Below, one piece after another: positions 1-64,000 of a stretch of 64,000 nt of DNA. Under the pieces are notes generated by a model, which was not told the origin of the DNA, did no database searches, and saw only the letters and a program-made list of their open reading frames with translations. Position 1 is the first letter of the stretch; each line of letters starts with the position of its first letter. Location of the stretch: NCBI GenBank assembly GCA_033032865.1, contig JAWHQI010000024.1:2480001-2544000 (forward strand), in the 5' to 3' direction. This stretch comes from Dactylorhiza incarnata. Taxonomy: Eukaryota; Streptophyta; Magnoliopsida; Asparagales; Orchidaceae. The translations under genes and the position numbers were made by a program.

Positions 1-1011
1 CCAAAAGAAGCTAACGGATCTTGCGGTTTTCATGATTCAAGAGAATAAGCATATCGAAATACAAAGTACCTTTGCGGGATTGAGTCAACACTCAACCAAG
101 GTGCTCCAAAGAGAAATCCAAAGATCTGCCTTTGAGTTCTTCAAGAATCGAAATGGATCGATCCCTCTATAGAAGTCCACACAAGCAAAGGAGAACCATA
201 GCTTCTTGCCGTACAAGAACTAGGTCGGAGAAGGATGCTCCCAACGTCCCCACGGACTGCTAGATCCGATCCAGGGGAGGTGGCGACCGACGGCGGCGAC
301 TAGCGGCGGCGGAAGGCGATCGGCGGACGGGAAGAACGAGATGCCCTCACGCGGAACAGTTCCGGTCGCCTTCTCGTCCAAAATCGCGAAAGGATTAAGT
401 CTCCGTAAACCTAGAATCGCAAGCCCTTTTATACTTAAACGCATAAATCAGGCTATCCGCAGACCAGAATATTTCTGTCCAGATTTACATTCGCCGAATT
501 CGACTAATCACTATAACCGAATTCGACTCAGATTCAGCCAAACCATTTCGACGAATTCGACTATATGCTATAGCCGATTCGACTATATAAATTCGGTTAT
601 ATCATTTCGTCGAACTGACATATTTCGGCTAAACCCTTTAGTCGAATCTGTTACAATTCGGTTAATCACATTAGCCGAATCGATATAGCCGAATTCCATT
701 AGTCGAATCAACATAATTCGGTTAAACCCTTTAGCCGAATTTGACACTGTTCGGTTAAACCCTTTGCCCGAATTTGTCTAGCATAAATCCATTCGTTTAA
801 ACCCTTTAAATGATTTCCCTTTGAGACATTCTCAAGTTAATGTCAAGCAGTCACAGGATTGGTCCTCCACTCATATACAATATGAGTAAGGCCAACACAA
901 TCCTTTCTCCAACTTCTCCAAACGCTTTTATGTGCGACCATATAGGCTCATATTGTGTTGGCAGTAAGACTAACTGTTGATTGCTTTGAGATCACCTCAG
1001 AAACTCCAACA
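1..1011 (-). repeat. E1 3' LTR (truncated by window start)
   Basis: It matches 7092-8084 over its length and ends at CCAACA (1006-1011), which read on the minus strand gives the canonical TGTTGG LTR start. A minus-strand TATA box (TATAAAAG, about 426-433) marks the U3/R side. Upstream of it in element orientation (positions 480-800) is a dense cluster of TCGAAT, CGAATTCGA and TTCGGTTAAAC motifs. Relative to its partner it carries extra bases at about 893-900 and 942-965. Confidence 0.92.
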
Positions 1012-1025
1012 GTCTCCCACTTGAT
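1012..1025 (-). other. E1 polypurine tract
   Basis: On the minus strand this reads GATCAAGTGGGAGAC immediately before the TGTTGG of the 3' LTR. A GTGGGAGA-type purine tract at this place is the usual plus-strand primer site in plant copia elements. Confidence 0.8.
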
Positions 1026-1975
1026 CACAAAGTATCAACAAAAGTCTCACAAACAATGAGCGGCATCTAGCAATACATCATTGCTACCCAAGCAATTAGA
1101 GTTCATAACTCAACAAGCCTGTCATGACCAATGTATCAGTGTTGTTAAGTCCCTTTGTCCTTTACATCCGGATAGAACTAGAGGCATGGACCGTGTCACC
1201 CTCATAATTGTTCAATCCCAATTTCCTGATCTAGAATAGACTGTCTGAAATTGGTGAGCTCAATATCATATATTGACTCAACCAAGCATGGCCATGCATT
1301 TCTCAGTCTCATTCCATCAAGGGGCCCATGGATGTAACTCCTGTCATGCAGGAGGACAAATATCATTTCTGCTCACACACAAATATCTAAATGATTCGTA
1401 ACATACCCAACAACCACCCTTATCGTCAACCTTTCTCAAGAGAAGACTTTAGATGGCATCAAAGTACACTCTTCCTCACCTGATGAATGCTATGACTTCA
1501 GGTCAAAGGACCACAAACACCATTGTCACTTGAGACCTACTTGTGACACGTTCATATAACAATCCACAAAGTAGTCTCACGGGGGGTCTGTCCAGTACAA
1601 CTTGTTCTTAACAAGTACCCATGTGATGACTTGATATCACAATATCATGACCTGTGAGAATCGGTCATCAGTCAACGCACATGCTGGTCTTATGGTCTCA
1701 TCCTCGCCCTGAATTTCTAGGATGATACCCCGACCAGGGACCATTTAAGAATGAAGCTCCTTATAAAACATAGGCTCTCACATTCAAGTCACGTACTTGA
1801 ATTCCTATGGAAGCAAACACTCTAAGGGCATTTATTATGCTAATTAATCTTATCAGACAGATATAAATGACATAATAAAAGAACTTGCCATAAATAAAAA
1901 ATGAAATACATAGTACATTTTACAATTCATCCAATGAACAAATAACCAACAAATATGCAATCCATAAGGCTCTCA
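1026..1975 (-). other. E1 3' untranslated spacer, no gene seen
   Basis: About 950 bp between the pol stop and the polypurine tract. I find no long reading frame and no recognisable protein motif. The length is longer than usual for a copia 3' UTR. Confidence 0.6.
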
Positions 1976-4018
1976 CTAAAGATAATCATTCAGGTATCTA
2001 ATACCCATTGATCTAACATGACCATCATGCTTCTTTTGCGCAAGAGGCTTTGTCAGTGGATCCGCTATATTTTCTTCAGTCGGTACTCTGCATATGCTCA
2101 CATCTCCTCGATCGACAATCTCTCGAATAAGATGGAAGCGCCGAAGTATGTGCTTGGAGCGCTGATGAGATCTAGGTTCCTTAGCTTGTGCAATTGCACC
2201 GTTGTTGTCACAGTAGAGAACTACGGGATCAACAATGCTAGGAACTACATCAAGCTCGCTGATGAATTTCCTAATCCATACAGCCTCCTTCGCCGCATTC
2301 GCTGCAGCGATATACTCGGCCTCAGTCGTAGAATCAGCAACTGTCTCTTGCTTGGAACTCTTCCAGCTTACAGCTCCTCCATTAAGGCAAAACACAAAAC
2401 CTGACTGTGACTTTGAGTCATCTCTGTCAGTCTGGAAGCTTGCATCTGTGTAACCCTTTACGACGAGCTCTTCCTCTCCACCAAACACCAAGAATGTATC
2501 CTTAGTCCTTCTCAAGTACTTTAGGATATTCTTGACTGCGATCCAGTGACCATCACCCGGATCAGACTGATACCTGCTAGTCATGCTTAAAGCATATGAG
2601 ACATCGAGTCGAGTACATAAAATTGCGTACATGATTGATCCAATTGCCGAAGCATATGGAATCATCTTCCTGCGGTCCTTATCTTCCAAAGATTTTGGAC
2701 ATTGGTCCTTTGAGAGACTCACACCATGAGACATGGGTAAGAATCCCTTCTTGGACTCAAGCATGTTGAACCGTTTCAACACCTTCTCAATGTATGTACT
2801 TTGGGTCAAACCCAGCAACTTCTTCGATCTATCTCTATAGATCTTAATACCAAGTATATAAGTTGCTTCGCCCAAGTCTTTCATAGAAAAGCACTTCCCT
2901 ATGTTGTTCTTAACAACTTGCAGGGTCAGAATGTCATTCCCGATCAACAGTATGTCATCTACATACAATATCAGGAAGACAACAATGCTCCCACTAATCT
3001 TCTTGTAAACACAAGGCTCATCTTCGTTCTTGATGAAACCAAACTCTTTGATTTTTTCATCAAAACGTAGATTCCAACTTCGAGAAGCCTGTTTCAATCC
3101 ATAAATGGATCGATTTAACTTGCATATTTTAGTGGCTTCATCTGGAGATACAAAACCCTCGGGTTGTGTCATATACACTTCCTCAAGGAGGTTTCCATTA
3201 AGGAAAGCCGTTTTGACATCCATTTCCCAGATCTCGTAGTCATAATACGCAGCAATAGCAAGTAGAATTCTGATGGACTTGACCATAGCTACAGGGGGAA
3301 AAGTTTCATCATAGTCAACACCATGAATTTGCCTGAAACCTTTAGCCACCAGCCGGCCTTTGAATGTCTGTACATTCCCATCCATGTCGGTCTTCTTCTT
3401 GAAGACCCACTTGAACCCTATGGGTCGTACCCCTTCAGGTGGTTCTACCAAGGTCCAAACTTGGTTTGTGTACATGGAGTCCATTTCAGATTTCATGGCC
3501 TCAAGCCACTTCTCGGAGTCAGGTCCATTCATAGCCTCTTGGTAGGTTGCAGGCTCATCATCATAATCCATAAGCAACACATTACCTATTTGAGTCATGA
3601 GAAATCCATATCTCTCAGGCTCAAATCTTGGTCTACCAGATCTACGTAGAACTTGTGTTTCCTGAGCAAGCTCTCCAGCTACAACTTCTTGTAGTCCTTG
3701 CTCAGGTTCCAATTCTAGTTCGTTCATTGTTTGTGGCTCTTGAACTTCTTCAAGTTCTACATTTGCAGTCTTTCTGGATAAGAACTCTTTCTCCAAAAAG
3801 ACGTCAGTCCTTGCGACAAACACTTTGCCCTCAAACGGCAAGTAAAAATAGTATCCTTTGGTTTCCCTAGGATACCCCACGAGATAACATTTATCCGATT
3901 TGGGTTCCAGCTTGTCAGGCATTTGACGTCGCATGTATGCCTCACAGCCCCAAATCTTGATGAACGACATACTAGGACGCTTCCCAGTCCATATCTCATA
4001 TGGTGTCTTTAAAACCAT
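1976..4018 (-). pseudogene. E1 pol, C-terminal part: integrase end, reverse transcriptase, RNase H
   Basis: A 680-residue open frame. It opens inside the integrase C-terminal region (KTPYEIWTGKRPS, then GYPRETKGY). The copia reverse transcriptase block follows, with KARLVAKGF-like, MDVKTAFLNG and YVDDILL motifs, the last carrying the two catalytic aspartates. RNase H follows with YTDASFQTD, TEAEYIAA and DNNGAIA, and the typical SKHI and ADPLTK endings. No domain within this frame is visibly damaged. It cannot be made as part of the normal polyprotein because the upstream frame is broken at about 4270, 4258 and 4068. The ATG at 4018 is simply the first methionine after the last stop. In the living ancestor this was one polyprotein with the gag part at 4267-5931. 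Confidence 0.93.
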
Positions 4019-4266
4019 TTTTGTTGGAACTCGATTTAGTGTGAAAGCAGCAGTCTCTAAAGAAAAACCCTAAAAGGAAACGGGCAAATATGCATGACTC
4101 ATCATCGATCGCACCATGTATAACAAGGTACGATTCCTCCTCTCAGAAACACCATTATGTTGAGGTGTTCCGGGCGGAGTGAGCTGTGATACAATACCAC
4201 ACTCTTTCAGATGATCACGAAACTCATGACTCAGATATTCGCTACCTCGATCAGATCAGAGTGCTT
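4019..4266 (-). pseudogene. E1 integrase core segment carrying two stops
   Basis: This short stretch continues the integrase between the two long frames. Read in the pol frame it contains the SDRG motif (second catalytic aspartate region) and TPQHNGVSERRNRT, which holds the catalytic glutamate of the DDE integrase. Two in-frame stops interrupt it. One replaces the arginine expected before SDRG (TGA, about 4258). The other replaces the tryptophan expected in SFWG (TAG, about 4068). Both fit single C-to-T or G-to-A transitions, the usual decay of methylated transposons. Confidence 0.85.
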
Positions 4267-5931
4267 TTATCCTTTTCCCAGTTGGTTCTCCACTTCATTT
4301 TTAAACACTTTGAACTTTTCAAAGGTCTCAGATTTGTTCTTCATAAGAAACACGTATCCGTATCTACTAAAATCATCAGTAAATGTAACGAAGTAGTAGA
4401 ACCCACTTCTAGCCATAGAACTCATGGGTCCGCATACATCACTATGTATTATACCCAAAAGATCATTAACTCTCTCATTACAACTAGTGAAAGGAGCTTT
4501 CGTCATCTTACCTAATAAACATGACTCGCATCTCTCAAATGATTCATAATCAAATGAGTCAAGTAGTCCATCTTTATGGAGCTTGGATATGCGTTTCTCG
4601 TTTATATGGCCTAAACGACAATGGCAAAGGTACGTAGGATTCGAATCATTTGTTTTTAGTCTTTTAGTATTTTCTATGTTATAGATCGGATGGTCTAAGT
4701 TCAAAACATATAAACCATTAAACATTTGGGCAATGCCATAACAAACATCATTCTTATAAATAGAACAACAATTGTTCTTAATTACGAAGGAAAAACCAAT
4801 CATGTCCAAACATGAAATAGAAATAATGTTTCTAGTTATGGCCGGAACATAATAACAATTATCTAGTTCTATTACAAGCCCTGTGGGCAAAGAAAGACGA
4901 TATAATCCTACGGCAACAGCAGCAACTCTTGCTCCATTTCCAACGCGCAGGTCTACCTCTCCTTTACCCAACATTCTTCTCCATGTCAGTTTCTGCACAT
5001 TTATACAAATGTGAGAACCACATCCGATATCCAATACCCAGGATGAAGGAGCAGAAAGGTTTATTTCTATAACGAAAATACCTGAAGTGGAAGTCATACT
5101 TCCCTTCTTCTTCTGCAGATCTTCTAGATACTGAGGACAGTTCCTCCTCCAGTGCCCTGCCTTACCGCAGTGGTGGCACTTCCCTTCCTTCGCCAGACCT
5201 TTCTTTTTCAGTGCAGAAGACTTGGGATCAATAGGAGACTTAGATCCAATCTTCGTCTTCTTAGATCGCTTGGCCTTGACCTTGCTCTTATGCACCATCA
5301 ATATGGGGCTGGCAGGCTTGACCTTCTTCATGTTATTCTCGGCAGTTCTCAACATGCCAAGGAGCTCGGGCAGTGTCTTTTCTATTTCATTCATGTTATA
5401 GTTTAAGACGAACTGCTCATAACTGTCCGACAACGATTGCAGGATCAGATCCGTGGCCAACTCTTGGCCCATGGGAAAACCCAGTTTTTCAAGGTTCTTT
5501 ATATACCCAATCATCTTGAGTACGTGAGTCCCTACTGAGTCTCGAGCTCCCATTTTGCACTGGAATAATGCCTTGGATATGTCAAACCTCTCTTGCCGGG
5601 CTTGCCCCTCGAACATTTTCTTGAGGTGCCCGATTATCTCATAACCACACATGCTCTCGTGTTGCTTCTGAAGCTCAGAGGACATGGTAGCAAGCATGAG
5701 GCATTCCACATCCAAGGTATCATCCTGATACTTCTTGTAAGCATCTCTATCTGCTCTCGAAGCATTTCCGGTCGGCTCTGCAGGGGCTTCCCCTTCCAAG
5801 ACATAGAGCTTGCGCTCTTGCCTGAGAACAGTTCTCAGGTTTCTGTACCAGTCAAGGAAGTTCGTCCCGTTGAGCTTGTCCATCTCAAGAATAGCTCTTA
5901 GGGACAGGGTGGAGTGAGATCCACTTGCCAT
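4267..5931 (-). pseudogene. E1 gag, protease and N-terminal integrase
   Basis: 554 residues from the first ATG after the primer-binding site. Residues 1-200 match the copia gag type (UBN2/Retrotran_gag) with LNGTNFLDWYRNL near the start. A zinc knuckle CHHCGKAGHWRRNC (CX2CX4HX4C) sits at 252-265. The protease active site at 300-304 reads LDIGCGSH where the family has D-T-G or D-S-G, so the catalytic triad is altered. The GAG-pre-integrase HHCC finger (HCRLGHI ... CESCLLG) follows at about 430-475, then the first integrase aspartate in HSDVCGP. The frame ends at QLGKG because one base is missing at about 4270 compared with the expected reading. The protein could not have been processed or integrated. 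Confidence 0.92.
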
Positions 5932-7009
5932 GGATATTCTACAAAGAATTTTGCAAAGTGAAAATTTTAGTACTATATTTCAAAATACATTTTATATATT
6001 TTTAATAAGGACTTTTATTAAAGAGCTCCCACTATTTTAATCAAATCAATAACCCTTGATATCGATTCAGAGAGTTTATGCGAGCTACTCTCTTAGTGGA
6101 CAAGATCCGTATTTCACCAACACCACGAGTCCGCTTTGGCGTTCCTCTCATAATGCGGTTATTTAGGTAGACAACACATGTCAATTGCATCATTATGCAA
6201 CTCTTGTATGGTTGGTGAATAATTCTTTATTCGCATCCATCATATGGAGCATGCCAACCCTATGCCTCTAGACACTCAACCTTTGAGGTCACCTAGTTAA
6301 GTTGGACCCGATGTCGACAGTGGGATATCACAATTATCCACTCGCACCCTTACCAAGATAGATTAATGCACCTTGCTTTGGCAAACCCACACTTCATCGA
6401 TCGAGGCAGGAAGAGTGTCATCCATCGGAAGGCATCCCAAATACTTAATATTAGATAAGGGATTTTTATTTCAAGTGATTAACATTTTAATCATGATTAA
6501 CATTTAATCACAGTGCACAATCAGAAAATAAAATTACAACATTCACATTCCAGATACATCCCAGATGTGCACAAAAACAGTCTATCAACACTTTGACAAA
6601 ACAGGGCTAAATCTGAGCATTTAGAACACTTCTAAATCTTCAGATTTACATGCATTGGACATATGAACAACAACTCCACTTGTGCAGTAGACAAGCTCGT
6701 CTCTCATGTCAGATTCAATAATCTAAACATTTTGTTTCACAAACCATTTTGAGGGACGGTTACTGCAGAGGAGAAACAACCCCTGAAACATGAAAATCGC
6801 AACGCAATCACATGCGTTCCTAGCGGGGTTCCAAAAGATCGCGCCCCTGGCGGGGTCTTAGGGGCAGAGCCCCTAACGGGGTCCAAGGGGCAGCGCCCCT
6901 GGCACCAGAAACCACACAAAATCACATCAAATGTGATATTCCAAGAAGAAATTAGGGCAATTAGAACACTTCTAAATGTCCCAATTTACACGCACTTGAC
7001 CGCAACCTA
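5932..7009 (-). other. E1 5' leader, no gene seen
   Basis: About 1.1 kb between the primer-binding site and gag. There is no convincing coding frame. It includes a short block of self-complementary GC-rich sequence at 6826-6905. Confidence 0.6.
6826..6905. repeat. Short GC-rich inverted and direct repeats in E1 leader
   Basis: Within 80 bp the motifs GGCGGGGTC and ACGGGGTCC alternate with GGGGCAGAGCCCC and GGGGCAGCGCCCC, which are hairpins with 3-5-base loops. It stands out from the AT-rich leader around it and may structure the genomic RNA. Confidence 0.6.
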
Positions 7010-7022
7010 GCTTTGATACCAC
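7010..7022 (-). other. E1 primer-binding site (initiator tRNA-Met)
   Basis: On the minus strand this reads GTGGTATCAAAGC, three bases after the LTR end. It matches the 3' end complement of plant initiator tRNA-Met (TGGTATCAGAGC) with one mismatch. Confidence 0.88.
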
Positions 7023-7025
7023 TAT

Positions 7026-8084
7026 TGGGTTTTCTATACCCCTAACGAGATGACATATCGAATATGCGCAGCGGAAATAAAACAAGAACAACCCAAAAGA
7101 TGCTAACGAATCTTGCGGTTTTCATGATTCAAGAGAATAAGCATATCAAAATACAAAGTACCTTTGCGGGATTGAGTCAACACTCAACCAAGGTGCTCCA
7201 AAGAGAAATCCAAAGATCTGCCTTTGAGTTCTTCAAGAATCGAAATGGATCGATCCCTCTATAGAAGTCCACACAAGCAAAGGAGAACCCTAGCTTCTTG
7301 TCGTACAAGAACTAGGTCGGAGAAGGATGCTCCCAACGTCCCCACGGACTGCTAGATCCGATCCAGGGGAGGCGGCGACCGACGGCGGCGACTAACGGCG
7401 GCGGAAGGCGATCGGCGGACTGGAAGAACGAGATGCCCTCGCGCGGAACAGTTCCGGTCGGCTTCTCGTCCAAAATCGCGAAAGGATTAAGTCTCCGTAA
7501 ACCTAGAATCGCAAGCCCTTTTATACTTAAACGCATAAATCAGGCTATCCGCAGACCAGAACATTTCTGTCCAGATTTACATTCGCCGAATTCGACTAAT
7601 CACTATAAACGAATTCGACTCAGATTCGGCGAAACCATTTCGACGAATTCGACTATATGCTATAGCCGATTCGACTATATAAATTCGGTTATATCATTTC
7701 GTCGAAACCATTTCGTCGAACTGACATATTTCGGCTAAACCCTTTAGTCGAATCTGTTACAATTCGGTTAATCACATTAGCCGAATCGATATAGCCGAAT
7801 TCCATTAGTCGAATCAACATAATTCAGTTAAACCCTTTAGCCGAATTTGACACAGTTCGGTTAAACCCTTTACCCGAATTTGTCTAGCATAAATTCATTC
7901 GTTTAAACTCTTTAAACGATTTCCCTTTGAGACATTCTCAAGTTAATGCCAATCAGTCACAGGATTAGTCCTCCACTCATATCCAATAGGCCAACACAAT
8001 CCTTTCTCCAACTTCTCCAAACGCTTTTATGTGCGACCCTAAGACTAACTGTTGATTGCTTTGAGATCACCTCAGAAACTCCAA
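7026..8084 (-). repeat. E1 5' LTR
   Basis: It starts TGGGTTTTC at 7026 (minus-strand LTR end CCCA) and runs to CTCCAA at 8084. The TATA box is at 7518-7525 on the minus strand. Two blocks present in the partner LTR are deleted at about 7987 and 8036, and CCATTTCGTCGAA is duplicated near 7700. It abuts a TA-rich microsatellite on its outer side. Confidence 0.92.
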
Positions 8085-8156
8085 TATATATATATGTATA
8101 TATATACATATATATATGTATATATATGTACATATATGTATATGTATATATCTATA
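8085..8156. repeat. TA/TATG microsatellite
   Basis: About 70 bp of (TA)n with interspersed G and C, between the E1 LTR end and the 3' terminus of HelA. Confidence 0.9.
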
Positions 8157-8556
8157 CGAGTGATAGTGCACGGGGGACCCCCGTTCCCCACGCGATAGTA
8201 CTCTGCCCGCACCCGGCGGGCTTCGCCCGCACCCGACACGCACCCGGTTAATAAAATTTAAAAAATTAAATATTCTTTATTTTATTTTTAAAATATTTTA
8301 AATTTCTGTATGTATAATATATATATATATTATAATTATAATTTATAATAATTTATATATATTAGATATATCTATATTATATATAATTTATATATATATA
8401 TGTATTATATATATTTAATATATGTATTTATATATATATATGTATTATATATATTTAATATATGTATATATATATATATTATATTTATTATATATATACA
8501 TTATATTTAATTAATTTTAACGGGATTTTTTTTTTAAAAACCAAGTCCGCCGCTAG

Positions 8557-8860
8557 TTGCCCTTCCCCCACCTCCGCCGCCTCCGGAGCCACCGCCGACC
8601 TGACCGGAGGTCACCGGCGAGGTCGCCGGACCCCGACAAACCTGCCGGGGTTGGTCCGGCGGCGCTCCGGCAGGGCCACCGGCGGCGGTGGCCCTGACCG
8701 TGAGGCCCAGATCTGGGCCTCACGGTCAGGGCCACCGCCGCCGGTGGCCCTGCCGGAGCGCCGCCGGACCAACTCCGGCAGGTTTGCCGGGGTCCGGCGA
8801 CCTCGCCGGTGACCTCCGGTCAGGCCGGCGGTGGCTCCGGAGGCGGCGGGGAAGGGCAAC
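8557..8860. repeat. Large GC-rich near-perfect palindrome
   Basis: Two arms of about 150 bp (8557-8711 and 8712-8860) are reverse complements with only a few mismatches and a 6-base indel. There is no spacer: the centre is CCCAGA/TCTGGG at 8711/8712. The arms contain CCGGAGGTCACCGGCGAGG-type sequence. They could extrude as a cruciform or give a very stable hairpin RNA. Confidence 0.92.
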
Positions 8861-9135
8861 GCGAGTTGGGGGGGCTGCTGGGAGTTCTCTCCCATTGGTT
8901 GTTTTTTTTGGGCCTCATGGTCAGGGCCACCGCCGCCGGTGGCCCTGCCGGAGCGCCGCCGGACCAACCCTGGCAGGTTCGTCGGGGTCCGGCGAGCTCG
9001 TCGGTGACCTCCGGTCAGGCCGGCGGTGGCTCCGGAGGCGGTGGGGAAGGGCAACGCGAGGTGGGGGGGGGGGGGGGGGGGGGGGGCTGCTATCGGGGCT
9101 GCTGGGAGTTCTCTCCCGTTGGTTGTTTTTTTTTG
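8712..9135. repeat. Tandem duplication of the palindrome arm, with G homopolymer
   Basis: The right arm plus a GGGCTGCTGGGAGTTCTCTCCC tail (8712-8911) is repeated in direct orientation at about 8910-9135. The second copy includes a run of more than 20 G at about 9062-9086. There are therefore three copies of the 150-bp unit, one inverted and two direct. Confidence 0.88.
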
Positions 9136-9270
9136 GCTATTTGCAGCCAAAAGAAATAATCTTTTGGCTATTTGCAGCTAAGATCGTCATGATCGGATGG
9201 CTAGGATTCAAGCTATGGTTCTAATTTGGTTTCAAGATGGGCCTGAAAGTTTTTTTTTATATAATATAGA

Positions 9271-9308
9271 TATATATGTATGTATATATGTATGTATATA
9301 TATATATG

Positions 9309-9345
<37 letters not shown>

Positions 9346-9356
9346 GTATGCATATA
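9271..9356. repeat. TATG/TA microsatellite
   Basis: (TATATG)n-like repeat separating the HelA 5' end from the E2 LTR. Confidence 0.88.
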
Positions 9357-10686
9357 TGAAAGTGCACAATTAACCTCACTAGAATTCTCTAGAGGGGGGG
9401 GGGGGGGGGAGGGTGAATAGAGATTTAAAAATTATTTTGTGCAAAGTTAATATATATATGTGTATGATCACAGATTAGAGCTTCCTACACACCAACAAAA
9501 ATTAAGCAAGAAAATAAAGTAAATGCAAGAAAATAAATCACAGCACAACACAAGAAAATATAGTGGTTCCCCAAACTTTGGGTAGTCCACTCTTCTACCC
9601 CCTTGGTAGGAATTCACTATCTTGCACTGAGTCTTTTGATAAGGAGACTCTTAGAACCACCCTGAGTCTTTTGACAAGGAGACTCTTAGAACCAACTGAG
9701 TCTTTTGACAAGGAGACTCTTAGAACCAGTACACTGAATTTTTTGGAGAGAGATTCTAAAAACTCTTTTACAATGTTTAAGTGAGAAAGAAAGAAAGGAG
9801 AAGAAATAAAAACAGGAAAGAATCTTCTTCCTAGCAAGAAGATTGGAAGCACAAGAAGTGAATTGAATCTTTCTTCTATATAGAGAAGAAGATTTGCAGC
9901 CTTTCTCTCTTTGTGAGAGCTATCAGATTTTGCAGCAGTGAGACTTCAGAAGCAGCAGAAGAAGAAGTGCTTGAATGTTGCTGCAGAGCTTTTTCTCAAT
10001 TTCTCTCTTTTCTCTTGGGAGCTTTTCCTCTATTTCAAATGTGTGTGGTAGATCACTCTTCTTTATTTTCTGCCGACCTCCTCTTTATTTATAGCTCTGT
10101 TAATTCAACATAATACTATAGGAGGATAATCAATTAGCAGTTAGAGAGAATAGAAAGAAAAAATGTTTCCATAATGTTTATTTCTGTAGAAGGAAAGAAT
10201 GAATTCTGATTTCAAATAATATCCAAAATAGAGTTAATCAGATTAGCCAAGAATCAAATAGAAGGAAAGAATGATTCAGAACGGCTATAAAATATTAACA
10301 TTATTCCATACAAATCAGATTTACTGAAAGAAGGAAAGAGATCTGGCGCATATTTAAGTCTGTCAAATAAATCGACGTGCGTCGATTGCCATTCGACGCA
10401 AGCGTCGAGTACATCCTGTCTGGACGTCGAGAGGTGAATAAGGAAGGTGCGTCGACTAAGGTGCGTCGACTTCACTAGTTGTGTCGACTAGAAATCAGAG
10501 TAACGTCGACAACACATACGTCGAAATCTTCCTAGAGTTACTTCGACTTAATCTGAAAGAGACGTCGACTACATTTCGACGTTGCGTCGAACACTATTCG
10601 ACGCATATTTACTTAGCCTTGTTTTTCATTCTTGGAATTCATATTTGACTCATTTTCAGGGGTTAAGAGAAATCATTTTCCCAACA
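9357..10686 (-). repeat. E2 3' LTR (copia, Sire-like)
   Basis: The plus strand reads TGAAAGTGCAC at 9357 and CCAACA at 10681-10686, giving TG...CA ends. A CTAGAGGGGG...GTGAATAG segment near 9390 is typical of the end of Sire-type LTRs and here carries a long G run. The TATA box is on the minus strand at 10086-10093. Upstream of it in element orientation (10370-10610) are more than ten GTCGAC/CGTCGA sites. The matching 5' LTR is absent from the window. Confidence 0.82.
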
Positions 10687-10702
10687 ATCTCCCCCTATTT
10701 GT
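10687..10702 (-). other. E2 polypurine tract
   Basis: The minus strand reads ACAAATAGGGGGAGAT directly before the LTR start TGTTGGG. This tract and its position are typical of Sire-lineage copia elements. Confidence 0.8.
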
Positions 10703-10862
10703 CTTAACCCTTCTTAAAGAGAAATTAGTATATAATTAACATAGCAAAGCATTTGTAAAGATAATGAAGATTTCACACAATTAGAAGAGAATATATAAAC
10801 AAACTTCATGTTCAGACCAATCACAAAGTAAAGTATGTGAAACATTGTTTTCAAGTATTATT

Positions 10863-11502
10863 CAGGAGGAGTAGGAGGAGTTTTTCTTTTTCTCTTGAAT
10901 ACTATTGTGGATTGCTCTTTCCCAGTAGCAGGTGATTCCCTCAGCTCCTCCTGGGTCTCAGCTCCCCCTGGGTCTCAGCTCCCCCTTCCCCTGACTCCTG
11001 AGCCCCTTCTTCAGCCATCACAGCATCAACTTCATTTCCTTTTTCAGTTTCAGCAGCTGGTTCATTTTCTTCTTGATTTATAGCAGTATTCAATTCTTTC
11101 TCACCTTCTTCCTTTTCAGCCTCATTTTCTGCTCTGCTTCCCTCCCCTTGCAGTAGTACCACTTGGTCTGCAGCCTCTCTTGCTATGCTGAGTACCTCAA
11201 TTGTTTTCATCAATATGGAGCTCAGGTACTAACTCATTCCCAATTGTCTTGAGCAGTGCAAGACTGTCAGATTTTGAAGAAGAAGGGGATTTGTGAGAAG
11301 GAGATTTAGGATTGGAGGGCTGATTTTCATCTAGATTCTCCCCCTTCTTGACCTTCTTGGCCAAGGAGGTTAAGAAAGACTTAGTCACTCTAGAGGAAGA
11401 GAGAGATGACTTCAGATCTTGCACTGAGGCACTGACCCCATCTATTTGGGTGTGCATGTGAAGGATGGAGGAATGAATCTGGGAGCAATGCTCATCTAGC
11501 AT
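10863..11502 (-). pseudogene. E2 3' ORF remnant (possible env-like region)
   Basis: Two overlapping minus-strand frames lie here. The first (11502-11197) has a coiled-coil-like stretch with MHTQIDGVSASVQDL, followed by a Ser/Pro/Lys-rich segment. The second (11213-10941) is very acidic, with Glu-rich runs. They lie downstream of pol, where Sire/Maximus copia elements carry an extra env-like or coiled-coil ORF. The function is only inferred from position. The frame change near 11200 suggests decay. It could also be the C-terminal spacer of a gag-like protein brought next to pol by deletion. Confidence 0.4.
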
Positions 11503-11569
11503 TGCTTGGAATCTTTAAGCTGTGGATTGTATACACTGGCTGATGAGAGCCTCAGTGGATTCAGATGGT

Positions 11570-13321
11570 TCATGGTGTGAGAGATGATGAGGTGAGATGG
11601 GATTCCTTTGGTTCAACCTGAAATCTAGCACATATGCAAGTGGCAAACATGATATCAGGTCTGCTTGCTATTAGATATAGAAGGGATCCAATGATGGCCC
11701 TATAAGTCTTTTGATCTACTGATTTTCCTTTATCATCTTTTTCTATGATGGCATTGGTTGCCATGGGTGTTTTCATGGTAGATGCTGATTCCATACCAAA
11801 CTTTTTGATTAGTTCTTTGGTATATTTTGATTGTGAGATAAAGATTCCTTCACTACTTTGTTTTACTTGTAGCCCTAGGAAGTAGGAGAGTTCACCCATA
11901 CTACTCATCTCAAATTTAGATTGCATAAGATTAGCAAATCTTTTACATAGTTTAGGATGGGTTGAGCTAAAGATAATGTCATCTACATATATTTGAACAA
12001 GGAGGAGTTGGTTTTTATGTGTTCTAGTAAAGAGTGTCTTGTCTACTTTTCCTCTTTCAAAGGAATTTTCTAAAAGAAAATTTGAGAGAGTTTCATACCA
12101 AGCTCTAGGTGCTTGCTTAAGACCATATAATGCTTTGTTAAGTCTATAAACAAAGTTAGGGGAAGAGGGATTAACAAAACCTGGTGGTTGCTCCACATAT
12201 ACCTCTTCTTGCAGATCTCCATTTAAAAAGGCACTCTTGACATCCATTTGGTAGACTTTCATCTTCATGAAGGCTGCATAGACAAGAAAGAGCCTGATTG
12301 CCTCTAATCTGGCTACTGGAGCAAAGGTCTGATTGTAGTATATCCCTTCTTCTTGTCTATATCCTTGTGCTATAAGTCTTGCCTTGTTTCTCACAATTAT
12401 TCCAGTGGAATCTAGTTTGTTCCTGTATACCCATTTTGTACCAATTACAGGGTAGTTTCTTGGTCTTTCAACTAGGTTCCATACTTTGTTTCTCTCAAAT
12501 TGGCCTAGTTCTTCTTGCATGGTCATAATCCAGTGAGGATCACAATTTGCTTCCTCGAACTTCTTTGGTTCAACTTGTGATAGGAAGCATTGGAGCATTA
12601 TCCCATTGGAGACTTGGTGTCTTGTTCTTACTCCTGCATTGGGATCTCCAATCACTTGAGCTTGTGGATGATCTTTCAAATTGATTCCTGTTCTGCCTGA
12701 ATTTGTTAGTTGTTCTTCTACTTCATTCTCAATGGGATCATTGTTCAATTGTTCTTCCTGGACCATGTCCTCTTGTGGAGGAGGGTTTTGAGTGCTCTTT
12801 TCTGAGGTTTCTTGTTCAGACTCCTCACTTGGTTCCTCTAACTGGTTTTCCTTTCCATTTTCTGTGTTCTCTAGAGCTAGTTGCTCAAGCTGGGTTTCTA
12901 TGCTGTTGTTTTCCTGTGGAACAAAACTGGTGGGAGTTTCCTCCCCCTTAAGCAGCATGTTAGTTTCATCAAATACAATGTGCATGGATTCTTCAATCTT
13001 AAGAGTTCTTCTATTGTAGCACCTATAGGCTTTGCTGGATGATGAATATCCCAGAAATATTCCATCATCAGACTTCTTGTCAAATTTGGCAAGATGATCT
13101 TTCCCATTGTTTAGAATAAAGCAAGCACATCCAAAAATTTTAAAATATTTAACAATGGGTGTTTTATTTTTCAGGAGCTCATATGGAGTCTTTGATTTAG
13201 TTTTGTGTATGAGGCTTCTATTTAGAACATAGTTTGCAGTGTTGACTGCTTCAGCCCAAAAGGTTTTTGGTAATCCTGACTCTGCAAGCAGGGTTCTACC
13301 TGATTCTATTAAGGTTCTATT
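11570..13321 (-). pseudogene. E2 pol, left part: integrase end and reverse transcriptase, RNase H deleted
   Basis: The frame is open on the minus strand from the TatA insertion (13321) to a stop at 11570, although the first in-frame ATG is only at 12985. It covers the integrase C-terminal part ([12 protein letters not shown], then [12 protein letters not shown]), a Glu/Gln-rich linker, and the copia reverse transcriptase with [33 protein letters not shown] and YVDDIIF. After [14 protein letters not shown] the frame runs out, and the RNase H motifs seen in E1 are missing. Sequence then jumps to the 3' ORF region, so an internal deletion removed RNase H. Together with 25718-25981 it is one integrase-RT gene split by TatA. 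Across the join (one copy of the 5-bp duplication removed) the frame is continuous. Confidence 0.9.
13317..13321. other. TatA target-site duplication, left copy
   Basis: CTATT immediately before the LTR start TGTTGAAACC. The same five bases follow the other LTR at 25718-25722. Confidence 0.95.
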
Positions 13322-14287
13322 TGTTGAAACCGATTTCTCGGTCTCGTGTGGAGCTCGGGGCCCTCACCGAGATGAGGGGCAGCTAGCCCTTACCGATCCC
13401 TCGGGAGAGGTAAGGTTGACGACTCGAGCAAAGAACAAAGACCCTAGTCTCAGCGAGGAGGTCCCTCCACTAACCCGGAAGATCGTTGAGCGCTTCCCCT
13501 CCCAAGCCAAAGCTAAGACTCGGGCACCTTGGAGAGCTGGAGAGCCCAAACCAAAGCGACCTAGGGAGAGAAGAGCTCAAATATAATGAACCGGTCCCCT
13601 TCCAAGGTGCCCTTTGAGGTCTATTTATAGATTTTAGTTTTGTGGTCTGTCAATAACCAAATCCCGCTGTCCATTCTTACTATCCGCACACCGGACTGGC
13701 CTGCCAACAGCCAAACTCCGCTGTTTGGAGAGGCTAAGTGCAGACCGCCGGGGGCCTCTTGGTAAAAAATCCCTTCCCGGACTTTTACGGGGCGAGCCAG
13801 CCCGCTTCGCGACCTCCCTCGCGAGTGGAGCTCGCGAGCCTCTGGGTCGGCGAACCCCAGAGGTATTATCAGCACTCACTCTAGGCGGGCTCGCCTAGCG
13901 GACCCCTTCCTCGAATGGTTGGGCTCGCTCATAGCGACCCGGCCAAGCCGACTGCCCTCGCGAGCGGAGCTCGCGACCCCCTGGGTCGGCGAACCCCAGG
14001 ATGGCTATCCGCACCCCAAAATGGCTAACTGTACCCCAAGAGTGGCTAACTGTACCCCAAGGTTCCGGGCTCGCCTGGCGAGCTCCCTCCTCAACTGGTC
14101 GGGCTCGCATGCTCTGCCCTCGCGAGCTTCGAAGGAGCCGGTTACCCTCCCTTCGCTGGGCTCGCTCGCCTGCACAGTCTCTTGCTCTTCCTTGGCCTGC
14201 CTCGCCGGAGATCAGGGTTCGCCCCTCTTGGCTCGCCTCCTTGAGCGCGAGCTTTGGTTGCTTCCTGGCGAACATCGGGGTTGTACA
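13322..14287 (-). repeat. TatA 3' LTR
   Basis: 966 bp from TGTTGAAACC to GGGTTGTACA. It differs from 24752-25717 at 13403, 13451, 13582, 13657 and 14101 only. A minus-strand TATA box (CTATAAATAG) is at 13621-13630. The outer half is rich in CTCGCGAG and GCTCGC motifs. Confidence 0.97.
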
Positions 14288-14300
14288 CAATCCCCGCTAT
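14288..14300 (-). other. TatA polypurine tract (candidate)
   Basis: The minus strand reads AGCGGGGATTG directly before the LTR start TGTACAACCC. The related TatB element has GTGGGGATTG at the same junction (55985-55994), which supports the call. Confidence 0.65.
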
Positions 14301-14401
14301 TCGCGAGGTTGTCCTAAGCTCGCGAAGATACATCCAACCCCTGGTGTTCGCCGACTCTACTGACGTGGCGGGAATCTTTTGGTGGGTCCCCTGCCCGAAG
14401 C

Positions 14402-14409
14402 TATAAATA
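14402..14409 (+). promoter_or_regulatory. TATA box of antisense gene A
   Basis: TATAAATA on the plus strand, 78 bp before the gene A start codon and 115 bp inside the LTR junction. The spacing fits a transcription start near 14435 and a short 5' UTR. Confidence 0.65.
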
Positions 14410-14479
14410 CTGCCCACCGAGAGTGGTGATCAAGCCTTCCCCTTTGTTCCTTTCTCGCCGAAATCGTTCTTCCTTCAGG

Positions 14480-15701
14480 ATGTCCACCAAGCAGAGCGCG
14501 TTGGAACAACTGAAGGCTTCTAGGGAGATGGCGAAAGCTCGGGCCGCTGAGCGCAACGCCTGGATGTTCAACCCTGCTACCTCTCCCCAGACCAAGGGAG
14601 CCATGACGATTAGGAGGTCGCCGGGGGAGGACATGACATTGCCTCCTGATTCCCCACCTCCGCCGAATACCGTGCTCGCACAACAGGTATCCTCAGTCTA
14701 AATTCTTTACTTCGGCCCCTTGCTCATTCCCTTCCCTCTCGCAGAATCCTCCTCCGGAGGACCGCCTGGCAAGCCTTACGCTGACGACTTTCAGCGCTCC
14801 GTCCCCCGCGAAGCTGGGGTTGCTAGACGTTGGGGTCGGGACTTCGTCCCAACAGGCACCTCTCTTGCAACCTCGTAAGTCACTCGCATCCTACTTTATC
14901 TCCGCCTAAGCCCGTGATGCCCACACGTCGGTGGCCTATGCAGATACCCCATCGTCGAGTCCCAAGGAGAAAGTCTCCACCCCGGCGAGTTCGCCGGTCC
15001 CGCCTAAGGTTACCGTGGCGACCCCAGGCTTCGGTCTGATGGGCAAGCGAAGTCCGGGCGGCTCGCTTCTCGACGGCGCCCAAGTCGCGAAGAGAGTGGT
15101 ATACCCTCCTGGACTGGGGAACCCCCACGTCTCGGGATTCCGCGAAAACTTCCAGGGTCGGCCGGAGTCTTCGCGCAAGCCCCGCCGTGAATCTCCCTCC
15201 TCGCCAGGTCAGCATATTTTCGCGAGCTCCCATCTCTTGCCCGCCCTCGGGCCCTTCTGACCCTTCGTTGAAATCCCAGGAGCCACCCCTGAGTCAGAGC
15301 ACGGGAGGATGGAGATGTCGCCACCGCCTTCGCCTAGCCAGATCGAAGACTTCTTGGGTGACCCTGGCGACCCCGTGCGGATGAAGAGTCGGGTGTCCGA
15401 GGTGCTTCAGAAGCACGACATGATGTTACGCGAGTTGGAGGAGCGGTATGACGCGGACCGGGCTGCTTTTGACGAGAGATTCGCCGTGTTGGAAGACGCG
15501 AATGCGCGCTTAATCGCCGAGGCGGAGCCGGTGCCTCGCGCAGATGTTACCTCGCCCGGCGTGCACATCTCGCGGGGCGAGGATCAAGCGCACCTAATCC
15601 TGCGCGAGTTTAAAGCGCTTCGCGAATACCATTATCCGAGAGTGCCGCCGCGTGCGGGCAAGCGGGGTCGGGGTCGCTGGAAATGGCTTCCCTACCCCTG
15701 A
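14480..15701 (+). CDS. TatA antisense gene A, four exons, 340-aa Pro/Ser-rich coiled-coil protein
   Basis: Exons: 14480-14686, 14745-14874, 14944-15207 and 15280-15701. Introns are 58, 69 and 72 bp, all GT-AG with pyrimidine-rich 3' ends, phases 0, 1 and 1. The four pieces join into one 1,023-nt frame ending at TGA 15699-15701, whereas unspliced reading soon meets stops. I chose the ATG at 14480 as the first one after the TATA box. Residues 1-69 are Ala/Arg-rich (SREMAKARAAERNAW). Residues 70-200 are Pro/Ser-rich and probably disordered. Residues about 238-280 form a heptad-rich helix (VSEVLQKHDMMLRELEERYD). The C-terminus is basic (PPRAGKRGRGRWKW), possibly a nuclear signal. I recognise no catalytic domain. 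It lies head-to-tail with gene B and opposite to gag-pol. A decayed relative with the same exon-1 phase is at 54086-55821. Confidence 0.78.
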
Positions 15702-16228
15702 GGCTCCAGTGGGTTTTTAATTCCGCTACTCTTTTGCTTGTATTTCCTTTATGACGCCTGTTGAACAATAACCGGTATGGTAATATTCGCGAGTCTGTCG
15801 TGACTCGCCTTTTATCGTTTTCCATTTTTAACTTTTCCCTTTATTTCTGTGGTGTGCATGTGATTTATTCGGCTCGTCCGCTGTATTTGATATGATCGCC
15901 CTCGCAAAGTGCTTGCGAGCTTCTGTGCCTCGCTATGCCCGGACCCCTTTTTCTCACGGGCCGGCCTTGGGTGGGACTCAATTATCGCGCGATGGCGAGC
16001 CCTGGCTCGCAAGACCGCAGTCCCTTTGAGCAGAAAACTACTTTATTTTAGTTATCCGCACTCCCGACGCTTCGATTCCCGTGCCCACCCGAATTTCTTA
16101 TAAATAGCTCGGATTCATTCTCCTACCCGTCACATTTATTTCTCCCGTCTTCTCGCGTCTACGCTCATCTCCGTCCTCGCAAGATCGTGTTCGCGCTCGC
16201 TGCTTGTAGGTTGCCTCTTCCTGACTTG
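15702..16228 (+). other. Spacer between antisense genes A and B
   Basis: About 527 bp with no open frame of note. It holds the gene A 3' UTR and the gene B promoter. No ATG lies between the TATA box at 16099 and the chosen gene B start. Confidence 0.6.
16099..16107 (+). promoter_or_regulatory. TATA box of antisense gene B
   Basis: TATAAATAG about 130 bp before the gene B ATG. The TatB relative has a TATA box (53811-53820, minus) about 120 bp before its gene B start, so the spacing is kept. Confidence 0.7.
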
Positions 16229-18170
16229 ATGCGGACGAATCAGCAACTGGGAGCGGATGGCGAGAGCGAGGGGCGGTCAAAGTGCGCCTCAGCGTTTCAG
16301 GCCCACGAGTTCTATTGTGCGAACATCACAGCCGAGGAGTATAAACTCGCCGTGGACCGCTATCTCCCAGAGGGCTATTCAGCCCGCTGTCCAAGCGAGA
16401 ATTCTACTTTAAACGAGACCGAGGCTGACGAGCTCGCGATCCCCGTCGCGCACTTCGAGAATGGGTTGCGACTCCCTCTGTGGCCTGAAATTCGTCAGGT
16501 ACTTCGCCTGGCCTTCTCGCCGCTTCACGTTCGCTATCGCGACTTTCTCATCGTTCTTTGTAGGTGTTGCGATATTACGGAGTGTTACCGAGCCAGTTGA
16601 CCCCAAATGCGATCGCGGATATTGTCGCGTTCGCCAGTTACCTGCGGGAGGAGAGGATCGAATTCAGCCTCCTCGTCTTCCGCAAGGTATTCTCCTTCCG
16701 CGCCTTCCGAGACGGGACTACTTATTTCGCAAGTCAGCACGTCACGGTCTGCGAGGCGGTGAATAAGAGTCACTATTGGACTCAGAAGTTCCTTCTAGTG
16801 AAGGGACCCTTCGGCAATCTCCACTTCACCCCCCTCCAGCCGGATGACGCCACTTACCGCCCTCCGAGCTCGCTGAGCGGCGCCGACGCTAAACTCCTCC
16901 AATACCTCTCCGGCAAAAACTTCGAAGTCGTCTATCTGCGGCGCAACGTTGATTCGTTACTCGCCGTTCCTCAAGGGGAAGGTAGGGCTCGGTCTCGCCC
17001 CACTCTCCTTTCCTTTCTTCGCTGCATAACACTCTTACTTTACAGGCGAGCGCGAGATCCCTGTCAACCCCCCGCACGCGCAAGGTGCCACTCTCACGGC
17101 GGACACTCTCGCGACCGCAGCGGCAGAGGCTTGCCGCGACCTTCCCGCCGTCGGGTCCGGCAAGAAGCGGCCTCCTTCTGCGAGTCAACCGGGTTCGCGG
17201 CCCTCCAAGAAGTTGAAGGGAAAGACCATCGCTACCAAGGATATGAGCGCGGTCGTTTATCTAAGCGAGACCGACGGCTCGCCTCCTTCCCCTGCGAAAA
17301 AACCTGACCCCCCGGCGGACCAGGGTGTTGGGAGTTCTTCCGTGACCCCCCAACCCAAAGGCCACAGAAACTTCGGTCTGGGCGAGAAAGTTTCCGACGT
17401 CCTCGGCGAACCCCTGCTCGCTTGGGACCCCACTGCCAACCGGATTTCCTGCTCCACCCTTCACCCCTCCTGGGTGGAGCTCGGTAAGGCCGGGGAGGAG
17501 GCGTTCTCTCTCTCCTTCGGCTTATATGGCCGCGAGGACGCCGTTGCCTACAAAGACATGGGACCACGGCAGCTGGTTTATGAAGAAATGCGAGCCCAGT
17601 TCCGTTCGACGGAACTCGCGCACATGGCGGGGCGCCGCTATCTGCAGGCGGATAGGGATATCCGCGCGTACCGGGAGGAGCTCAAGAGAGCTCGCGAAGA
17701 GATCAAAGGTCTTAAAGAGAAGGAGGAGGTGACGGAAAGCCTTCTCGCCGGGATGCAGGGCAAGATGGTAAGTGATCCTTGGGTCTCTTTTCCTTGCCGT
17801 TCGCGACCTCTAGCTTTCTCCTAACTCGTTTGACGCTCAGGATGCCGACGTTGCCACCAAGCTCCTCGCTCGCAATGGCGAGCTGGAGTTGGAGAATACG
17901 ATGTTGAAGGCTCGAGTGGATGAGCTGGTTCGCAGCGTGCTACCCCCCTCTCCTGGGCGAGTCGACCCCCAACAGAAGGCTGCCGAAAGTGAGGAGCAGA
18001 GGCGGCGAGACGCACAGGAGGTCGCCAACCTTGTCTTCACGACCCTTAAGGATGCGAGCCTGCTGGCCGAAGATGCGATGGAGTTCACAGCGGAAGACGT
18101 CTGCCCGGACCTCTTCGCCTTGGCCCCCTGGTTGGGGGCTCGCAAAGATGGCGAGGACCTTCCAGAATGA
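16229..18170 (+). CDS. TatA antisense gene B, four exons, 579-aa PF04195-domain protein
   Basis: Exons: 16229-16498, 16564-16981, 17046-17767 and 17841-18170. Introns are 65, 64 and 73 bp, GT-AG, phases 0, 1 and 0. The 1,740-nt joined frame ends at TGA 18168-18170. Residues about 70-200 match the plant 'putative gypsy type transposon' domain (Pfam PF04195, Transposase_28): HFENGLRLPLWPEIRQ, then VLRYYGVLPSQLTPNA, then FSLLVFRKVFSF and YW-containing blocks. Intron 1 falls inside this domain. A Ser/Pro/Lys linker follows. Two helical, charged stretches suggest coiled coils: about 423-470 (YREELKRAREEIKGLKEKEE) and 471-505 (LELENTMLKARVDEL). The domain's biochemical role is not established; I would not call it a transposase. 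The protein is complete and undamaged while gag-pol of the same element is frameshifted. Confidence 0.85.
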
Positions 18171-18623
18171 CTTCCCTTTTTCCTTCCCTTCTTGTGAATG
18201 TATATTATTCTTTTTGGGCTGGCGAGATCGCCGCCGAACATTGAAGGATCTCGTGATAGTTTTTCTTTTGTTAACATTTATGATCATGCTTGTGTTCATT
18301 TCTTTCCTCGCATTGGGTTTCTTTTCAACCTCTCTTGGCTAATTGTTACGCGGTAGTGTTCTCGGAGGGCTCGCGAACAGGCATGTCTGGGCTCGCCTCG
18401 CCAAGGTTCCCTTTTCGCGGATTACGCGAACTCGGGTTGTCGCTGTCCGCGGTTGCTACCCGGCGAACCTAACCTTGGCGAGCATGGACACAGGCATCCC
18501 GCGAGCTGAACTTCTCCGATTATAGCATTTCAACCCGCTACCTTAGGCTTCACCTGCCTCGACTCAAGCCCTTCTGTCTCTAACACCTCAACCAATCAGC
18601 ACAGCCCTTGACCCTTGTTAGTA
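18171..18623. other. Spacer after antisense gene B
   Basis: About 450 bp with no gene seen. It holds the gene B 3' UTR and leads into the 97-bp array. Confidence 0.55.
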
Positions 18624-19011
18624 GCCTCTCCAGAGATCAACCAAAACCCCCCGTCTAGGTGAGATCCCGGGAGTGGAATCGATCTGGGGCCATCCAGCAC
18701 CAATATTTCCAACCTTGCCAGCCTCTCCAGAGATCAACCAGAACCCCCCGTCTAGGTGAGAGCCCGGGAGCGGAATCGATCTGGGGCAATCCAGCACCAA
18801 TATTTCCAACCTTGCCAGCCTCTCCAGAGATCAACCAGAACCCCCCGTCTAGGTGAGAGCCCGGGAGCGGAATCGATCTGGGGCAATCCAGCACCAATAT
18901 TTCCAACCTTGCCAGCCTCTCCAGAGATCAACCAGAACCCCCCGTCTAGGTGAGAGCCCGGGAGCGGAATCGATCTGGGGCAATCCAGCACCAATATTTC
19001 CAACCTTAGTA
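18624..19011. repeat. 97-bp tandem repeat, four copies
   Basis: Units start at 18624, 18721, 18818 and 18915 (GCCTCTCCAGAGATCAACC) with an exact 97-bp period. The first unit carries a few substitutions; units 2-4 look identical. The array occupies the spacer between the ends of two convergent genes: pol on the minus strand and gene B on the plus strand. Small open frames across it are shadows. Confidence 0.97.
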
Positions 19012-19118
19012 CCACAGCAGTTGAAAGCATAACAAATGAAAGTAAGATGTTGATTGGATAACAAAAAAAAAGTTTTCAAGGGTAGAATCGTTTCAAATCA
19101 TCCCCACTCCGAGCCCGG

Positions 19119-20279
19119 TCAAGGGGCATCCCTTCCACATCCTGGAGGTGATACCCCCCCCGACTTGAGCACCTTGCTTACAATATATGGGCCTTCCCAG
19201 TTGGGGTTAAGCTTACCCACTGTGGCCCCTCTGCCGGCCGCATCGACCTTCTTCAGGACTAGGTCCCCTTTCTGAAAGTGTTTGATCCGGATATGTTTGT
19301 CAAAATATCGAGCCATCCGCCTCTTGACCTCTTCCTGCCTGATGGTGGCCAAGTCCCGGAGTTCTTCCACCAGGTCCAAGGATATCCTCTGCTCGGCATT
19401 GTTACCTTCTAGCCACTCTTCATCCTCCTCGCCTGCAGCGGTCACCCGGGGGGTCTTTACCTCGAACTCTATGGGGAGAACGGCCTCGGACCCGTGGGAG
19501 AGCTTGAACGGGATCTCCCCGGTGGCGGTATTCGGAGTAGTCCTCATGGCCCAGAGGACGGAGGGTAGTTGTTCCACCCAACTTCCTCGTAGGTTTTCCA
19601 CTTTCTTTTTTAGCAGGTTGACGATTATCTTGTTCGCCGCCTCCACTTGCCCATTGCTCCTCGGGTGGTGGACTGAAGCAAACCTGAGGTCAATGCCGAG
19701 CTGAGTGCAAAAGTCGACAAACTCTTCACTCGCAAACTGTGGCCCATTGTCCGTTACTATGGCTAGAGGGAGCCCATGTCTGCAGATTATTCCCCCCCAC
19801 ACAAAATTCCTTACAACCTGGGAGGTTACCTTAGCTAGCGCCTTCACCTCTACCCACTTGGAGAAGTAGTCGATCATGACTAGCAGGAACTTCCTCTGAC
19901 CGCTGGCTTGGGGAAAGGGGCCGACCAGGTCTAACCCCCATATGGCGAAGGGCCAGGGGGCCGTGATGGTCCGGAGCCTCTGAGCGGGGAGGAGTTGGAG
20001 CGGAGCATAGAGTTGGCACTTCTGACACTTTCTTGTGAACTCTGCTGCATCCTTGCTGAGAGTGGGCCAGAAGTAGCCTTGTCTCAACACCCTCCCTTCC
20101 AGGGTCCGACTCCCGGAGTGACTGTCGCACTCCCCGAAGTGGATTTCTTCCAGCACCCTCGGGACCTCTTTCTCGGAGACACAACGAGCCAGGAGTCCCG
20201 AGAGAGTCTTTCTATATAGCCCCCCCTGCATGCAAAGAGTAGTATGCGGACTTATACCTGAAGCGCCTCTTGTCCACAT
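19119..20279 (-). CDS. TatA integrase (third pol frame)
   Basis: A 386-residue open frame. The true domain joins the upstream frame at a G run (20219-20226). The HHCC zinc-binding region is present (HFGECDSHSG, then CQKCQLYA). The DDE core shows GLDLVGPFP, TDNGPQFAS and the HPRSNGQVEAANK block that holds the catalytic Glu. The C-terminal part has GKLNPNWEGPYIV, typical of the plant gypsy integrase tail. The last residues of this frame are wrong: a run of eight G at about 19154-19161 shifts the reading just after KVLKSGG. In the neighbouring frame the normal tail continues to a stop near 19083. The methionine at 20279 is not the native start, because integrase is released from the polyprotein. 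Confidence 0.92.
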   Translation of the reverse strand: MWTRGASGISPHTTLCMQGGLYRKTLSGLLARCVSEKEVPRVLEEIHFGECDSHSGSRTLEGRVLRQGYFWPTLSKDAAEFTRKCQKCQLYAPLQLLPAQRLRTITAPWPFAIWGLDLVGPFPQASGQRKFLLVMIDYFSKWVEVKALAKVTSQVVRNFVWGGIICRHGLPLAIVTDNGPQFASEEFVDFCTQLGIDLRFASVHHPRSNGQVEAANKIIVNLLKKKVENLRGSWVEQLPSVLWAMRTTPNTATGEIPFKLSHGSEAVLPIEFEVKTPRVTAAGEEDEEWLEGNNAEQRISLDLVEELRDLATIRQEEVKRRMARYFDKHIRIKHFQKGDLVLKKVDAAGRGATVGKLNPNWEGPYIVSKVLKSGGVSPPGCGRDAP

Positions 20280-20752
20280 CCTCTCCAGGGAACTGCCCGG
20301 AGGATAGGAAGGTGATGAATGGATCCATCCACGAGGCCTGCTGATCTACTTCCATCGACTCTCCCTCCTCGATGGAGGGCCGGAAGAGTTCCGAAGTCGT
20401 TCCCCCCGCTCGAGGACCGAACTTGGCTAGGAGGTCCGCCTGGGTGCTCTCCTCCCTCGGCACATGTTTGATTGAGAAGGTGCGGAACTGCCCGATGACT
20501 CCCTTAACCTTCTCCAGGTATAGTAGGAGGGTTGGATCCTTTGCTTCATACTCTCCTTTGATCTGGCATGCCACCACCATGGAGTCTGTGGAGACCTCCA
20601 CGTCCTGCACACCCAGTTCCCGGGCCAGCCGAAGGCCCGCTATCACTGCTTCGTACTCCGTCTGGTTGTTGGTGATCGGGAAACGGATGTTCAAGGCTTG
20701 CTCAATCCGAGTCCCCTGAGGACTCACCAGGACTATTCCCCCCCCCCGAAGG
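20212..20752 (-). CDS. TatA second RNase H (aRH) domain (second pol frame)
   Basis: This frame continues the polyprotein after a one-base shift at a run of ten G (about 20738-20747). It reads GGGIVLVSPQG, TNNQTEYEAVIAGL, and VSTDSMVVACQ, ending KHVPREESTQADLLA. These are the D-E-D type motifs of an RNase H different from the one fused to the RT. Its first part (WKMLVDGASG) is encoded at the end of the preceding frame. A second RNase H at this place defines the Tat lineage. The frame stops at 20212 because of a run of seven G at about 20220-20226; the integrase follows in the next frame. Confidence 0.87.
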
Positions 20753-23700
20753 AGTGTTTTCCCGACGCTCCGTCCACCAACATCTTCCATGCTTCCGGGG
20801 GAGGTGGCTCGTGCTCCCCCACTTCGGCCGCGTAGTCGGCCATGAAGTCTGCCACTGCTTGAGCCCTGATGGATGTCCTGGGTACGAAGGTGATATTGAA
20901 CTCGCTTAACTCCACGGACCACTTTTCCAACCTTCCTGAGTGTTCCACCCCTTCCATGATTTTGCGGAGCGGATGGTCGGTCACTACTTTAATTGAATGG
21001 GCTTGAAAGTAAGGCCGGAGCCTCCGGGCCGATACCACCAAGGCGAAGGCTAACTTTTCTAGGATTGGGTATCGGAGTTCCGCCTTCTTCAGCACTCGGC
21101 TAACATAGTAGATTGGGAACTGTTTCTTCCCCTCCTCCCGGATTAGCACGGAACTTACTGCCTCGGATCCTACCCCTAGGTATAGAGATAGGTCCTCTCC
21201 TGGTCTCGGTCCCTGGAGCAGAGGGGTTTGAGTGAGCTGTTCTTTCAGGGCTTGGAAGGCCCTCTCGCATTCCGGGGTCCATTCGAACTTCTTGTTTCCC
21301 CGCAGTACTTTGAAAAAAGGTGCACATTTTTCTCCCGCCTTGGAGAGGAATCTACTGAGCCCAGCCAATTTCCCTGTGAGGCTCTGGACCTCCTTCGGAT
21401 TCCTCGGCGACTCTAATTCCATCACCGCTTTAACTTTGTCCGGGTTGGGCTCCACTCCCGTGGGGGTGAGCAGATGGCCCAGGAACTTCCCTCGGCTTGC
21501 CCCGAAGACACACTTCAAGGGATTGAGCTTCATCTTGTACCGCCGCAGGGTCCCAAATGTCTCTTCGAGGTCTCGGAGGTGGGTCCCGAGGTCTCGGCTC
21601 TTAACCATGAGGTCGTCGACATAGACCTCTAAATTTCTTCCTTTCTGTTCGCGGAAGACCCTATCCATCATCCTTTGGTACGTTGCCCCTGCGTTCTTGA
21701 GCCCAAAGGGCATCATCTTATAGCAATAACATCCATCCCCCGTGATGAAGGAAACGTCCTTAATGTCCGGGGGATGCATGCGGATTTGATGGTAACCTGA
21801 AAAAGCATCTAAGAAGGACATTACAGAAAAACCGACGGCCGAGTCAACCAGCGCGTCGATTCTGGGCAAGGGGTAGCAATCTTTCGGGCATGCTTTATTA
21901 AGAAGTGAAAAATCGATACACATACGCCACTTACCTCCACCCTTCTTCACCATAACGACATTGGAGACCCAGCCTGGATACTGGATCTCCGATACAAATC
22001 CGGCCTGCAGGAGTTTGCCCACCTCCTCGCGGATGGGCCCTTCTAGCTTGTCTGCGACGGCCCTCCTCTTCTGGCGGATGGGGCGGGCACCGGGGTCGAG
22101 GTTGAGGCGATGGCACGCCACATCCGCATCGATCCCGGGCATTTCTGCGGCGCTCCAAGCGAAGACGTCCACGTTCTGTTGCACGCAAGCTAGAATCTCC
22201 GCTTGATCTCCTGGGCTGAGTCCTCCGCTGACCCGGACTTTTTCCACCACCCCCAGCCGGGTGATGACCTCGAGCTCCACGACCTCGTCCACGGCCTCCA
22301 ACCGGGACTGCTCCCCGCAAGCCTTTTCTTCCTCGGCACAAGCGGGAGCCGGGATCTCTTCCTCGACTCCCTCCCCTAACACCATCAGCTCTTCCGCCCT
22401 TTCCTCCTGGGCCTTCTCCTCTTCTTCCTTTCTCTCCGCCCGGGGTATCTCAGCCACCCCTTCCTGGGCATGAACTTCACCTCCCTTCTTCTCTTCAGCC
22501 ACCTTCAGACCTCCGGCTTCGGCTACCTCCTCCATCACCTTATCCCACTCCTCGGCTTCTCCCATCCAGGAGATGGTGTTGACAGCCGTCACGTAGCACT
22601 GTCTTGCTACCTTGGGATCCCCCCTGACCCGCACCTGGACCCCTCCGTCGTTGAACTTGAGGCACTGATGAAAAGTGGAAGGGACGCAACGGAACGCGCT
22701 GATGAGTGGCCGTCCGAAGATGGCGTTGTAACTGCTCGGGGCGTCCACTATGACAAAGCGACAGTTCCGAGACTGCCCACCCAGGGTCACATGGAGCCCT
22801 ACCCCTCCTTCTACTTCCTTTCTCTCTCCTAAAAATCCGAACAGAGGGCCATCCGAGGCCAACACCCTTCTGGGCTCCACCTCCATCTTGTCGAATGCCT
22901 TCTTGAAGATGACATTGACCGAACTCCCATTGTCCACTAGGATTCGGGAGACGGTGAAGTTCTCGATCGCCGTCTGGATGACCAGCGCGTCGCAGAATGG
23001 GTCTTCGTAGCTCGGCATGTCCTTTTGGGTGAAAATAATTTTTTCGGCCGGGGGTGGAGCGGTGGATGTTGACGCTACGCTCCGGCGGTAGATGGTATGG
23101 AGACTAGCCTTGCGGGTTGCCTCCACCCCTACCCCCCCATGGATCACTCTGATCCCTCCTCTATTCCCCAGATCTGCTCTATCCTCACATCTTTCCTCCT
23201 CCTCCTCCCGAGGTTCCACCTCCGCGATCCTTAATGGTTGCTGCGGTGGTGGCGCGGGTGCTCGGCCCCTCTTCACCTCCGGGAACTCCGGACAGGTGTC
23301 CGTGGAGTGGCCTTCCACATCGTGGAAGATGCAATAGGGCACCGCCGCTTCCCTTGCCCCGGTCTCTGCTATCCTGTTCCTTCTTCTCCTAGCGGCCGCC
23401 GTCTCCGCTTCTCCTCCTCTTCCCCTTCCTCTTCCCCGGCCAATTGCCATGGCCTGTTGAGGTGGGGGAGGCAACTGCATCGGGCCCTGCCTCCACCCCA
23501 ACTGGGGGGGTCTCCATTGTCCCTCGAAACGGTTACCCCTTCCTGGGCCATAACCCCTTCCTTGCCCCTGCACTCCTCCACCTTGCGGCCTCCATCCCCC
23601 CTCCGGGGCCCGGGGCTCTTCTCTTCTTCTGACCTCTTGCTGCCTCATCTCCGGCTCACTGAGCTTTGACAGCCTCTTGGTGAGCTCTGGGTTGGCTTCT

Positions 23701-24695
23701 TCGCTTGCTACTTCCTCCGCCACCCTCTCCATCAGCTCCTCATAGGAGACGGGGGCCTTCCTTTTCAATGCCATCTTGAAGAAACTTTCCTTCAACCCGA
23801 CCGTGAAGGCGAGTTGAAGTGCAAACCCGGGCACCTCCTGAGTGAGCTGCACTTCCTCCTGGAACCGATCCGCGTACTGAGCCAACGTCTCCCTGGACTC
23901 CTGCTTCACCGCGAAGAGGGAATCAGCGTCTTTCTTCCTCCTCTTTGAAGTTGAAAATCTCAACAAAAAACTTCGGCGCAGGTCCTCGAACGCGTAGATG
24001 GAGCCTGCCGGAAGTGAATGAAACCATTCCCTGGCCTTCTCCTTGAGAGTGACGGCGAAGAGCCGACACTTGAAGGCATCGGACATCGGCCTGATGGAGA
24101 CCGAGTCCTCGAAAGACTGCAGATGCTGAACTGGGTCATCTCTGCCATTGTAGTAAACTCTATCCCATTCCCCGAATCCCGCTGGAATGGGTGCAGACAA
24201 CACTAATTCGCAGAAGGGGCTTCCCCCTCCTACCATCTTCTCTCGCTCGGCTCGCGGACCCAGCTCGCTCGCCAAGCTTGGGATCGCACTCACGAGGGCG
24301 ACGCTCGCCTGAACCACCCCGACTGTCGTCGCATCTTCCTGGCGCGCGCTCGCCTGCGCCGCGCTCGCTGGGGCAGAGCTCGTCGGCACCGAATTCGCCG
24401 GCGCGGAGCTCGCTAACACCGGGCTCGCCGGACTGGCGAACAGCACTCGCCCTTCCCTGTCATGTCCTGGTTCAATGGCAACTTCTTTTCCAGCCCTTCC
24501 TCCTGGTGCACTCTCGCCGACTGCTGTTGGGGGAGTGGTCGCCTGAGGTGCCGGGGTCGCAAACTCACTTCGCAGAGCCGTGACCGTGAACCCCAAGGTG
24601 TCGAGCACCTCCTTCCTGAAATCCGCGAACATCCTAGCCATTGCTTCCTGAGGGGTCTCGCCGAACTCCTCGCCCTGCTCTTCATCCCCAGCCAT
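20733..24695 (-). CDS. TatA gag-protease-RT-RNase H polyprotein (first frame)
   Basis: 1,320 residues from the first ATG after the 5' LTR. Gag core at about 185-330 (EWDRVYYNGRDDP, KAREWFHSLPAG). A Gly/Arg-rich tract at 365-440 is followed by a CX2HX4HX4C knuckle at 455-468 (CIFHDVEGHSTDTC), a variant usual in Tat. The protease active site at 586-592 is LVDNGSS, with Asn where D-T-G is standard; non-canonical residues here are seen in this lineage. A Glu-rich linker fills 720-800. RT occupies about 890-1080, with YVDD at 1025-1028. The RT-linked RNase H at 1150-1250 has TDHPL. The frame then enters the second RNase H (VDGASG) and is cut off by a one-base expansion of a G run at about 20738-20747. 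Confidence 0.94.
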   Translation of the reverse strand: MAGDEEQGEEFGETPQEAMARMFADFRKEVLDTLGFTVTALRSEFATPAPQATTPPTAVGESAPGGRAGKEVAIEPGHDREGRVLFASPASPVLASSAPANSVPTSSAPASAAQASARQEDATTVGVVQASVALVSAIPSLASELGPRAEREKMVGGGSPFCELVLSAPIPAGFGEWDRVYYNGRDDPVQHLQSFEDSVSIRPMSDAFKCRLFAVTLKEKAREWFHSLPAGSIYAFEDLRRSFLLRFSTSKRRKKDADSLFAVKQESRETLAQYADRFQEEVQLTQEVPGFALQLAFTVGLKESFFKMALKRKAPVSYEELMERVAEEVASEEANPELTKRLSKLSEPEMRQQEVRRREEPRAPEGGWRPQGGGVQGQGRGYGPGRGNRFEGQWRPPQLGWRQGPMQLPPPPQQAMAIGRGRGRGRGGEAETAAARRRRNRIAETGAREAAVPYCIFHDVEGHSTDTCPEFPEVKRGRAPAPPPQQPLRIAEVEPREEEEERCEDRADLGNRGGIRVIHGGVGVEATRKASLHTIYRRSVASTSTAPPPAEKIIFTQKDMPSYEDPFCDALVIQTAIENFTVSRILVDNGSSVNVIFKKAFDKMEVEPRRVLASDGPLFGFLGERKEVEGGVGLHVTLGGQSRNCRFVIVDAPSSYNAIFGRPLISAFRCVPSTFHQCLKFNDGGVQVRVRGDPKVARQCYVTAVNTISWMGEAEEWDKVMEEVAEAGGLKVAEEKKGGEVHAQEGVAEIPRAERKEEEEKAQEERAEELMVLGEGVEEEIPAPACAEEEKACGEQSRLEAVDEVVELEVITRLGVVEKVRVSGGLSPGDQAEILACVQQNVDVFAWSAAEMPGIDADVACHRLNLDPGARPIRQKRRAVADKLEGPIREEVGKLLQAGFVSEIQYPGWVSNVVMVKKGGGKWRMCIDFSLLNKACPKDCYPLPRIDALVDSAVGFSVMSFLDAFSGYHQIRMHPPDIKDVSFITGDGCYCYKMMPFGLKNAGATYQRMMDRVFREQKGRNLEVYVDDLMVKSRDLGTHLRDLEETFGTLRRYKMKLNPLKCVFGASRGKFLGHLLTPTGVEPNPDKVKAVMELESPRNPKEVQSLTGKLAGLSRFLSKAGEKCAPFFKVLRGNKKFEWTPECERAFQALKEQLTQTPLLQGPRPGEDLSLYLGVGSEAVSSVLIREEGKKQFPIYYVSRVLKKAELRYPILEKLAFALVVSARRLRPYFQAHSIKVVTDHPLRKIMEGVEHSGRLEKWSVELSEFNITFVPRTSIRAQAVADFMADYAAEVGEHEPPPPEAWKMLVDGASGKHSFGGGE

Positions 24696-24738
24696 AACTC
24701 TTCCTTGGGACTTTCTTGAACCAGCCGCGCTCCACGCT

Positions 24739-24751
24739 CACCGCACCAAAA
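24739..24751 (-). other. TatA primer-binding site (candidate)
   Basis: Just inside the 5' LTR the minus strand reads TTTTGGTGCGGTGAGC. A TGG near the LTR end is required for a tRNA 3' CCA, but I could not match the rest to a specific tRNA from memory. Confidence 0.45.
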
Positions 24752-25717
24752 TGTTGAAACCGATTTCTCGGTCTCGTGTGGAGCTCGGGGCCCTCACCGA
24801 GATGAGGGGCAGCTAGCCCTTACCGATCCCTCAGGAGAGGTAAGGTTGACGACTCGAGCAAAGAACAAAGACCCTAGTCTTAGCGAGGAGGTCCCTCCAC
24901 TAACCCGGAAGATCGTTGAGCGCTTCCCCTCCCAAGCCAAAGCTAAGACTCGGGCACCTTGGAGAGCTGGAGAGCCCAAACCAAAGCGACCTAGGGAGAG
25001 AAGAGCTCAAAGATAATGAACCGGTCCCCTTCCAAGGTGCCCTTTGAGGTCTATTTATAGATTTTAGTTTTGTGGTCTGTCAATAATCAAATCCCGCTGT
25101 CCATTCTTACTATCCGCACACCGGACTGGCCTGCCAACAGCCAAACTCCGCTGTTTGGAGAGGCTAAGTGCAGACCGCCGGGGGCCTCTTGGTAAAAAAT
25201 CCCTTCCCGGACTTTTACGGGGCGAGCCAGCCCGCTTCGCGACCTCCCTCGCGAGTGGAGCTCGCGAGCCTCTGGGTCGGCGAACCCCAGAGGTATTATC
25301 AGCACTCACTCTAGGCGGGCTCGCCTAGCGGACCCCTTCCTCGAATGGTTGGGCTCGCTCATAGCGACCCGGCCAAGCCGACTGCCCTCGCGAGCGGAGC
25401 TCGCGACCCCCTGGGTCGGCGAACCCCAGGATGGCTATCCGCACCCCAAAATGGCTAACTGTACCCCAAGAGTGGCTAACTGTACCCCAAGGTTCCGGGC
25501 TCGCCTGGCGAGCTCCCTCCTCAACTGGTCAGGCTCGCATGCTCTGCCCTCGCGAGCTTCGAAGGAGCCGGTTACCCTCCCTTCGCTGGGCTCGCTCGCC
25601 TGCACAGTCTCTTGCTCTTCCTTGGCCTGCCTCGCCGGAGATCAGGGTTCGCCCCTCTTGGCTCGCCTCCTTGAGCGCGAGCTTTGGTTGCTTCCTGGCG
25701 AACATCGGGGTTGTACA
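24752..25717 (-). repeat. TatA 5' LTR
   Basis: 966 bp, same length as 13322-14287, five substitutions apart. The minus-strand TATA box CTATAAATAG is at 25051-25060, placing the element's sense transcription start near 25025. Confidence 0.97.
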
Positions 25718-25981
25718 CTATTCTTCCTCTCAGCAACTCCATTTTGTTGGGGAGTTCTAGGTGCTGAGAAGCTTTGTTTAATACCTTCTTCCTCACAGAA
25801 ACTACAAATCTGATTCTCAAATTCAGTCCCATGGTCACTTCTTATAATTGAAACATTTGTATTGAACTCAGATTGAATCTGTCTTATGAATTTTGAGAGA
25901 ATTTTATGGGTTTCAGATTTAACTCCTAGAAAGAATACCCAGCTAAACCTAGAATAATCATCAACAATGACCAACTTCTCA
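25718..25981 (-). pseudogene. E2 integrase, right part, truncated
   Basis: The minus strand reads VIVDDYSRFSWVFFL (first integrase aspartates), then IIRSDHGTEF (second) and TPQQNGVAERKN (catalytic Glu). The TatA insertion falls a few codons after this Glu. Copia similarity stops at about 25981. Gag, protease, primer site and 5' LTR of E2 are not found further right, so E2 is also 5'-truncated. Confidence 0.9.
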
Positions 25982-28667
25982 GAAATCGATTATGTTTTTA
26001 TTTACGTTTTTTATTCCCGTTTTAGATTTCGTTTTAGATTCCATTGTGTATCTTCTTTTCTTTTCTTTGATTTTTGCCAAAAACGCAAATCACCAAGAAC
26101 TACGGCATTCTGCACTGATTCATTCTGCATTCTAGGGCAATGGCGTTTTTGCCCAATCTCACCGGAGCAAGTTATTGGCACTGAATAATTTTTTATACAA
26201 CTGCTATATTAGCTCTTATTTACCCCTACTCAAATAGCCTGTTAAAATTTGGTTCTTCTCAGTTTCTGCTGGGCTAGAATGCACTGATGTTCTACCTCTA
26301 CCACGAAATTTTTTTTATATCTCAAACAAAATGGCTTCAGGAGTGCTTACTGTACAAAATTTCCAATTAAGCTGTTTTGAACCGCTTTTTATTGTAGTTT
26401 CTTTATCTTCTACCCAAACTAAGCATATCCATTTTTTTTAATTCCATAGAAGTAACTAAGGACTAAGGGCTGTAGAAAACTGAGTAATGACCTGAACTGA
26501 AAATATGCAGATAGTTCCAATTATTATCAATATGGGCATTGATAATAATTATGTTCACATGAATTGATAATTATGTTCAAATGATCTTCACTTCAATTGA
26601 AAATCTCTGTAAAGTTGTATGCTTAATGAAAAAACTGCTTGGTTTGTGGTTGGTCTGTGGAATTGATTTTTTGGTGAAAATAAATTGGGAAAACCTATTT
26701 CTCTACTTTGCTTCCAATGCCCTTTTTAACTAAACTCCAGTTTGCGTTCGAATGGAAGAATATTATAAAAATAAGCAGGTGTTATATTATGAAAAACTCT
26801 GCATTATAAGTTGCAGGGGTTGCATTATGAAAAGTTTTGCACAATAAATAAATGCAATGCCTTCTTGGCTTTCACTCTTCACAATTCCAAGCAGATAAAG
26901 ATGTATATTTTCTACTATAAGTAGGATTAGTTGCACCAATTGGTGAGAATGAGATATGCTGTAATGGTTTTTCCTCACTTCAATTTTGTAGCACTTCCTC
27001 TATGACAAAGGGATCGTCCACACATTTATATATCAATGGATGTTAATGTTCAGTTCTCCTTCGCAAACCCTATTTTCTGACAACCACAAAGTGACCCATC
27101 TCCACAAATCTACAATTTTGCACTTCAATTTTATAATTTTAACATTTTCATTTTTGTGAATTAAATCATTTTCAGTTTTTTACAACTCCATTTGCAGTAT
27201 TCCAAATCACACATGAAAAAATGGTCCACATGCTCGGAAACATTCAAACAATGCCTCTTCTTGGTTGGTATCGACGTAAATTGTATGAATCGAAAGAAAC
27301 GACTCCTAGCCATGTCAGCTTAGCGAAGTTTAGAAAGCGATCACATGTTTTATTATACGATCCTCATTTAATTTTGGCCTCCAATATTCCAACTTATACA
27401 ACCACAGTCATTTATACGATCCTCATTTAACTTGATTACTAGATTTTTGAGTATATGTTTTATTATCCATTGACTTTATCATATGTATATATTACTGTAT
27501 ATGAATTTAACTTAGGAATTAATAGTTCTGTAATATGATTTTGTTAATTACCAGACACATTCGTGCATACAGATTATAGCTTCATTTGTGCGGTTTTGAT
27601 GCATCCAAGTGGGATTGATCTTGGCAATGAATGCGGACGCAGCCCACAAGAGGGCATCAAGCATGGTTATTTGAATTTTTTTTAATAATGGCAGGTTATG
27701 CGTTGGTATACTTAGCCTCTTCAAAATACTAATTCAATGCAAGCTCCGACTGTTCAGGTACATCAACTCTATTAATTCTCCCATAGTGCTAATAATTTTT
27801 GATAGTTCTAAAAATTTCAATTGGTGCAACGTGTTAGAAGCCCAAATATCACTAATGTTTTTTTCATTCAAATAGAAATAATTAATTTTGGGTTCTAAGT
27901 GGACTTGATTTTTCAAATTGAGGCATGTTTGTAATGACTAAAATCATGATTTCAAAGTTGTCTTGATATATATTTTTTCAAATTTTGTTCATTCAATATT
28001 TCAGTTAGATAAAAAGCAATTGGGTGATGGTAACATTCTGCATGAGAAACATATTTGTGCCATTCCCAGCATTAAAAATTGTTAGTACCTCTAAATAATT
28101 TCTTTTCTTAGATTAGTGCAGTCTTTAACTGTTTCTAGAAAACCTTAATACCCTCAAGTGCAGACAAGTATCTCTAATTTCAGCTCTTTGCAATTGATAG
28201 CAGACAACTGTAATTGTACTATTTTGGACAATCATTTCTGATGCATTTTTTGTTTATAGAAATGTTGCTTATAGACACTTAGATTCTACAATTCTACAGA
28301 ACTATTTCTTCCAATTCTACTAAACTATTTTAGTAGAGTTTAAGACTACGTTTGGAAACGGCGGCGACGGTCTTGAACGCCCGACCACACCTAATGAACT
28401 TCATCCACTTTTATGTTCAAAATTAGTTTTCTTTTCTTTGTGTCGGCCATAACCGTTGTCATGGTAAACATACATTCTATGGTGGTGGCGTTTTTGTCCA
28501 AGCTCATAGGAGCAAAAACGCCGCTCCAAACGGAGCCAAACTATATATGAAGCCATTTCTATATTTATGGAAAGAACACATAAATTTGAAAAACAGAGCT
28601 TTATATAGCCACCTTTATGTAATTTATTTCTCTTCTACTGCCTTATATATATAAGCGCTTAGAACCA
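25982..28667. other. AT-rich region without recognised genes (body of HelB or unknown)
   Basis: About 2.7 kb of AT-rich sequence. Reading frames are short and show no familiar motif. It may be the interior of HelB, whose 3' end is at 28995, but I could not find a convincing HelB 5' terminus. A possible small fold-back element sits at 28345-28535. Confidence 0.5.
28345..28535. mobile_element. Possible MITE-like fold-back element
   Basis: Ends read GTTTGGAAACGGCGGCG and, inverted, GTTTGGAGCGGCGTTTTTG. The right end also contains a local inverted repeat (GGCGTTTTTGTCC ... GGAGCAAAAACGCC). No clear target duplication is seen. A related GCGTTTTTGCCC motif lies near 26145. Confidence 0.3.
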
Positions 28668-28962
28668 ATGTCGCCGCCCACGACCAATGCCGCCACCCAC
28701 GACCAATGTCGCAGCCAATGACCAATGTCACCACCTAGGACCAATGTCGCCATCCACAACCAATGTCACCGCCCCCGCCGATTGTCGAAGCCACGACAAA
28801 TGTCGCCCCCCACGACAAATGTTGCCCCCACGACAAATGTCGCCTCCCCCACGACAAATGTCGCCTCCCCCACGACAAATGTCGCCCTCACGACAAATGT
28901 CGCCTCCCCCACGACAAATGTCGCCCTCACGACAAATGTCGCCCCCACGACAAATGCTGCCT
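28668..28962. repeat. Hairpin minisatellite at the HelB 3' end
   Basis: About 16 units of 15-22 bp. The right nine read CACGACAAATGTCGCC with little change, and the left ones are degenerate (CACGACCAATGTCGCC). Each unit contains the dyad CGACA-AA-TGTCG. Confidence 0.92.
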
Positions 28963-28995
28963 TGGATCGGGCCGGAGGCCCGTGCTTGTCACTCG
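28963..28995 (+). other. HelB 3' terminus: hairpin and CACTCG end
   Basis: CGGGCCGGAGGCCCG can form a hairpin. TGCTTGT and CACTCG follow, then a host T and a TA microsatellite. The same design ends HelC at 33243 and, inverted, HelA and HelD. This defines a Helitron-like 3' end except for the final tetranucleotide. Confidence 0.65.
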
Positions 28996-29037
28996 TATAT
29001 ATATGTATATATATATGTATATATATATATATGTATA
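28996..29037. repeat. TATG/TA microsatellite between HelB and HelC
   Basis: About 42 bp of TA-rich repeat separating two Helitron-like elements in tandem. Confidence 0.88.
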
Positions 29038-31480
29038 TCTATACTATATTAAAAAGAAATATCAATTATAGGTTCATGGCAAGGTAAATAAGACATTTAT
29101 GACAAAGAAATTGAGACACAAACAGATCTTAGCCATTGATTAAAGCGATCACCGTCCAATTTGAGCAGCGCGCAGTTTTATTTTCATTTTGAACAACGCG
29201 TGACCATTGCGAGAACATATCTCCTGCTGCGGCTCATTCTCGCGCTACTTTTCTAACCCTAAAGCTGACATCTCCCATGCTCTGCGCCGTCCTACAACTC
29301 TCCAGCAGCCACGCCTCCGTCATCGCGTTATCCACGACTCTATCATCGCCGACGGTGATCGGATACCACAACGCGATGACATCGACTTCTCAGATCGCGA
29401 CTACTTCTTTGCTCTATTTCTTCCCGCACTTCTTCCTTCTTCAACGCTTCTCCGCTTTTCCCCGGCGACAAACGACCGCACATTTCTCCCTCTTTCGCTA
29501 AGGTGAGTTCAATGTTCTATTTCTATTGATGATCGGTTGTGTACTCTCTCAAATTCAGAGGAGGTTCTCCAACCATTCTAGGGTTCCCTTTACATTTCTC
29601 AATCTTCTGGACTGAGCTTCACAATCGTTTCCTGATGTCTTCTAGCTCTTCATTTGCTTGCAGGTTGCTCAATACGATCAGAAACCTCCCTTCCTGATGT
29701 CACGGGACTTTGTTGGAGATCACTCCGACCATTATACCTTTTGCTTCCATATATTCGACCGCTCCTGAAAGGTACATGATTTGATCAACTCCTCTCCACG
29801 CGAATCTTTTTTCCCCTGGAATTCACAACGATAGCCACATATGCATTTCTTCTTCTTCAAGAAAACTTCCAATTTGGTTCATGCCTATGATATATTTGAT
29901 GAAATGCTCAAATGAAATTTATGGCCTCTTAAGTGCTCAAATGACATACTATCATAGGTGCTCAAAACTGCTATTTTATAAACATTCATATACTCAACTA
30001 AATGAGATAAATCTAAAAGTATGCATTTATAATTTATATAAACTGCTTGGAAGTAATGATATACATATATAAATGAGATACAGTTACGTAGACATATGAC
30101 ATAATGCTACAAGAGGAAGCAGATATTTAGAAGCTTTAGAATAGAGCAATTACTAAAATGAAATTATTATTGTACTCAGCTTGCATACACCAATTGAAAT
30201 GTCTTCCCCAAAAAAACAATTTCTGTGAATGTCAAGCCCGAGTTTCATAGAACTATGTTATTAGATGCGCAATTTTTGTTATGAGATTTTCCTGAGAAAT
30301 TTTAAAATATAGCACCTGTAGATTTATTTGATTTTAGTTCTCAGCTCCTACTACATCTTATTTAATCGATTTTATAAAATATCTGTGAGTTCTTTTATTT
30401 GCACGAGAAAAAATGTCAAATATACTTCTCAAAAATTACAGTAATTATTTTATAATGCTCCAAAGACTGAGCATATATCATAGGGGCTAGATTTACTTAT
30501 TAGGCTGGATGTCGGATGTCCTCAAGGAGAGCAGGGGTCTTCCTTGAAGAGCATGAGCAATAAAATTTATTTGATGTTCAGTTGCGAGTGGATGAAAATG
30601 GTCGATCCAAGCTTTGGGGAGTGGCCGCCATACTGCATAACTCCAAGTCTTATTCATGCTCAGCATTTATATTTACCTCATGCAACCGTAACAATTTAAT
30701 AGAAGATAAGACAAAATAGATATATATTTATTTTTATTTTTCAAAAGAACAAAATAGATATATTTATTTTACTGTGAATGTTATGTGGACCTACTCTCCC
30801 TTATGTTTTCATGTCTTTATCTTCATATAGCTGGATTTTATAACTGTAACATATCCCAATCAGGTCACTTCCACCTTGCATCAGTCCATCCACCATCTGT
30901 TTATCTTTTGCAGTACTGGTTATATTAGCCCATATTTTCTCAAATTTATATTAGTTATAGGATCAGAACCTTTCAGTTTTTCACGCCTAGGTTGGTGGAA
31001 AGTGAGCTTTTAGATTTTGAAGATTGGTGGAACATGACCGACCTTTCAGTTTTTCTTGCCTCTGCATGTGTACAACTCTTAAGCATTTGATTGTGTGTGC
31101 AACAATTATTGGACATATGCTACAATCTCGAGCTGATTTTATTGATGTGTAATTTATGTTATTCTTTGTTGTTTGGGTCGCATGCTTATATTTACAGATA
31201 TGTGTAATTTTCTGATGGTTCTTATGTTTCATTTTACCAAAATGCTATTTTTTTGATGGAACTCATGTTTTGATTTAGTTTTCAATATTTTCAAGAAAAT
31301 AAAAGGATCCAGAGAGTCATCGAGGAGGTCGAGTTGCATGTATTGTCGGCGGCTGTCGAGGTGGTCGAGTTTTATTCATTCTTTTTTACAACAATTCATC
31401 CTTTTTCATATCATATTCACTACATAAGATTTATATGCTCTATAATCTTAGTGCTATATAATTATGTTTTTCTTTTTAGG

Positions 31481-31629
31481 TCATCATGCAGAATATTTCG
31501 ACCATGATTGGGCATGGCCAGAACTATACTGCGTTATTGGACGCCATCCATAATGGCGAGGGCATGAGGAGGACCCGAAGTGGGTCATTTAGACTGCCAG
31601 GGGATACAAGGACTGGCTCCTATGAAACG
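31481..31629 (+). other. Exon-like segment inside HelC
   Basis: Preceded by TTCTTTTTAG and followed by GTAAGGGG. The frame reads VIMQNISTMIGHGQNYTALL, then a basic stretch with MRRTRSGSFRLPGDTRTG. A further short exon-like piece (PSKGMNIKHDTR) lies between acceptor TTCTTGCAG and donor GTAATT at about 31787-31821. I do not recognise the protein. Confidence 0.4.
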
Positions 31630-32887
31630 GTAAGGGGATTCTTCTGTTACACCATATGTACAGCTCTTCAGATAGTCCATGCCTCCTATGCTTCTTCGTT
31701 AATATGCTTTAACACCTTTTACCATCATAATTTGCTTCTTTCTTCCAATATATAATTTTCTCATTTTAATTTCCTCTTCTTGCAGCCTTCCAAAGGCATG
31801 AACATTAAGCATGATACTCGGTAATTTTGTTTCAATAGAAATATGATTTTTTTCAGTACTTCTTTTGTTCACCTCTCCATTTTTCATTTTTTTGCATTCT
31901 TTTGGTACAGTTTTTTTGTTCGTTTTTCTTGATAATGATTCGTTCACAATGTGTCTAAATAAGCATGTTTGTCTTTCTGCAGGCATTGCAGGTAAGGTGG
32001 AGAGTGTTAGCGGAAGGAGGGGATGCATGAAGAGCATGGTAAGGTTCCTGTAAGGAGGGGATGCATGAGGAGCATGGTAAGGTTCCTGTCCATTTGACTT
32101 TTATTGAAATAATTAGGAAATAAAGTTTCAGTGCATCAAATGCAATTTAAGGTCCTGCTCTTGCTTGGTATTGAGCTTGGTAATGTACTTCTTTTGATCG
32201 CAGAAATCTATGGCCACCTCAGATCTAATCCTTTCACCATCTTCATTCTTCGGTTAGCTTCCGCCTCTCTCACACACAGTCTATTCTTTTTCCAATGTAT
32301 CCGTGAATAATACCTGCAAAATTAATCAGATATTATGAGGAAAGAGGTGAGAACAACCTCAAATTTCATATCATAGGGTTATTTAGCAATTTTTTTATGT
32401 GCTTTTCTTTTCTGTGCACAACTCCATCCAGCGCCCATCTGCTTTTCATGAAGAGCGAGAAAATTTTTGTACTCTCGGTTCTATATTTCTTAACATTTTT
32501 TACTTCAAACATTTGTGCATAAGCTTCGCACCGAAACTATTTCTAAATCAGTACATAGATATTTACTTGGCATGCACTTCTTGAACCTCTCAAATTGAGT
32601 TCTTTTCATGCTTATAATTTCCTGACAATATTTAGTTTATAAAATAAAATAGGATTTCAAGACAAATTCATCCATCTTCCACAACCAGAGGAAGGTAGGT
32701 CCCAACCTTCTTCGATGATTTTTTTCGCAGTTTTTCATTGTTCTTAATTAAGATAACTTTTGATCTACTTATATTATGAATGTCATCTTCGATTAGATCT
32801 TGGTTCAGATCTTGAACCCCTTTTCTTCTCAAAAAAGATAGAATTTCATCAAAAATATGTTCTTATGTTGCGCACTTAAGGTTGCCC

Positions 32888-33210
32888 ATGACAAATGTCC
32901 CAACCCCCGTCGAATGTCCCCTCTCCCCCCCGGCTGAATGACGTCACCCACGACTAATGTCATCGCCCAAGACCAATGTCGCCCCCAAGATAAATGTCCC
33001 CCCCCCTCACGACAAATGTCGCCCCCTATGACAAATGTTGGCCCCCAACGACAAATGTCGCCCCCCACGACAAATGTTGCCCCACACGACAAATGTCGCC
33101 CCACGATAAATGTCGCCACCCGCGACAAATGTCGCCTCCCACGACAAATGTTGCCCCCATGACAAATATCGCCCCCATGACAAATGTCGCCCTTACGATA
33201 AATGCCGCCT
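32888..33210. repeat. Hairpin minisatellite at the HelC 3' end
   Basis: About 16 units of the CACGACAAATGTCGCC type, more degenerate than the HelB array, again each with a CGACA-AA-TGTCG dyad. Open frames through it (TTNVAPHDKC repeats) are repeat shadows. Confidence 0.92.
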
Positions 33211-33243
33211 TGGATCGGGTCGGAGGCCCGTGCCTGTCACTCG

Positions 33244-33276
33244 TATACATATATATATATATACATACATATATAC

Positions 33277-33325
<49 letters not shown>

Positions 33326-33329
33326 CACA
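33244..33329. repeat. TA/TACA microsatellite between HelC and HelD
   Basis: About 85 bp of TA-rich repeat where the 3' ends of HelC (plus) and HelD (minus) face each other. Confidence 0.9.
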
Positions 33330-33438
33330 CGAGTGCCCGACACGGGGCTCCGCCCCTACGGTCAAATGCGACAGTACCCGGTCGGCGATGGTGGACTTCG
33401 CCCACCCCCGTCACGATGCTGTTGGGAGGCTTTCACCC
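33330..33438 (-). mobile_element. HelD, 3' part (split by E3)
   Basis: The minus strand ends with hairpin GGGGCGGAGCCCC, a short spacer and CACTCG before a host T. The other half lies at 47979-48299. Joined, the element is only about 430 bp and non-coding. Confidence 0.62.
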
Positions 33439-34840
33439 TGAAGTATCTGGTTGCCGACCTAAATCACCTAAAAGGGGGTGAATAGGTGGATTCTATGGTT
33501 TTTTGCGGAATTAAAAATTTTAGATAAAAACGCATAGAAATCAAAAGAGCACAGCACAACACAAGGATTTATAGTGGTTCCCCGATGTTGGGTAGTCCAC
33601 TTTCCACCTCACCTATCTAGCACGCCCGGCTAGAGTATGCTACTTCACTGATCTCGGATTATGAATAATCCTATAACTCGGAGACAACTCTCCTACAACT
33701 CGGAGTAAAACTCCTACAAACTCGGAAGAAAAATTCCTACAACTCGGAGACAACGCTCCTACAACTCGGAGTAAAACTCGTACAGTCGAAAGAAAAACTT
33801 CCTACAACTCGGAGATAACTCTCCTACAAAGATATGTAAAGGATTTTTACAAAACTTTAAGTTGAAAAACAATCTTCTTAAAATCTCCTTGAGATTTGAC
33901 TTGAGCAGATCTGAAACTGAGAGAACTTCTTCTTCCTTGAAAGAATAGAAAATCTGGATCTAGAGAGAGGAAGAAGAAATCTTTGAAAGCTTGATCTGAA
34001 ACTTAGAAGAAAAACTAGATCTGAAAGAAGCTTTATAGAATCAGAAATCAGAGATCTATTTTTCTCTTTTCTTCAAGAAGAATCGTCCAACAATTTTGTC
34101 GGCAGCAGCAAGGGCTTTGCGAGAACGAACAGAGCGCCGACAGATGGAAAGAGATGTTCTTTTCTTTTTCGATTCGGGCGATTGCGGCGATTAGAACGAT
34201 TAGGGATTTTTGTGAATAACCCTTAGGTAAATATATAGAGAGAGCGGTTCTTCTCCTAACGGCTATTTACGCGATTTAGGGAAAGCCTTCCACGTGTACT
34301 GTGCATGGCGGAAGCCCTAAACGGTGAGCCGAAACGAACTGAACCGGAAAGATGAACTCTCTGAATCGACTAAATGGAATAGCCGAAATATCTCATTAAC
34401 CGAATTCGAAAGGACCTTTAGCCGAATTCGTCGAATGCAAATAGCCGAATTCGAGAGAGACTTTAGTCGAATTCGTCTAATGTTTACTTAGGGAAATTTT
34501 CTGGCTTCTTGAAATTGTTTAGCCGAATTTTTTACTCAAACCAATTTTCCTTCTAAGTAAAATCAGCAGCATCTTCTCTTAGCTCCTCCTTTGTGTTTGA
34601 CTAAGAAGTACATCCCAATAGAGAGATTCCACATGAGTCAACATCTTGGTCTACACAATGATGATTTACATTGCATAGACATGTGTTTAACGACTCATTG
34701 AAACTTGACATTGGTTTGTACTTAGCCATTTAAAACCTGCAAACACACAACTAGACAACAACATCAAATACAATATCAATTCATCTTAGTTCAAAGGACA
34801 CTTCTTCAAATCAAAGTAATTGTGACTACAATACCCAACA
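33439..34840 (-). repeat. E3 3' LTR
   Basis: 1,402 bp, starting TGAAGTATCTGG (one base shorter than the partner) and ending CCAACA. It includes CTCGGAG/CTCCTACAA repeats at about 33660-33840 and a CGAATTCG-rich U3 block at 34370-34530. Confidence 0.93.
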
Positions 34841-34854
34841 ATCTCCCCCTATTT
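34841..34854 (-). other. E3 polypurine tract
   Basis: The minus strand reads AAATAGGGGGAGAT before the LTR start TGTTGGGT, nearly identical to the E2 tract. Additional GGGGGAGA tracts lie at about 35070 and 35133. Confidence 0.8.
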
Positions 34855-35237
34855 GAAGAAGTCAGAACCCTGTTTACTAAGGTGAATTGCACAGAGATAA
34901 ATATACGTAGAAATATATTAAATATAAGGAGAGTTAAAAACTTAGCTTTTCAACCTTCTCTCCCTTTCAACTTTCTCTTTTAACTTCAGCTTCTCTCCCA
35001 ACTTCAACTTCTCTTCCCCTTTCTGACTACTTCAGATAGGGAAGGAAAAGCATGAGAGATCAACATAGTTCTCCCCCTCAGCAACTGCATAGGTGTCCTT
35101 ATTTAGGAGTAGACTTTGAAAATATTGAATCATCTCCCCCTCAATTTCCCCCCCTTAGAATTTCAGTACCTGGACTGATTTCCTAAGCTTTTCAGCAACC
35201 TTACTATATACTTCTTGTTCTGGTCATGTACCACGAA
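34855..35237 (-). other. E3 3' untranslated region, no gene seen
   Basis: About 380 bp of purine-tract-rich sequence fused directly to the protease start, marking the internal deletion of pol. Confidence 0.6.
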
Positions 35238-35254
35238 CATCCACTGTCCAAATG
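35238..35254 (-). pseudogene. E3 protease remnant
   Basis: The minus strand encodes LDSGCS, the copia protease active site, followed by WYMT and a stop at about 35214. It is the only trace of pol in E3. Confidence 0.65.
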
Positions 35255-35319
35255 CCTGATTAGAGTTTTGGTTGGCCTTTGGACATACCTGCAATCACAA
35301 ATTAATTACCCTTAGGAAC

Positions 35320-37147
35320 TCAAAAGGATTTGGGTCCTAGGTTCCTGGTTAGATCAACACCACTCAGAGTGTTAACATTGCAAGGGGTCATTCTTACATT
35401 GTTAACCCGTGGAGTCTTATAATTTCTGGGGTTAAACCAACAATATGGCGAAGTGACCAACCTTGCCACAACACCAACAATCAAATCGATTGTATCTTCT
35501 CTTGTTCTCCTGTTTTAACTTTTGAACGGAGAGTTTAACAGGAGCAACATTCTTAGAAGTAGAAGCCTCGTGGTTGCAACACACGCATGACTCCTTCTCT
35601 TCAAGATATTTAGCAACAATAGATTGGATCTTTGGTGCTTTCTTAGCAACTGATCCATGTACAAATGAACCATGATCCTGGAGGATTACTTCTTCATAAG
35701 GTGCCTTGAAAGCAGTTGTTTCGAGGCTTCGGGGACGGCTCCATCCTTGGTTCCCCTTACTTGACTCAACATGAGTTGGTCTTGTAAAGTGACCATACAT
35801 GGACTCAAAATCATAAGTGTTTGTAGGGAACACTACCTTCTTGAATGGGGTTTGATTTTGGTCAACCTTGCCCTTACCTTTAACAGCTCTTTTCTTAGCG
35901 GCCTTACTACTTTCAGCCTCATGACCAAGGCCACTACCCTTCGCAGGAGCAGAAAATCTATCAATGATTGGAAGAATAGTTTTTGGTTTAGAGAAGCTTT
36001 CAACTATCTTTCTTTCCACCACTAACTTTTCTTCTAATTCATTTATGAATTTCTCCTTTAGATTTAATAATTCAGTGGAGTTTTTAAGTTTGTCTTTCAA
36101 GATTTGGATTTCATCTTTGAGAGGAGTTAATTTTTCAATTTCCTCCCTCAAATCGGATTCCACCGTCTTGAGAGATTCAATCTCTTTTGCTTGAGATTTG
36201 ACTACCTTGCGACATTTGTCAAATCCTTCCAAAACGGCTTTATACTGAGTCATTAATTCTGAATCATCCTCTGAAGAGTAGCCTTCATTTGCATTGGATT
36301 CAGTTTCAGATGCAGAAAGAAGAGTGTGAGAATTTACCTTCCCTTCATAAGGGGTGACGCAGTTATCTGAATCTGAAAGAGGCATAAGCCCAAAATAGGC
36401 TTCATCATTCGAGCTTGACTCGACTGAGTCGCTGTCGCTAAGAGTCTTGGTCTTATTTGCTAAGAAGTTCTTTTCTTCTTTCCTTTTTCCTTTGAAGGAT
36501 TTCTTCTTTTCCTTCTTTTTGTATGGACATTCGGTACTTAAATGTTCATGCTTACTACAACAATAACAAATAACGTCAGATGAAATATGTTTGTTCTGTT
36601 TAGACTTATACCTGTCATTGTTGGAGCTTTTCTTGTGATGATTACCATCACATCTTGATCTTCTATGATCTGATGAGGAGGATTGATCTTTCCTTTGCTT
36701 CCTTTTATTTAGCAATCTCTTGAATTTCTTGGAGAGAGATGAGAACTCTTCATCAGACATGTCTGTGCTTGATGAGCAAGCCACAGACTCATCGTCTTCA
36801 TCTGACGACTATGTCCTCACAGATGATCTAGCTTTACCTCTTCTTGCCTCTTTGGCCTTCAGTGCCACAGACTTCTCCCTTCCAGAGGTTGAGCATCCTT
36901 CTACTTCTGCTTTTCTGATGCTGAGCTTTAGTTCATGGGAAAGAAGTTTCCCAAACAATATCTGTGGCTCCATAGTAGCCAACTTTCCGAATTCTCTGAT
37001 TGCGATCGCCTTGGTATCCCATTCTTTCGTCAGGGATCTCAAGAGCTTATCATTTAGTTCGCCAACAGAAAATTCCCGGTCGTAGTTTCTTAACCCGTTG
37101 ACTATCTTGAAGAACTTTTCATAAGTGTCTGAGATGGAGTCTCTCGG
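35320..37147 (-). pseudogene. E3 gag, C-terminal part
   Basis: It continues the gag begun at 46448-46021. It first reads the UBN2 core end (YEKFFKIVNGLRNYD, LLRSLTKEWDTKA), then an in-frame TAG at 36809-36811, then a long acidic and coiled-coil region (EEIEKLTPLKDEIQILKDKL). It has a first zinc knuckle CYCCSKHEHLSTEC. A second knuckle starts CWCCGKVGHFAI and is cut by a loss of two bases near 35443. In the neighbouring frame the final Cys follows, and coding runs on (WFNPRNYKTPRVNN) to a stop at 35320. A two-knuckle gag with a long spacer is usual in Sire-like copia elements. Confidence 0.85.
37143..37147. other. E4 target-site duplication, left copy
   Basis: CTCGG before the E4 LTR; CTCAG follows the right LTR at 46021-46025. 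With one copy removed the E3 gag frame is continuous, which confirms the insertion site. Confidence 0.75.
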
Positions 37148-39423
37148 TGTAACATCCCTGGTCTGCAAATATAATATAACATGGGTCCGGCCGGGACCCC
37201 ACGACATATAATATCCACAAAGTCTAAAATGTTAGTAATTGATACAAGAAAACATGCTAATAAAACTCAGAGTAAACAGAAACGGAAGCTAATCACAACC
37301 CCAAAACAAAGGGGCCAGAATGTTCACATCAACAAGGAAAATAGTACTGAAGAGACCCGGCCTTAAGGCCTTACATGGCTTCCAAAAGAGGTACAGACAA
37401 ATAACAGGACTACATGAAAAACTCCAAAACAGAGAGGACCCTAACCAGCTCCTCAACAACCCATGGGCTCCGGCCCACTACACACCACTACGAGCTCCGC
37501 CACCTGAAACCAAGAACAAACAGGCGGTGCAATGAAGGTCAGCATGGGGCTGACCAACATAACGTAATGACCCCTCCCCCGGCCATCCTAGCGGATTCCG
37601 GGGCGAGTACATCGCTCTCCTGCAAGCACGCACGAAAACCAAAGCACCAAAACAAAGGACCGAGGGGCACACATGGGGGTCCCCATAGCATAGCAAAGCA
37701 CACGCGTCGTTGACTCCCAAGGTCACACGACCTAAACCACAGAGGCATTCTAAACTGAGTACTCATGACGAGAGGCTTGACCTTTCGCACTCAAGCGTAG
37801 AGGTAGGTAAGCTACGCTACGCATCGATTCGACGGAACACGATAGCGAGGTACGAAGTACATATCTATCTAACAGAGCGTGACATAGGAGAAGACAGTCT
37901 CCAACCGTCTGAACGAGCGCGATAGCGGGAAGAAACGGTCCGCAACTGGCCAAACGAGCGCGACATGGGGAAACACAGTCCGCCACTGTCCAAACGAGCG
38001 CGACAGGGGGAACACAGTCCGCCGCTGTCCAAACGAGCGCGACAGGGGGAAACACTATCCGCCACTGTCCAAACGAGTGCGACAGGGGGAAACACAGTCC
38101 GCCACTGTCGAAACGAGCGCGACAGGGGGAAACACAGTCCGCCACTGTCGAAACGAGCGCGACAGGGGGAAACACAGTCCGCCACTGTCGAAACGAGCGC
38201 GATAGAGAGCATAGCACCACTCCCAGTCCTAGAACGTCGTGACGGGGAAACTCACCCGCTCCGCATAATCCTCACAAACGTCATTCTACCGGGCCCACCT
38301 AAGCCCGCCTAGGAACGGGGTATTCACGAACGACACCCACGAATTCCTATGATCTCTACGGCGAATAACACAGGACATTCCCGTTTGCGTATTTTAGGCT
38401 AACCGCAATGCACATCACAACAACATCACCGATCTGGGCTGTATGCCACGGGTAGGCTTCACACAGCATGCCTAAATCCAGACTCGCGCATTGGATTACT
38501 AATGCAGTTTATGCCGGGGACAGACACAATCGACCCGGGGGTTCGCAATGAACCGAGGGAAACACACAACGCGTCCAATTGGAGGCGGGTGGCCCTCCTA
38601 AGCAAAGCAAAAGAAGAAAAACTACACCGGGGTCGCAATCCCACTCCCTGGTGAAGTCCACGCTCTCCACCGCGTAGTGGGAGAGGGACTCTACATTCAG
38701 TTCACACAAACATACGCCGGTGTCGCAATCCCACGCCCTGGCGGAGTCCCCGTCCTCAACCGAGACGGTGTGAGGGGACTCTCATTGCACGAAACATAAA
38801 CATAAGCACACAAACATACAGAACATACGGTCCTAAGACCGGGGGAAGAAATCGTTACCCTTGTAGAGCGTCGCGGAGGCATCACGGAGACGGTAGTCGC
38901 TGCCCTACTTCGGATTTAGCCTCGACTCGGCTCCACACACGGCTCTCGCAAGAGATCTCCTCTAGATCCTCGGTCAAGCGCCAAAACAGCGAGAGAAAGG
39001 GAGGAGAGGAGAGGGTCGACCTCCTCCTTCCTGGAGAAGTGCGAGCAAGAGAGGGAGAAGGGGCGTCGGCCTCCTCTTGACCGGCGAGAGAGAGAGGGAG
39101 GAGAGGAGGGTGTCGACCTCCTCCTTCCTGGAGCCGCGCGAGCAAGAGAGGGATCGGCCGACCTAGACGAGGGCGAGAGGGAGAAGGATCGGGAGAGAGG
39201 GGGAGGCGGCCTTCCTGTGCGAACGAGAGGAAGAGAGGGATCAGGTCGGGGAGATCGGGAGAGAGGGGGGTTGGCTGGGGTTTTTACTAAAACCCTAAAA
39301 TGAAATTGCTATCAGCACACCACTCGGCTATTCGCGCACCAAGCTTTCTATTGTACCCCCAAAGCTCCTAATCGCAGACCACGCCCCAAATTGGATAAAC
39401 GTCGAAATATTGGGGGCGTTACA
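37148..39423 (-). repeat. E4 3' LTR
   Basis: 2,276 bp. It contains a 40-bp minisatellite (37876-38200, eight units plus a partial). A GAGAG-rich purine block is at 38980-39270. Confidence 0.93.
37876..38200. repeat. 40-bp minisatellite in E4 3' LTR, eight units
   Basis: Units of GAGCGCGACAGGGGGAAACA-type sequence ending CCACTGTCGAAAC with a 40-bp period. The first two units are degenerate and the last three nearly identical. The other LTR has seven units. Confidence 0.94.
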
Positions 39424-39460
39424 ATTCTCTCCTCCTTAAAGAAATTTCGTCCCGAAATTT
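39424..39460 (-). other. E4 polypurine tract and pol C-terminal remnant
   Basis: The minus strand reads AAGGAGGAGAGAAT before the LTR TGTAACG. The same bases encode the pol tail FRDEISLRRREL, so tract and coding end overlap. Confidence 0.8.
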
Positions 39461-41488
39461 ATATTCGATCTTAGCAGCGAAGAATACAAAACACCAAATT
39501 ACAAAACGACCTATGGGTTATGGACCCACCACACTTCCACTGCGCTACACTGATTTACACATTCAGGTTGAGAACCAAGCGATCTTAGCTGCGGTGAGAT
39601 ACCACCATAGGAGGTCACGGATAACATTCGTACGACTTTTCAACGCCCGGGGAATTATCCTAGGTTCGAACATACAAACATCAACGAATCTTTACATACA
39701 ATAACACAAGGATACACCCGTCATATTGGTTATAACCACAAAGCCTTACGAACTCTCATTTTCGTCACTCCAGGGTCATTCCATTACGTCAAGAAGAGTC
39801 ACACTCTTCCCAAAATGAGGGACTTCGACCTCTCATAGGAGAATCAAATCACTACATTGATTCCAATTCTTTGCGAGTTCACTCACACCTCCAAACACAT
39901 CAAGACCGCAATTGTCCCGGAAGCCTTTAACTAACGGTAATCAACCTTGAACAACATCTCTATTCAACACGTAAAAACACAACACCACCACTACCATTCG
40001 CATTTCGTGTAAGCTACACAAAAATAAAAATAAAAAATTATGCCTGAGATATCACAATCTCAACAGGGCACCTTCACTTGGATTTTCTTTACACTTTCAA
40101 TCAACGCAAACAACAAGCTCAAACAATTGAACCTTTCCAGAGGTTTCACTACATAGGTCATCACGACCATATAGGCTCGCCTATACGATGATTTCAAAGA
40201 TCATGTCCTCAAACCATCAATCTCCAACTCACGACACATATTTTCGTATTATCGTGCCAATAATTCGATTTCGAACGAATTACCTTCAACCCATCGTAGG
40301 ATAGACTAGCAACGCTTCACGGGTGTTATTTACCAAGTGTCACAACTAACAATTTCCATTCACCAACATGTTAGGAAATCAAACTCATAAAGGGGTCATC
40401 ATTGCATAACCACGCAATAAGAAAACACGACTAAATTGCTAGAATCATCTTTCACGCCAAGTCCACGATTCTTGCACGAATCCAAACATTGCACGTGATA
40501 AACACGCATTTTGCTACCAACAATTTCAATTCTTGCTTATCAACTCAAAACCTTCAACGAAAGATGTCAATATTTCAGCACGACTCTTCCATAGGTAGAG
40601 CAATAGACTTAACATGCTCGCATTCATCACGATTTATTATGACCAATCCAACTCATACATAAGCAAATCATCAAACTGATACGGGCCTTAACCCATGCTA
40701 GCAAATTATGAGTAGCACTTACATGTTGCACTCTTTCTAGTGCCACCATATACACATTTCACGAGTGACAATGCTCACACAATCCAAAGTCATTAACTAC
40801 TACCCGAATTTTGTGTAACTCACACACAAAAGAGAGAACCTTATCCGAGATATTTCAATCTCGATGAGGCGTTTACTTGGGTTCAAACATGTACGAACCT
40901 CCGTACGAATCCTACCAAGCAAAACTACAAACTCCACTGTTTGTGAACCTACTCATGATTCGAACTAAGTTGGACACGCGTCCAAAGATCAGGTTTCCAA
41001 ACTAACAATCTCTAAACTCACGACAAATCAATATTATAGTATCGTTAACAACTCAACTTTGAAGGAGTCACTTTCAATCTATCTTGTGGTAGACTAAAAA
41101 CTCTTCACGAGCGTGCTAATTATCAAGTAACACATATAGCAATTTTCATCATCAATACGTTGCGAGGTCCAACTCATATGCAGTCACAGTTACATCGTTA
41201 CGCAACAATCAGATTTCAACTCATCCACTAAAAACACCATTCATTTTAATGCTTCACGAGCACCATGTACAAAAGCTACCATATCATTAAAAATGGGCTT
41301 GACTCTCAAAGTCATACAAGAGAAAGATAAACCCCCAACGAAAGTCCAAAATAAAGAGGGTATACGCTTGACACATATAACAAAACATTGCACATAAGTG
41401 TGACTACACGCGCACACAAAACTCCAACGCATGATACCTTTCACAAAAGGAGGGGACAAAAGATGTCATCACCACTACTTCTTCCGGA
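39461..41488. other. E4 non-coding interior with an old tandem duplication
   Basis: About 2 kb without a recognisable frame, where pol would be expected. Segments about 40005-40430 and 40800-41220 are diverged copies of each other, offset by about 800 bp. Confidence 0.6.
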
Positions 41489-42373
41489 CTAAGCTCGTCC
41501 CCCACGCGCAACGTGACCTTGACGGACACAAAGAAAGCAGACAATAGGTGACTTTTGCCTCTTCCATGATTCTCTTGAACTCTCATCTTTGGATTCTTCA
41601 AAGGCATGTGCTCTTTTCGATTCAACAACCAACAATCTATTTCTTTCAAACTCCTCTTCCGACTCACTCTGCCCTAAGCGAAAGACAAGCTCCAAGTTGC
41701 GGGCAGCTTGAATCAAAATGGGGAAACTGATAGACGTTGCTGCGCGCAATCTGATCTTCCACTCCTCGCGCAAGCCTTTAAGAAAATATCGCGCTTTGTC
41801 CTCATCAGTCCCCAGGACATGCTCAGCATAATGGCTCAATCGCAAAAACTCTTGGAGATAAGTCTCCACAGACATCTCCTTTTGCCTCAACATCAGAAAA
41901 TCTTCTCACAGTATAAGGCGGGTAGTCGTCGGAACGAAATGTTCCCAGAACGCCGACGCAAACTCTTCCACAGGGATTTGGGACCAAGGGCGTCGAGCAA
42001 AACGTACACGACACTCCTCTTGCCACCATCTCTTAGCCTCCCCAAAAAGTGCAAAGGAGATCAGAGTGACCCTCAGCTCCGACGGGACTCTTAAGGCCAA
42101 AATGAGATCTTTAATCCATTCCAACCAATCTTGAGCATAAGCGGGCGACTCGACACCGTTGAACAAAGGTGGATAGCAACTCAAGAAGTAAGTCACCCAA
42201 TCACGAGTCTCGTATGTTGCTTCTCCAATAACAGACATAGGCGCAGAAGCCAAAGGGATGGGTGTCCCACCAGCAGTCGCACCGGCACACTGATCTTCCA
42301 TCACTCCTATTTTAGCTTCACTAGCTGTGGTTGTCTCCTGCAAGGGAGTGAGACCAACCTCTTCACCAATCAC
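41489..42373 (-). pseudogene. E4 gag
   Basis: A gypsy gag core: FLSCYPPLFNGVESPAYAQ, EWIKDLILALRVP, GEAKRWWQEE, FWEHFVPTT. An in-frame TGA at 41906-41908 then interrupts the sequence RLIL/EDFLMLRQKEMSVETYLQEF, after which the frame continues with ARYFLKGLREEWKIRL. A zinc knuckle follows (CFLCVRQGHVARGG) in which the last Cys is replaced by Gly. The stop fits CGA to TGA decay. Without read-through, only the N-terminal 155 residues could be made from the ATG at 42373. Confidence 0.85.
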
Positions 42374-43767
42374 CTAGTAGAAAGACGGAGAACTCAGCAA
42401 CACATGCGACATTATATAATACAAACAACTAATCAGCACGCAAAGAACACTCAGGTCCTTAGTCACAACATCCAATGCATGGCTTCTACAATGGTCTTAG
42501 GATAAGACTTTACAAGTGACACCTTAGCGACAACAGGGTTCAACACGCCCTGCTAAAACGATGCCAAAAGTAGTCACTACGCACGCAATCCATCATACGG
42601 AATATACAGCAGCGTAAGATCATCAAGTTGAATATTAGACATGAGTCAAACCTAGTGCTCTCATGGCACTCACAATATAGTGTATACAAAACCCTGCAAA
42701 CACACCTGGGCATTTACTTGTCCGGACAACCATACCAGACTCTCGGGGACCCAAGTCATAGGGTTTACAAACTCAAGGCCAAACTATGGCTCCCAAATAC
42801 AAGCATAGTGCACACAAAGCACCCAAACTAAAATTAGCAGTGCACACCTCCCAATTTCACTGAACCTCTTACCGGTCCGAACTCTCAAATCAAACTCACG
42901 GCCTATCTCATATTTCTGCACAAAAGAATAGATTTCATATTTAACTAAAAGAGAGCGACAGAGGGGAGCATCCCGCAACTGTCCAAAAAGAGCGTCACTG
43001 GAATCCATCCATCCTTTCAATACACTTCCTTGCTCATGAATCAAAATTCATCACCGCCATTAACATAGCGTGTCACTACTTAATCATCAATCTTAAGTGT
43101 AAATTTATGCGCTCGCTTGCAGACATCGAGGTCACACCATCAAGCGTAGGGTAACACAAATGATTGGATGCCTCTTTCAATACATCACACTTAACTTCAC
43201 ACGGCATAAATGTAATCCAACGATTCCAAATAACAGGTCGCCAAAGGTTTGACGTCATCTATAGTTATCTAATACCGCATCAGGTGAATCACTACAACAA
43301 ATCTCAACTTAAAGACCATGACTTTTCATTCCACTAGTCATGTTCACATAAGGGTAGCCACAAAGACTCACAACACTTATCAGAATACTACGGTGGTCAA
43401 CACCTAAGTTATGGAAACACCCAAATCGTAGCGGTGATTCTCCTGATATTCGTATTCCTTTACAGGTAACTGCTCATTCCATTTTCCAATAGCGCAATCC
43501 TTGGAGAAATGAAGGCCAAAAGCACTTCAGCCAGTCATTATTAATGCTTACACATGTGAGACACATGATCTAGCAGTTATAAATAGGGGAAATCACTAAG
43601 CAAGGGGCACTTAAATTCCCAAAAGTGCACGAAAACCACGATTTTGGTCATTCCTAAGTGGACATTCTGCTTAAATTTAGTCATTTAGGCTCTTGCACTG
43701 TAAGTGCTCACCACCCTTTAAAAAGGGTTCGTCCCGAAACCTAAAGACTAGCGGATCACGAAACCTA
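42374..43767 (-). other. E4 5' leader, no gene seen
   Basis: About 1.4 kb between primer site and gag with only short frames. Confidence 0.55.
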
Positions 43768-43782
43768 AAGTCCGATACCAAT
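43768..43782 (-). other. E4 primer-binding site
   Basis: The minus strand reads ATTGGTATCGGACTTTAGG just after the LTR end. TGGTATC matches the initiator tRNA-Met complement; the following bases differ. Confidence 0.65.
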
Positions 43783-46020
43783 TGTAACATCCCTGGTCTG
43801 CAAATAGAATATAACATGGGTCCGGCCGGGACCCCACGACATATAACATCCACAAAGCCTAAAATGTTAGTAATTGATGCATGAAAACATGCTAATAAAA
43901 TTCAGAGTAAACAGAAACGGAAGCTAATCACAAGCCCAAAACAAAGGGGCCAGAATGTTCACATCAACAAGGAAAACAGTACTGAAGAGACCCGGCCTTA
44001 AGCCTTACATGGCTTCCAAAAGAGGTACAGACAAATAACAGGAATACATGAAAAACTCCAAAATAGAGAGGACCCTAACCAGCTCCTCAACAACCCATGG
44101 GCTCCGACCCACTACACACCACCGCGAGCTCCGCCACCTGAAACCAAGAACAAACAGGCGGTGCAACGAAGGTTAGCATGGGGCTGACCAACACAACGTA
44201 ACGACCCCTCCCCCCGGCCATCCTAGCGGACTCCGGGGCGAGTACATCGCTCTCCTGCAAGCACGCACGAAAACCAAAGCACCAAAACAAAGGACCGAGG
44301 GGCACACACGGGGGTCCCCATAGCATAGCAAAGCACACGTGTCGTTGACTCCCAAGGTCACACGACCTAAACCACAGAGGCATTCTAAACCGAGTTCTCA
44401 TGATGAGAGGCGTGACCTTTCGCAGTCAAGCGTAGAAGTAGGTAAGCTACGCTACGCATCGATTCGACGAAATGCGATAGCGAGGTACGAAGTACATATT
44501 TATCTAACAGAGCGTGACATAGGAGAAGACATTCTCCAACCGTCTGAACGAGCGCGACAACGGGAAGAAACGGTCCGCAACTGTTCAAACGAGCGCGACA
44601 GGGGGAAACACATCCCGCCACTGTCCAAACGAGCGCGACAGGGGGGAAACACAGTCCGCCGCTGTCCAAACGAGCGCGACAGGGGGAAACACAGTCCACC
44701 ACTATCCAAACGAGCGCGACAGGGGGAAACACAGTCCGCCACTTTCCAAACGAGCGCGACAGGGGGAAACACAGTCCGCCACTGTTGAAACGAGCGCGAC
44801 AGATAGCATAGCACCACTCCCAGTCCTGGAACGTCGTGACGGGGAAACTCACCCGCTTCGCACAATCCTCACGAATGTCATTCTACCAGGCCCACCTAAG
44901 CCCGCCTAGGAACGGGGTATTCACGAACGACACCCACAAATTCCTATGATCTCTACGGCGAATAACACGGGACATTCCCGTTCGAGTATTTTAGGCTAAC
45001 CGCAATGCACATCACAACAACATCACCGATCCGGGCTGTACGCCACGGGTAGGCTTCACACATCATGCCTAAATCCAGACTCGCGCGTTGGATTACTAAT
45101 GCAATTTATGACGGGGACGGACACAATCGACCCGGGGGTTCGCAATGAACCGAGGGAAACACATACCGCGTCCAATTGGAGGCGGGTGGCCCTCCTAAGA
45201 AAAGAAAAAGCAGAAAAACTACACCGGGGTCGCAATCCCACGCCCTGGCGAAGTCCCCGCTCTCCACCACATAGTGGGAGAGGGAATCTACATGCAGTTC
45301 ACACAAACATACGCCGGGGTCGCAATCCCACGCCCTGGCGGAGTCCCCGTCCTCAACCGAGACGGTGTGAGGGGACTCTCATTGCACGAAACATAAACAT
45401 AAGCACACAAACATACAGAACATAGGGTCCTAAGACCGGGGGAAGAAATCGTTACCCTTGTAGAGCGTCGCGGAGGCATCACGGAGACGGTAGTCGCTGC
45501 CCTACTTCGGATCTAGCCTCGACTCAGTTCCACACACGGCTCTCGCAAGAGATCTTCTCTAGATCCTCGGTCAAGCGCCAAAACAGCGAGAGAAAGGGAG
45601 GAGAGGAGAGGGTCAACCTCCTCCTTCCTGGAGCAGCGCGAGCAAGAGAGGGAGAGGGCACGTCGGCCTCCTCTTGACCGGCGAGAGAGAGAGGGAGGAG
45701 AGGAGGGTGACGACCTCCTCCTTCCTGGAGCCGCGCGAGCAAGAGAGGGATCGGCCGACCTAGACGAGGGCGAGAGGGAGAAGGATCGGGAGAGAGGGGG
45801 CAGCGACCTTCCTGTGCGAACGAGAGGAAGAGAGGGATCGGGTAGGGGAGATCGGGAGAGAGGGGGGTTGGCTGGGGTTTTTATTAAAACCCTAAAATGA
45901 AATTGCTATCAGCACACCACTCGGCTATTCGCACACCAAGCTTTCTATTGTACCCCCAAAGCTCCTAATCGCAGACCATGCCCCAAATTGGATAAACGTC
46001 GAAATATTGGGGGCGTTACA
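43783..46020 (-). repeat. E4 5' LTR
   Basis: 2,238 bp, TGTAACATCCC to GGCGTTACA. Shorter than its partner mainly by one 40-bp minisatellite unit. Confidence 0.93.
44512..44800. repeat. 40-bp minisatellite in E4 5' LTR, seven units
   Basis: Same unit as 37876-38200, with one unit fewer and more scattered substitutions. Confidence 0.93.
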
Positions 46021-46448
46021 CTCAGATCTTGCTTAAATGCTTCATATTCTTGATTTAGCAAAGATCGTCGATCATCTCGCACTTCTTCTGTACCTTCAAT
46101 GAGAACTACAAGTGAACCCCACATCTCTTTGGCAGATTTGCAGTGTATCAGATTTTGTAGCATTGAGTCATCTACTGCTCCGGCAATGATGTTCTTTGCC
46201 TTCTTGTCCATGGAGACGAGAGCAATCTCATCTTTAGTTAACTCCATCATCTTCTTTGGAACATGAATGGTTGAATTTGTTGAAGAAGGTTTCATCAGAA
46301 CATGTGGACCTTCCTCAACGATCTGAAAAATTCTTGGATCGGTGGCTTCCATGTAGAACTTCACTCTTTCCTTCCACATGGGGAAGTTCTCCTTAGAGCA
46401 AACAGACATCTTCACAGAGGAATCCTTGGATCTTTCCATTTCAGACAT
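46021..46448 (-). pseudogene. E3 gag, N-terminal part (interrupted by E4)
   Basis: The ATG at 46448 opens the E3 gag: SKENFPMWKERVKFYMEATD, then a UBN2-type domain with KKAKNIIAGAVDDSML, KSAKEMWGSL and the RRSLLNQEYEAF helix. After KQDL it is cut by E4. The remaining gag is at 37147-35320. Confidence 0.87.
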
Positions 46449-46511
46449 ACTTGCTCTTGCAACTAGACTTAGAGATCTTGTTCAAGGTGTTAACCTTTAG
46501 AGAACAACCTC

Positions 46512-46523
46512 GCTTTGATACCA
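46512..46523 (-). other. E3 primer-binding site (initiator tRNA-Met)
   Basis: The minus strand reads TGGTATCAAAGC two bases after the LTR end. One mismatch to the usual TGGTATCAGAGC, the same variant as in E1. Confidence 0.88.
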
Positions 46524-46525
46524 AT

Positions 46526-47978
46526 TGAAAGTATCTGGTTGCCGACCTAAATCACCTAAAGGGTGGTGAATAGGTGGATTCTATGGCTTTTTGCGGAATT
46601 AAAAACTTTAGATAAAAGCGCACAGAAACCAAAAGAGCACATCACAACACAAGGATTTATAGTGGTTCCCCGATGTTGGATAGTCCACTTTCCACCTCAC
46701 CTATCTAGCACGCCCGGCTAGACTAGGCTACTTCACTGATCTCGGATTATGAATAATCCTATAACTTGGAGACAACTCTCCTACAACTCGGAGTAAAACT
46801 CCTACAAACTCGAAAGAAAAACTTCCTACAACTCGGAGACAATGCTCCTACAACTCGGAGTAAAAATCCTACACTCGGAAGAAAAACTTCCTACAACTCG
46901 GAGATAACTCTCCTACAAAGATATGTAAAGGATTTTTACAAAACTTTAAATTGAAAAACAATCTTCTTAAAATCTCCTTGAGATTTGACTTGATCAGATC
47001 TGAAACTGAGAGAACTTCTTCTTCCTTGAAAGAATAGAAAATCTGGATCTAGAGAGAGAAAGAAGAAATCTTTTCTTGAAAGCTTGATCTGAAACTTAGG
47101 AGAAAAACTAGATCCGAAAGAAGCTTTATAGAATCAGAAATCAGAGATCTATTTTTCTCTTTTCTTCAAGAAGAATCGTCCAACAACTTTGTCGGCAGCA
47201 GCAAGGGCTTTGCGAGAACGAACAGAGCGCCGACAGACGGAAAGAGATGTTCTTTTCTTTTTCGATTCGGGCGATTGCGGCGATTAGAATGATTAGGGAT
47301 TTTTGTGAACAACCCTTAGGTAAATATATAGAGAGAACGATTCTTCTCCTAACGGCTATATACGCGATTTAAGGAAAGCCTTCCACGTGTACTGTGCATG
47401 GCGGAAGCCCTAAATGGCGAGCCGAAATGAACTGAACTGGAAAGACGAACTCTCTGAATCGACTAAATGGAATTGTCGAAATATCTCATTAACCGAATTC
47501 GAAAGGACCTTTAGCCGAATTCGTCGAATGCAGATAGCCGAGTTCGAGAGAGTCTTTAGTCAAATTCGTCTAATGCAAATAGCCGAATTCGAGAGAGTCT
47601 TTAGTCGAATTCGTCTAATGTTTACTTAGGGAAATTTTCTGGCTTCTTGAAATTGTTTAGCCGAATTTTTTAATCAAACAAATTTTCTTTCTAAGTAAAA
47701 TCAGCAGCATCTTCTCTTAGCTCTTCCTTTGTGTTTGAATAAGAAGTACATCCCAATAGAGAGATTCCACATGAGTCAACACCTTGGTCTACACAATCAG
47801 GAATTACATTACATAGGCATGTGTTTAACGACTCATTGAAACCTGACATTGGTTTGTACTTAGCCATTTAAAACCTACAAACACACAACTAGACAACAAC
47901 ATCAAATACAATATCAATTCATCTTAGTTCAAGGGACACTTCTTCAAATCAAGGTAATTGTGGCTACAATACCCAACA
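46526..47978 (-). repeat. E3 5' LTR
   Basis: 1,453 bp, TGAAAGTATCTGG to CCAACA. The CGAATTCG block at about 47490-47620 contains one more repeat than in the partner. An AT-rich TATATATTTA at 47321-47330 (minus) is the likely TATA box. Confidence 0.93.
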
Positions 47979-48298
47979 CAGCCGCATCCAGGTGGGCTTC
48001 ACCCGCCTCAGCACGGGCTTCGCCCGTGCTCGATGCGTCTGCGGGGTACGCCTGCAACATATACATATGAGTACTCGAAATGACCGTAAATAAATATACA
48101 TCAATATTACAATATTTATTTTGTAAAAAAAATACGTATATACTTAAAAGATTATTTTTTTCCCACTCTCTCCCCCTCTCTTCTCTCTCTCTCTCGGGAA
48201 GTTTTTATTTTTATTTTTTTATATTAAAGATGTTCAACGGTGGAAAATGAAAGCACGGTAAGAGCATGACGAATGCTATATTCATTTATATAATAAAG

Positions 48299-48299
<1 letters not shown>
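47979..48299 (-). mobile_element. HelD, 5' part (split by E3)
   Basis: The minus strand starts TCTTTATTATATAAATG after a host A at a TA repeat. It reads GCATTCGTCATGCTC and a TCCACCGTTGAAC segment typical near plant Helitron 5' ends. Next to E3 it has CGGGCTTCGCCCG hairpins. Confidence 0.62.
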
Positions 48300-48329
<30 letters not shown>

Positions 48330-48398
48330 CTCTATATATTTGTATATGTATGTATATGTATATATATATATAGATATATATATAGATATATATATATA
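48300..48398. repeat. TA/TATG microsatellite
   Basis: About 100 bp of TA-rich repeat between HelD's 5' end and HelE's 3' end. Confidence 0.92.
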
Positions 48399-48890
48399 CT
48401 AGCATCTTCGAACGGGCTACGCCCGTTCTCGATGCGTCGCTGCGGGCTTCGCCCGTAACCAAGCGGGCTTCGCCCGCTTGACATTCAAGCAGGGTTCGCC
48501 CGTTCTCGATGCGGCGCTGCGGCCTTCGGCCGCATTCAGGCGGGCTTAGCCCGCCCCGCCCCAGCAGTTATTTAAAATTTAAGAATTAAAATTTTTATTA
48601 ATTAAATTATTTAATTACTTATTAATTATAAAATAAAAAACATTGGAATACCTTGGTGTTTATTATTTCCATAGGTATTGCATTTCCATCTTCGCCCGTT
48701 CTCGATGCATCGATGCGGGCTTCACCCGCTTGGTATTCAAGCGGGCTTTGCCCGTTCTCGATGAGGCGCAGCGGGCTTCGCCCGCATTCAGGCGGGCTTC
48801 GCCCCCCCCCCCCCCCCCCAGCAGTTACGGGCTTCGCCCGCCCCCTCGGCGCGCTTCGCCCACCCCCCGACAGTTATTTAAAAATTGTAA
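48399..48890 (-). mobile_element. HelE: Helitron 3' end with duplicated hairpin-rich tail
   Basis: On the minus strand the hairpin AACGGGCGTAGCCCGTT, CGAAGATG and CTAG precede a host T, a canonical Helitron 3' terminus. Many CGGGCTTCGCCCG hairpins follow inward to 48560. A similar tail, without the terminal CTAG, is repeated at 48687-48880 and includes a run of C near 48808. The 5' end was not found. Confidence 0.68.
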
Positions 48891-50146
48891 AGATTTCTAA
48901 ATAAGCATTGTGAGGTTGAGCACCTTGGAAAGAATAGTAAAGTGTCTTGTGCAAACCTTAATCTTTTTTACACCACTTATTCTTAAGTACACCGGATCAC
49001 AAAAATATCAATATTGAAAAATAGAGTGTGTGATCCCCCAAGCATTACTTTGCACTCTGATATGTCTTAATGAGCATTGTGTGTGCAGAGCACCTTGGTT
49101 GTTGTACATTTTTATGTGCATTGAAGTGTATGGAAGTAAAATTATTTGTGTTTTATTGTGCACTTTACTCTACATATGTCTTGTATTCTTTTTATTATAT
49201 TATTTGTTTACTCTCTTCAAAATACACTTATGTGCACATCATTATCTTCCATAACACTTCTTCTCATGAGTATTGGATCCTAATGCTAATTCTATACTAC
49301 TCTTTATATATATATATATATGCACTAGATAACCTAGCATGCTCTCTACAATGTTTGTATGTCTTGAATTTGTGAATTAAAATAACATTATAGTAGTCTC
49401 TTTGTGATATCTTTCTTTCATGCTTGGTTATTTTATTGTAAACCTTAAAGATTTTAAAAGAAAAATGATTTACAAAAATATCTTCTTATTTTGGAATTTA
49501 ACTCATATTTCTTCTTCTGAATCGTCATGAGTACAAAAAGATGATTCTTGTATTTCTATAAGTCTTCCGCAACATTACCATATAATTTTTTACATTGCGC
49601 TTTCATGCTTATTTAAAGTCTTTTATTTTGGAGTGTATCATCACTTGAATCTCAAAATTCCTTTTCTTCAACAAGTGGTAGACTTGCTTGGTAAAATTTT
49701 ATATTGGTTGTTCTAACATACATATTATTTTTCTGCTAAAATCTCTGATCTTTTTGAAAAAATTTCTTTATGTTAAAAACTCTTTATCATTACATTTCTT
49801 ATAAAAGCTCGATCATGCCTTAACTTTTTATCAAAAAGCTTCTTTCTATGTCTCTTGCTTCCTTAACCCACTTTTGCTAATAACAAAAGGGGGAGAATTA
49901 ACATGATAAATAATAAACGCTATCAAATGAGGAGAACTAACATGACTAATGATTAAGAAGATAGCCTACATATAAGGGGAGTATTCACATTGGGGGAGCA
50001 TGCATTTAGGGGAGCACTTCTAAATACCAAAATCGACAATTATCCTAAATCATCACTCACACACACACAAGTTGGATTCGTCATGCTTTATGTATTAATG
50101 CTTTGATTTATCATTGATGGATTTGTTATTATCAAAATGGGGAGTT
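48891..50146 (+). mobile_element. E5 internal 3' region (truncated copia)
   Basis: No coding frame is recognised. Near its right end it carries AAAGGGGGAGAA and GGGGGAGCATGCATTTAGGGG purine tracts and AAAATGGGGAGTT immediately before the LTR, as in Sire-type 3' ends. Confidence 0.5.
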
Positions 50147-51224
50147 TGTTGGAACATGGTCTTCCGCATCTCCTAGGTTTGAGAATAACAAATCCTATGC
50201 GTATTTGATCTTGTGTGTTTAAGTGTACAAGAAATAATGACATATGACTTAAGGAAAACATAAGAAGGTTTCGCTCATGTTTGAAGCCAAAACTCTAGCA
50301 TAGCCACTAGCGCAGGCGCTAGAACTGATTAGAGCAATTTTGGGAAGCAGTTATAGAAGGAGATAGCGTCGGCGGTAGCGGCTAGCGCAGGCGGTAGCTC
50401 GATGCACAAGAGGAATCTTGATTGGGTTTCCTTGGAATGAAAGATACGCATGCGCAGAGTATTTCCTAATTCAACCTAGCATCTGCGGTATCAATAGCGT
50501 AGGCGCTAGCTCGCTCTCCTATAAAATGAGCCCTCTTCTCTCATTTTCAACACAAATGCTAGAGAGAGGTTGAATGCCTAAATTCCAGAGCCCTATTCTA
50601 CTGAGAGTTGATCTCCCACCAAAAGTTCTGATAGTTTCTGAAGGAGGACTTCTTCACACCGCATCCGACCAATGATCACTTCAACCACGCTTATTCTATA
50701 GCGATCTCTCGTCCCTAACTTTAGAAGTTCCTTGGAGGGAGTTTTTCATATTGTTGTTGTTTATTTTATCTCTTTACTCTTGTAATCGTATAGTGAATTC
50801 GCCTCGTATTCGCGACTAGGTCTGGGTAGGACTTATGTAGGAATTTGCCTCATGCTGGCGACTAGATCTAGAGTTGGTCTAGGGGGTGCTCGAGGCCATA
50901 TCCGAGGGAAGATTGGCTAGATCAACTTGAGGTCATATCCAGGGTAGGATAGGCTAAAGCCACCGGTTAGTGGGGATACAAGTCGGGGTAGAAAACAAAA
51001 AGTTATTTTACTTTTCATTTTTGATTTCTAGCGTCATAAGAAATCAAGTTTTGTAATCTTCTATTTCAAATTAATAAAATCATATCTTTATTATATTTCA
51101 CTAGATTTGTTTAGTTTTGCACTGTTTTGATCTTTTAGTTTTTTAAGTCATTCAAAATATAATAAAAGTTTGTAAAACCCTTATTCACCCCCTCCCCCCT
51201 CTAAGGGCGCCTACAGATCCAACA
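50147..51224 (+). repeat. E5 3' LTR (copia)
   Basis: 1,078 bp, TGTTGGAACATGG to GATCCAACA. The TATA box TATAAAAT is at 50520-50527. Just upstream, 50295-50515 holds five TAGCGCAGGCGCTAG-like motifs. A CCCCCTCCCCCCTCTAAGG segment precedes the end, the mirror of the E2 and E3 LTR ends. The upstream element body is lost. Confidence 0.82.
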
Positions 51225-52808
51225 TAAATATCTTGAGAAAGGGAGGTTTGGGATGTCACCCCATCAAACCTCCTAGTACCGTTACGAGCCCTTCACTGGG
51301 TAGCCCTTGGGAAGTCCAAGGTTTACCCTAAACTTCTAAGTTCAACTAAATGATATACAAGAGTTGTTTAAGTAGGAGAACTTGATAAGGTAATCCTCGT
51401 CCTAAAATATGGGACGGATTGGTACAAGGACTTGTTAGTCATGTGGGCTGGAGGCTTGGGAAAATATAATATCAGGACGGGTTAGTCCTACGAGCAGTAG
51501 GCTCAGTGTTATCTAAGGAGTACTGGATAGTCCAATGAGTTGGAGGCCCAGGAAATTATGATATCAGGATGGGTTAGTACAGCGAGTAGTAGGCTCAATG
51601 TAATCTAAGGAGGACTAGATTGTCCGACGAGCTGGAGGCTCGGGGAAATACATATTATGAGGTGTTACTTACCAAATAGTATGCTTATACCCTATGTGTT
51701 CTTAGGGGCGTACATAAGGTCTAGGCTGGGAGGTGTTGATAGGATCCTAGAAGTGGACATGCCCGATCCACTGCCCCTGTTTGCCTTAACATGGGTACCT
51801 GAGTTGACATACTCGAACAGAGGGAACTTAAAAGGTCTGTACATACAAAGTCGAGTGGGTGTGTTGAATCATTGCATTACACAACATAACACAGCATCAT
51901 TTCATTAAACAGGGCCTCATCGTATAAATTAGTATGAGCTCTTTAATACAATGAGTTTACCTTAGTGTCAGATCCGCAAACTTATAAGTTTGTATGAGCA
52001 TTCTTATAAGATAGGGTTACTTTCATAGCTTCTTATTTTACATACACTATTTTTCATACTTATACTACTGCGAATGCTATTGTTTGTTCTATGATCAAGG
52101 TTACTATTACTCGTGCTATTCTTTTTCTATTGCACTCTTATACATAGACAATATAGTGGAACTGCTAGAATAGGCACCTTTTTCTATCTATACTTATGCT
52201 AGATAGGGCCACTGCCACTTGCTTGTTTATATTACCATTTGTTACCTTTCTCTTCATCATCCCTGCACGGTGCCTAGGAATCGCAGGTGGATGGGATGAG
52301 GAAACCGCTTAGTCTTATGGACTAACGACTGGATGTGGCATAATAAACAGGAGCACCAGGAGGAGCAGACCCACAACCAGAGGGAGGAACTTGATACGGT
52401 GGCCCGGCCTGGAGTTGGACTCTCAGCTGCAACTGGAAGAGCTCCGGTGAGATAACATCTCGAGAATGCTACCTTCCATGTTTTCCACAGCAGTGTGTAA
52501 TTTGTCTTTTCCTGAGAGATATGTAGTGAGGATCTTTGTGTACTGGTCTTAAGCCCATTTTATTTAAGTAGTCTTATATTAGTACATCATTTTATTTATG
52601 TATCACATTTGGACTTTTCTCTTTTATTGTAATGTGATTGTTGTGGACTTGTTTTAAATTATTCTATGGTGAATGGTTGGTCTGGATGTATGAATAACCA
52701 GCAGGATCGACGTCTTATAGTTGCGACCTTTACGTGTGTTAGTGTCACTGCAAGGCGGCGGTTATGGGCGGTAAGACCCAGAAATGTAAGAAAAAAAGGG
52801 GTCTTACA
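51225..52808 (+). repeat. LTR fragment related to E6
   Basis: Similar to about 60815-62980: both contain the CTAGTACCGKTRCGAGCCC block, the GTCTGTACRTACAAAGTCG block, CCTCATCGTATAAA, and the end GGGTCTTACA. Here the fragment starts abruptly at E5 and has no primer site after it, so it is a 5'-truncated or solo 3' LTR. The dyad repeat region (51440-51650) is older and less regular than in E6. Confidence 0.78.
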
Positions 52809-52869
52809 AAGCATGCTCAGGCTGGAGTAGTCACGGGGTGGGTGACATCCTGGGAATTCCTTGTGCTGC
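52809..52869 (+). pseudogene. 5S rRNA-derived 3' half
   Basis: AAGCATGCTCAGGCTGGAG through GGGTGGGTGACATCCTGGGA to GTGCTGC lines up with the second half of plant 5S rRNA, including the box C region, with roughly a quarter of bases changed. The 5' half is missing. It may be a dead gene fragment or part of a Cassandra-type TRIM LTR, which carries 5S sequence; the GAGACCGTTATAA end near 53050 would fit such an LTR. Confidence 0.65.
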
Positions 52870-53069
52870 CTATAAACTGAAGCATTCCTCATGAAAGGGA
52901 GAGTTGCGGTCTCCAACAACCCATTGTGCTTTGAGGTGGGATAGAGAGGGGTTGGGGTGCACGGTCTGTAGACCGGTTGAGGCTGAACCTTTGCGAGTTG
53001 TGTGCTGGGACTACCGGCGGTCATCCTGACGAGCTGTGTGTTGGGGAGACCGTTATAATATCTCTGCTT
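52870..53069. other. Unassigned flank of the 5S-like segment
   Basis: About 200 bp ending GGGGAGACCGTTATAATATC. Possibly the rest of a Cassandra-like LTR. No gene seen. Confidence 0.35.
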
Positions 53070-53080
53070 CCATTAGGCGA

Positions 53081-53695
53081 CATCGAATTTTCACCCCTTG
53101 AAGGCCTTTTGCAGCTCCTCTAGCATTCCTCGCAGGGTGGGAGCGGCGAAGATGGATTCCGACGGTTGTTGGGGGCTGCGAGGTATTGACCCAAAGTCAT
53201 CGTGGATGACTATGAATCGCTCGCTCCAGCGATGATCTTTGTTTATCGTACCCGCGATAGTGCAGGTATGGCTACAGAAGTAGATGACACCCTCATTTAT
53301 TGCCCCAGGCTGAAGATCTTCCTAAAGACTGACAAGTCGAACGCGATATTCTCTGCTCGCAAGAAGCAAAGGTACCCAACAATGATCGCAACACCATTGG
53401 GGTTGATCTGTGCCGGTACTAGGTTGTAGTATCGGAGGATATGATAGAACTTCGAGCATAGAGGAATTCGCGGGCCGACTTCAAAGTGACAGATGGGAAA
53501 CATGGTCTTATCCTCAAGGAATGTGTTCATTCGCTCGCTCTCGCAGGGCAATCTCACTTAGAAGTCATCTGTGAGGAAGCAGTCTTTAAAGTCCTTTATA
53601 CCATCGCTCGTAGAGATCGACCTCTTGAATGTCGCTGAAGCAAAGAGCTCCGCATAGTTCTGCCAAAGTGCATCAATGTTTTCAGCAAAAACCAT
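53081..53695 (-). pseudogene. TatB antisense gene B remnant (PF04195 domain)
   Basis: From an ATG at 53695 the minus strand encodes a relative of TatA gene B. The core FEVGPRIPLCSKFYHILRYY, then LVPAQINPNGVAIIVGYL and FDLSVFRKIFSL, aligns with the PF04195 region. After a one-base shift at a G run (about 53308) it continues with INEGVIYF and NKDHRWSERF, matching the later blocks. A TAA at about 53567-53569 and the shift make it a pseudogene. The 65-bp intron that splits this domain in TatA is absent: the codons for FYH and ILRYY are contiguous. A TATA box lies about 120 bp upstream (53811-53820). Confidence 0.85.
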
Positions 53696-53810
53696 CTTGA
53701 ATGCAAGAGATGATGTGTGAGTATTGAATAGCGCGTACTAGGAGAGGATCAGAAGCTCGCAAGGATCGTCGGAAGCATTGAAAAGTACCGTCGCTCCAGC
53801 CCCCCCCATC

Positions 53811-53820
53811 TATTTATAAA
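53811..53820 (-). promoter_or_regulatory. TATA box of TatB gene B
   Basis: The minus strand reads TTTATAAATA. Its distance to the ATG (about 120 bp) is close to that in TatA (about 130 bp). Confidence 0.65.
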
Positions 53821-54085
53821 CAAAAGGAAAGAGGGGGTATCGATAGTCGTACGCCGAGTAGTTTGGCTTGACGTGAAGTGCTTAACGTTGCTAGTATCTC
53901 ACAAACTCGCAAACCTGCAAAAATAACAACTCGCCAAGCCTAACATCCAACCACACGAATACTCGCAAGCATCAACACAGAGAACTAGACATCATCGCAG
54001 ATCAAAAAAAGTAGGAAAATAAGCGAAGGATCAGTTTAATACTAGCAAATGGAATTGTGAATCAATAAATTGAATGTTTACAAGA

Positions 54086-55821
54086 TCACTTAAGGCTATT
54101 AAAGGGAGAATAAAGAAGACGAAAAAATAAAGGAAAAGTCCTAGGGCATCTGGAGATTCTTACGCCTATCGGAGGATTGAGCACGTCGCCCAAAAATCCT
54201 ATATCGCGAGCATGATGGAAATGCTCGCTTGCATGAGCCAGATGCTCCTCGCCTTGTTGGATATGGACTTCCATACTCGACAACCTGCCGACTGAGCCCA
54301 TGCTTATCGTCATCCAATGAAGCTCATCCTGCTACAGGTTCGGTCGATGCTCCACCACTGCGACACACTGTTCCAACTCATTGATCGCGTAGAATCTAGA
54401 TTTCGCGCCGACCAGTCGATACTCAAACTCTTCCATCCTTGCAACTCGCACCTCCAGCGCGACAAGCCTGCAAGTAGGCTCGAATATCACAAGCTGGTCA
54501 AATTTTGCATCAAGATCAAGGTATGCCAAAGAAACCTTCTCTTGATACTCGCATAGAGGCAGGCCGATTAACGTCAATCAGCGCGCCTCCTAGAGTCAAA
54601 GCGCGACCTGTCAAAGCATTCAAGCAGTTAGCAATAATCCAAGTAAGGAAAGGGTAGTTACTTCCAGAATATTGAAGACATACCAGTGCGCGGAGTCCGA
54701 GGCCTCGCATCGTGCCTAGGAGCAGAATGCTTTCGGTGAGGAGACTCGCACCGAGGAGTGCGGTTCCAGTGAGGAGAGGTGTTGCATTGAGAGTATGCTC
54801 GCCGACCTATCGACGAGCCCTCGTGGTGCCCCCTATCTGAAGAGGTGGGTTACTGGTGTGAGGTGTCAGCTCGTCGGGAGAGATCATCGGAAGGAGGATC
54901 TGCATGTGCCTTCCCACGAGCATCAGATCCTCGCACACTCCCTGCGGGAAGAGGTGTCGAGCGAACGAGACATTTTGTTCCTCCCGCCATGTGGAAAAGG
55001 CAGGGTATCAACGTTTGGATAGGTGAACATGGAGTGGTTATCATCATCAGTAAGAGGAGGCAGCGGCGGTAAGTTGCTCGCCAGCGGTGGAATAATGTTG
55101 CTTGCCATCGGTGGAAGAGAGTTGCTCGCCAGCGGGGCTCGTGAGTTTCCAGTAGAAGGGGATGGTTTCTTGGGCGACCTCGATAATGAGGAGTCCACCC
55201 CAAAGTGTACTCTCCCACTACTCAAGTTGATCCACATCGAGGGACCAACACTGGAGATCAGAGTGCTCATTGTAGAGATCAGCGGGACTGAGCGAAGAGG
55301 GGTGGTGTCTAGAGGAGTACCGCCCGGCGGAGGAGGCAAGCTAGCCTCGCTTGGAGTTTCTATTGGCGCAATTCCTGCGAAGAAATGTAGAGTTAGGTAG
55401 AGTTAAATCAAGACAAGATTAAAGGCAATTAGCAAAAACCTCGCGTGACGAGGTCAAGATGACTCTGCTCCAGGGATACATTTAGATCCTCCGTAGTATC
55501 ATCCTGCCGCGAAGCATCCTCAGTAGCGTCATCCTACTGCAAGGTGCGTCGAGAAGTCTCAGGAGCGAGTTGTTCGGTATGCTCTCCCAAACCCATCTGG
55601 TTCAGCATGTCCTAAGTACTCACAGGGACCACGGGGTCATCAGCGGGAGGTGGAGCATTTTCAGCAAGAGCAGTCACGTCGACCCTCTCCTTGGAGATCT
55701 TCTTCTTTCTCTTAAGCTCGCCAATATCGTCATCCAGGAGAGTACACTTCGACGAACCAAGATTCAGAATCTTTTGAAAAGCGAGCTTGTTAGCCGCGAG
55801 TTCTTCAGGATTCACAGGCAT
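54086..55821 (-). pseudogene. TatB antisense gene A remnant
   Basis: Exon 1 (55821-55624) reads MPVNPEELAANKLAFQ and ends after a PPPADDP segment at a consensus donor GTGAGT, phase 0 as in TatA gene A. A later exon begins after CTTCGCAG near 55386 and is Pro/Ser-rich (PPPPGGTPLDTT). The last part (54577-54180) is helical and charged (YQEKVSLAYLDLDAKFDQL, EEHLAHASEHF), like the TatA coiled-coil exon. Stops and unclear junctions in the middle indicate decay. Exact exon borders apart from exon 1 are uncertain. Confidence 0.6.
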
Positions 55822-55984
55822 CTCGCTCGAGTTCAGAAAGGACAGTTCACATCAGCCCTCATACTATTAATAGATAGTGGAGGCCGGCCATCAATACATG
55901 CCAAGTATGCCAGTTACTCGCCAAAGCCCCTCACCGATAATTGGTTGGATGATTTTTTTCAAGCTCTGTTATAGATCATAAAGA

Positions 55985-55994
55985 GTGGGGATTG
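55985..55994 (+). other. TatB polypurine tract
   Basis: GTGGGGATTG directly before the LTR start, as in TatA. Confidence 0.65.
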
Positions 55995-56373
55995 TGTACA
56001 ACCCATATATGATCAAGGGTGGAGCCTAATCCTGTCACGTAGGTGGAGGTCAACATCAAAGGTCAAAGTTAAATATTAAGTCAAAGTCAACCAACAGGAG
56101 CATCTAAAGGCCATTGGCGAGTATGCGAGTACCTTCTTCCATACTCGCCAGATATGCGACATCGATGATATCTCGCCAAGAAGGCAAAATCCTCCATTAC
56201 TCGCCAGTATGCGAGATTCTTCCATAGTCATCAGATTAACATAGGCAACCTCACAGGGGCTGGGTATAGTCACCTACATACCCCCCAGGATTTGTCTATA
56301 AATAGACCCCAGGGGTACCAGACTTTGCACCTCTTTGGCACCTCTTTTAGCACTACTTTTGGGAGACATACAT
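55995..56373 (+). repeat. TatB 3' LTR, truncated by E6
   Basis: It starts TGTACAACCC. U3 has repeated ACTCGCC/GGCGAGT and TATGCGAG motifs at 56110-56215 and a TATA box at 56293-56302. Confidence 0.72.
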
Positions 56374-58985
56374 TGTAACATCCCCAAAACAACTAGACCC
56401 CTAAGATGCACCTTGTCATGAAAATGCCATGACATTGCTCTAAGAGGCCAAAATGGCCCTAAGAACCAAGGTGAATAGGTAAAAATCACCTTGGTGTGCA
56501 AATAGCCAAATTGAGCCCAAGGCTTAAGACTTGATATCTAGCTCCTAAATGATAAATTGACCACACCAAACCCTTCCTAAACACTATGATAGACTAATGA
56601 GACAAAATGTGCCAATTGGAATTGACCAGTTTTGGGAAATTTGGGTCAATTACCAAAAACCCCAATTTGGCCAAATTGAACTAATCCCCTTCAATTAACC
56701 TTCAATCTTTGAGGATTAGGGCTAAATCACCAAAATACCCAATTTGCCCCTATGAGCCATTAGGTGCAATTAATCCCCGTATGACTCCTCCATGACATAA
56801 TTCCTCTTGGAATAGGTCCATAGAGTCTAAGTCAACAATGTGGGTCAATCATATGGGTTAGGGTGAGCTTGGGTCAAGCCCAAACTCAAAAGACCCAATT
56901 TGGTCTTCTTAAGTAAAGAGAGCCCAAATCCAAGCTCAAACTCATTGGGCTTAGCCCAACCCTAGAACCATTAGGCGCAGCCCCACCTAATCAAGCCCAC
57001 AAGGGGGCTAAATTTCTTAGGAACCATTTAAGCCCAAGGAGGGTTCATCATGGTGGTGGCCGACCACACCCAAGAGGGAATCCAAGGAAGGATCCATGAA
57101 TTGGTGGCCACATGGCCACCATCCCTCCTTTTCTGGACTGCTTCCAGCATCCCCAAGGAATCCCAACATAAATTTGTGAGGTGGCAGCTGAGTAGAGGGG
57201 TGGAGTTGTATGGGAAAAGAGGAGGCCGAATACTCTAATGGCAACCCAAGAACCAAGCCCACACCCAGCCAAATTCCTTTCCCTGGCTGAGAATTTAAAC
57301 AGGGGAATTAATTCCTGATGAGCTGGGGCTCTGACATTGGCTGTCGTGGAGGTGGAGCATAGAAGAAATCGCCCTCTTCAATGGCTGTTAACAAAAGGAG
57401 CATCCTTAGCCGAAATGGACCCCTCCATCAGCTCCAAAGCACTCCTGGCAGTCGAAACCAAACTTTACTTCATCCTTTTTGCTGGAGAAACGAGATCGGG
57501 AGGTGGAACTCAAGCAAGCTCGACGGCCTTGGCAAGCTCGGGATCCCTTCAACCTAAAGACGAAATTAGGCAATTTTCCTCACCCTCTCCATCTGTGCTA
57601 GATTTCTATATCTTCCTTTGTTGATTTAAGCCGTGTAACGGCGATTTCACCTCTGAAAATTTTATGTTCCCGATCGCAAAAATGCAACATGCCGCAGGCC
57701 ATCTCCGGCCACCTCCGGCCGCGTGCTCACCGCCAAACGATAGCCCTAGGTCCCGTGGAGGTGGTGGCTTGGCCGTTTTGCCGTAGATGGCCGGAGCTCA
57801 TCGGAAAATGGCCGCAAGGAGGCCCAGTCGCGAGAAATCTCGGCCGTCAGCGCCTTGTGGAAGATGAAATCATGAGCGTCTGATTTTCCTATTTATGAGT
57901 CATTTACTTAATTAGATTATTTGGTTGGAAAGGATGGTCTCAAGCTTATAAAATTTATAGAAAATTTTGTGTTGATCTTTTGGGAAAACTTTGAATACAA
58001 AAGTCGTAGCCCATGCTCCCAGCTATCTACAGTAAAACATTTGTGGTTTATTGAGCATTATAGCTGCCTGTATGAATTTTCTCCTCCTTTATGATTATTA
58101 AACTAATATAGTGCTGGGATCCTAAACTAAATCTGGAAAATTATAGGCCTTGAATCAGGGGTACTGTCCAACATGAATGTTGTAGATAAGAACCCAAGGA
58201 GTTCATAGTAATTGACCTTGCTTAAATTGGATTCTACAACTCATTTTATGATTTTTCTAGTGTAGACCATAAATACTTCTCTTGCATGCAAGTTGTTGGA
58301 ATTGTTATAAAAATACTGGTTAAGTTTTTGGAAAGGTCATCAACATGAAACATTTGTGTATAGGCCCTAACCAACTCAGGAAATTTAGTTTGGGCCTTAT
58401 TGAGCTTTGTAGCTCCTTGAATCTATTTTGGAATAATGGGTGTATTTTTGTAGCTTGAATCTTAGAAAAATTATTTAGGTCCTTATATACATCCAAGTGC
58501 TTTGAAATTTGGGGCATGGTGAATTCATGCCCCCACCATGGTGTTGCCAAAAGCCTAGATTGGTTGGAGCACATGTTCCTTGGTATTAAGCCAAATGTGA
58601 CTTTTACATAATGATTAATTTAAGAGGTTTAAATGACCCAAACTACCCCAAATTTGGGGTGATGGACTCCTTATTGCTTAGGGAGGCTCTGGTTTAAATA
58701 TCATCTCATGTGCATGAGAGGAATTCTCTGAATTTCAAAATGAAGTTTGTGTCTAAGAAGAAATTGGGGTGCTAATAGCCAGTTGGGGCTAGTTGAGGTT
58801 TTAGATGTGTTTGAAGATGAGAATCAGCTTGCATGTCACTAAAACTTTGACCATGCATGAATGGTGACCTAACCATCCAAATCCTCGAGTTTGGAGGTCA
58901 TTAGAGCTAGAATTACTATGTTTTTCTATTTAATTTAAATTGTCACACTTATGTATTAATGGAATCTTTGGGGTAAGATCAATTT

Positions 58986-60170
58986 GGAAAATTATGAAAC
59001 TTAGGCATTGATGGTTTTAGGTCAATAATATACTTCTGTGATTTATTCAGATTTTATTGAGACCTGTAGGTGGTGGTTGTAGTGTAAACCCTTATTGGCA
59101 CACCACTCGTATTAAATGAATATCATGGATAAATATTACTTGGAAAATTATGAAACTTAGGCATTACTGTTTTTAGGTCAATAATATACTTCTGTGATTT
59201 ATTTAGATTTTATTGAGACCTGTAGGTTGTGGTTGTAGTGCAAACTCTTATTGGCACACCACTTGTATTAAATGAATATTATGGACAAATATTACTTGGA
59301 AAATTATGAAACTTAGGCATTGATGTTTTTAGGACAGTAATATACTTCTGTGATTTATTCAGATTTTATTGAGACCTGTAGGTGGTGGTTGTAGTGTAAA
59401 CTCTTATTGGCACACCACTTGTATTAAATGAATATTATGGATAAATATTACTTGGAAAATTATGAAACTTAGGCATTACTGTTTTTAGGTCAATATTATA
59501 CTTCTGTAATTTTATCAGATTTTATTGATACCTGTAGGTGGTGGTTGTAGTGTAAACCCTTATTGGCACACCACTTGTATTAAATGAATATTATGGATAA
59601 ATATTACTTGGAAAATTATGAAACTCAGGCATTGCTATTTTTAGGTCAATATTATACTTCTGTAATTTTATCAAATTTTATTTAGACATGTAGGTGGTGG
59701 TTGTAGTGTAAACCCTTATTGGCACACCACTTGTATTAGTTGAATTTTATGGATAAATATTACCTGGAAAATTTTGAAACTTAGGCATTGCTGTTTTTAG
59801 ACCAATATTATGCTACTGTGAATTTATCAGAATTTATAGAGATCTGTAGATGGTACTTGTAGTGTAAATCTCTATTTGCACCCCATTTGTTTTAATTAGA
59901 AATTGTGATTAAATACTCCTTGGAAAAATGTGAAACTTAGGCTTGAGGTTTTCAGACCATTATTATGTTACAGTGAATTTATCAGAATTTATGGAGATCA
60001 TTAGTTGACACTCGATGTATAAATCACTATTTGCACATCTTCTATTTTAAATAGAAACTATGATTAAAGATTCCCTAGAAAATTTATGAAATTAGGATTT
60101 GAGGTTATTAGATCACTACTCATTGCGAACCTATGGTAATAATTGAAACTCATTTGGATATGATGTGATT
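58986..60170 (+). repeat. 156-bp tandem repeat, about 7.5 copies
   Basis: GGAAAATTATGAAAC recurs at 58986, 59142, 59298, 59454, 59610, 59766 and 59922, an exact 156-bp period. The first five copies are very similar and the last ones diverge progressively to the right. Confidence 0.96.
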
Positions 60171-61002
60171 AAGATTGCACCATAGGAGTCAAATCTAGCT
60201 CAATCTTATTTTGGTCTGCGAATAATAAAATTGAATTATGTGATTTAGACCACCACTGACCTTCACACATATAACTATTAACTCTTTGATTATTATAAAG
60301 GATCAGATTATTTGGAAGAGCATCTCTAAGGGCATCGTGGGAAATAAGGGTTGGGGTGCGTTTAGCAAGCTATAAGTGTAGGAATTTATAATGATAAGAA
60401 AAGGAAGTTAGACCTCATCAAGGGCCCCACAAACAACTCATCAGTGTTAAACGATTATATGGAAGTAAAACTACCCTTAACCGGGTGAGCCATCTTAAGG
60501 TAAATACTCAAGGGCGAAGTCGAGAAGTATCTTAGGTAAACCGTGGATTAAGGATGACGAAGAACATGAGTGTGGGTCCAAGTAAGGATGAGAATTTTAA
60601 GTATACGTGTGTGTAGTTCCTAGGTGAAGAAGGGAACTCGAGCTTAGAATGTGACGATGGGAGAGTCAGCACCCGGTCACAGTAGGTGGTGTTGGAGTTC
60701 AAAGAACTCCCCCACTCCTAAGTGCCAAGTTTAACTCATCTTAGAGATTTAATATAATTGGAGAGGAAAATGAGGATCAAGTAAAAAGGGGGTAGATACC
60801 AACAAAATTAAGTGTCTTGGGAAGAGGAAATTTGGGGTGTCAGCCCGTCACACTTCCTAGTACCGGTGCGAGCCCCTCACCGGGTAACCCTCCGGAAGTC
60901 CAAGGCTAACCCCAAAAGCTTCTAAGATCAACTAAATTATAGACAAGACTAGTTAAGTAGGAGAACTTGACAAGTTAACTTTCATCCCAAACCGGAACAA
61001 TA

Positions 61003-61670
61003 TATATAAGGAAGGACTGGGATAGTCCTACGAGCGGTAAGTTCGGGATATATAAGGAAGGACTGGGATAGTCCTGCGAGCGGTAGACTCATAGTTTATA
61101 TAAAGACTAATGTAGTCTAGCGAGCGGTAGGCTCGTAGTTTATATAAGACTCGTGTAGTCTGGCGAGCGGTAGGCTCGTAGTTTATATAAAGACTAGTGT
61201 AGTCTGGCGAGCGGTAAGCTCGTAGTTTAGATAAGACTGATGTAGTCTAGCGAGCGGTAGGCTCGTAGTTTATATAAGACTCGTGTAGTCTGGCGAGCGG
61301 TAGACTCGTAGTTTAAATAAGACTAGTGTAGTCTAGCGATTGGTAGACTCGTAGTTTATATAAAGACTGGTGTAGTCTAGCGAGCAGAAGGCTCGTAGTT
61401 TAGATAAGACTGATGTAGTCTAGCGAGCGGTAGGCTCGCAGTTTATTTAAGACTCGTGTAGTCTAGCGAGCGGTAGGCTCGTAGTTTATATTTTAGACTA
61501 GTGTAGTCTGACGAGCGGTAGACTCGTAGTTTAAATAAAGACTAGTGTAGTCTAGCGAGCGGTAGACTCGTAGTTTATATAAAGACTGGTGTAGTCTAGC
61601 GAGCGGTAGGCTCGTAGTTTAAATAATACTAGTGTAGTCTAGCGAGCGGTAGGCTCTATTTTATAAATGT
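61003..61670 (+). repeat. About 42-bp dyad array, about 16 copies
   Basis: Each unit reads close to AGACTNGTGTAGTCTAGCGAG followed by CGGTAGGCTCG and TAGTTTATATA. It has two dyads: AGACT-N5-AGTCT and CGAGC-GGTAG-GCTCG. Spacing varies by one to three bases. Confidence 0.94.
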
Positions 61671-62983
61671 TGATTTAGAATTGCGAGCTGGAGGCTCGGT
61701 AGCAAGGATCAATACATAGAACTTGTGCATAAGATGTGGTGGGTCTTCGGTTCGGGCTTAGTCGTCACACCGACAGCAGTTCGTGGACTCGGCAGTGCTA
61801 GTGATTTTTAGGGGACCCGGTTGACTTACTGCGCGTCCGATGGGACGGTTTCCCTAAACCCTGCCTGGCCAAATAAAGGTCTGGTTTCTTCGGATCCAGC
61901 AAGAGTACGCAGGAGCTCGTGAGTACCGGGTACCGGTATCACAGCGTACGTTTGGGCCTTGGTCTGGTAGTGTGACTTACCCACCTAGGTGAGGAGACGC
62001 CCGCTCCTCTGCCACCATTTGACCACGATGGGAGGTGCCCGAGAGGTTAGCTACCTCCGAAAAGTGGGAACTAAAGGTCTGTACGTACAGAGTCGTGTGC
62101 GTGAGTTGCACCATTGCATTGCATTGCATTGCATATCATAGCATAGCATTCTTGCATAAAACAGAGACCTCATCGTATAAACTAGTATGGGCTCCTTTAT
62201 ACGATGAGTTTACCTTAGTACCAGATCCCTTAGCTTATGTGCTTTTGTGTGTGCATATAAGTTGAGGTTACATTTGTAGCTGCTCTTATTTATTATACCA
62301 GCTCTTTTACTTATACTGCTCTTTATTTATTGCTTATATACATACTCTTGCTAGAGTAGAGATGTTTTATTTACTTGTTTAGTATCTATATACTTGCTAG
62401 TCTCGCCGCTGTCACCTGCTTTTGATTTACCCTTTAATGCCCTCCGCTTCCTCCTCTCGCACGGTGCCTAGGAGTCGCGGGTGGAGGTGGTGAGGAATAT
62501 GCTGAGTCTTATAGACTGACGGTCGGTGGACCTCATCATTTTATGGATGATGTGTCGGAACAGCAGGACCCCGTTCAGGAGACCGGACAGGAAGACGGGA
62601 TGAAGTAGAGCAACCACTACACATCGTCGCAGCAGCGGCTACAGATGCATGGAGACAGAGTTTGATAGCTTCCACATAGATGTATAGTGAGAATGTTGTT
62701 GCACTATAATTGAACATGTACCGGGCATAAGCCCTCATTCGTTTAGTTCCTTCTCATCGTGGACAATGTAATCTTGTAATATGATAATTATATGTTGTGA
62801 TTTTGTGGACTTGTTTCATTTAATGCTCCTATTACTGCGAATATGGTTGGCCTGGATGATGAAGTATAGCCGGCAGGATTGGCGTATTGTGGCAATGACC
62901 ATTGAGTGTAATGGTGTCGCCGCAAGTTGGCGGTTCTGGGCGGTAAGACCCGGTTTAAAAGAAAAAAAAAGGGTCTTACAAAC

Positions 62984-62990
62984 TGGTATC
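62984..62990 (+). other. E6 primer-binding site
   Basis: TGGTATC starts four bases after the LTR end, the core of the initiator tRNA-Met complement. The following bases (CTAGTCC) do not match well. Confidence 0.6.
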
Positions 62991-64000
62991 CTAGTCCAAC
63001 ATCAACCTCAAGTATATTTTAACCAAGTAGTAGGATACCCCCAAAGTGACTAAAAGAAGGAGTTGAAAGCGTGTGTAAGTGTTCGGTGCTTACTCTCTGA
63101 TATACCTACGTCACTTCCTAAGTGACATTAACACCCCTCACACAAGCAAATAGGACAATCTTAAGTGACTTGGTGCTTGTGATTGTACTATCGGATTAGT
63201 TTGAGACTCGTGAGGCTTAACTTATGTGCTTAGAAGCTAATACTCCACACTTCGACCCTCGGAAAACCATCACAAGGAAAGGATGTCGAATGTAGAATGA
63301 GAATTCCAGCCTAGAAGAAGACCAGGGAATAGGATAACAAGCACACGACCCTTGGAGAAGTTGCGATAAATGGTTGTTTTGAGGGCAGAGAACCTTACCA
63401 TGTCCACAAATCTCGAGGACTATGTATCCATAAGAATTATGTACACACGTGAAATGTCTAAACTGTCGGATATAAGAAACTCAGCACAAGATTTACGGGA
63501 GGCTAATCTTGTTTCTTCGTTTATTGGGTCGCTATAATATTAACCTGGGTTATTTTAGAAACACAAAAGTCTCTGCAATAAAACTCCCTAGGCACCTATT
63601 TTGGTGCAGGGTATATAAGTGAACCATAGACCCAAATCTGTGTGCACCCATCATCTGACTTATCCAAATAATCTGAATTTTACACCGTATATGTAAACTT
63701 GGTACGATACACATGCAGTCCAAAAATTGGAACTTTGGAGATAAAGTTCTATAGATTGGAAATAATTTCATTACATACGATTGTGATAGACCTAAGGCTT
63801 AATGAAGGCCAATCCACTCAAATCTTTTATGGATGGTAGGTCTCGGAAAGAAAGGTCCCTGGACAAATTTGAGGCCATTTGGACCCCTACATATTGGTGA
63901 GTCCCACCTACAAGACCAAGATAGCTTAGGACAATGCCCATGTTGTTAGGCACATAGAGCTTTATGGATAATAATTAGTTCCTTGGCCAATTATCTTGAA
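62991..64000 (+). other. E6 5' leader, no gene seen
   Basis: About 1 kb from the primer site to the window end. There is no recognisable gag frame yet; the coding region presumably starts beyond the window. Confidence 0.5.

Follow-up and report, generated by a model that had tools for sequence, protein, structure and literature searches.

Retand elements are known to carry ORFs antisense to gag-pol that encode the PF04195 domain (Transposase_28, TRP28), and such ORFs are reported for 61 of 63 Retand clusters (Vicient 2025, PMC11963269). That survey relied on ORF Finder at a threshold of at least 600 bp, supplemented with shorter PF04195 ORFs, and worked without splicing; it reports the domain from no source other than transposable elements and predicts that it binds DNA. 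A second survey, based on getorf with a minimum of 250 codons and likewise without splicing, puts the share of Retand elements with Transposase_28 at 23% (PMC6317226). In the Grande element of maize, gene23 is driven by an antisense promoter of its own and its product is nuclear (reviewed in PMC7264820), and the HBZ gene of HTLV is a spliced antisense gene whose nuclear product represses the sense promoter (PMC10186651). Because the literature already describes antisense PF04195 ORFs as characteristic of Retand and an antisense promoter has been described for Grande gene23, the general layout reported here is already known, and the rarity implied by the original prediction for this locus was overstated in view of the Retand cluster counts. 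We found no report in the open literature searched that antisense PF04195 genes bear introns.

The window analysed is a stretch of 64,000 nucleotides from Dactylorhiza incarnata, to which all coordinates refer. It contains a young Tat/Retand-type retrotransposon (Ty3/gypsy) whose sense strand is the minus strand. The 3′ LTR (13322–14287, minus strand, ends TGTT...TACA) and the 5′ LTR (24752–25717, minus strand), delimited by LTR-LTR alignment, show five mismatches over 967 aligned columns (99.48% identity), from which we conclude that the insertion is young. In keeping with the Tat/Retand assignment, the two LTRs are bordered by a 5-bp target site duplication, CTATT, read from the flanks (13317–13321 and again 25718–25722). 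Gag, reverse transcriptase and a first RNase H share one ORF (20733–24737, minus strand; Retrotrans_gag, RVT_1, RT_RNaseH and RT_RNaseH_2), followed by a second RNase H ORF (20212–20988, minus strand; RVT_3) and an integrase ORF (19119–20345, minus strand; rve and Integrase_H2C2). The dual RNase H, represented by the RT_RNaseH and RVT_3 matches, is a feature of the Tat group (PMC9289625), and the 4.8 kb region between pol and the 3′ LTR, with an antisense PF04195 ORF scoring above the curated cut-off, likewise fits a Tat/Retand element. The pol region is spread over several frames, and C runs (ten Cs from 20738 and seven from 20220) stand close to both breaks, so that assembly error is a possible cause.

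Two four-exon antisense gene models lie between pol and the 3′ LTR, opposite to gag-pol, and we could reproduce the coordinates and frames in which they had been predicted. Gene A, on the plus strand, comprises exons at 14480–14686, 14745–14874, 14944–15207 and 15280–15701, each placed by the gene model and a spliced-ORF search, and encodes 340 codons when spliced. Gene B, on the same strand, comprises exon 1 (16229–16498; placed by the gene model, its relatives and the spliced-ORF search), exon 2 (16564–16981), which holds the bulk of a PF04195 domain interrupted by intron 1, exon 3 (17046–17767) with a bipartite basic stretch, and exon 4 (17841–18170) with leucine-rich heptads, giving 579 codons. 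A 97-bp tandem repeat in four copies (18623–19007) separates gene B from pol. The six introns measure, in order, 58, 69, 72, 65, 64 and 73 bp, all are GT-AG, and the frame is kept at every junction. As the original prediction held, both proteins depend on intron removal: retention of any single intron (6/6) leads to an early stop and a truncated protein. The TATA-type boxes it had named were found as well, TATAAATA being present at 14402–14409, 78 bp before the gene A start codon, and at 16099–16106, 130 bp before that of gene B, both on the plus strand as predicted promoters. These are the only occurrences on the plus strand of 13000–19000, and the interval between box and start codon is ATG-free in both genes. 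Both boxes stand beyond the LTR end at 14287 and hence do not correspond to a 3′ LTR promoter of the HBZ type. The prediction further set two undamaged proteins against a frameshifted pol; the frames are indeed intact and pol is split, but with a young insertion and pol breaks near homopolymers this contrast is a weak sign of selection.

Chance was assessed by searching for the longest spliced ORF under a modest splice-site quality filter, with dinucleotide shuffles as the null. With the filter, the search returned exactly 340 and 579 codons, lengths reached by 0/500 shuffles for either gene, and the opposite strand yielded 159 and 105 codons. When bare GT-AG introns were allowed, shuffles reached gene A in 7/500 and gene B in 0/500 cases, and a smaller run of this kind gave 3/60 and 0/60. 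We therefore regard it as extremely improbable that the two models arose by chance as open frames in GC-rich DNA: an exon GC of 0.56–0.65 does ease long frames, but the shuffles and the opposite strand argue against this origin, and for gene B it is refuted by the shuffle test together with the PF04195 match and five relatives described below.

The PF04195-type domain predicted in the joined gene B protein was recovered by Pfam profile search at 44.6 bits against a curated cut-off of 26.2 (E 1.7e-11). With intron 1 left in place, the match falls to 27.9 bits and starts at profile position 23, whereas after removal it starts at position 4; the domain is whole only once intron 1 has been removed. 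The coiled coils also proposed for gene B are backed by no more than a simple heptad count and weak, generic matches. A bipartite basic stretch occupies the corresponding place in gene B and in four related Platanthera proteins (P0001, P0002, P0003 and P0005), and such a stretch arises in 120 to 600 of 2000 single-sequence shuffles. Neither gene A nor gene B matched a bZIP domain, and viral contigs scanned with the gene-B alignment yielded no relative. We also considered whether PF04195 is akin to the plant mobile domain and found no support for this, as none of the six gene-B family members scanned matched PF10536 up to E 10. Structure prediction from nine alignment rows gave an unusable model (mean pLDDT 46), with which a fold search returned three meaningless matches (best E 3.8); a sequence search of solved structures returned five matches, all weak (best E 0.013), and four of these fall within the C-terminal heptad part.

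The relatives of gene B are five Platanthera proteins (P0001–P0005) with 37–58% identity, thus from one plant genus and compared as annotated proteins rather than DNA. At the intron-1 junction the sequence is continuous in all five. Continuity is seen in three of five at the intron-2 junction, where P0005 has 24 extra residues, and in two of five at the intron-3 junction, where P0004 and P0005 pass into unrelated tails. Judged from these protein sequences, two of the relatives show signs of unspliced introns at the places of gene B introns.

A second, decayed copy of the module lies at 56.4–53.1 kb in the same window, in the order LTR end, gene-A-like region, TATAAATA and gene B. Its LTR-like end (55995–56380, minus strand, written in the direction of the antisense genes, bounds set by eye) includes 87 bp that match the first element at 64% (E 9.9e-5), and no partner LTR was seen within the window. 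The decayed gene-A-like region (54150–55821, minus strand) begins with a start codon at 55821 and ends approximately. The box at 53811–53818 (minus strand) precedes the start codon at 53695 by 123 bp, and the gene-B copy that follows (53079–53695, minus strand; homology 53653–53079) is disrupted by stops and a frame change. It matches gene B at E 1.75e-30 and PF04195 at 39.0 bits, and dN/dS between the two gene-B copies is 0.66/2.96, a saturated comparison. This copy lacks intron 1 of gene B, which leaves the claim that the introns simply outlast retrotransposition only partly supported. Taken together, the Platanthera relatives and the decayed copy support gene B and the promoter layout. Another conceivable origin is capture from the host, in which a pair of normal plant genes, introns and promoters included, was incorporated in reverse and is carried along without a role. 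The introns and own TATA boxes do resemble those of host genes, but such a capture appears very unlikely, given the recurrence of the layout in a much diverged second copy and the survey data in which PF04195 is reported across Retand clusters but from no source other than transposable elements (PMC11963269).

Support for gene A is weaker than for gene B: it lacks a direct homologue and resembles one Platanthera protein, P0002, at the N-terminus only. A Pfam scan gave no match up to E 1, and a direct search recovered no relative among 7997 candidates. P0002 appears to be a fusion of a gene-A-like start with a gene-B relative: the local score between the two N-terminal starts was reached by 2/5000 shuffles, BLASTP gave E 0.14 only, and P0002 itself was the sole match when its A-like start served as the query. 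Likewise, no similarity to gene A was detectable in the gene-A-like region of the second copy (1501/5000 shuffles reach the score). The lack of a Pfam match or directly found relative, and the frequency with which the bare GT-AG null reaches gene A, would suit a real gene B accompanied by an accidental frame. We nonetheless consider an accidental gene A quite unlikely, since no shuffle reached its length under the splice filter, it has its own TATA box and the resemblance to the P0002 start, and exon 1 is alike in the second copy in length and phase (69 codons in gene A and 66 in the second copy, phase 0 in both).

Our favoured explanation, and a fairly probable one, is an HBZ-like gene pair that is expressed from its own TATA promoters, is spliced and encodes likely nuclear proteins that regulate the element. 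Antisense transcription would begin just after 14402 and 16099, and the transcripts are predicted to be spliced at the six GT-AG introns and then translated. The gene B protein could enter the nucleus via its basic stretch and dimerise via its C-terminal heptads, and the proteins may target the LTR of the element itself or its genomic RNA, in the way that HBZ acts in HTLV-1. Since the introns are reverse-complemented in the genomic RNA, their splice signals would go unread there, and they could persist despite RNA-based copying. Alternatively, the antisense transcript itself could matter, pairing with genomic RNA and feeding small-RNA silencing or hindering reverse transcription, with the frames being secondary. 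The position of such a transcript over the 3′ region makes it complementary to the genomic RNA, such a role has been raised as a possibility (PMC7264820), and antisense control of Ty1 is cited in PMC12786077. The long frames, the PF04195 domain made whole by splicing and protein relatives at 37–58% identity speak against a role of RNA alone, which we consider rather unlikely; RNA and protein roles may also act together. Extending the protein reading, we tentatively propose that two intron-bearing regulatory genes make up the Retand antisense region as a second unit with transcription and splicing of its own, that this unit goes back to the ancestor of the lineage, and that the short antisense ORFs listed in published surveys are exons of it. 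The two strands would then serve as two genomes, one unspliced and replicative, the other spliced and regulatory. Overall, the interpretation given in the original prediction is partly supported.

If these genes carry introns, ORF calling without splicing fragments them and could overlook a partner gene. Splice-aware models would make the role of the antisense genes testable by providing full proteins to express, localise and check for selection, and, in an element that multiplies via an RNA copy, the introns would mark antisense transcription directly.

In common with the Retand elements described in PMC11963269, this element has a PF04195 gene that runs antisense in the interval from pol to the 3′ LTR, a long pol-to-LTR region (4.8 kb here, 2.9–6.6 kb in published Retand) with tandem repeats, and a fused gag-pol ORF start. 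Unlike in that survey, the PF04195 gene here is a four-exon model with another four-exon gene beside it, and a TATA box precedes each of them. The likeness to Grande gene23 (PMC7264820), drawn from its published description, lies in a gene that is placed antisense in the stretch from pol to the 3′ LTR; the promoter and nuclear product are published for Grande, whereas here they are predicted from the TATAAATA boxes and the basic stretch, and two genes are present. HBZ and APH of HTLV (PMC10186651) resemble the pair by analogy in their spliced antisense layout, which is predicted here, and gene B has C-terminal heptads, but HBZ is driven from the 3′ LTR and has a bZIP domain, whereas here the TATA boxes lie outside the LTR and neither gene matched bZIP. 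Ogre (PMC6317226), a Tat-group relative with extra genes, is an established case of an intron within a plant LTR element. The Ogre intron lies on the sense strand in the polyprotein region, whereas the introns here are antisense, and its common extra domain, PF10536, is unmatched in the gene-B family. The locus represents a predicted spliced form of the arrangement with antisense genes that has been described before for Tat/Retand-type elements.

The retrotransposon that carries the antisense genes (element 1; Tat/Retand-type, 13322–25717, sense strand minus) is bounded by LTRs at 13322–14287 and 24752–25717 with five mismatches in 967 aligned columns, and is flanked by the target duplication CTATT. 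It adjoins a Ty1/copia pol ORF (RVT_2 in 11573–13363), which appears to have been interrupted by its insertion. One ORF encodes gag, RT and the first RNase H of element 1, and two further ORFs encode the second RNase H (RVT_3) and the integrase; excerpts of PMC9289625 describe dual RNase H as a Tat family feature. Two frame changes in pol may be real or may be assembly errors, because they lie close to runs of ten and seven C. The 4.8 kb between the integrase ORF end (19119) and the LTR hold a 97-bp tandem array (18623–19007) and two plus-strand genes, A (14480–15701) and B (16229–18170).

Other repeats occur in the window. A Ty1/copia element (1–7982, minus; gag-pol ORFs at 1976–5979) contains direct repeats of 94–98% identity at 1–876 and 7093–7982 that are probably its LTRs. 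At 8567–8856, an inverted repeat with perfectly adjoining 145-nt arms (96% complementary) lies next to a 195-nt direct repeat. The region 33441–47834 looks like an LTR element within another, with repeat pairs 13.1 kb apart (33441–34696 and 46529–47834) around pairs 6.6 kb apart (37148–38344 and 43783–44941). Of the repeat arrays at 58952–60031 and 61016–61667, one has 156-bp units and one has spacing steps of about 43 bp.

Our four-exon models of genes A and B were identical to those of the original prediction. For the chance test we sought the longest frame from ATG to stop, allowing at most three introns of 50–90 bp each and using hand-set splice thresholds (minimum consensus points: donors 5 of 9, acceptors 6 of 11); the weakest real donor and the weakest real acceptors each score 6. 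With this filter the search yields 340 codons for gene A and 579 for gene B, lengths attained by none of 500 dinucleotide shuffles, and the longest spliced frames on the opposite strand reach 159 and 105 codons. When bare GT-AG introns were allowed, gene A was attained in 7/500 shuffles and gene B in 0/500 (3/60 and 0/60 in an earlier run). Each of the six introns causes an early stop if retained singly, and the T fraction is 0.25–0.37 in introns versus 0.16–0.23 in exons. We have little doubt that gene B is genuine and spliced, and the same is quite probably true of gene A.

Splicing of gene B restores a known domain. The PF04195 domain originally proposed for its product was borne out by a profile search of the spliced protein (positions 4–68, 44.6 bits). 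The unspliced ORF starting at exon 2 scores 27.9 bits, its match beginning at profile position 23, and the unspliced ORF upstream of it has no match up to E 10. This evidence for intron 1 is independent of the annotation of other genomes.

Among 7994 candidates scored, five annotated proteins are related to gene B at E ≤0.001, three from Platanthera zijinensis and two from P. guangdongensis (P0001–P0005). In alignment the intron-1 junction is continuous in all five, the intron-2 junction in three and the intron-3 junction in two. At the intron-2 junction P0004 is out of frame and P0005 has 24 extra residues, the first and last letters of which fit a 72-base GT...AG intron. At the intron-3 junction P0001 differs, and unrelated tails begin in P0004 and P0005. 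Judging from the peptides, the extra residues would be introns left in by annotators. The start of P0002 resembles that of gene A (local score attained by 2 of 5000 shuffles, BLASTP E only 0.14), as if an annotator had fused gene B to a gene A lying upstream of it. A search with the gene A protein found no relatives, and the gene-A-like start of P0002 recovered P0002 alone.

A second, decayed copy of the module lies on the minus strand. Its gene B relative (53653–53079) was detected by tblastn in two stretches of 37% and 30% identity (E 1.75e-30). The putative TATA box TATAAATA stands at 53818, 123 bp upstream of an ATG at 53695 (130 bp in element 1). Still further upstream, a gene-A-like region opens with an ATG at 55821 (minus), and its initial 66 codons reach GTGAGT in phase 0 (gene A: 69 codons, likewise phase 0). 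Beyond this region, 87 bp match the LTR end of element 1 and adjoining bases at 64%. Judged by the box, its ATG spacing, the gene-A-like region and the LTR end, the module layout recurs in a copy whose protein identity has fallen by about two thirds. Two features of this copy argue against a straightforward account. Its gene-A-like region is not detectably similar to gene A (score attained by 1501/5000 shuffles), and the gene B copy lacks intron 1 at about 53440, where 348 continuous bases span the site. The intron was either gained or lost; a loss would point to past reverse transcription of a spliced antisense RNA. By codon position, the gene B copies differ at 92, 75 and 120 sites in 189 codons (two stop codons dropped), and NG86 gave dN 0.66 and a saturated dS of 2.96.

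The window contains 11 copies of TATAAATA versus 3.0 expected. The sequence also occurs on the sense side of the LTRs of element 1 and of the decayed second copy (13622–13629 and 25052–25059, minus; 56297–56304, plus). We consider it reasonably likely that genes A and B have promoters of their own.

The sequences, frames, domain and relatives were observed, and the steps that would follow are inferred. Two internal promoters would drive antisense Pol II transcription, the transcripts would be spliced and translated, and the A and B proteins would return to the nucleus and control LTR-driven transcription or the genomic RNA. Such a nuclear accessory pair regulating element 1 is a tentative reading, suggested by a bipartite basic stretch, a heptad region at the C-terminal end of gene B, the predicted DNA binding of PF04195 (PMC11963269) and gene23 of Grande elements, for which excerpts of PMC7264820 report its own promoter and a nuclear product. 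The basic stretch occupies the corresponding place in gene B, P0001, P0002, P0003 and P0005, and single-sequence shuffles give one in 120 to 600 of 2000. AlphaFold2 gave no usable model.

In the portions available of PMC11963269, antisense PF04195 ORFs are reported in 61 of 63 Retand clusters; of the 104 antisense ORFs that are 600 bp or longer, 57 carry the domain. PMC7264820, in its available portions, reviews Grande, RIRE2, Retand and PvRetro13 and calls for study of antisense and spliced transcripts. The word "intron" had no occurrences among the matches listed for these two sources, and in the open papers searched we found no introns modelled in plant antisense genes of such elements; older studies may contain them, and we claim no priority. 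Excerpts of PMC10186651 give HTLV as an established case of spliced antisense genes.
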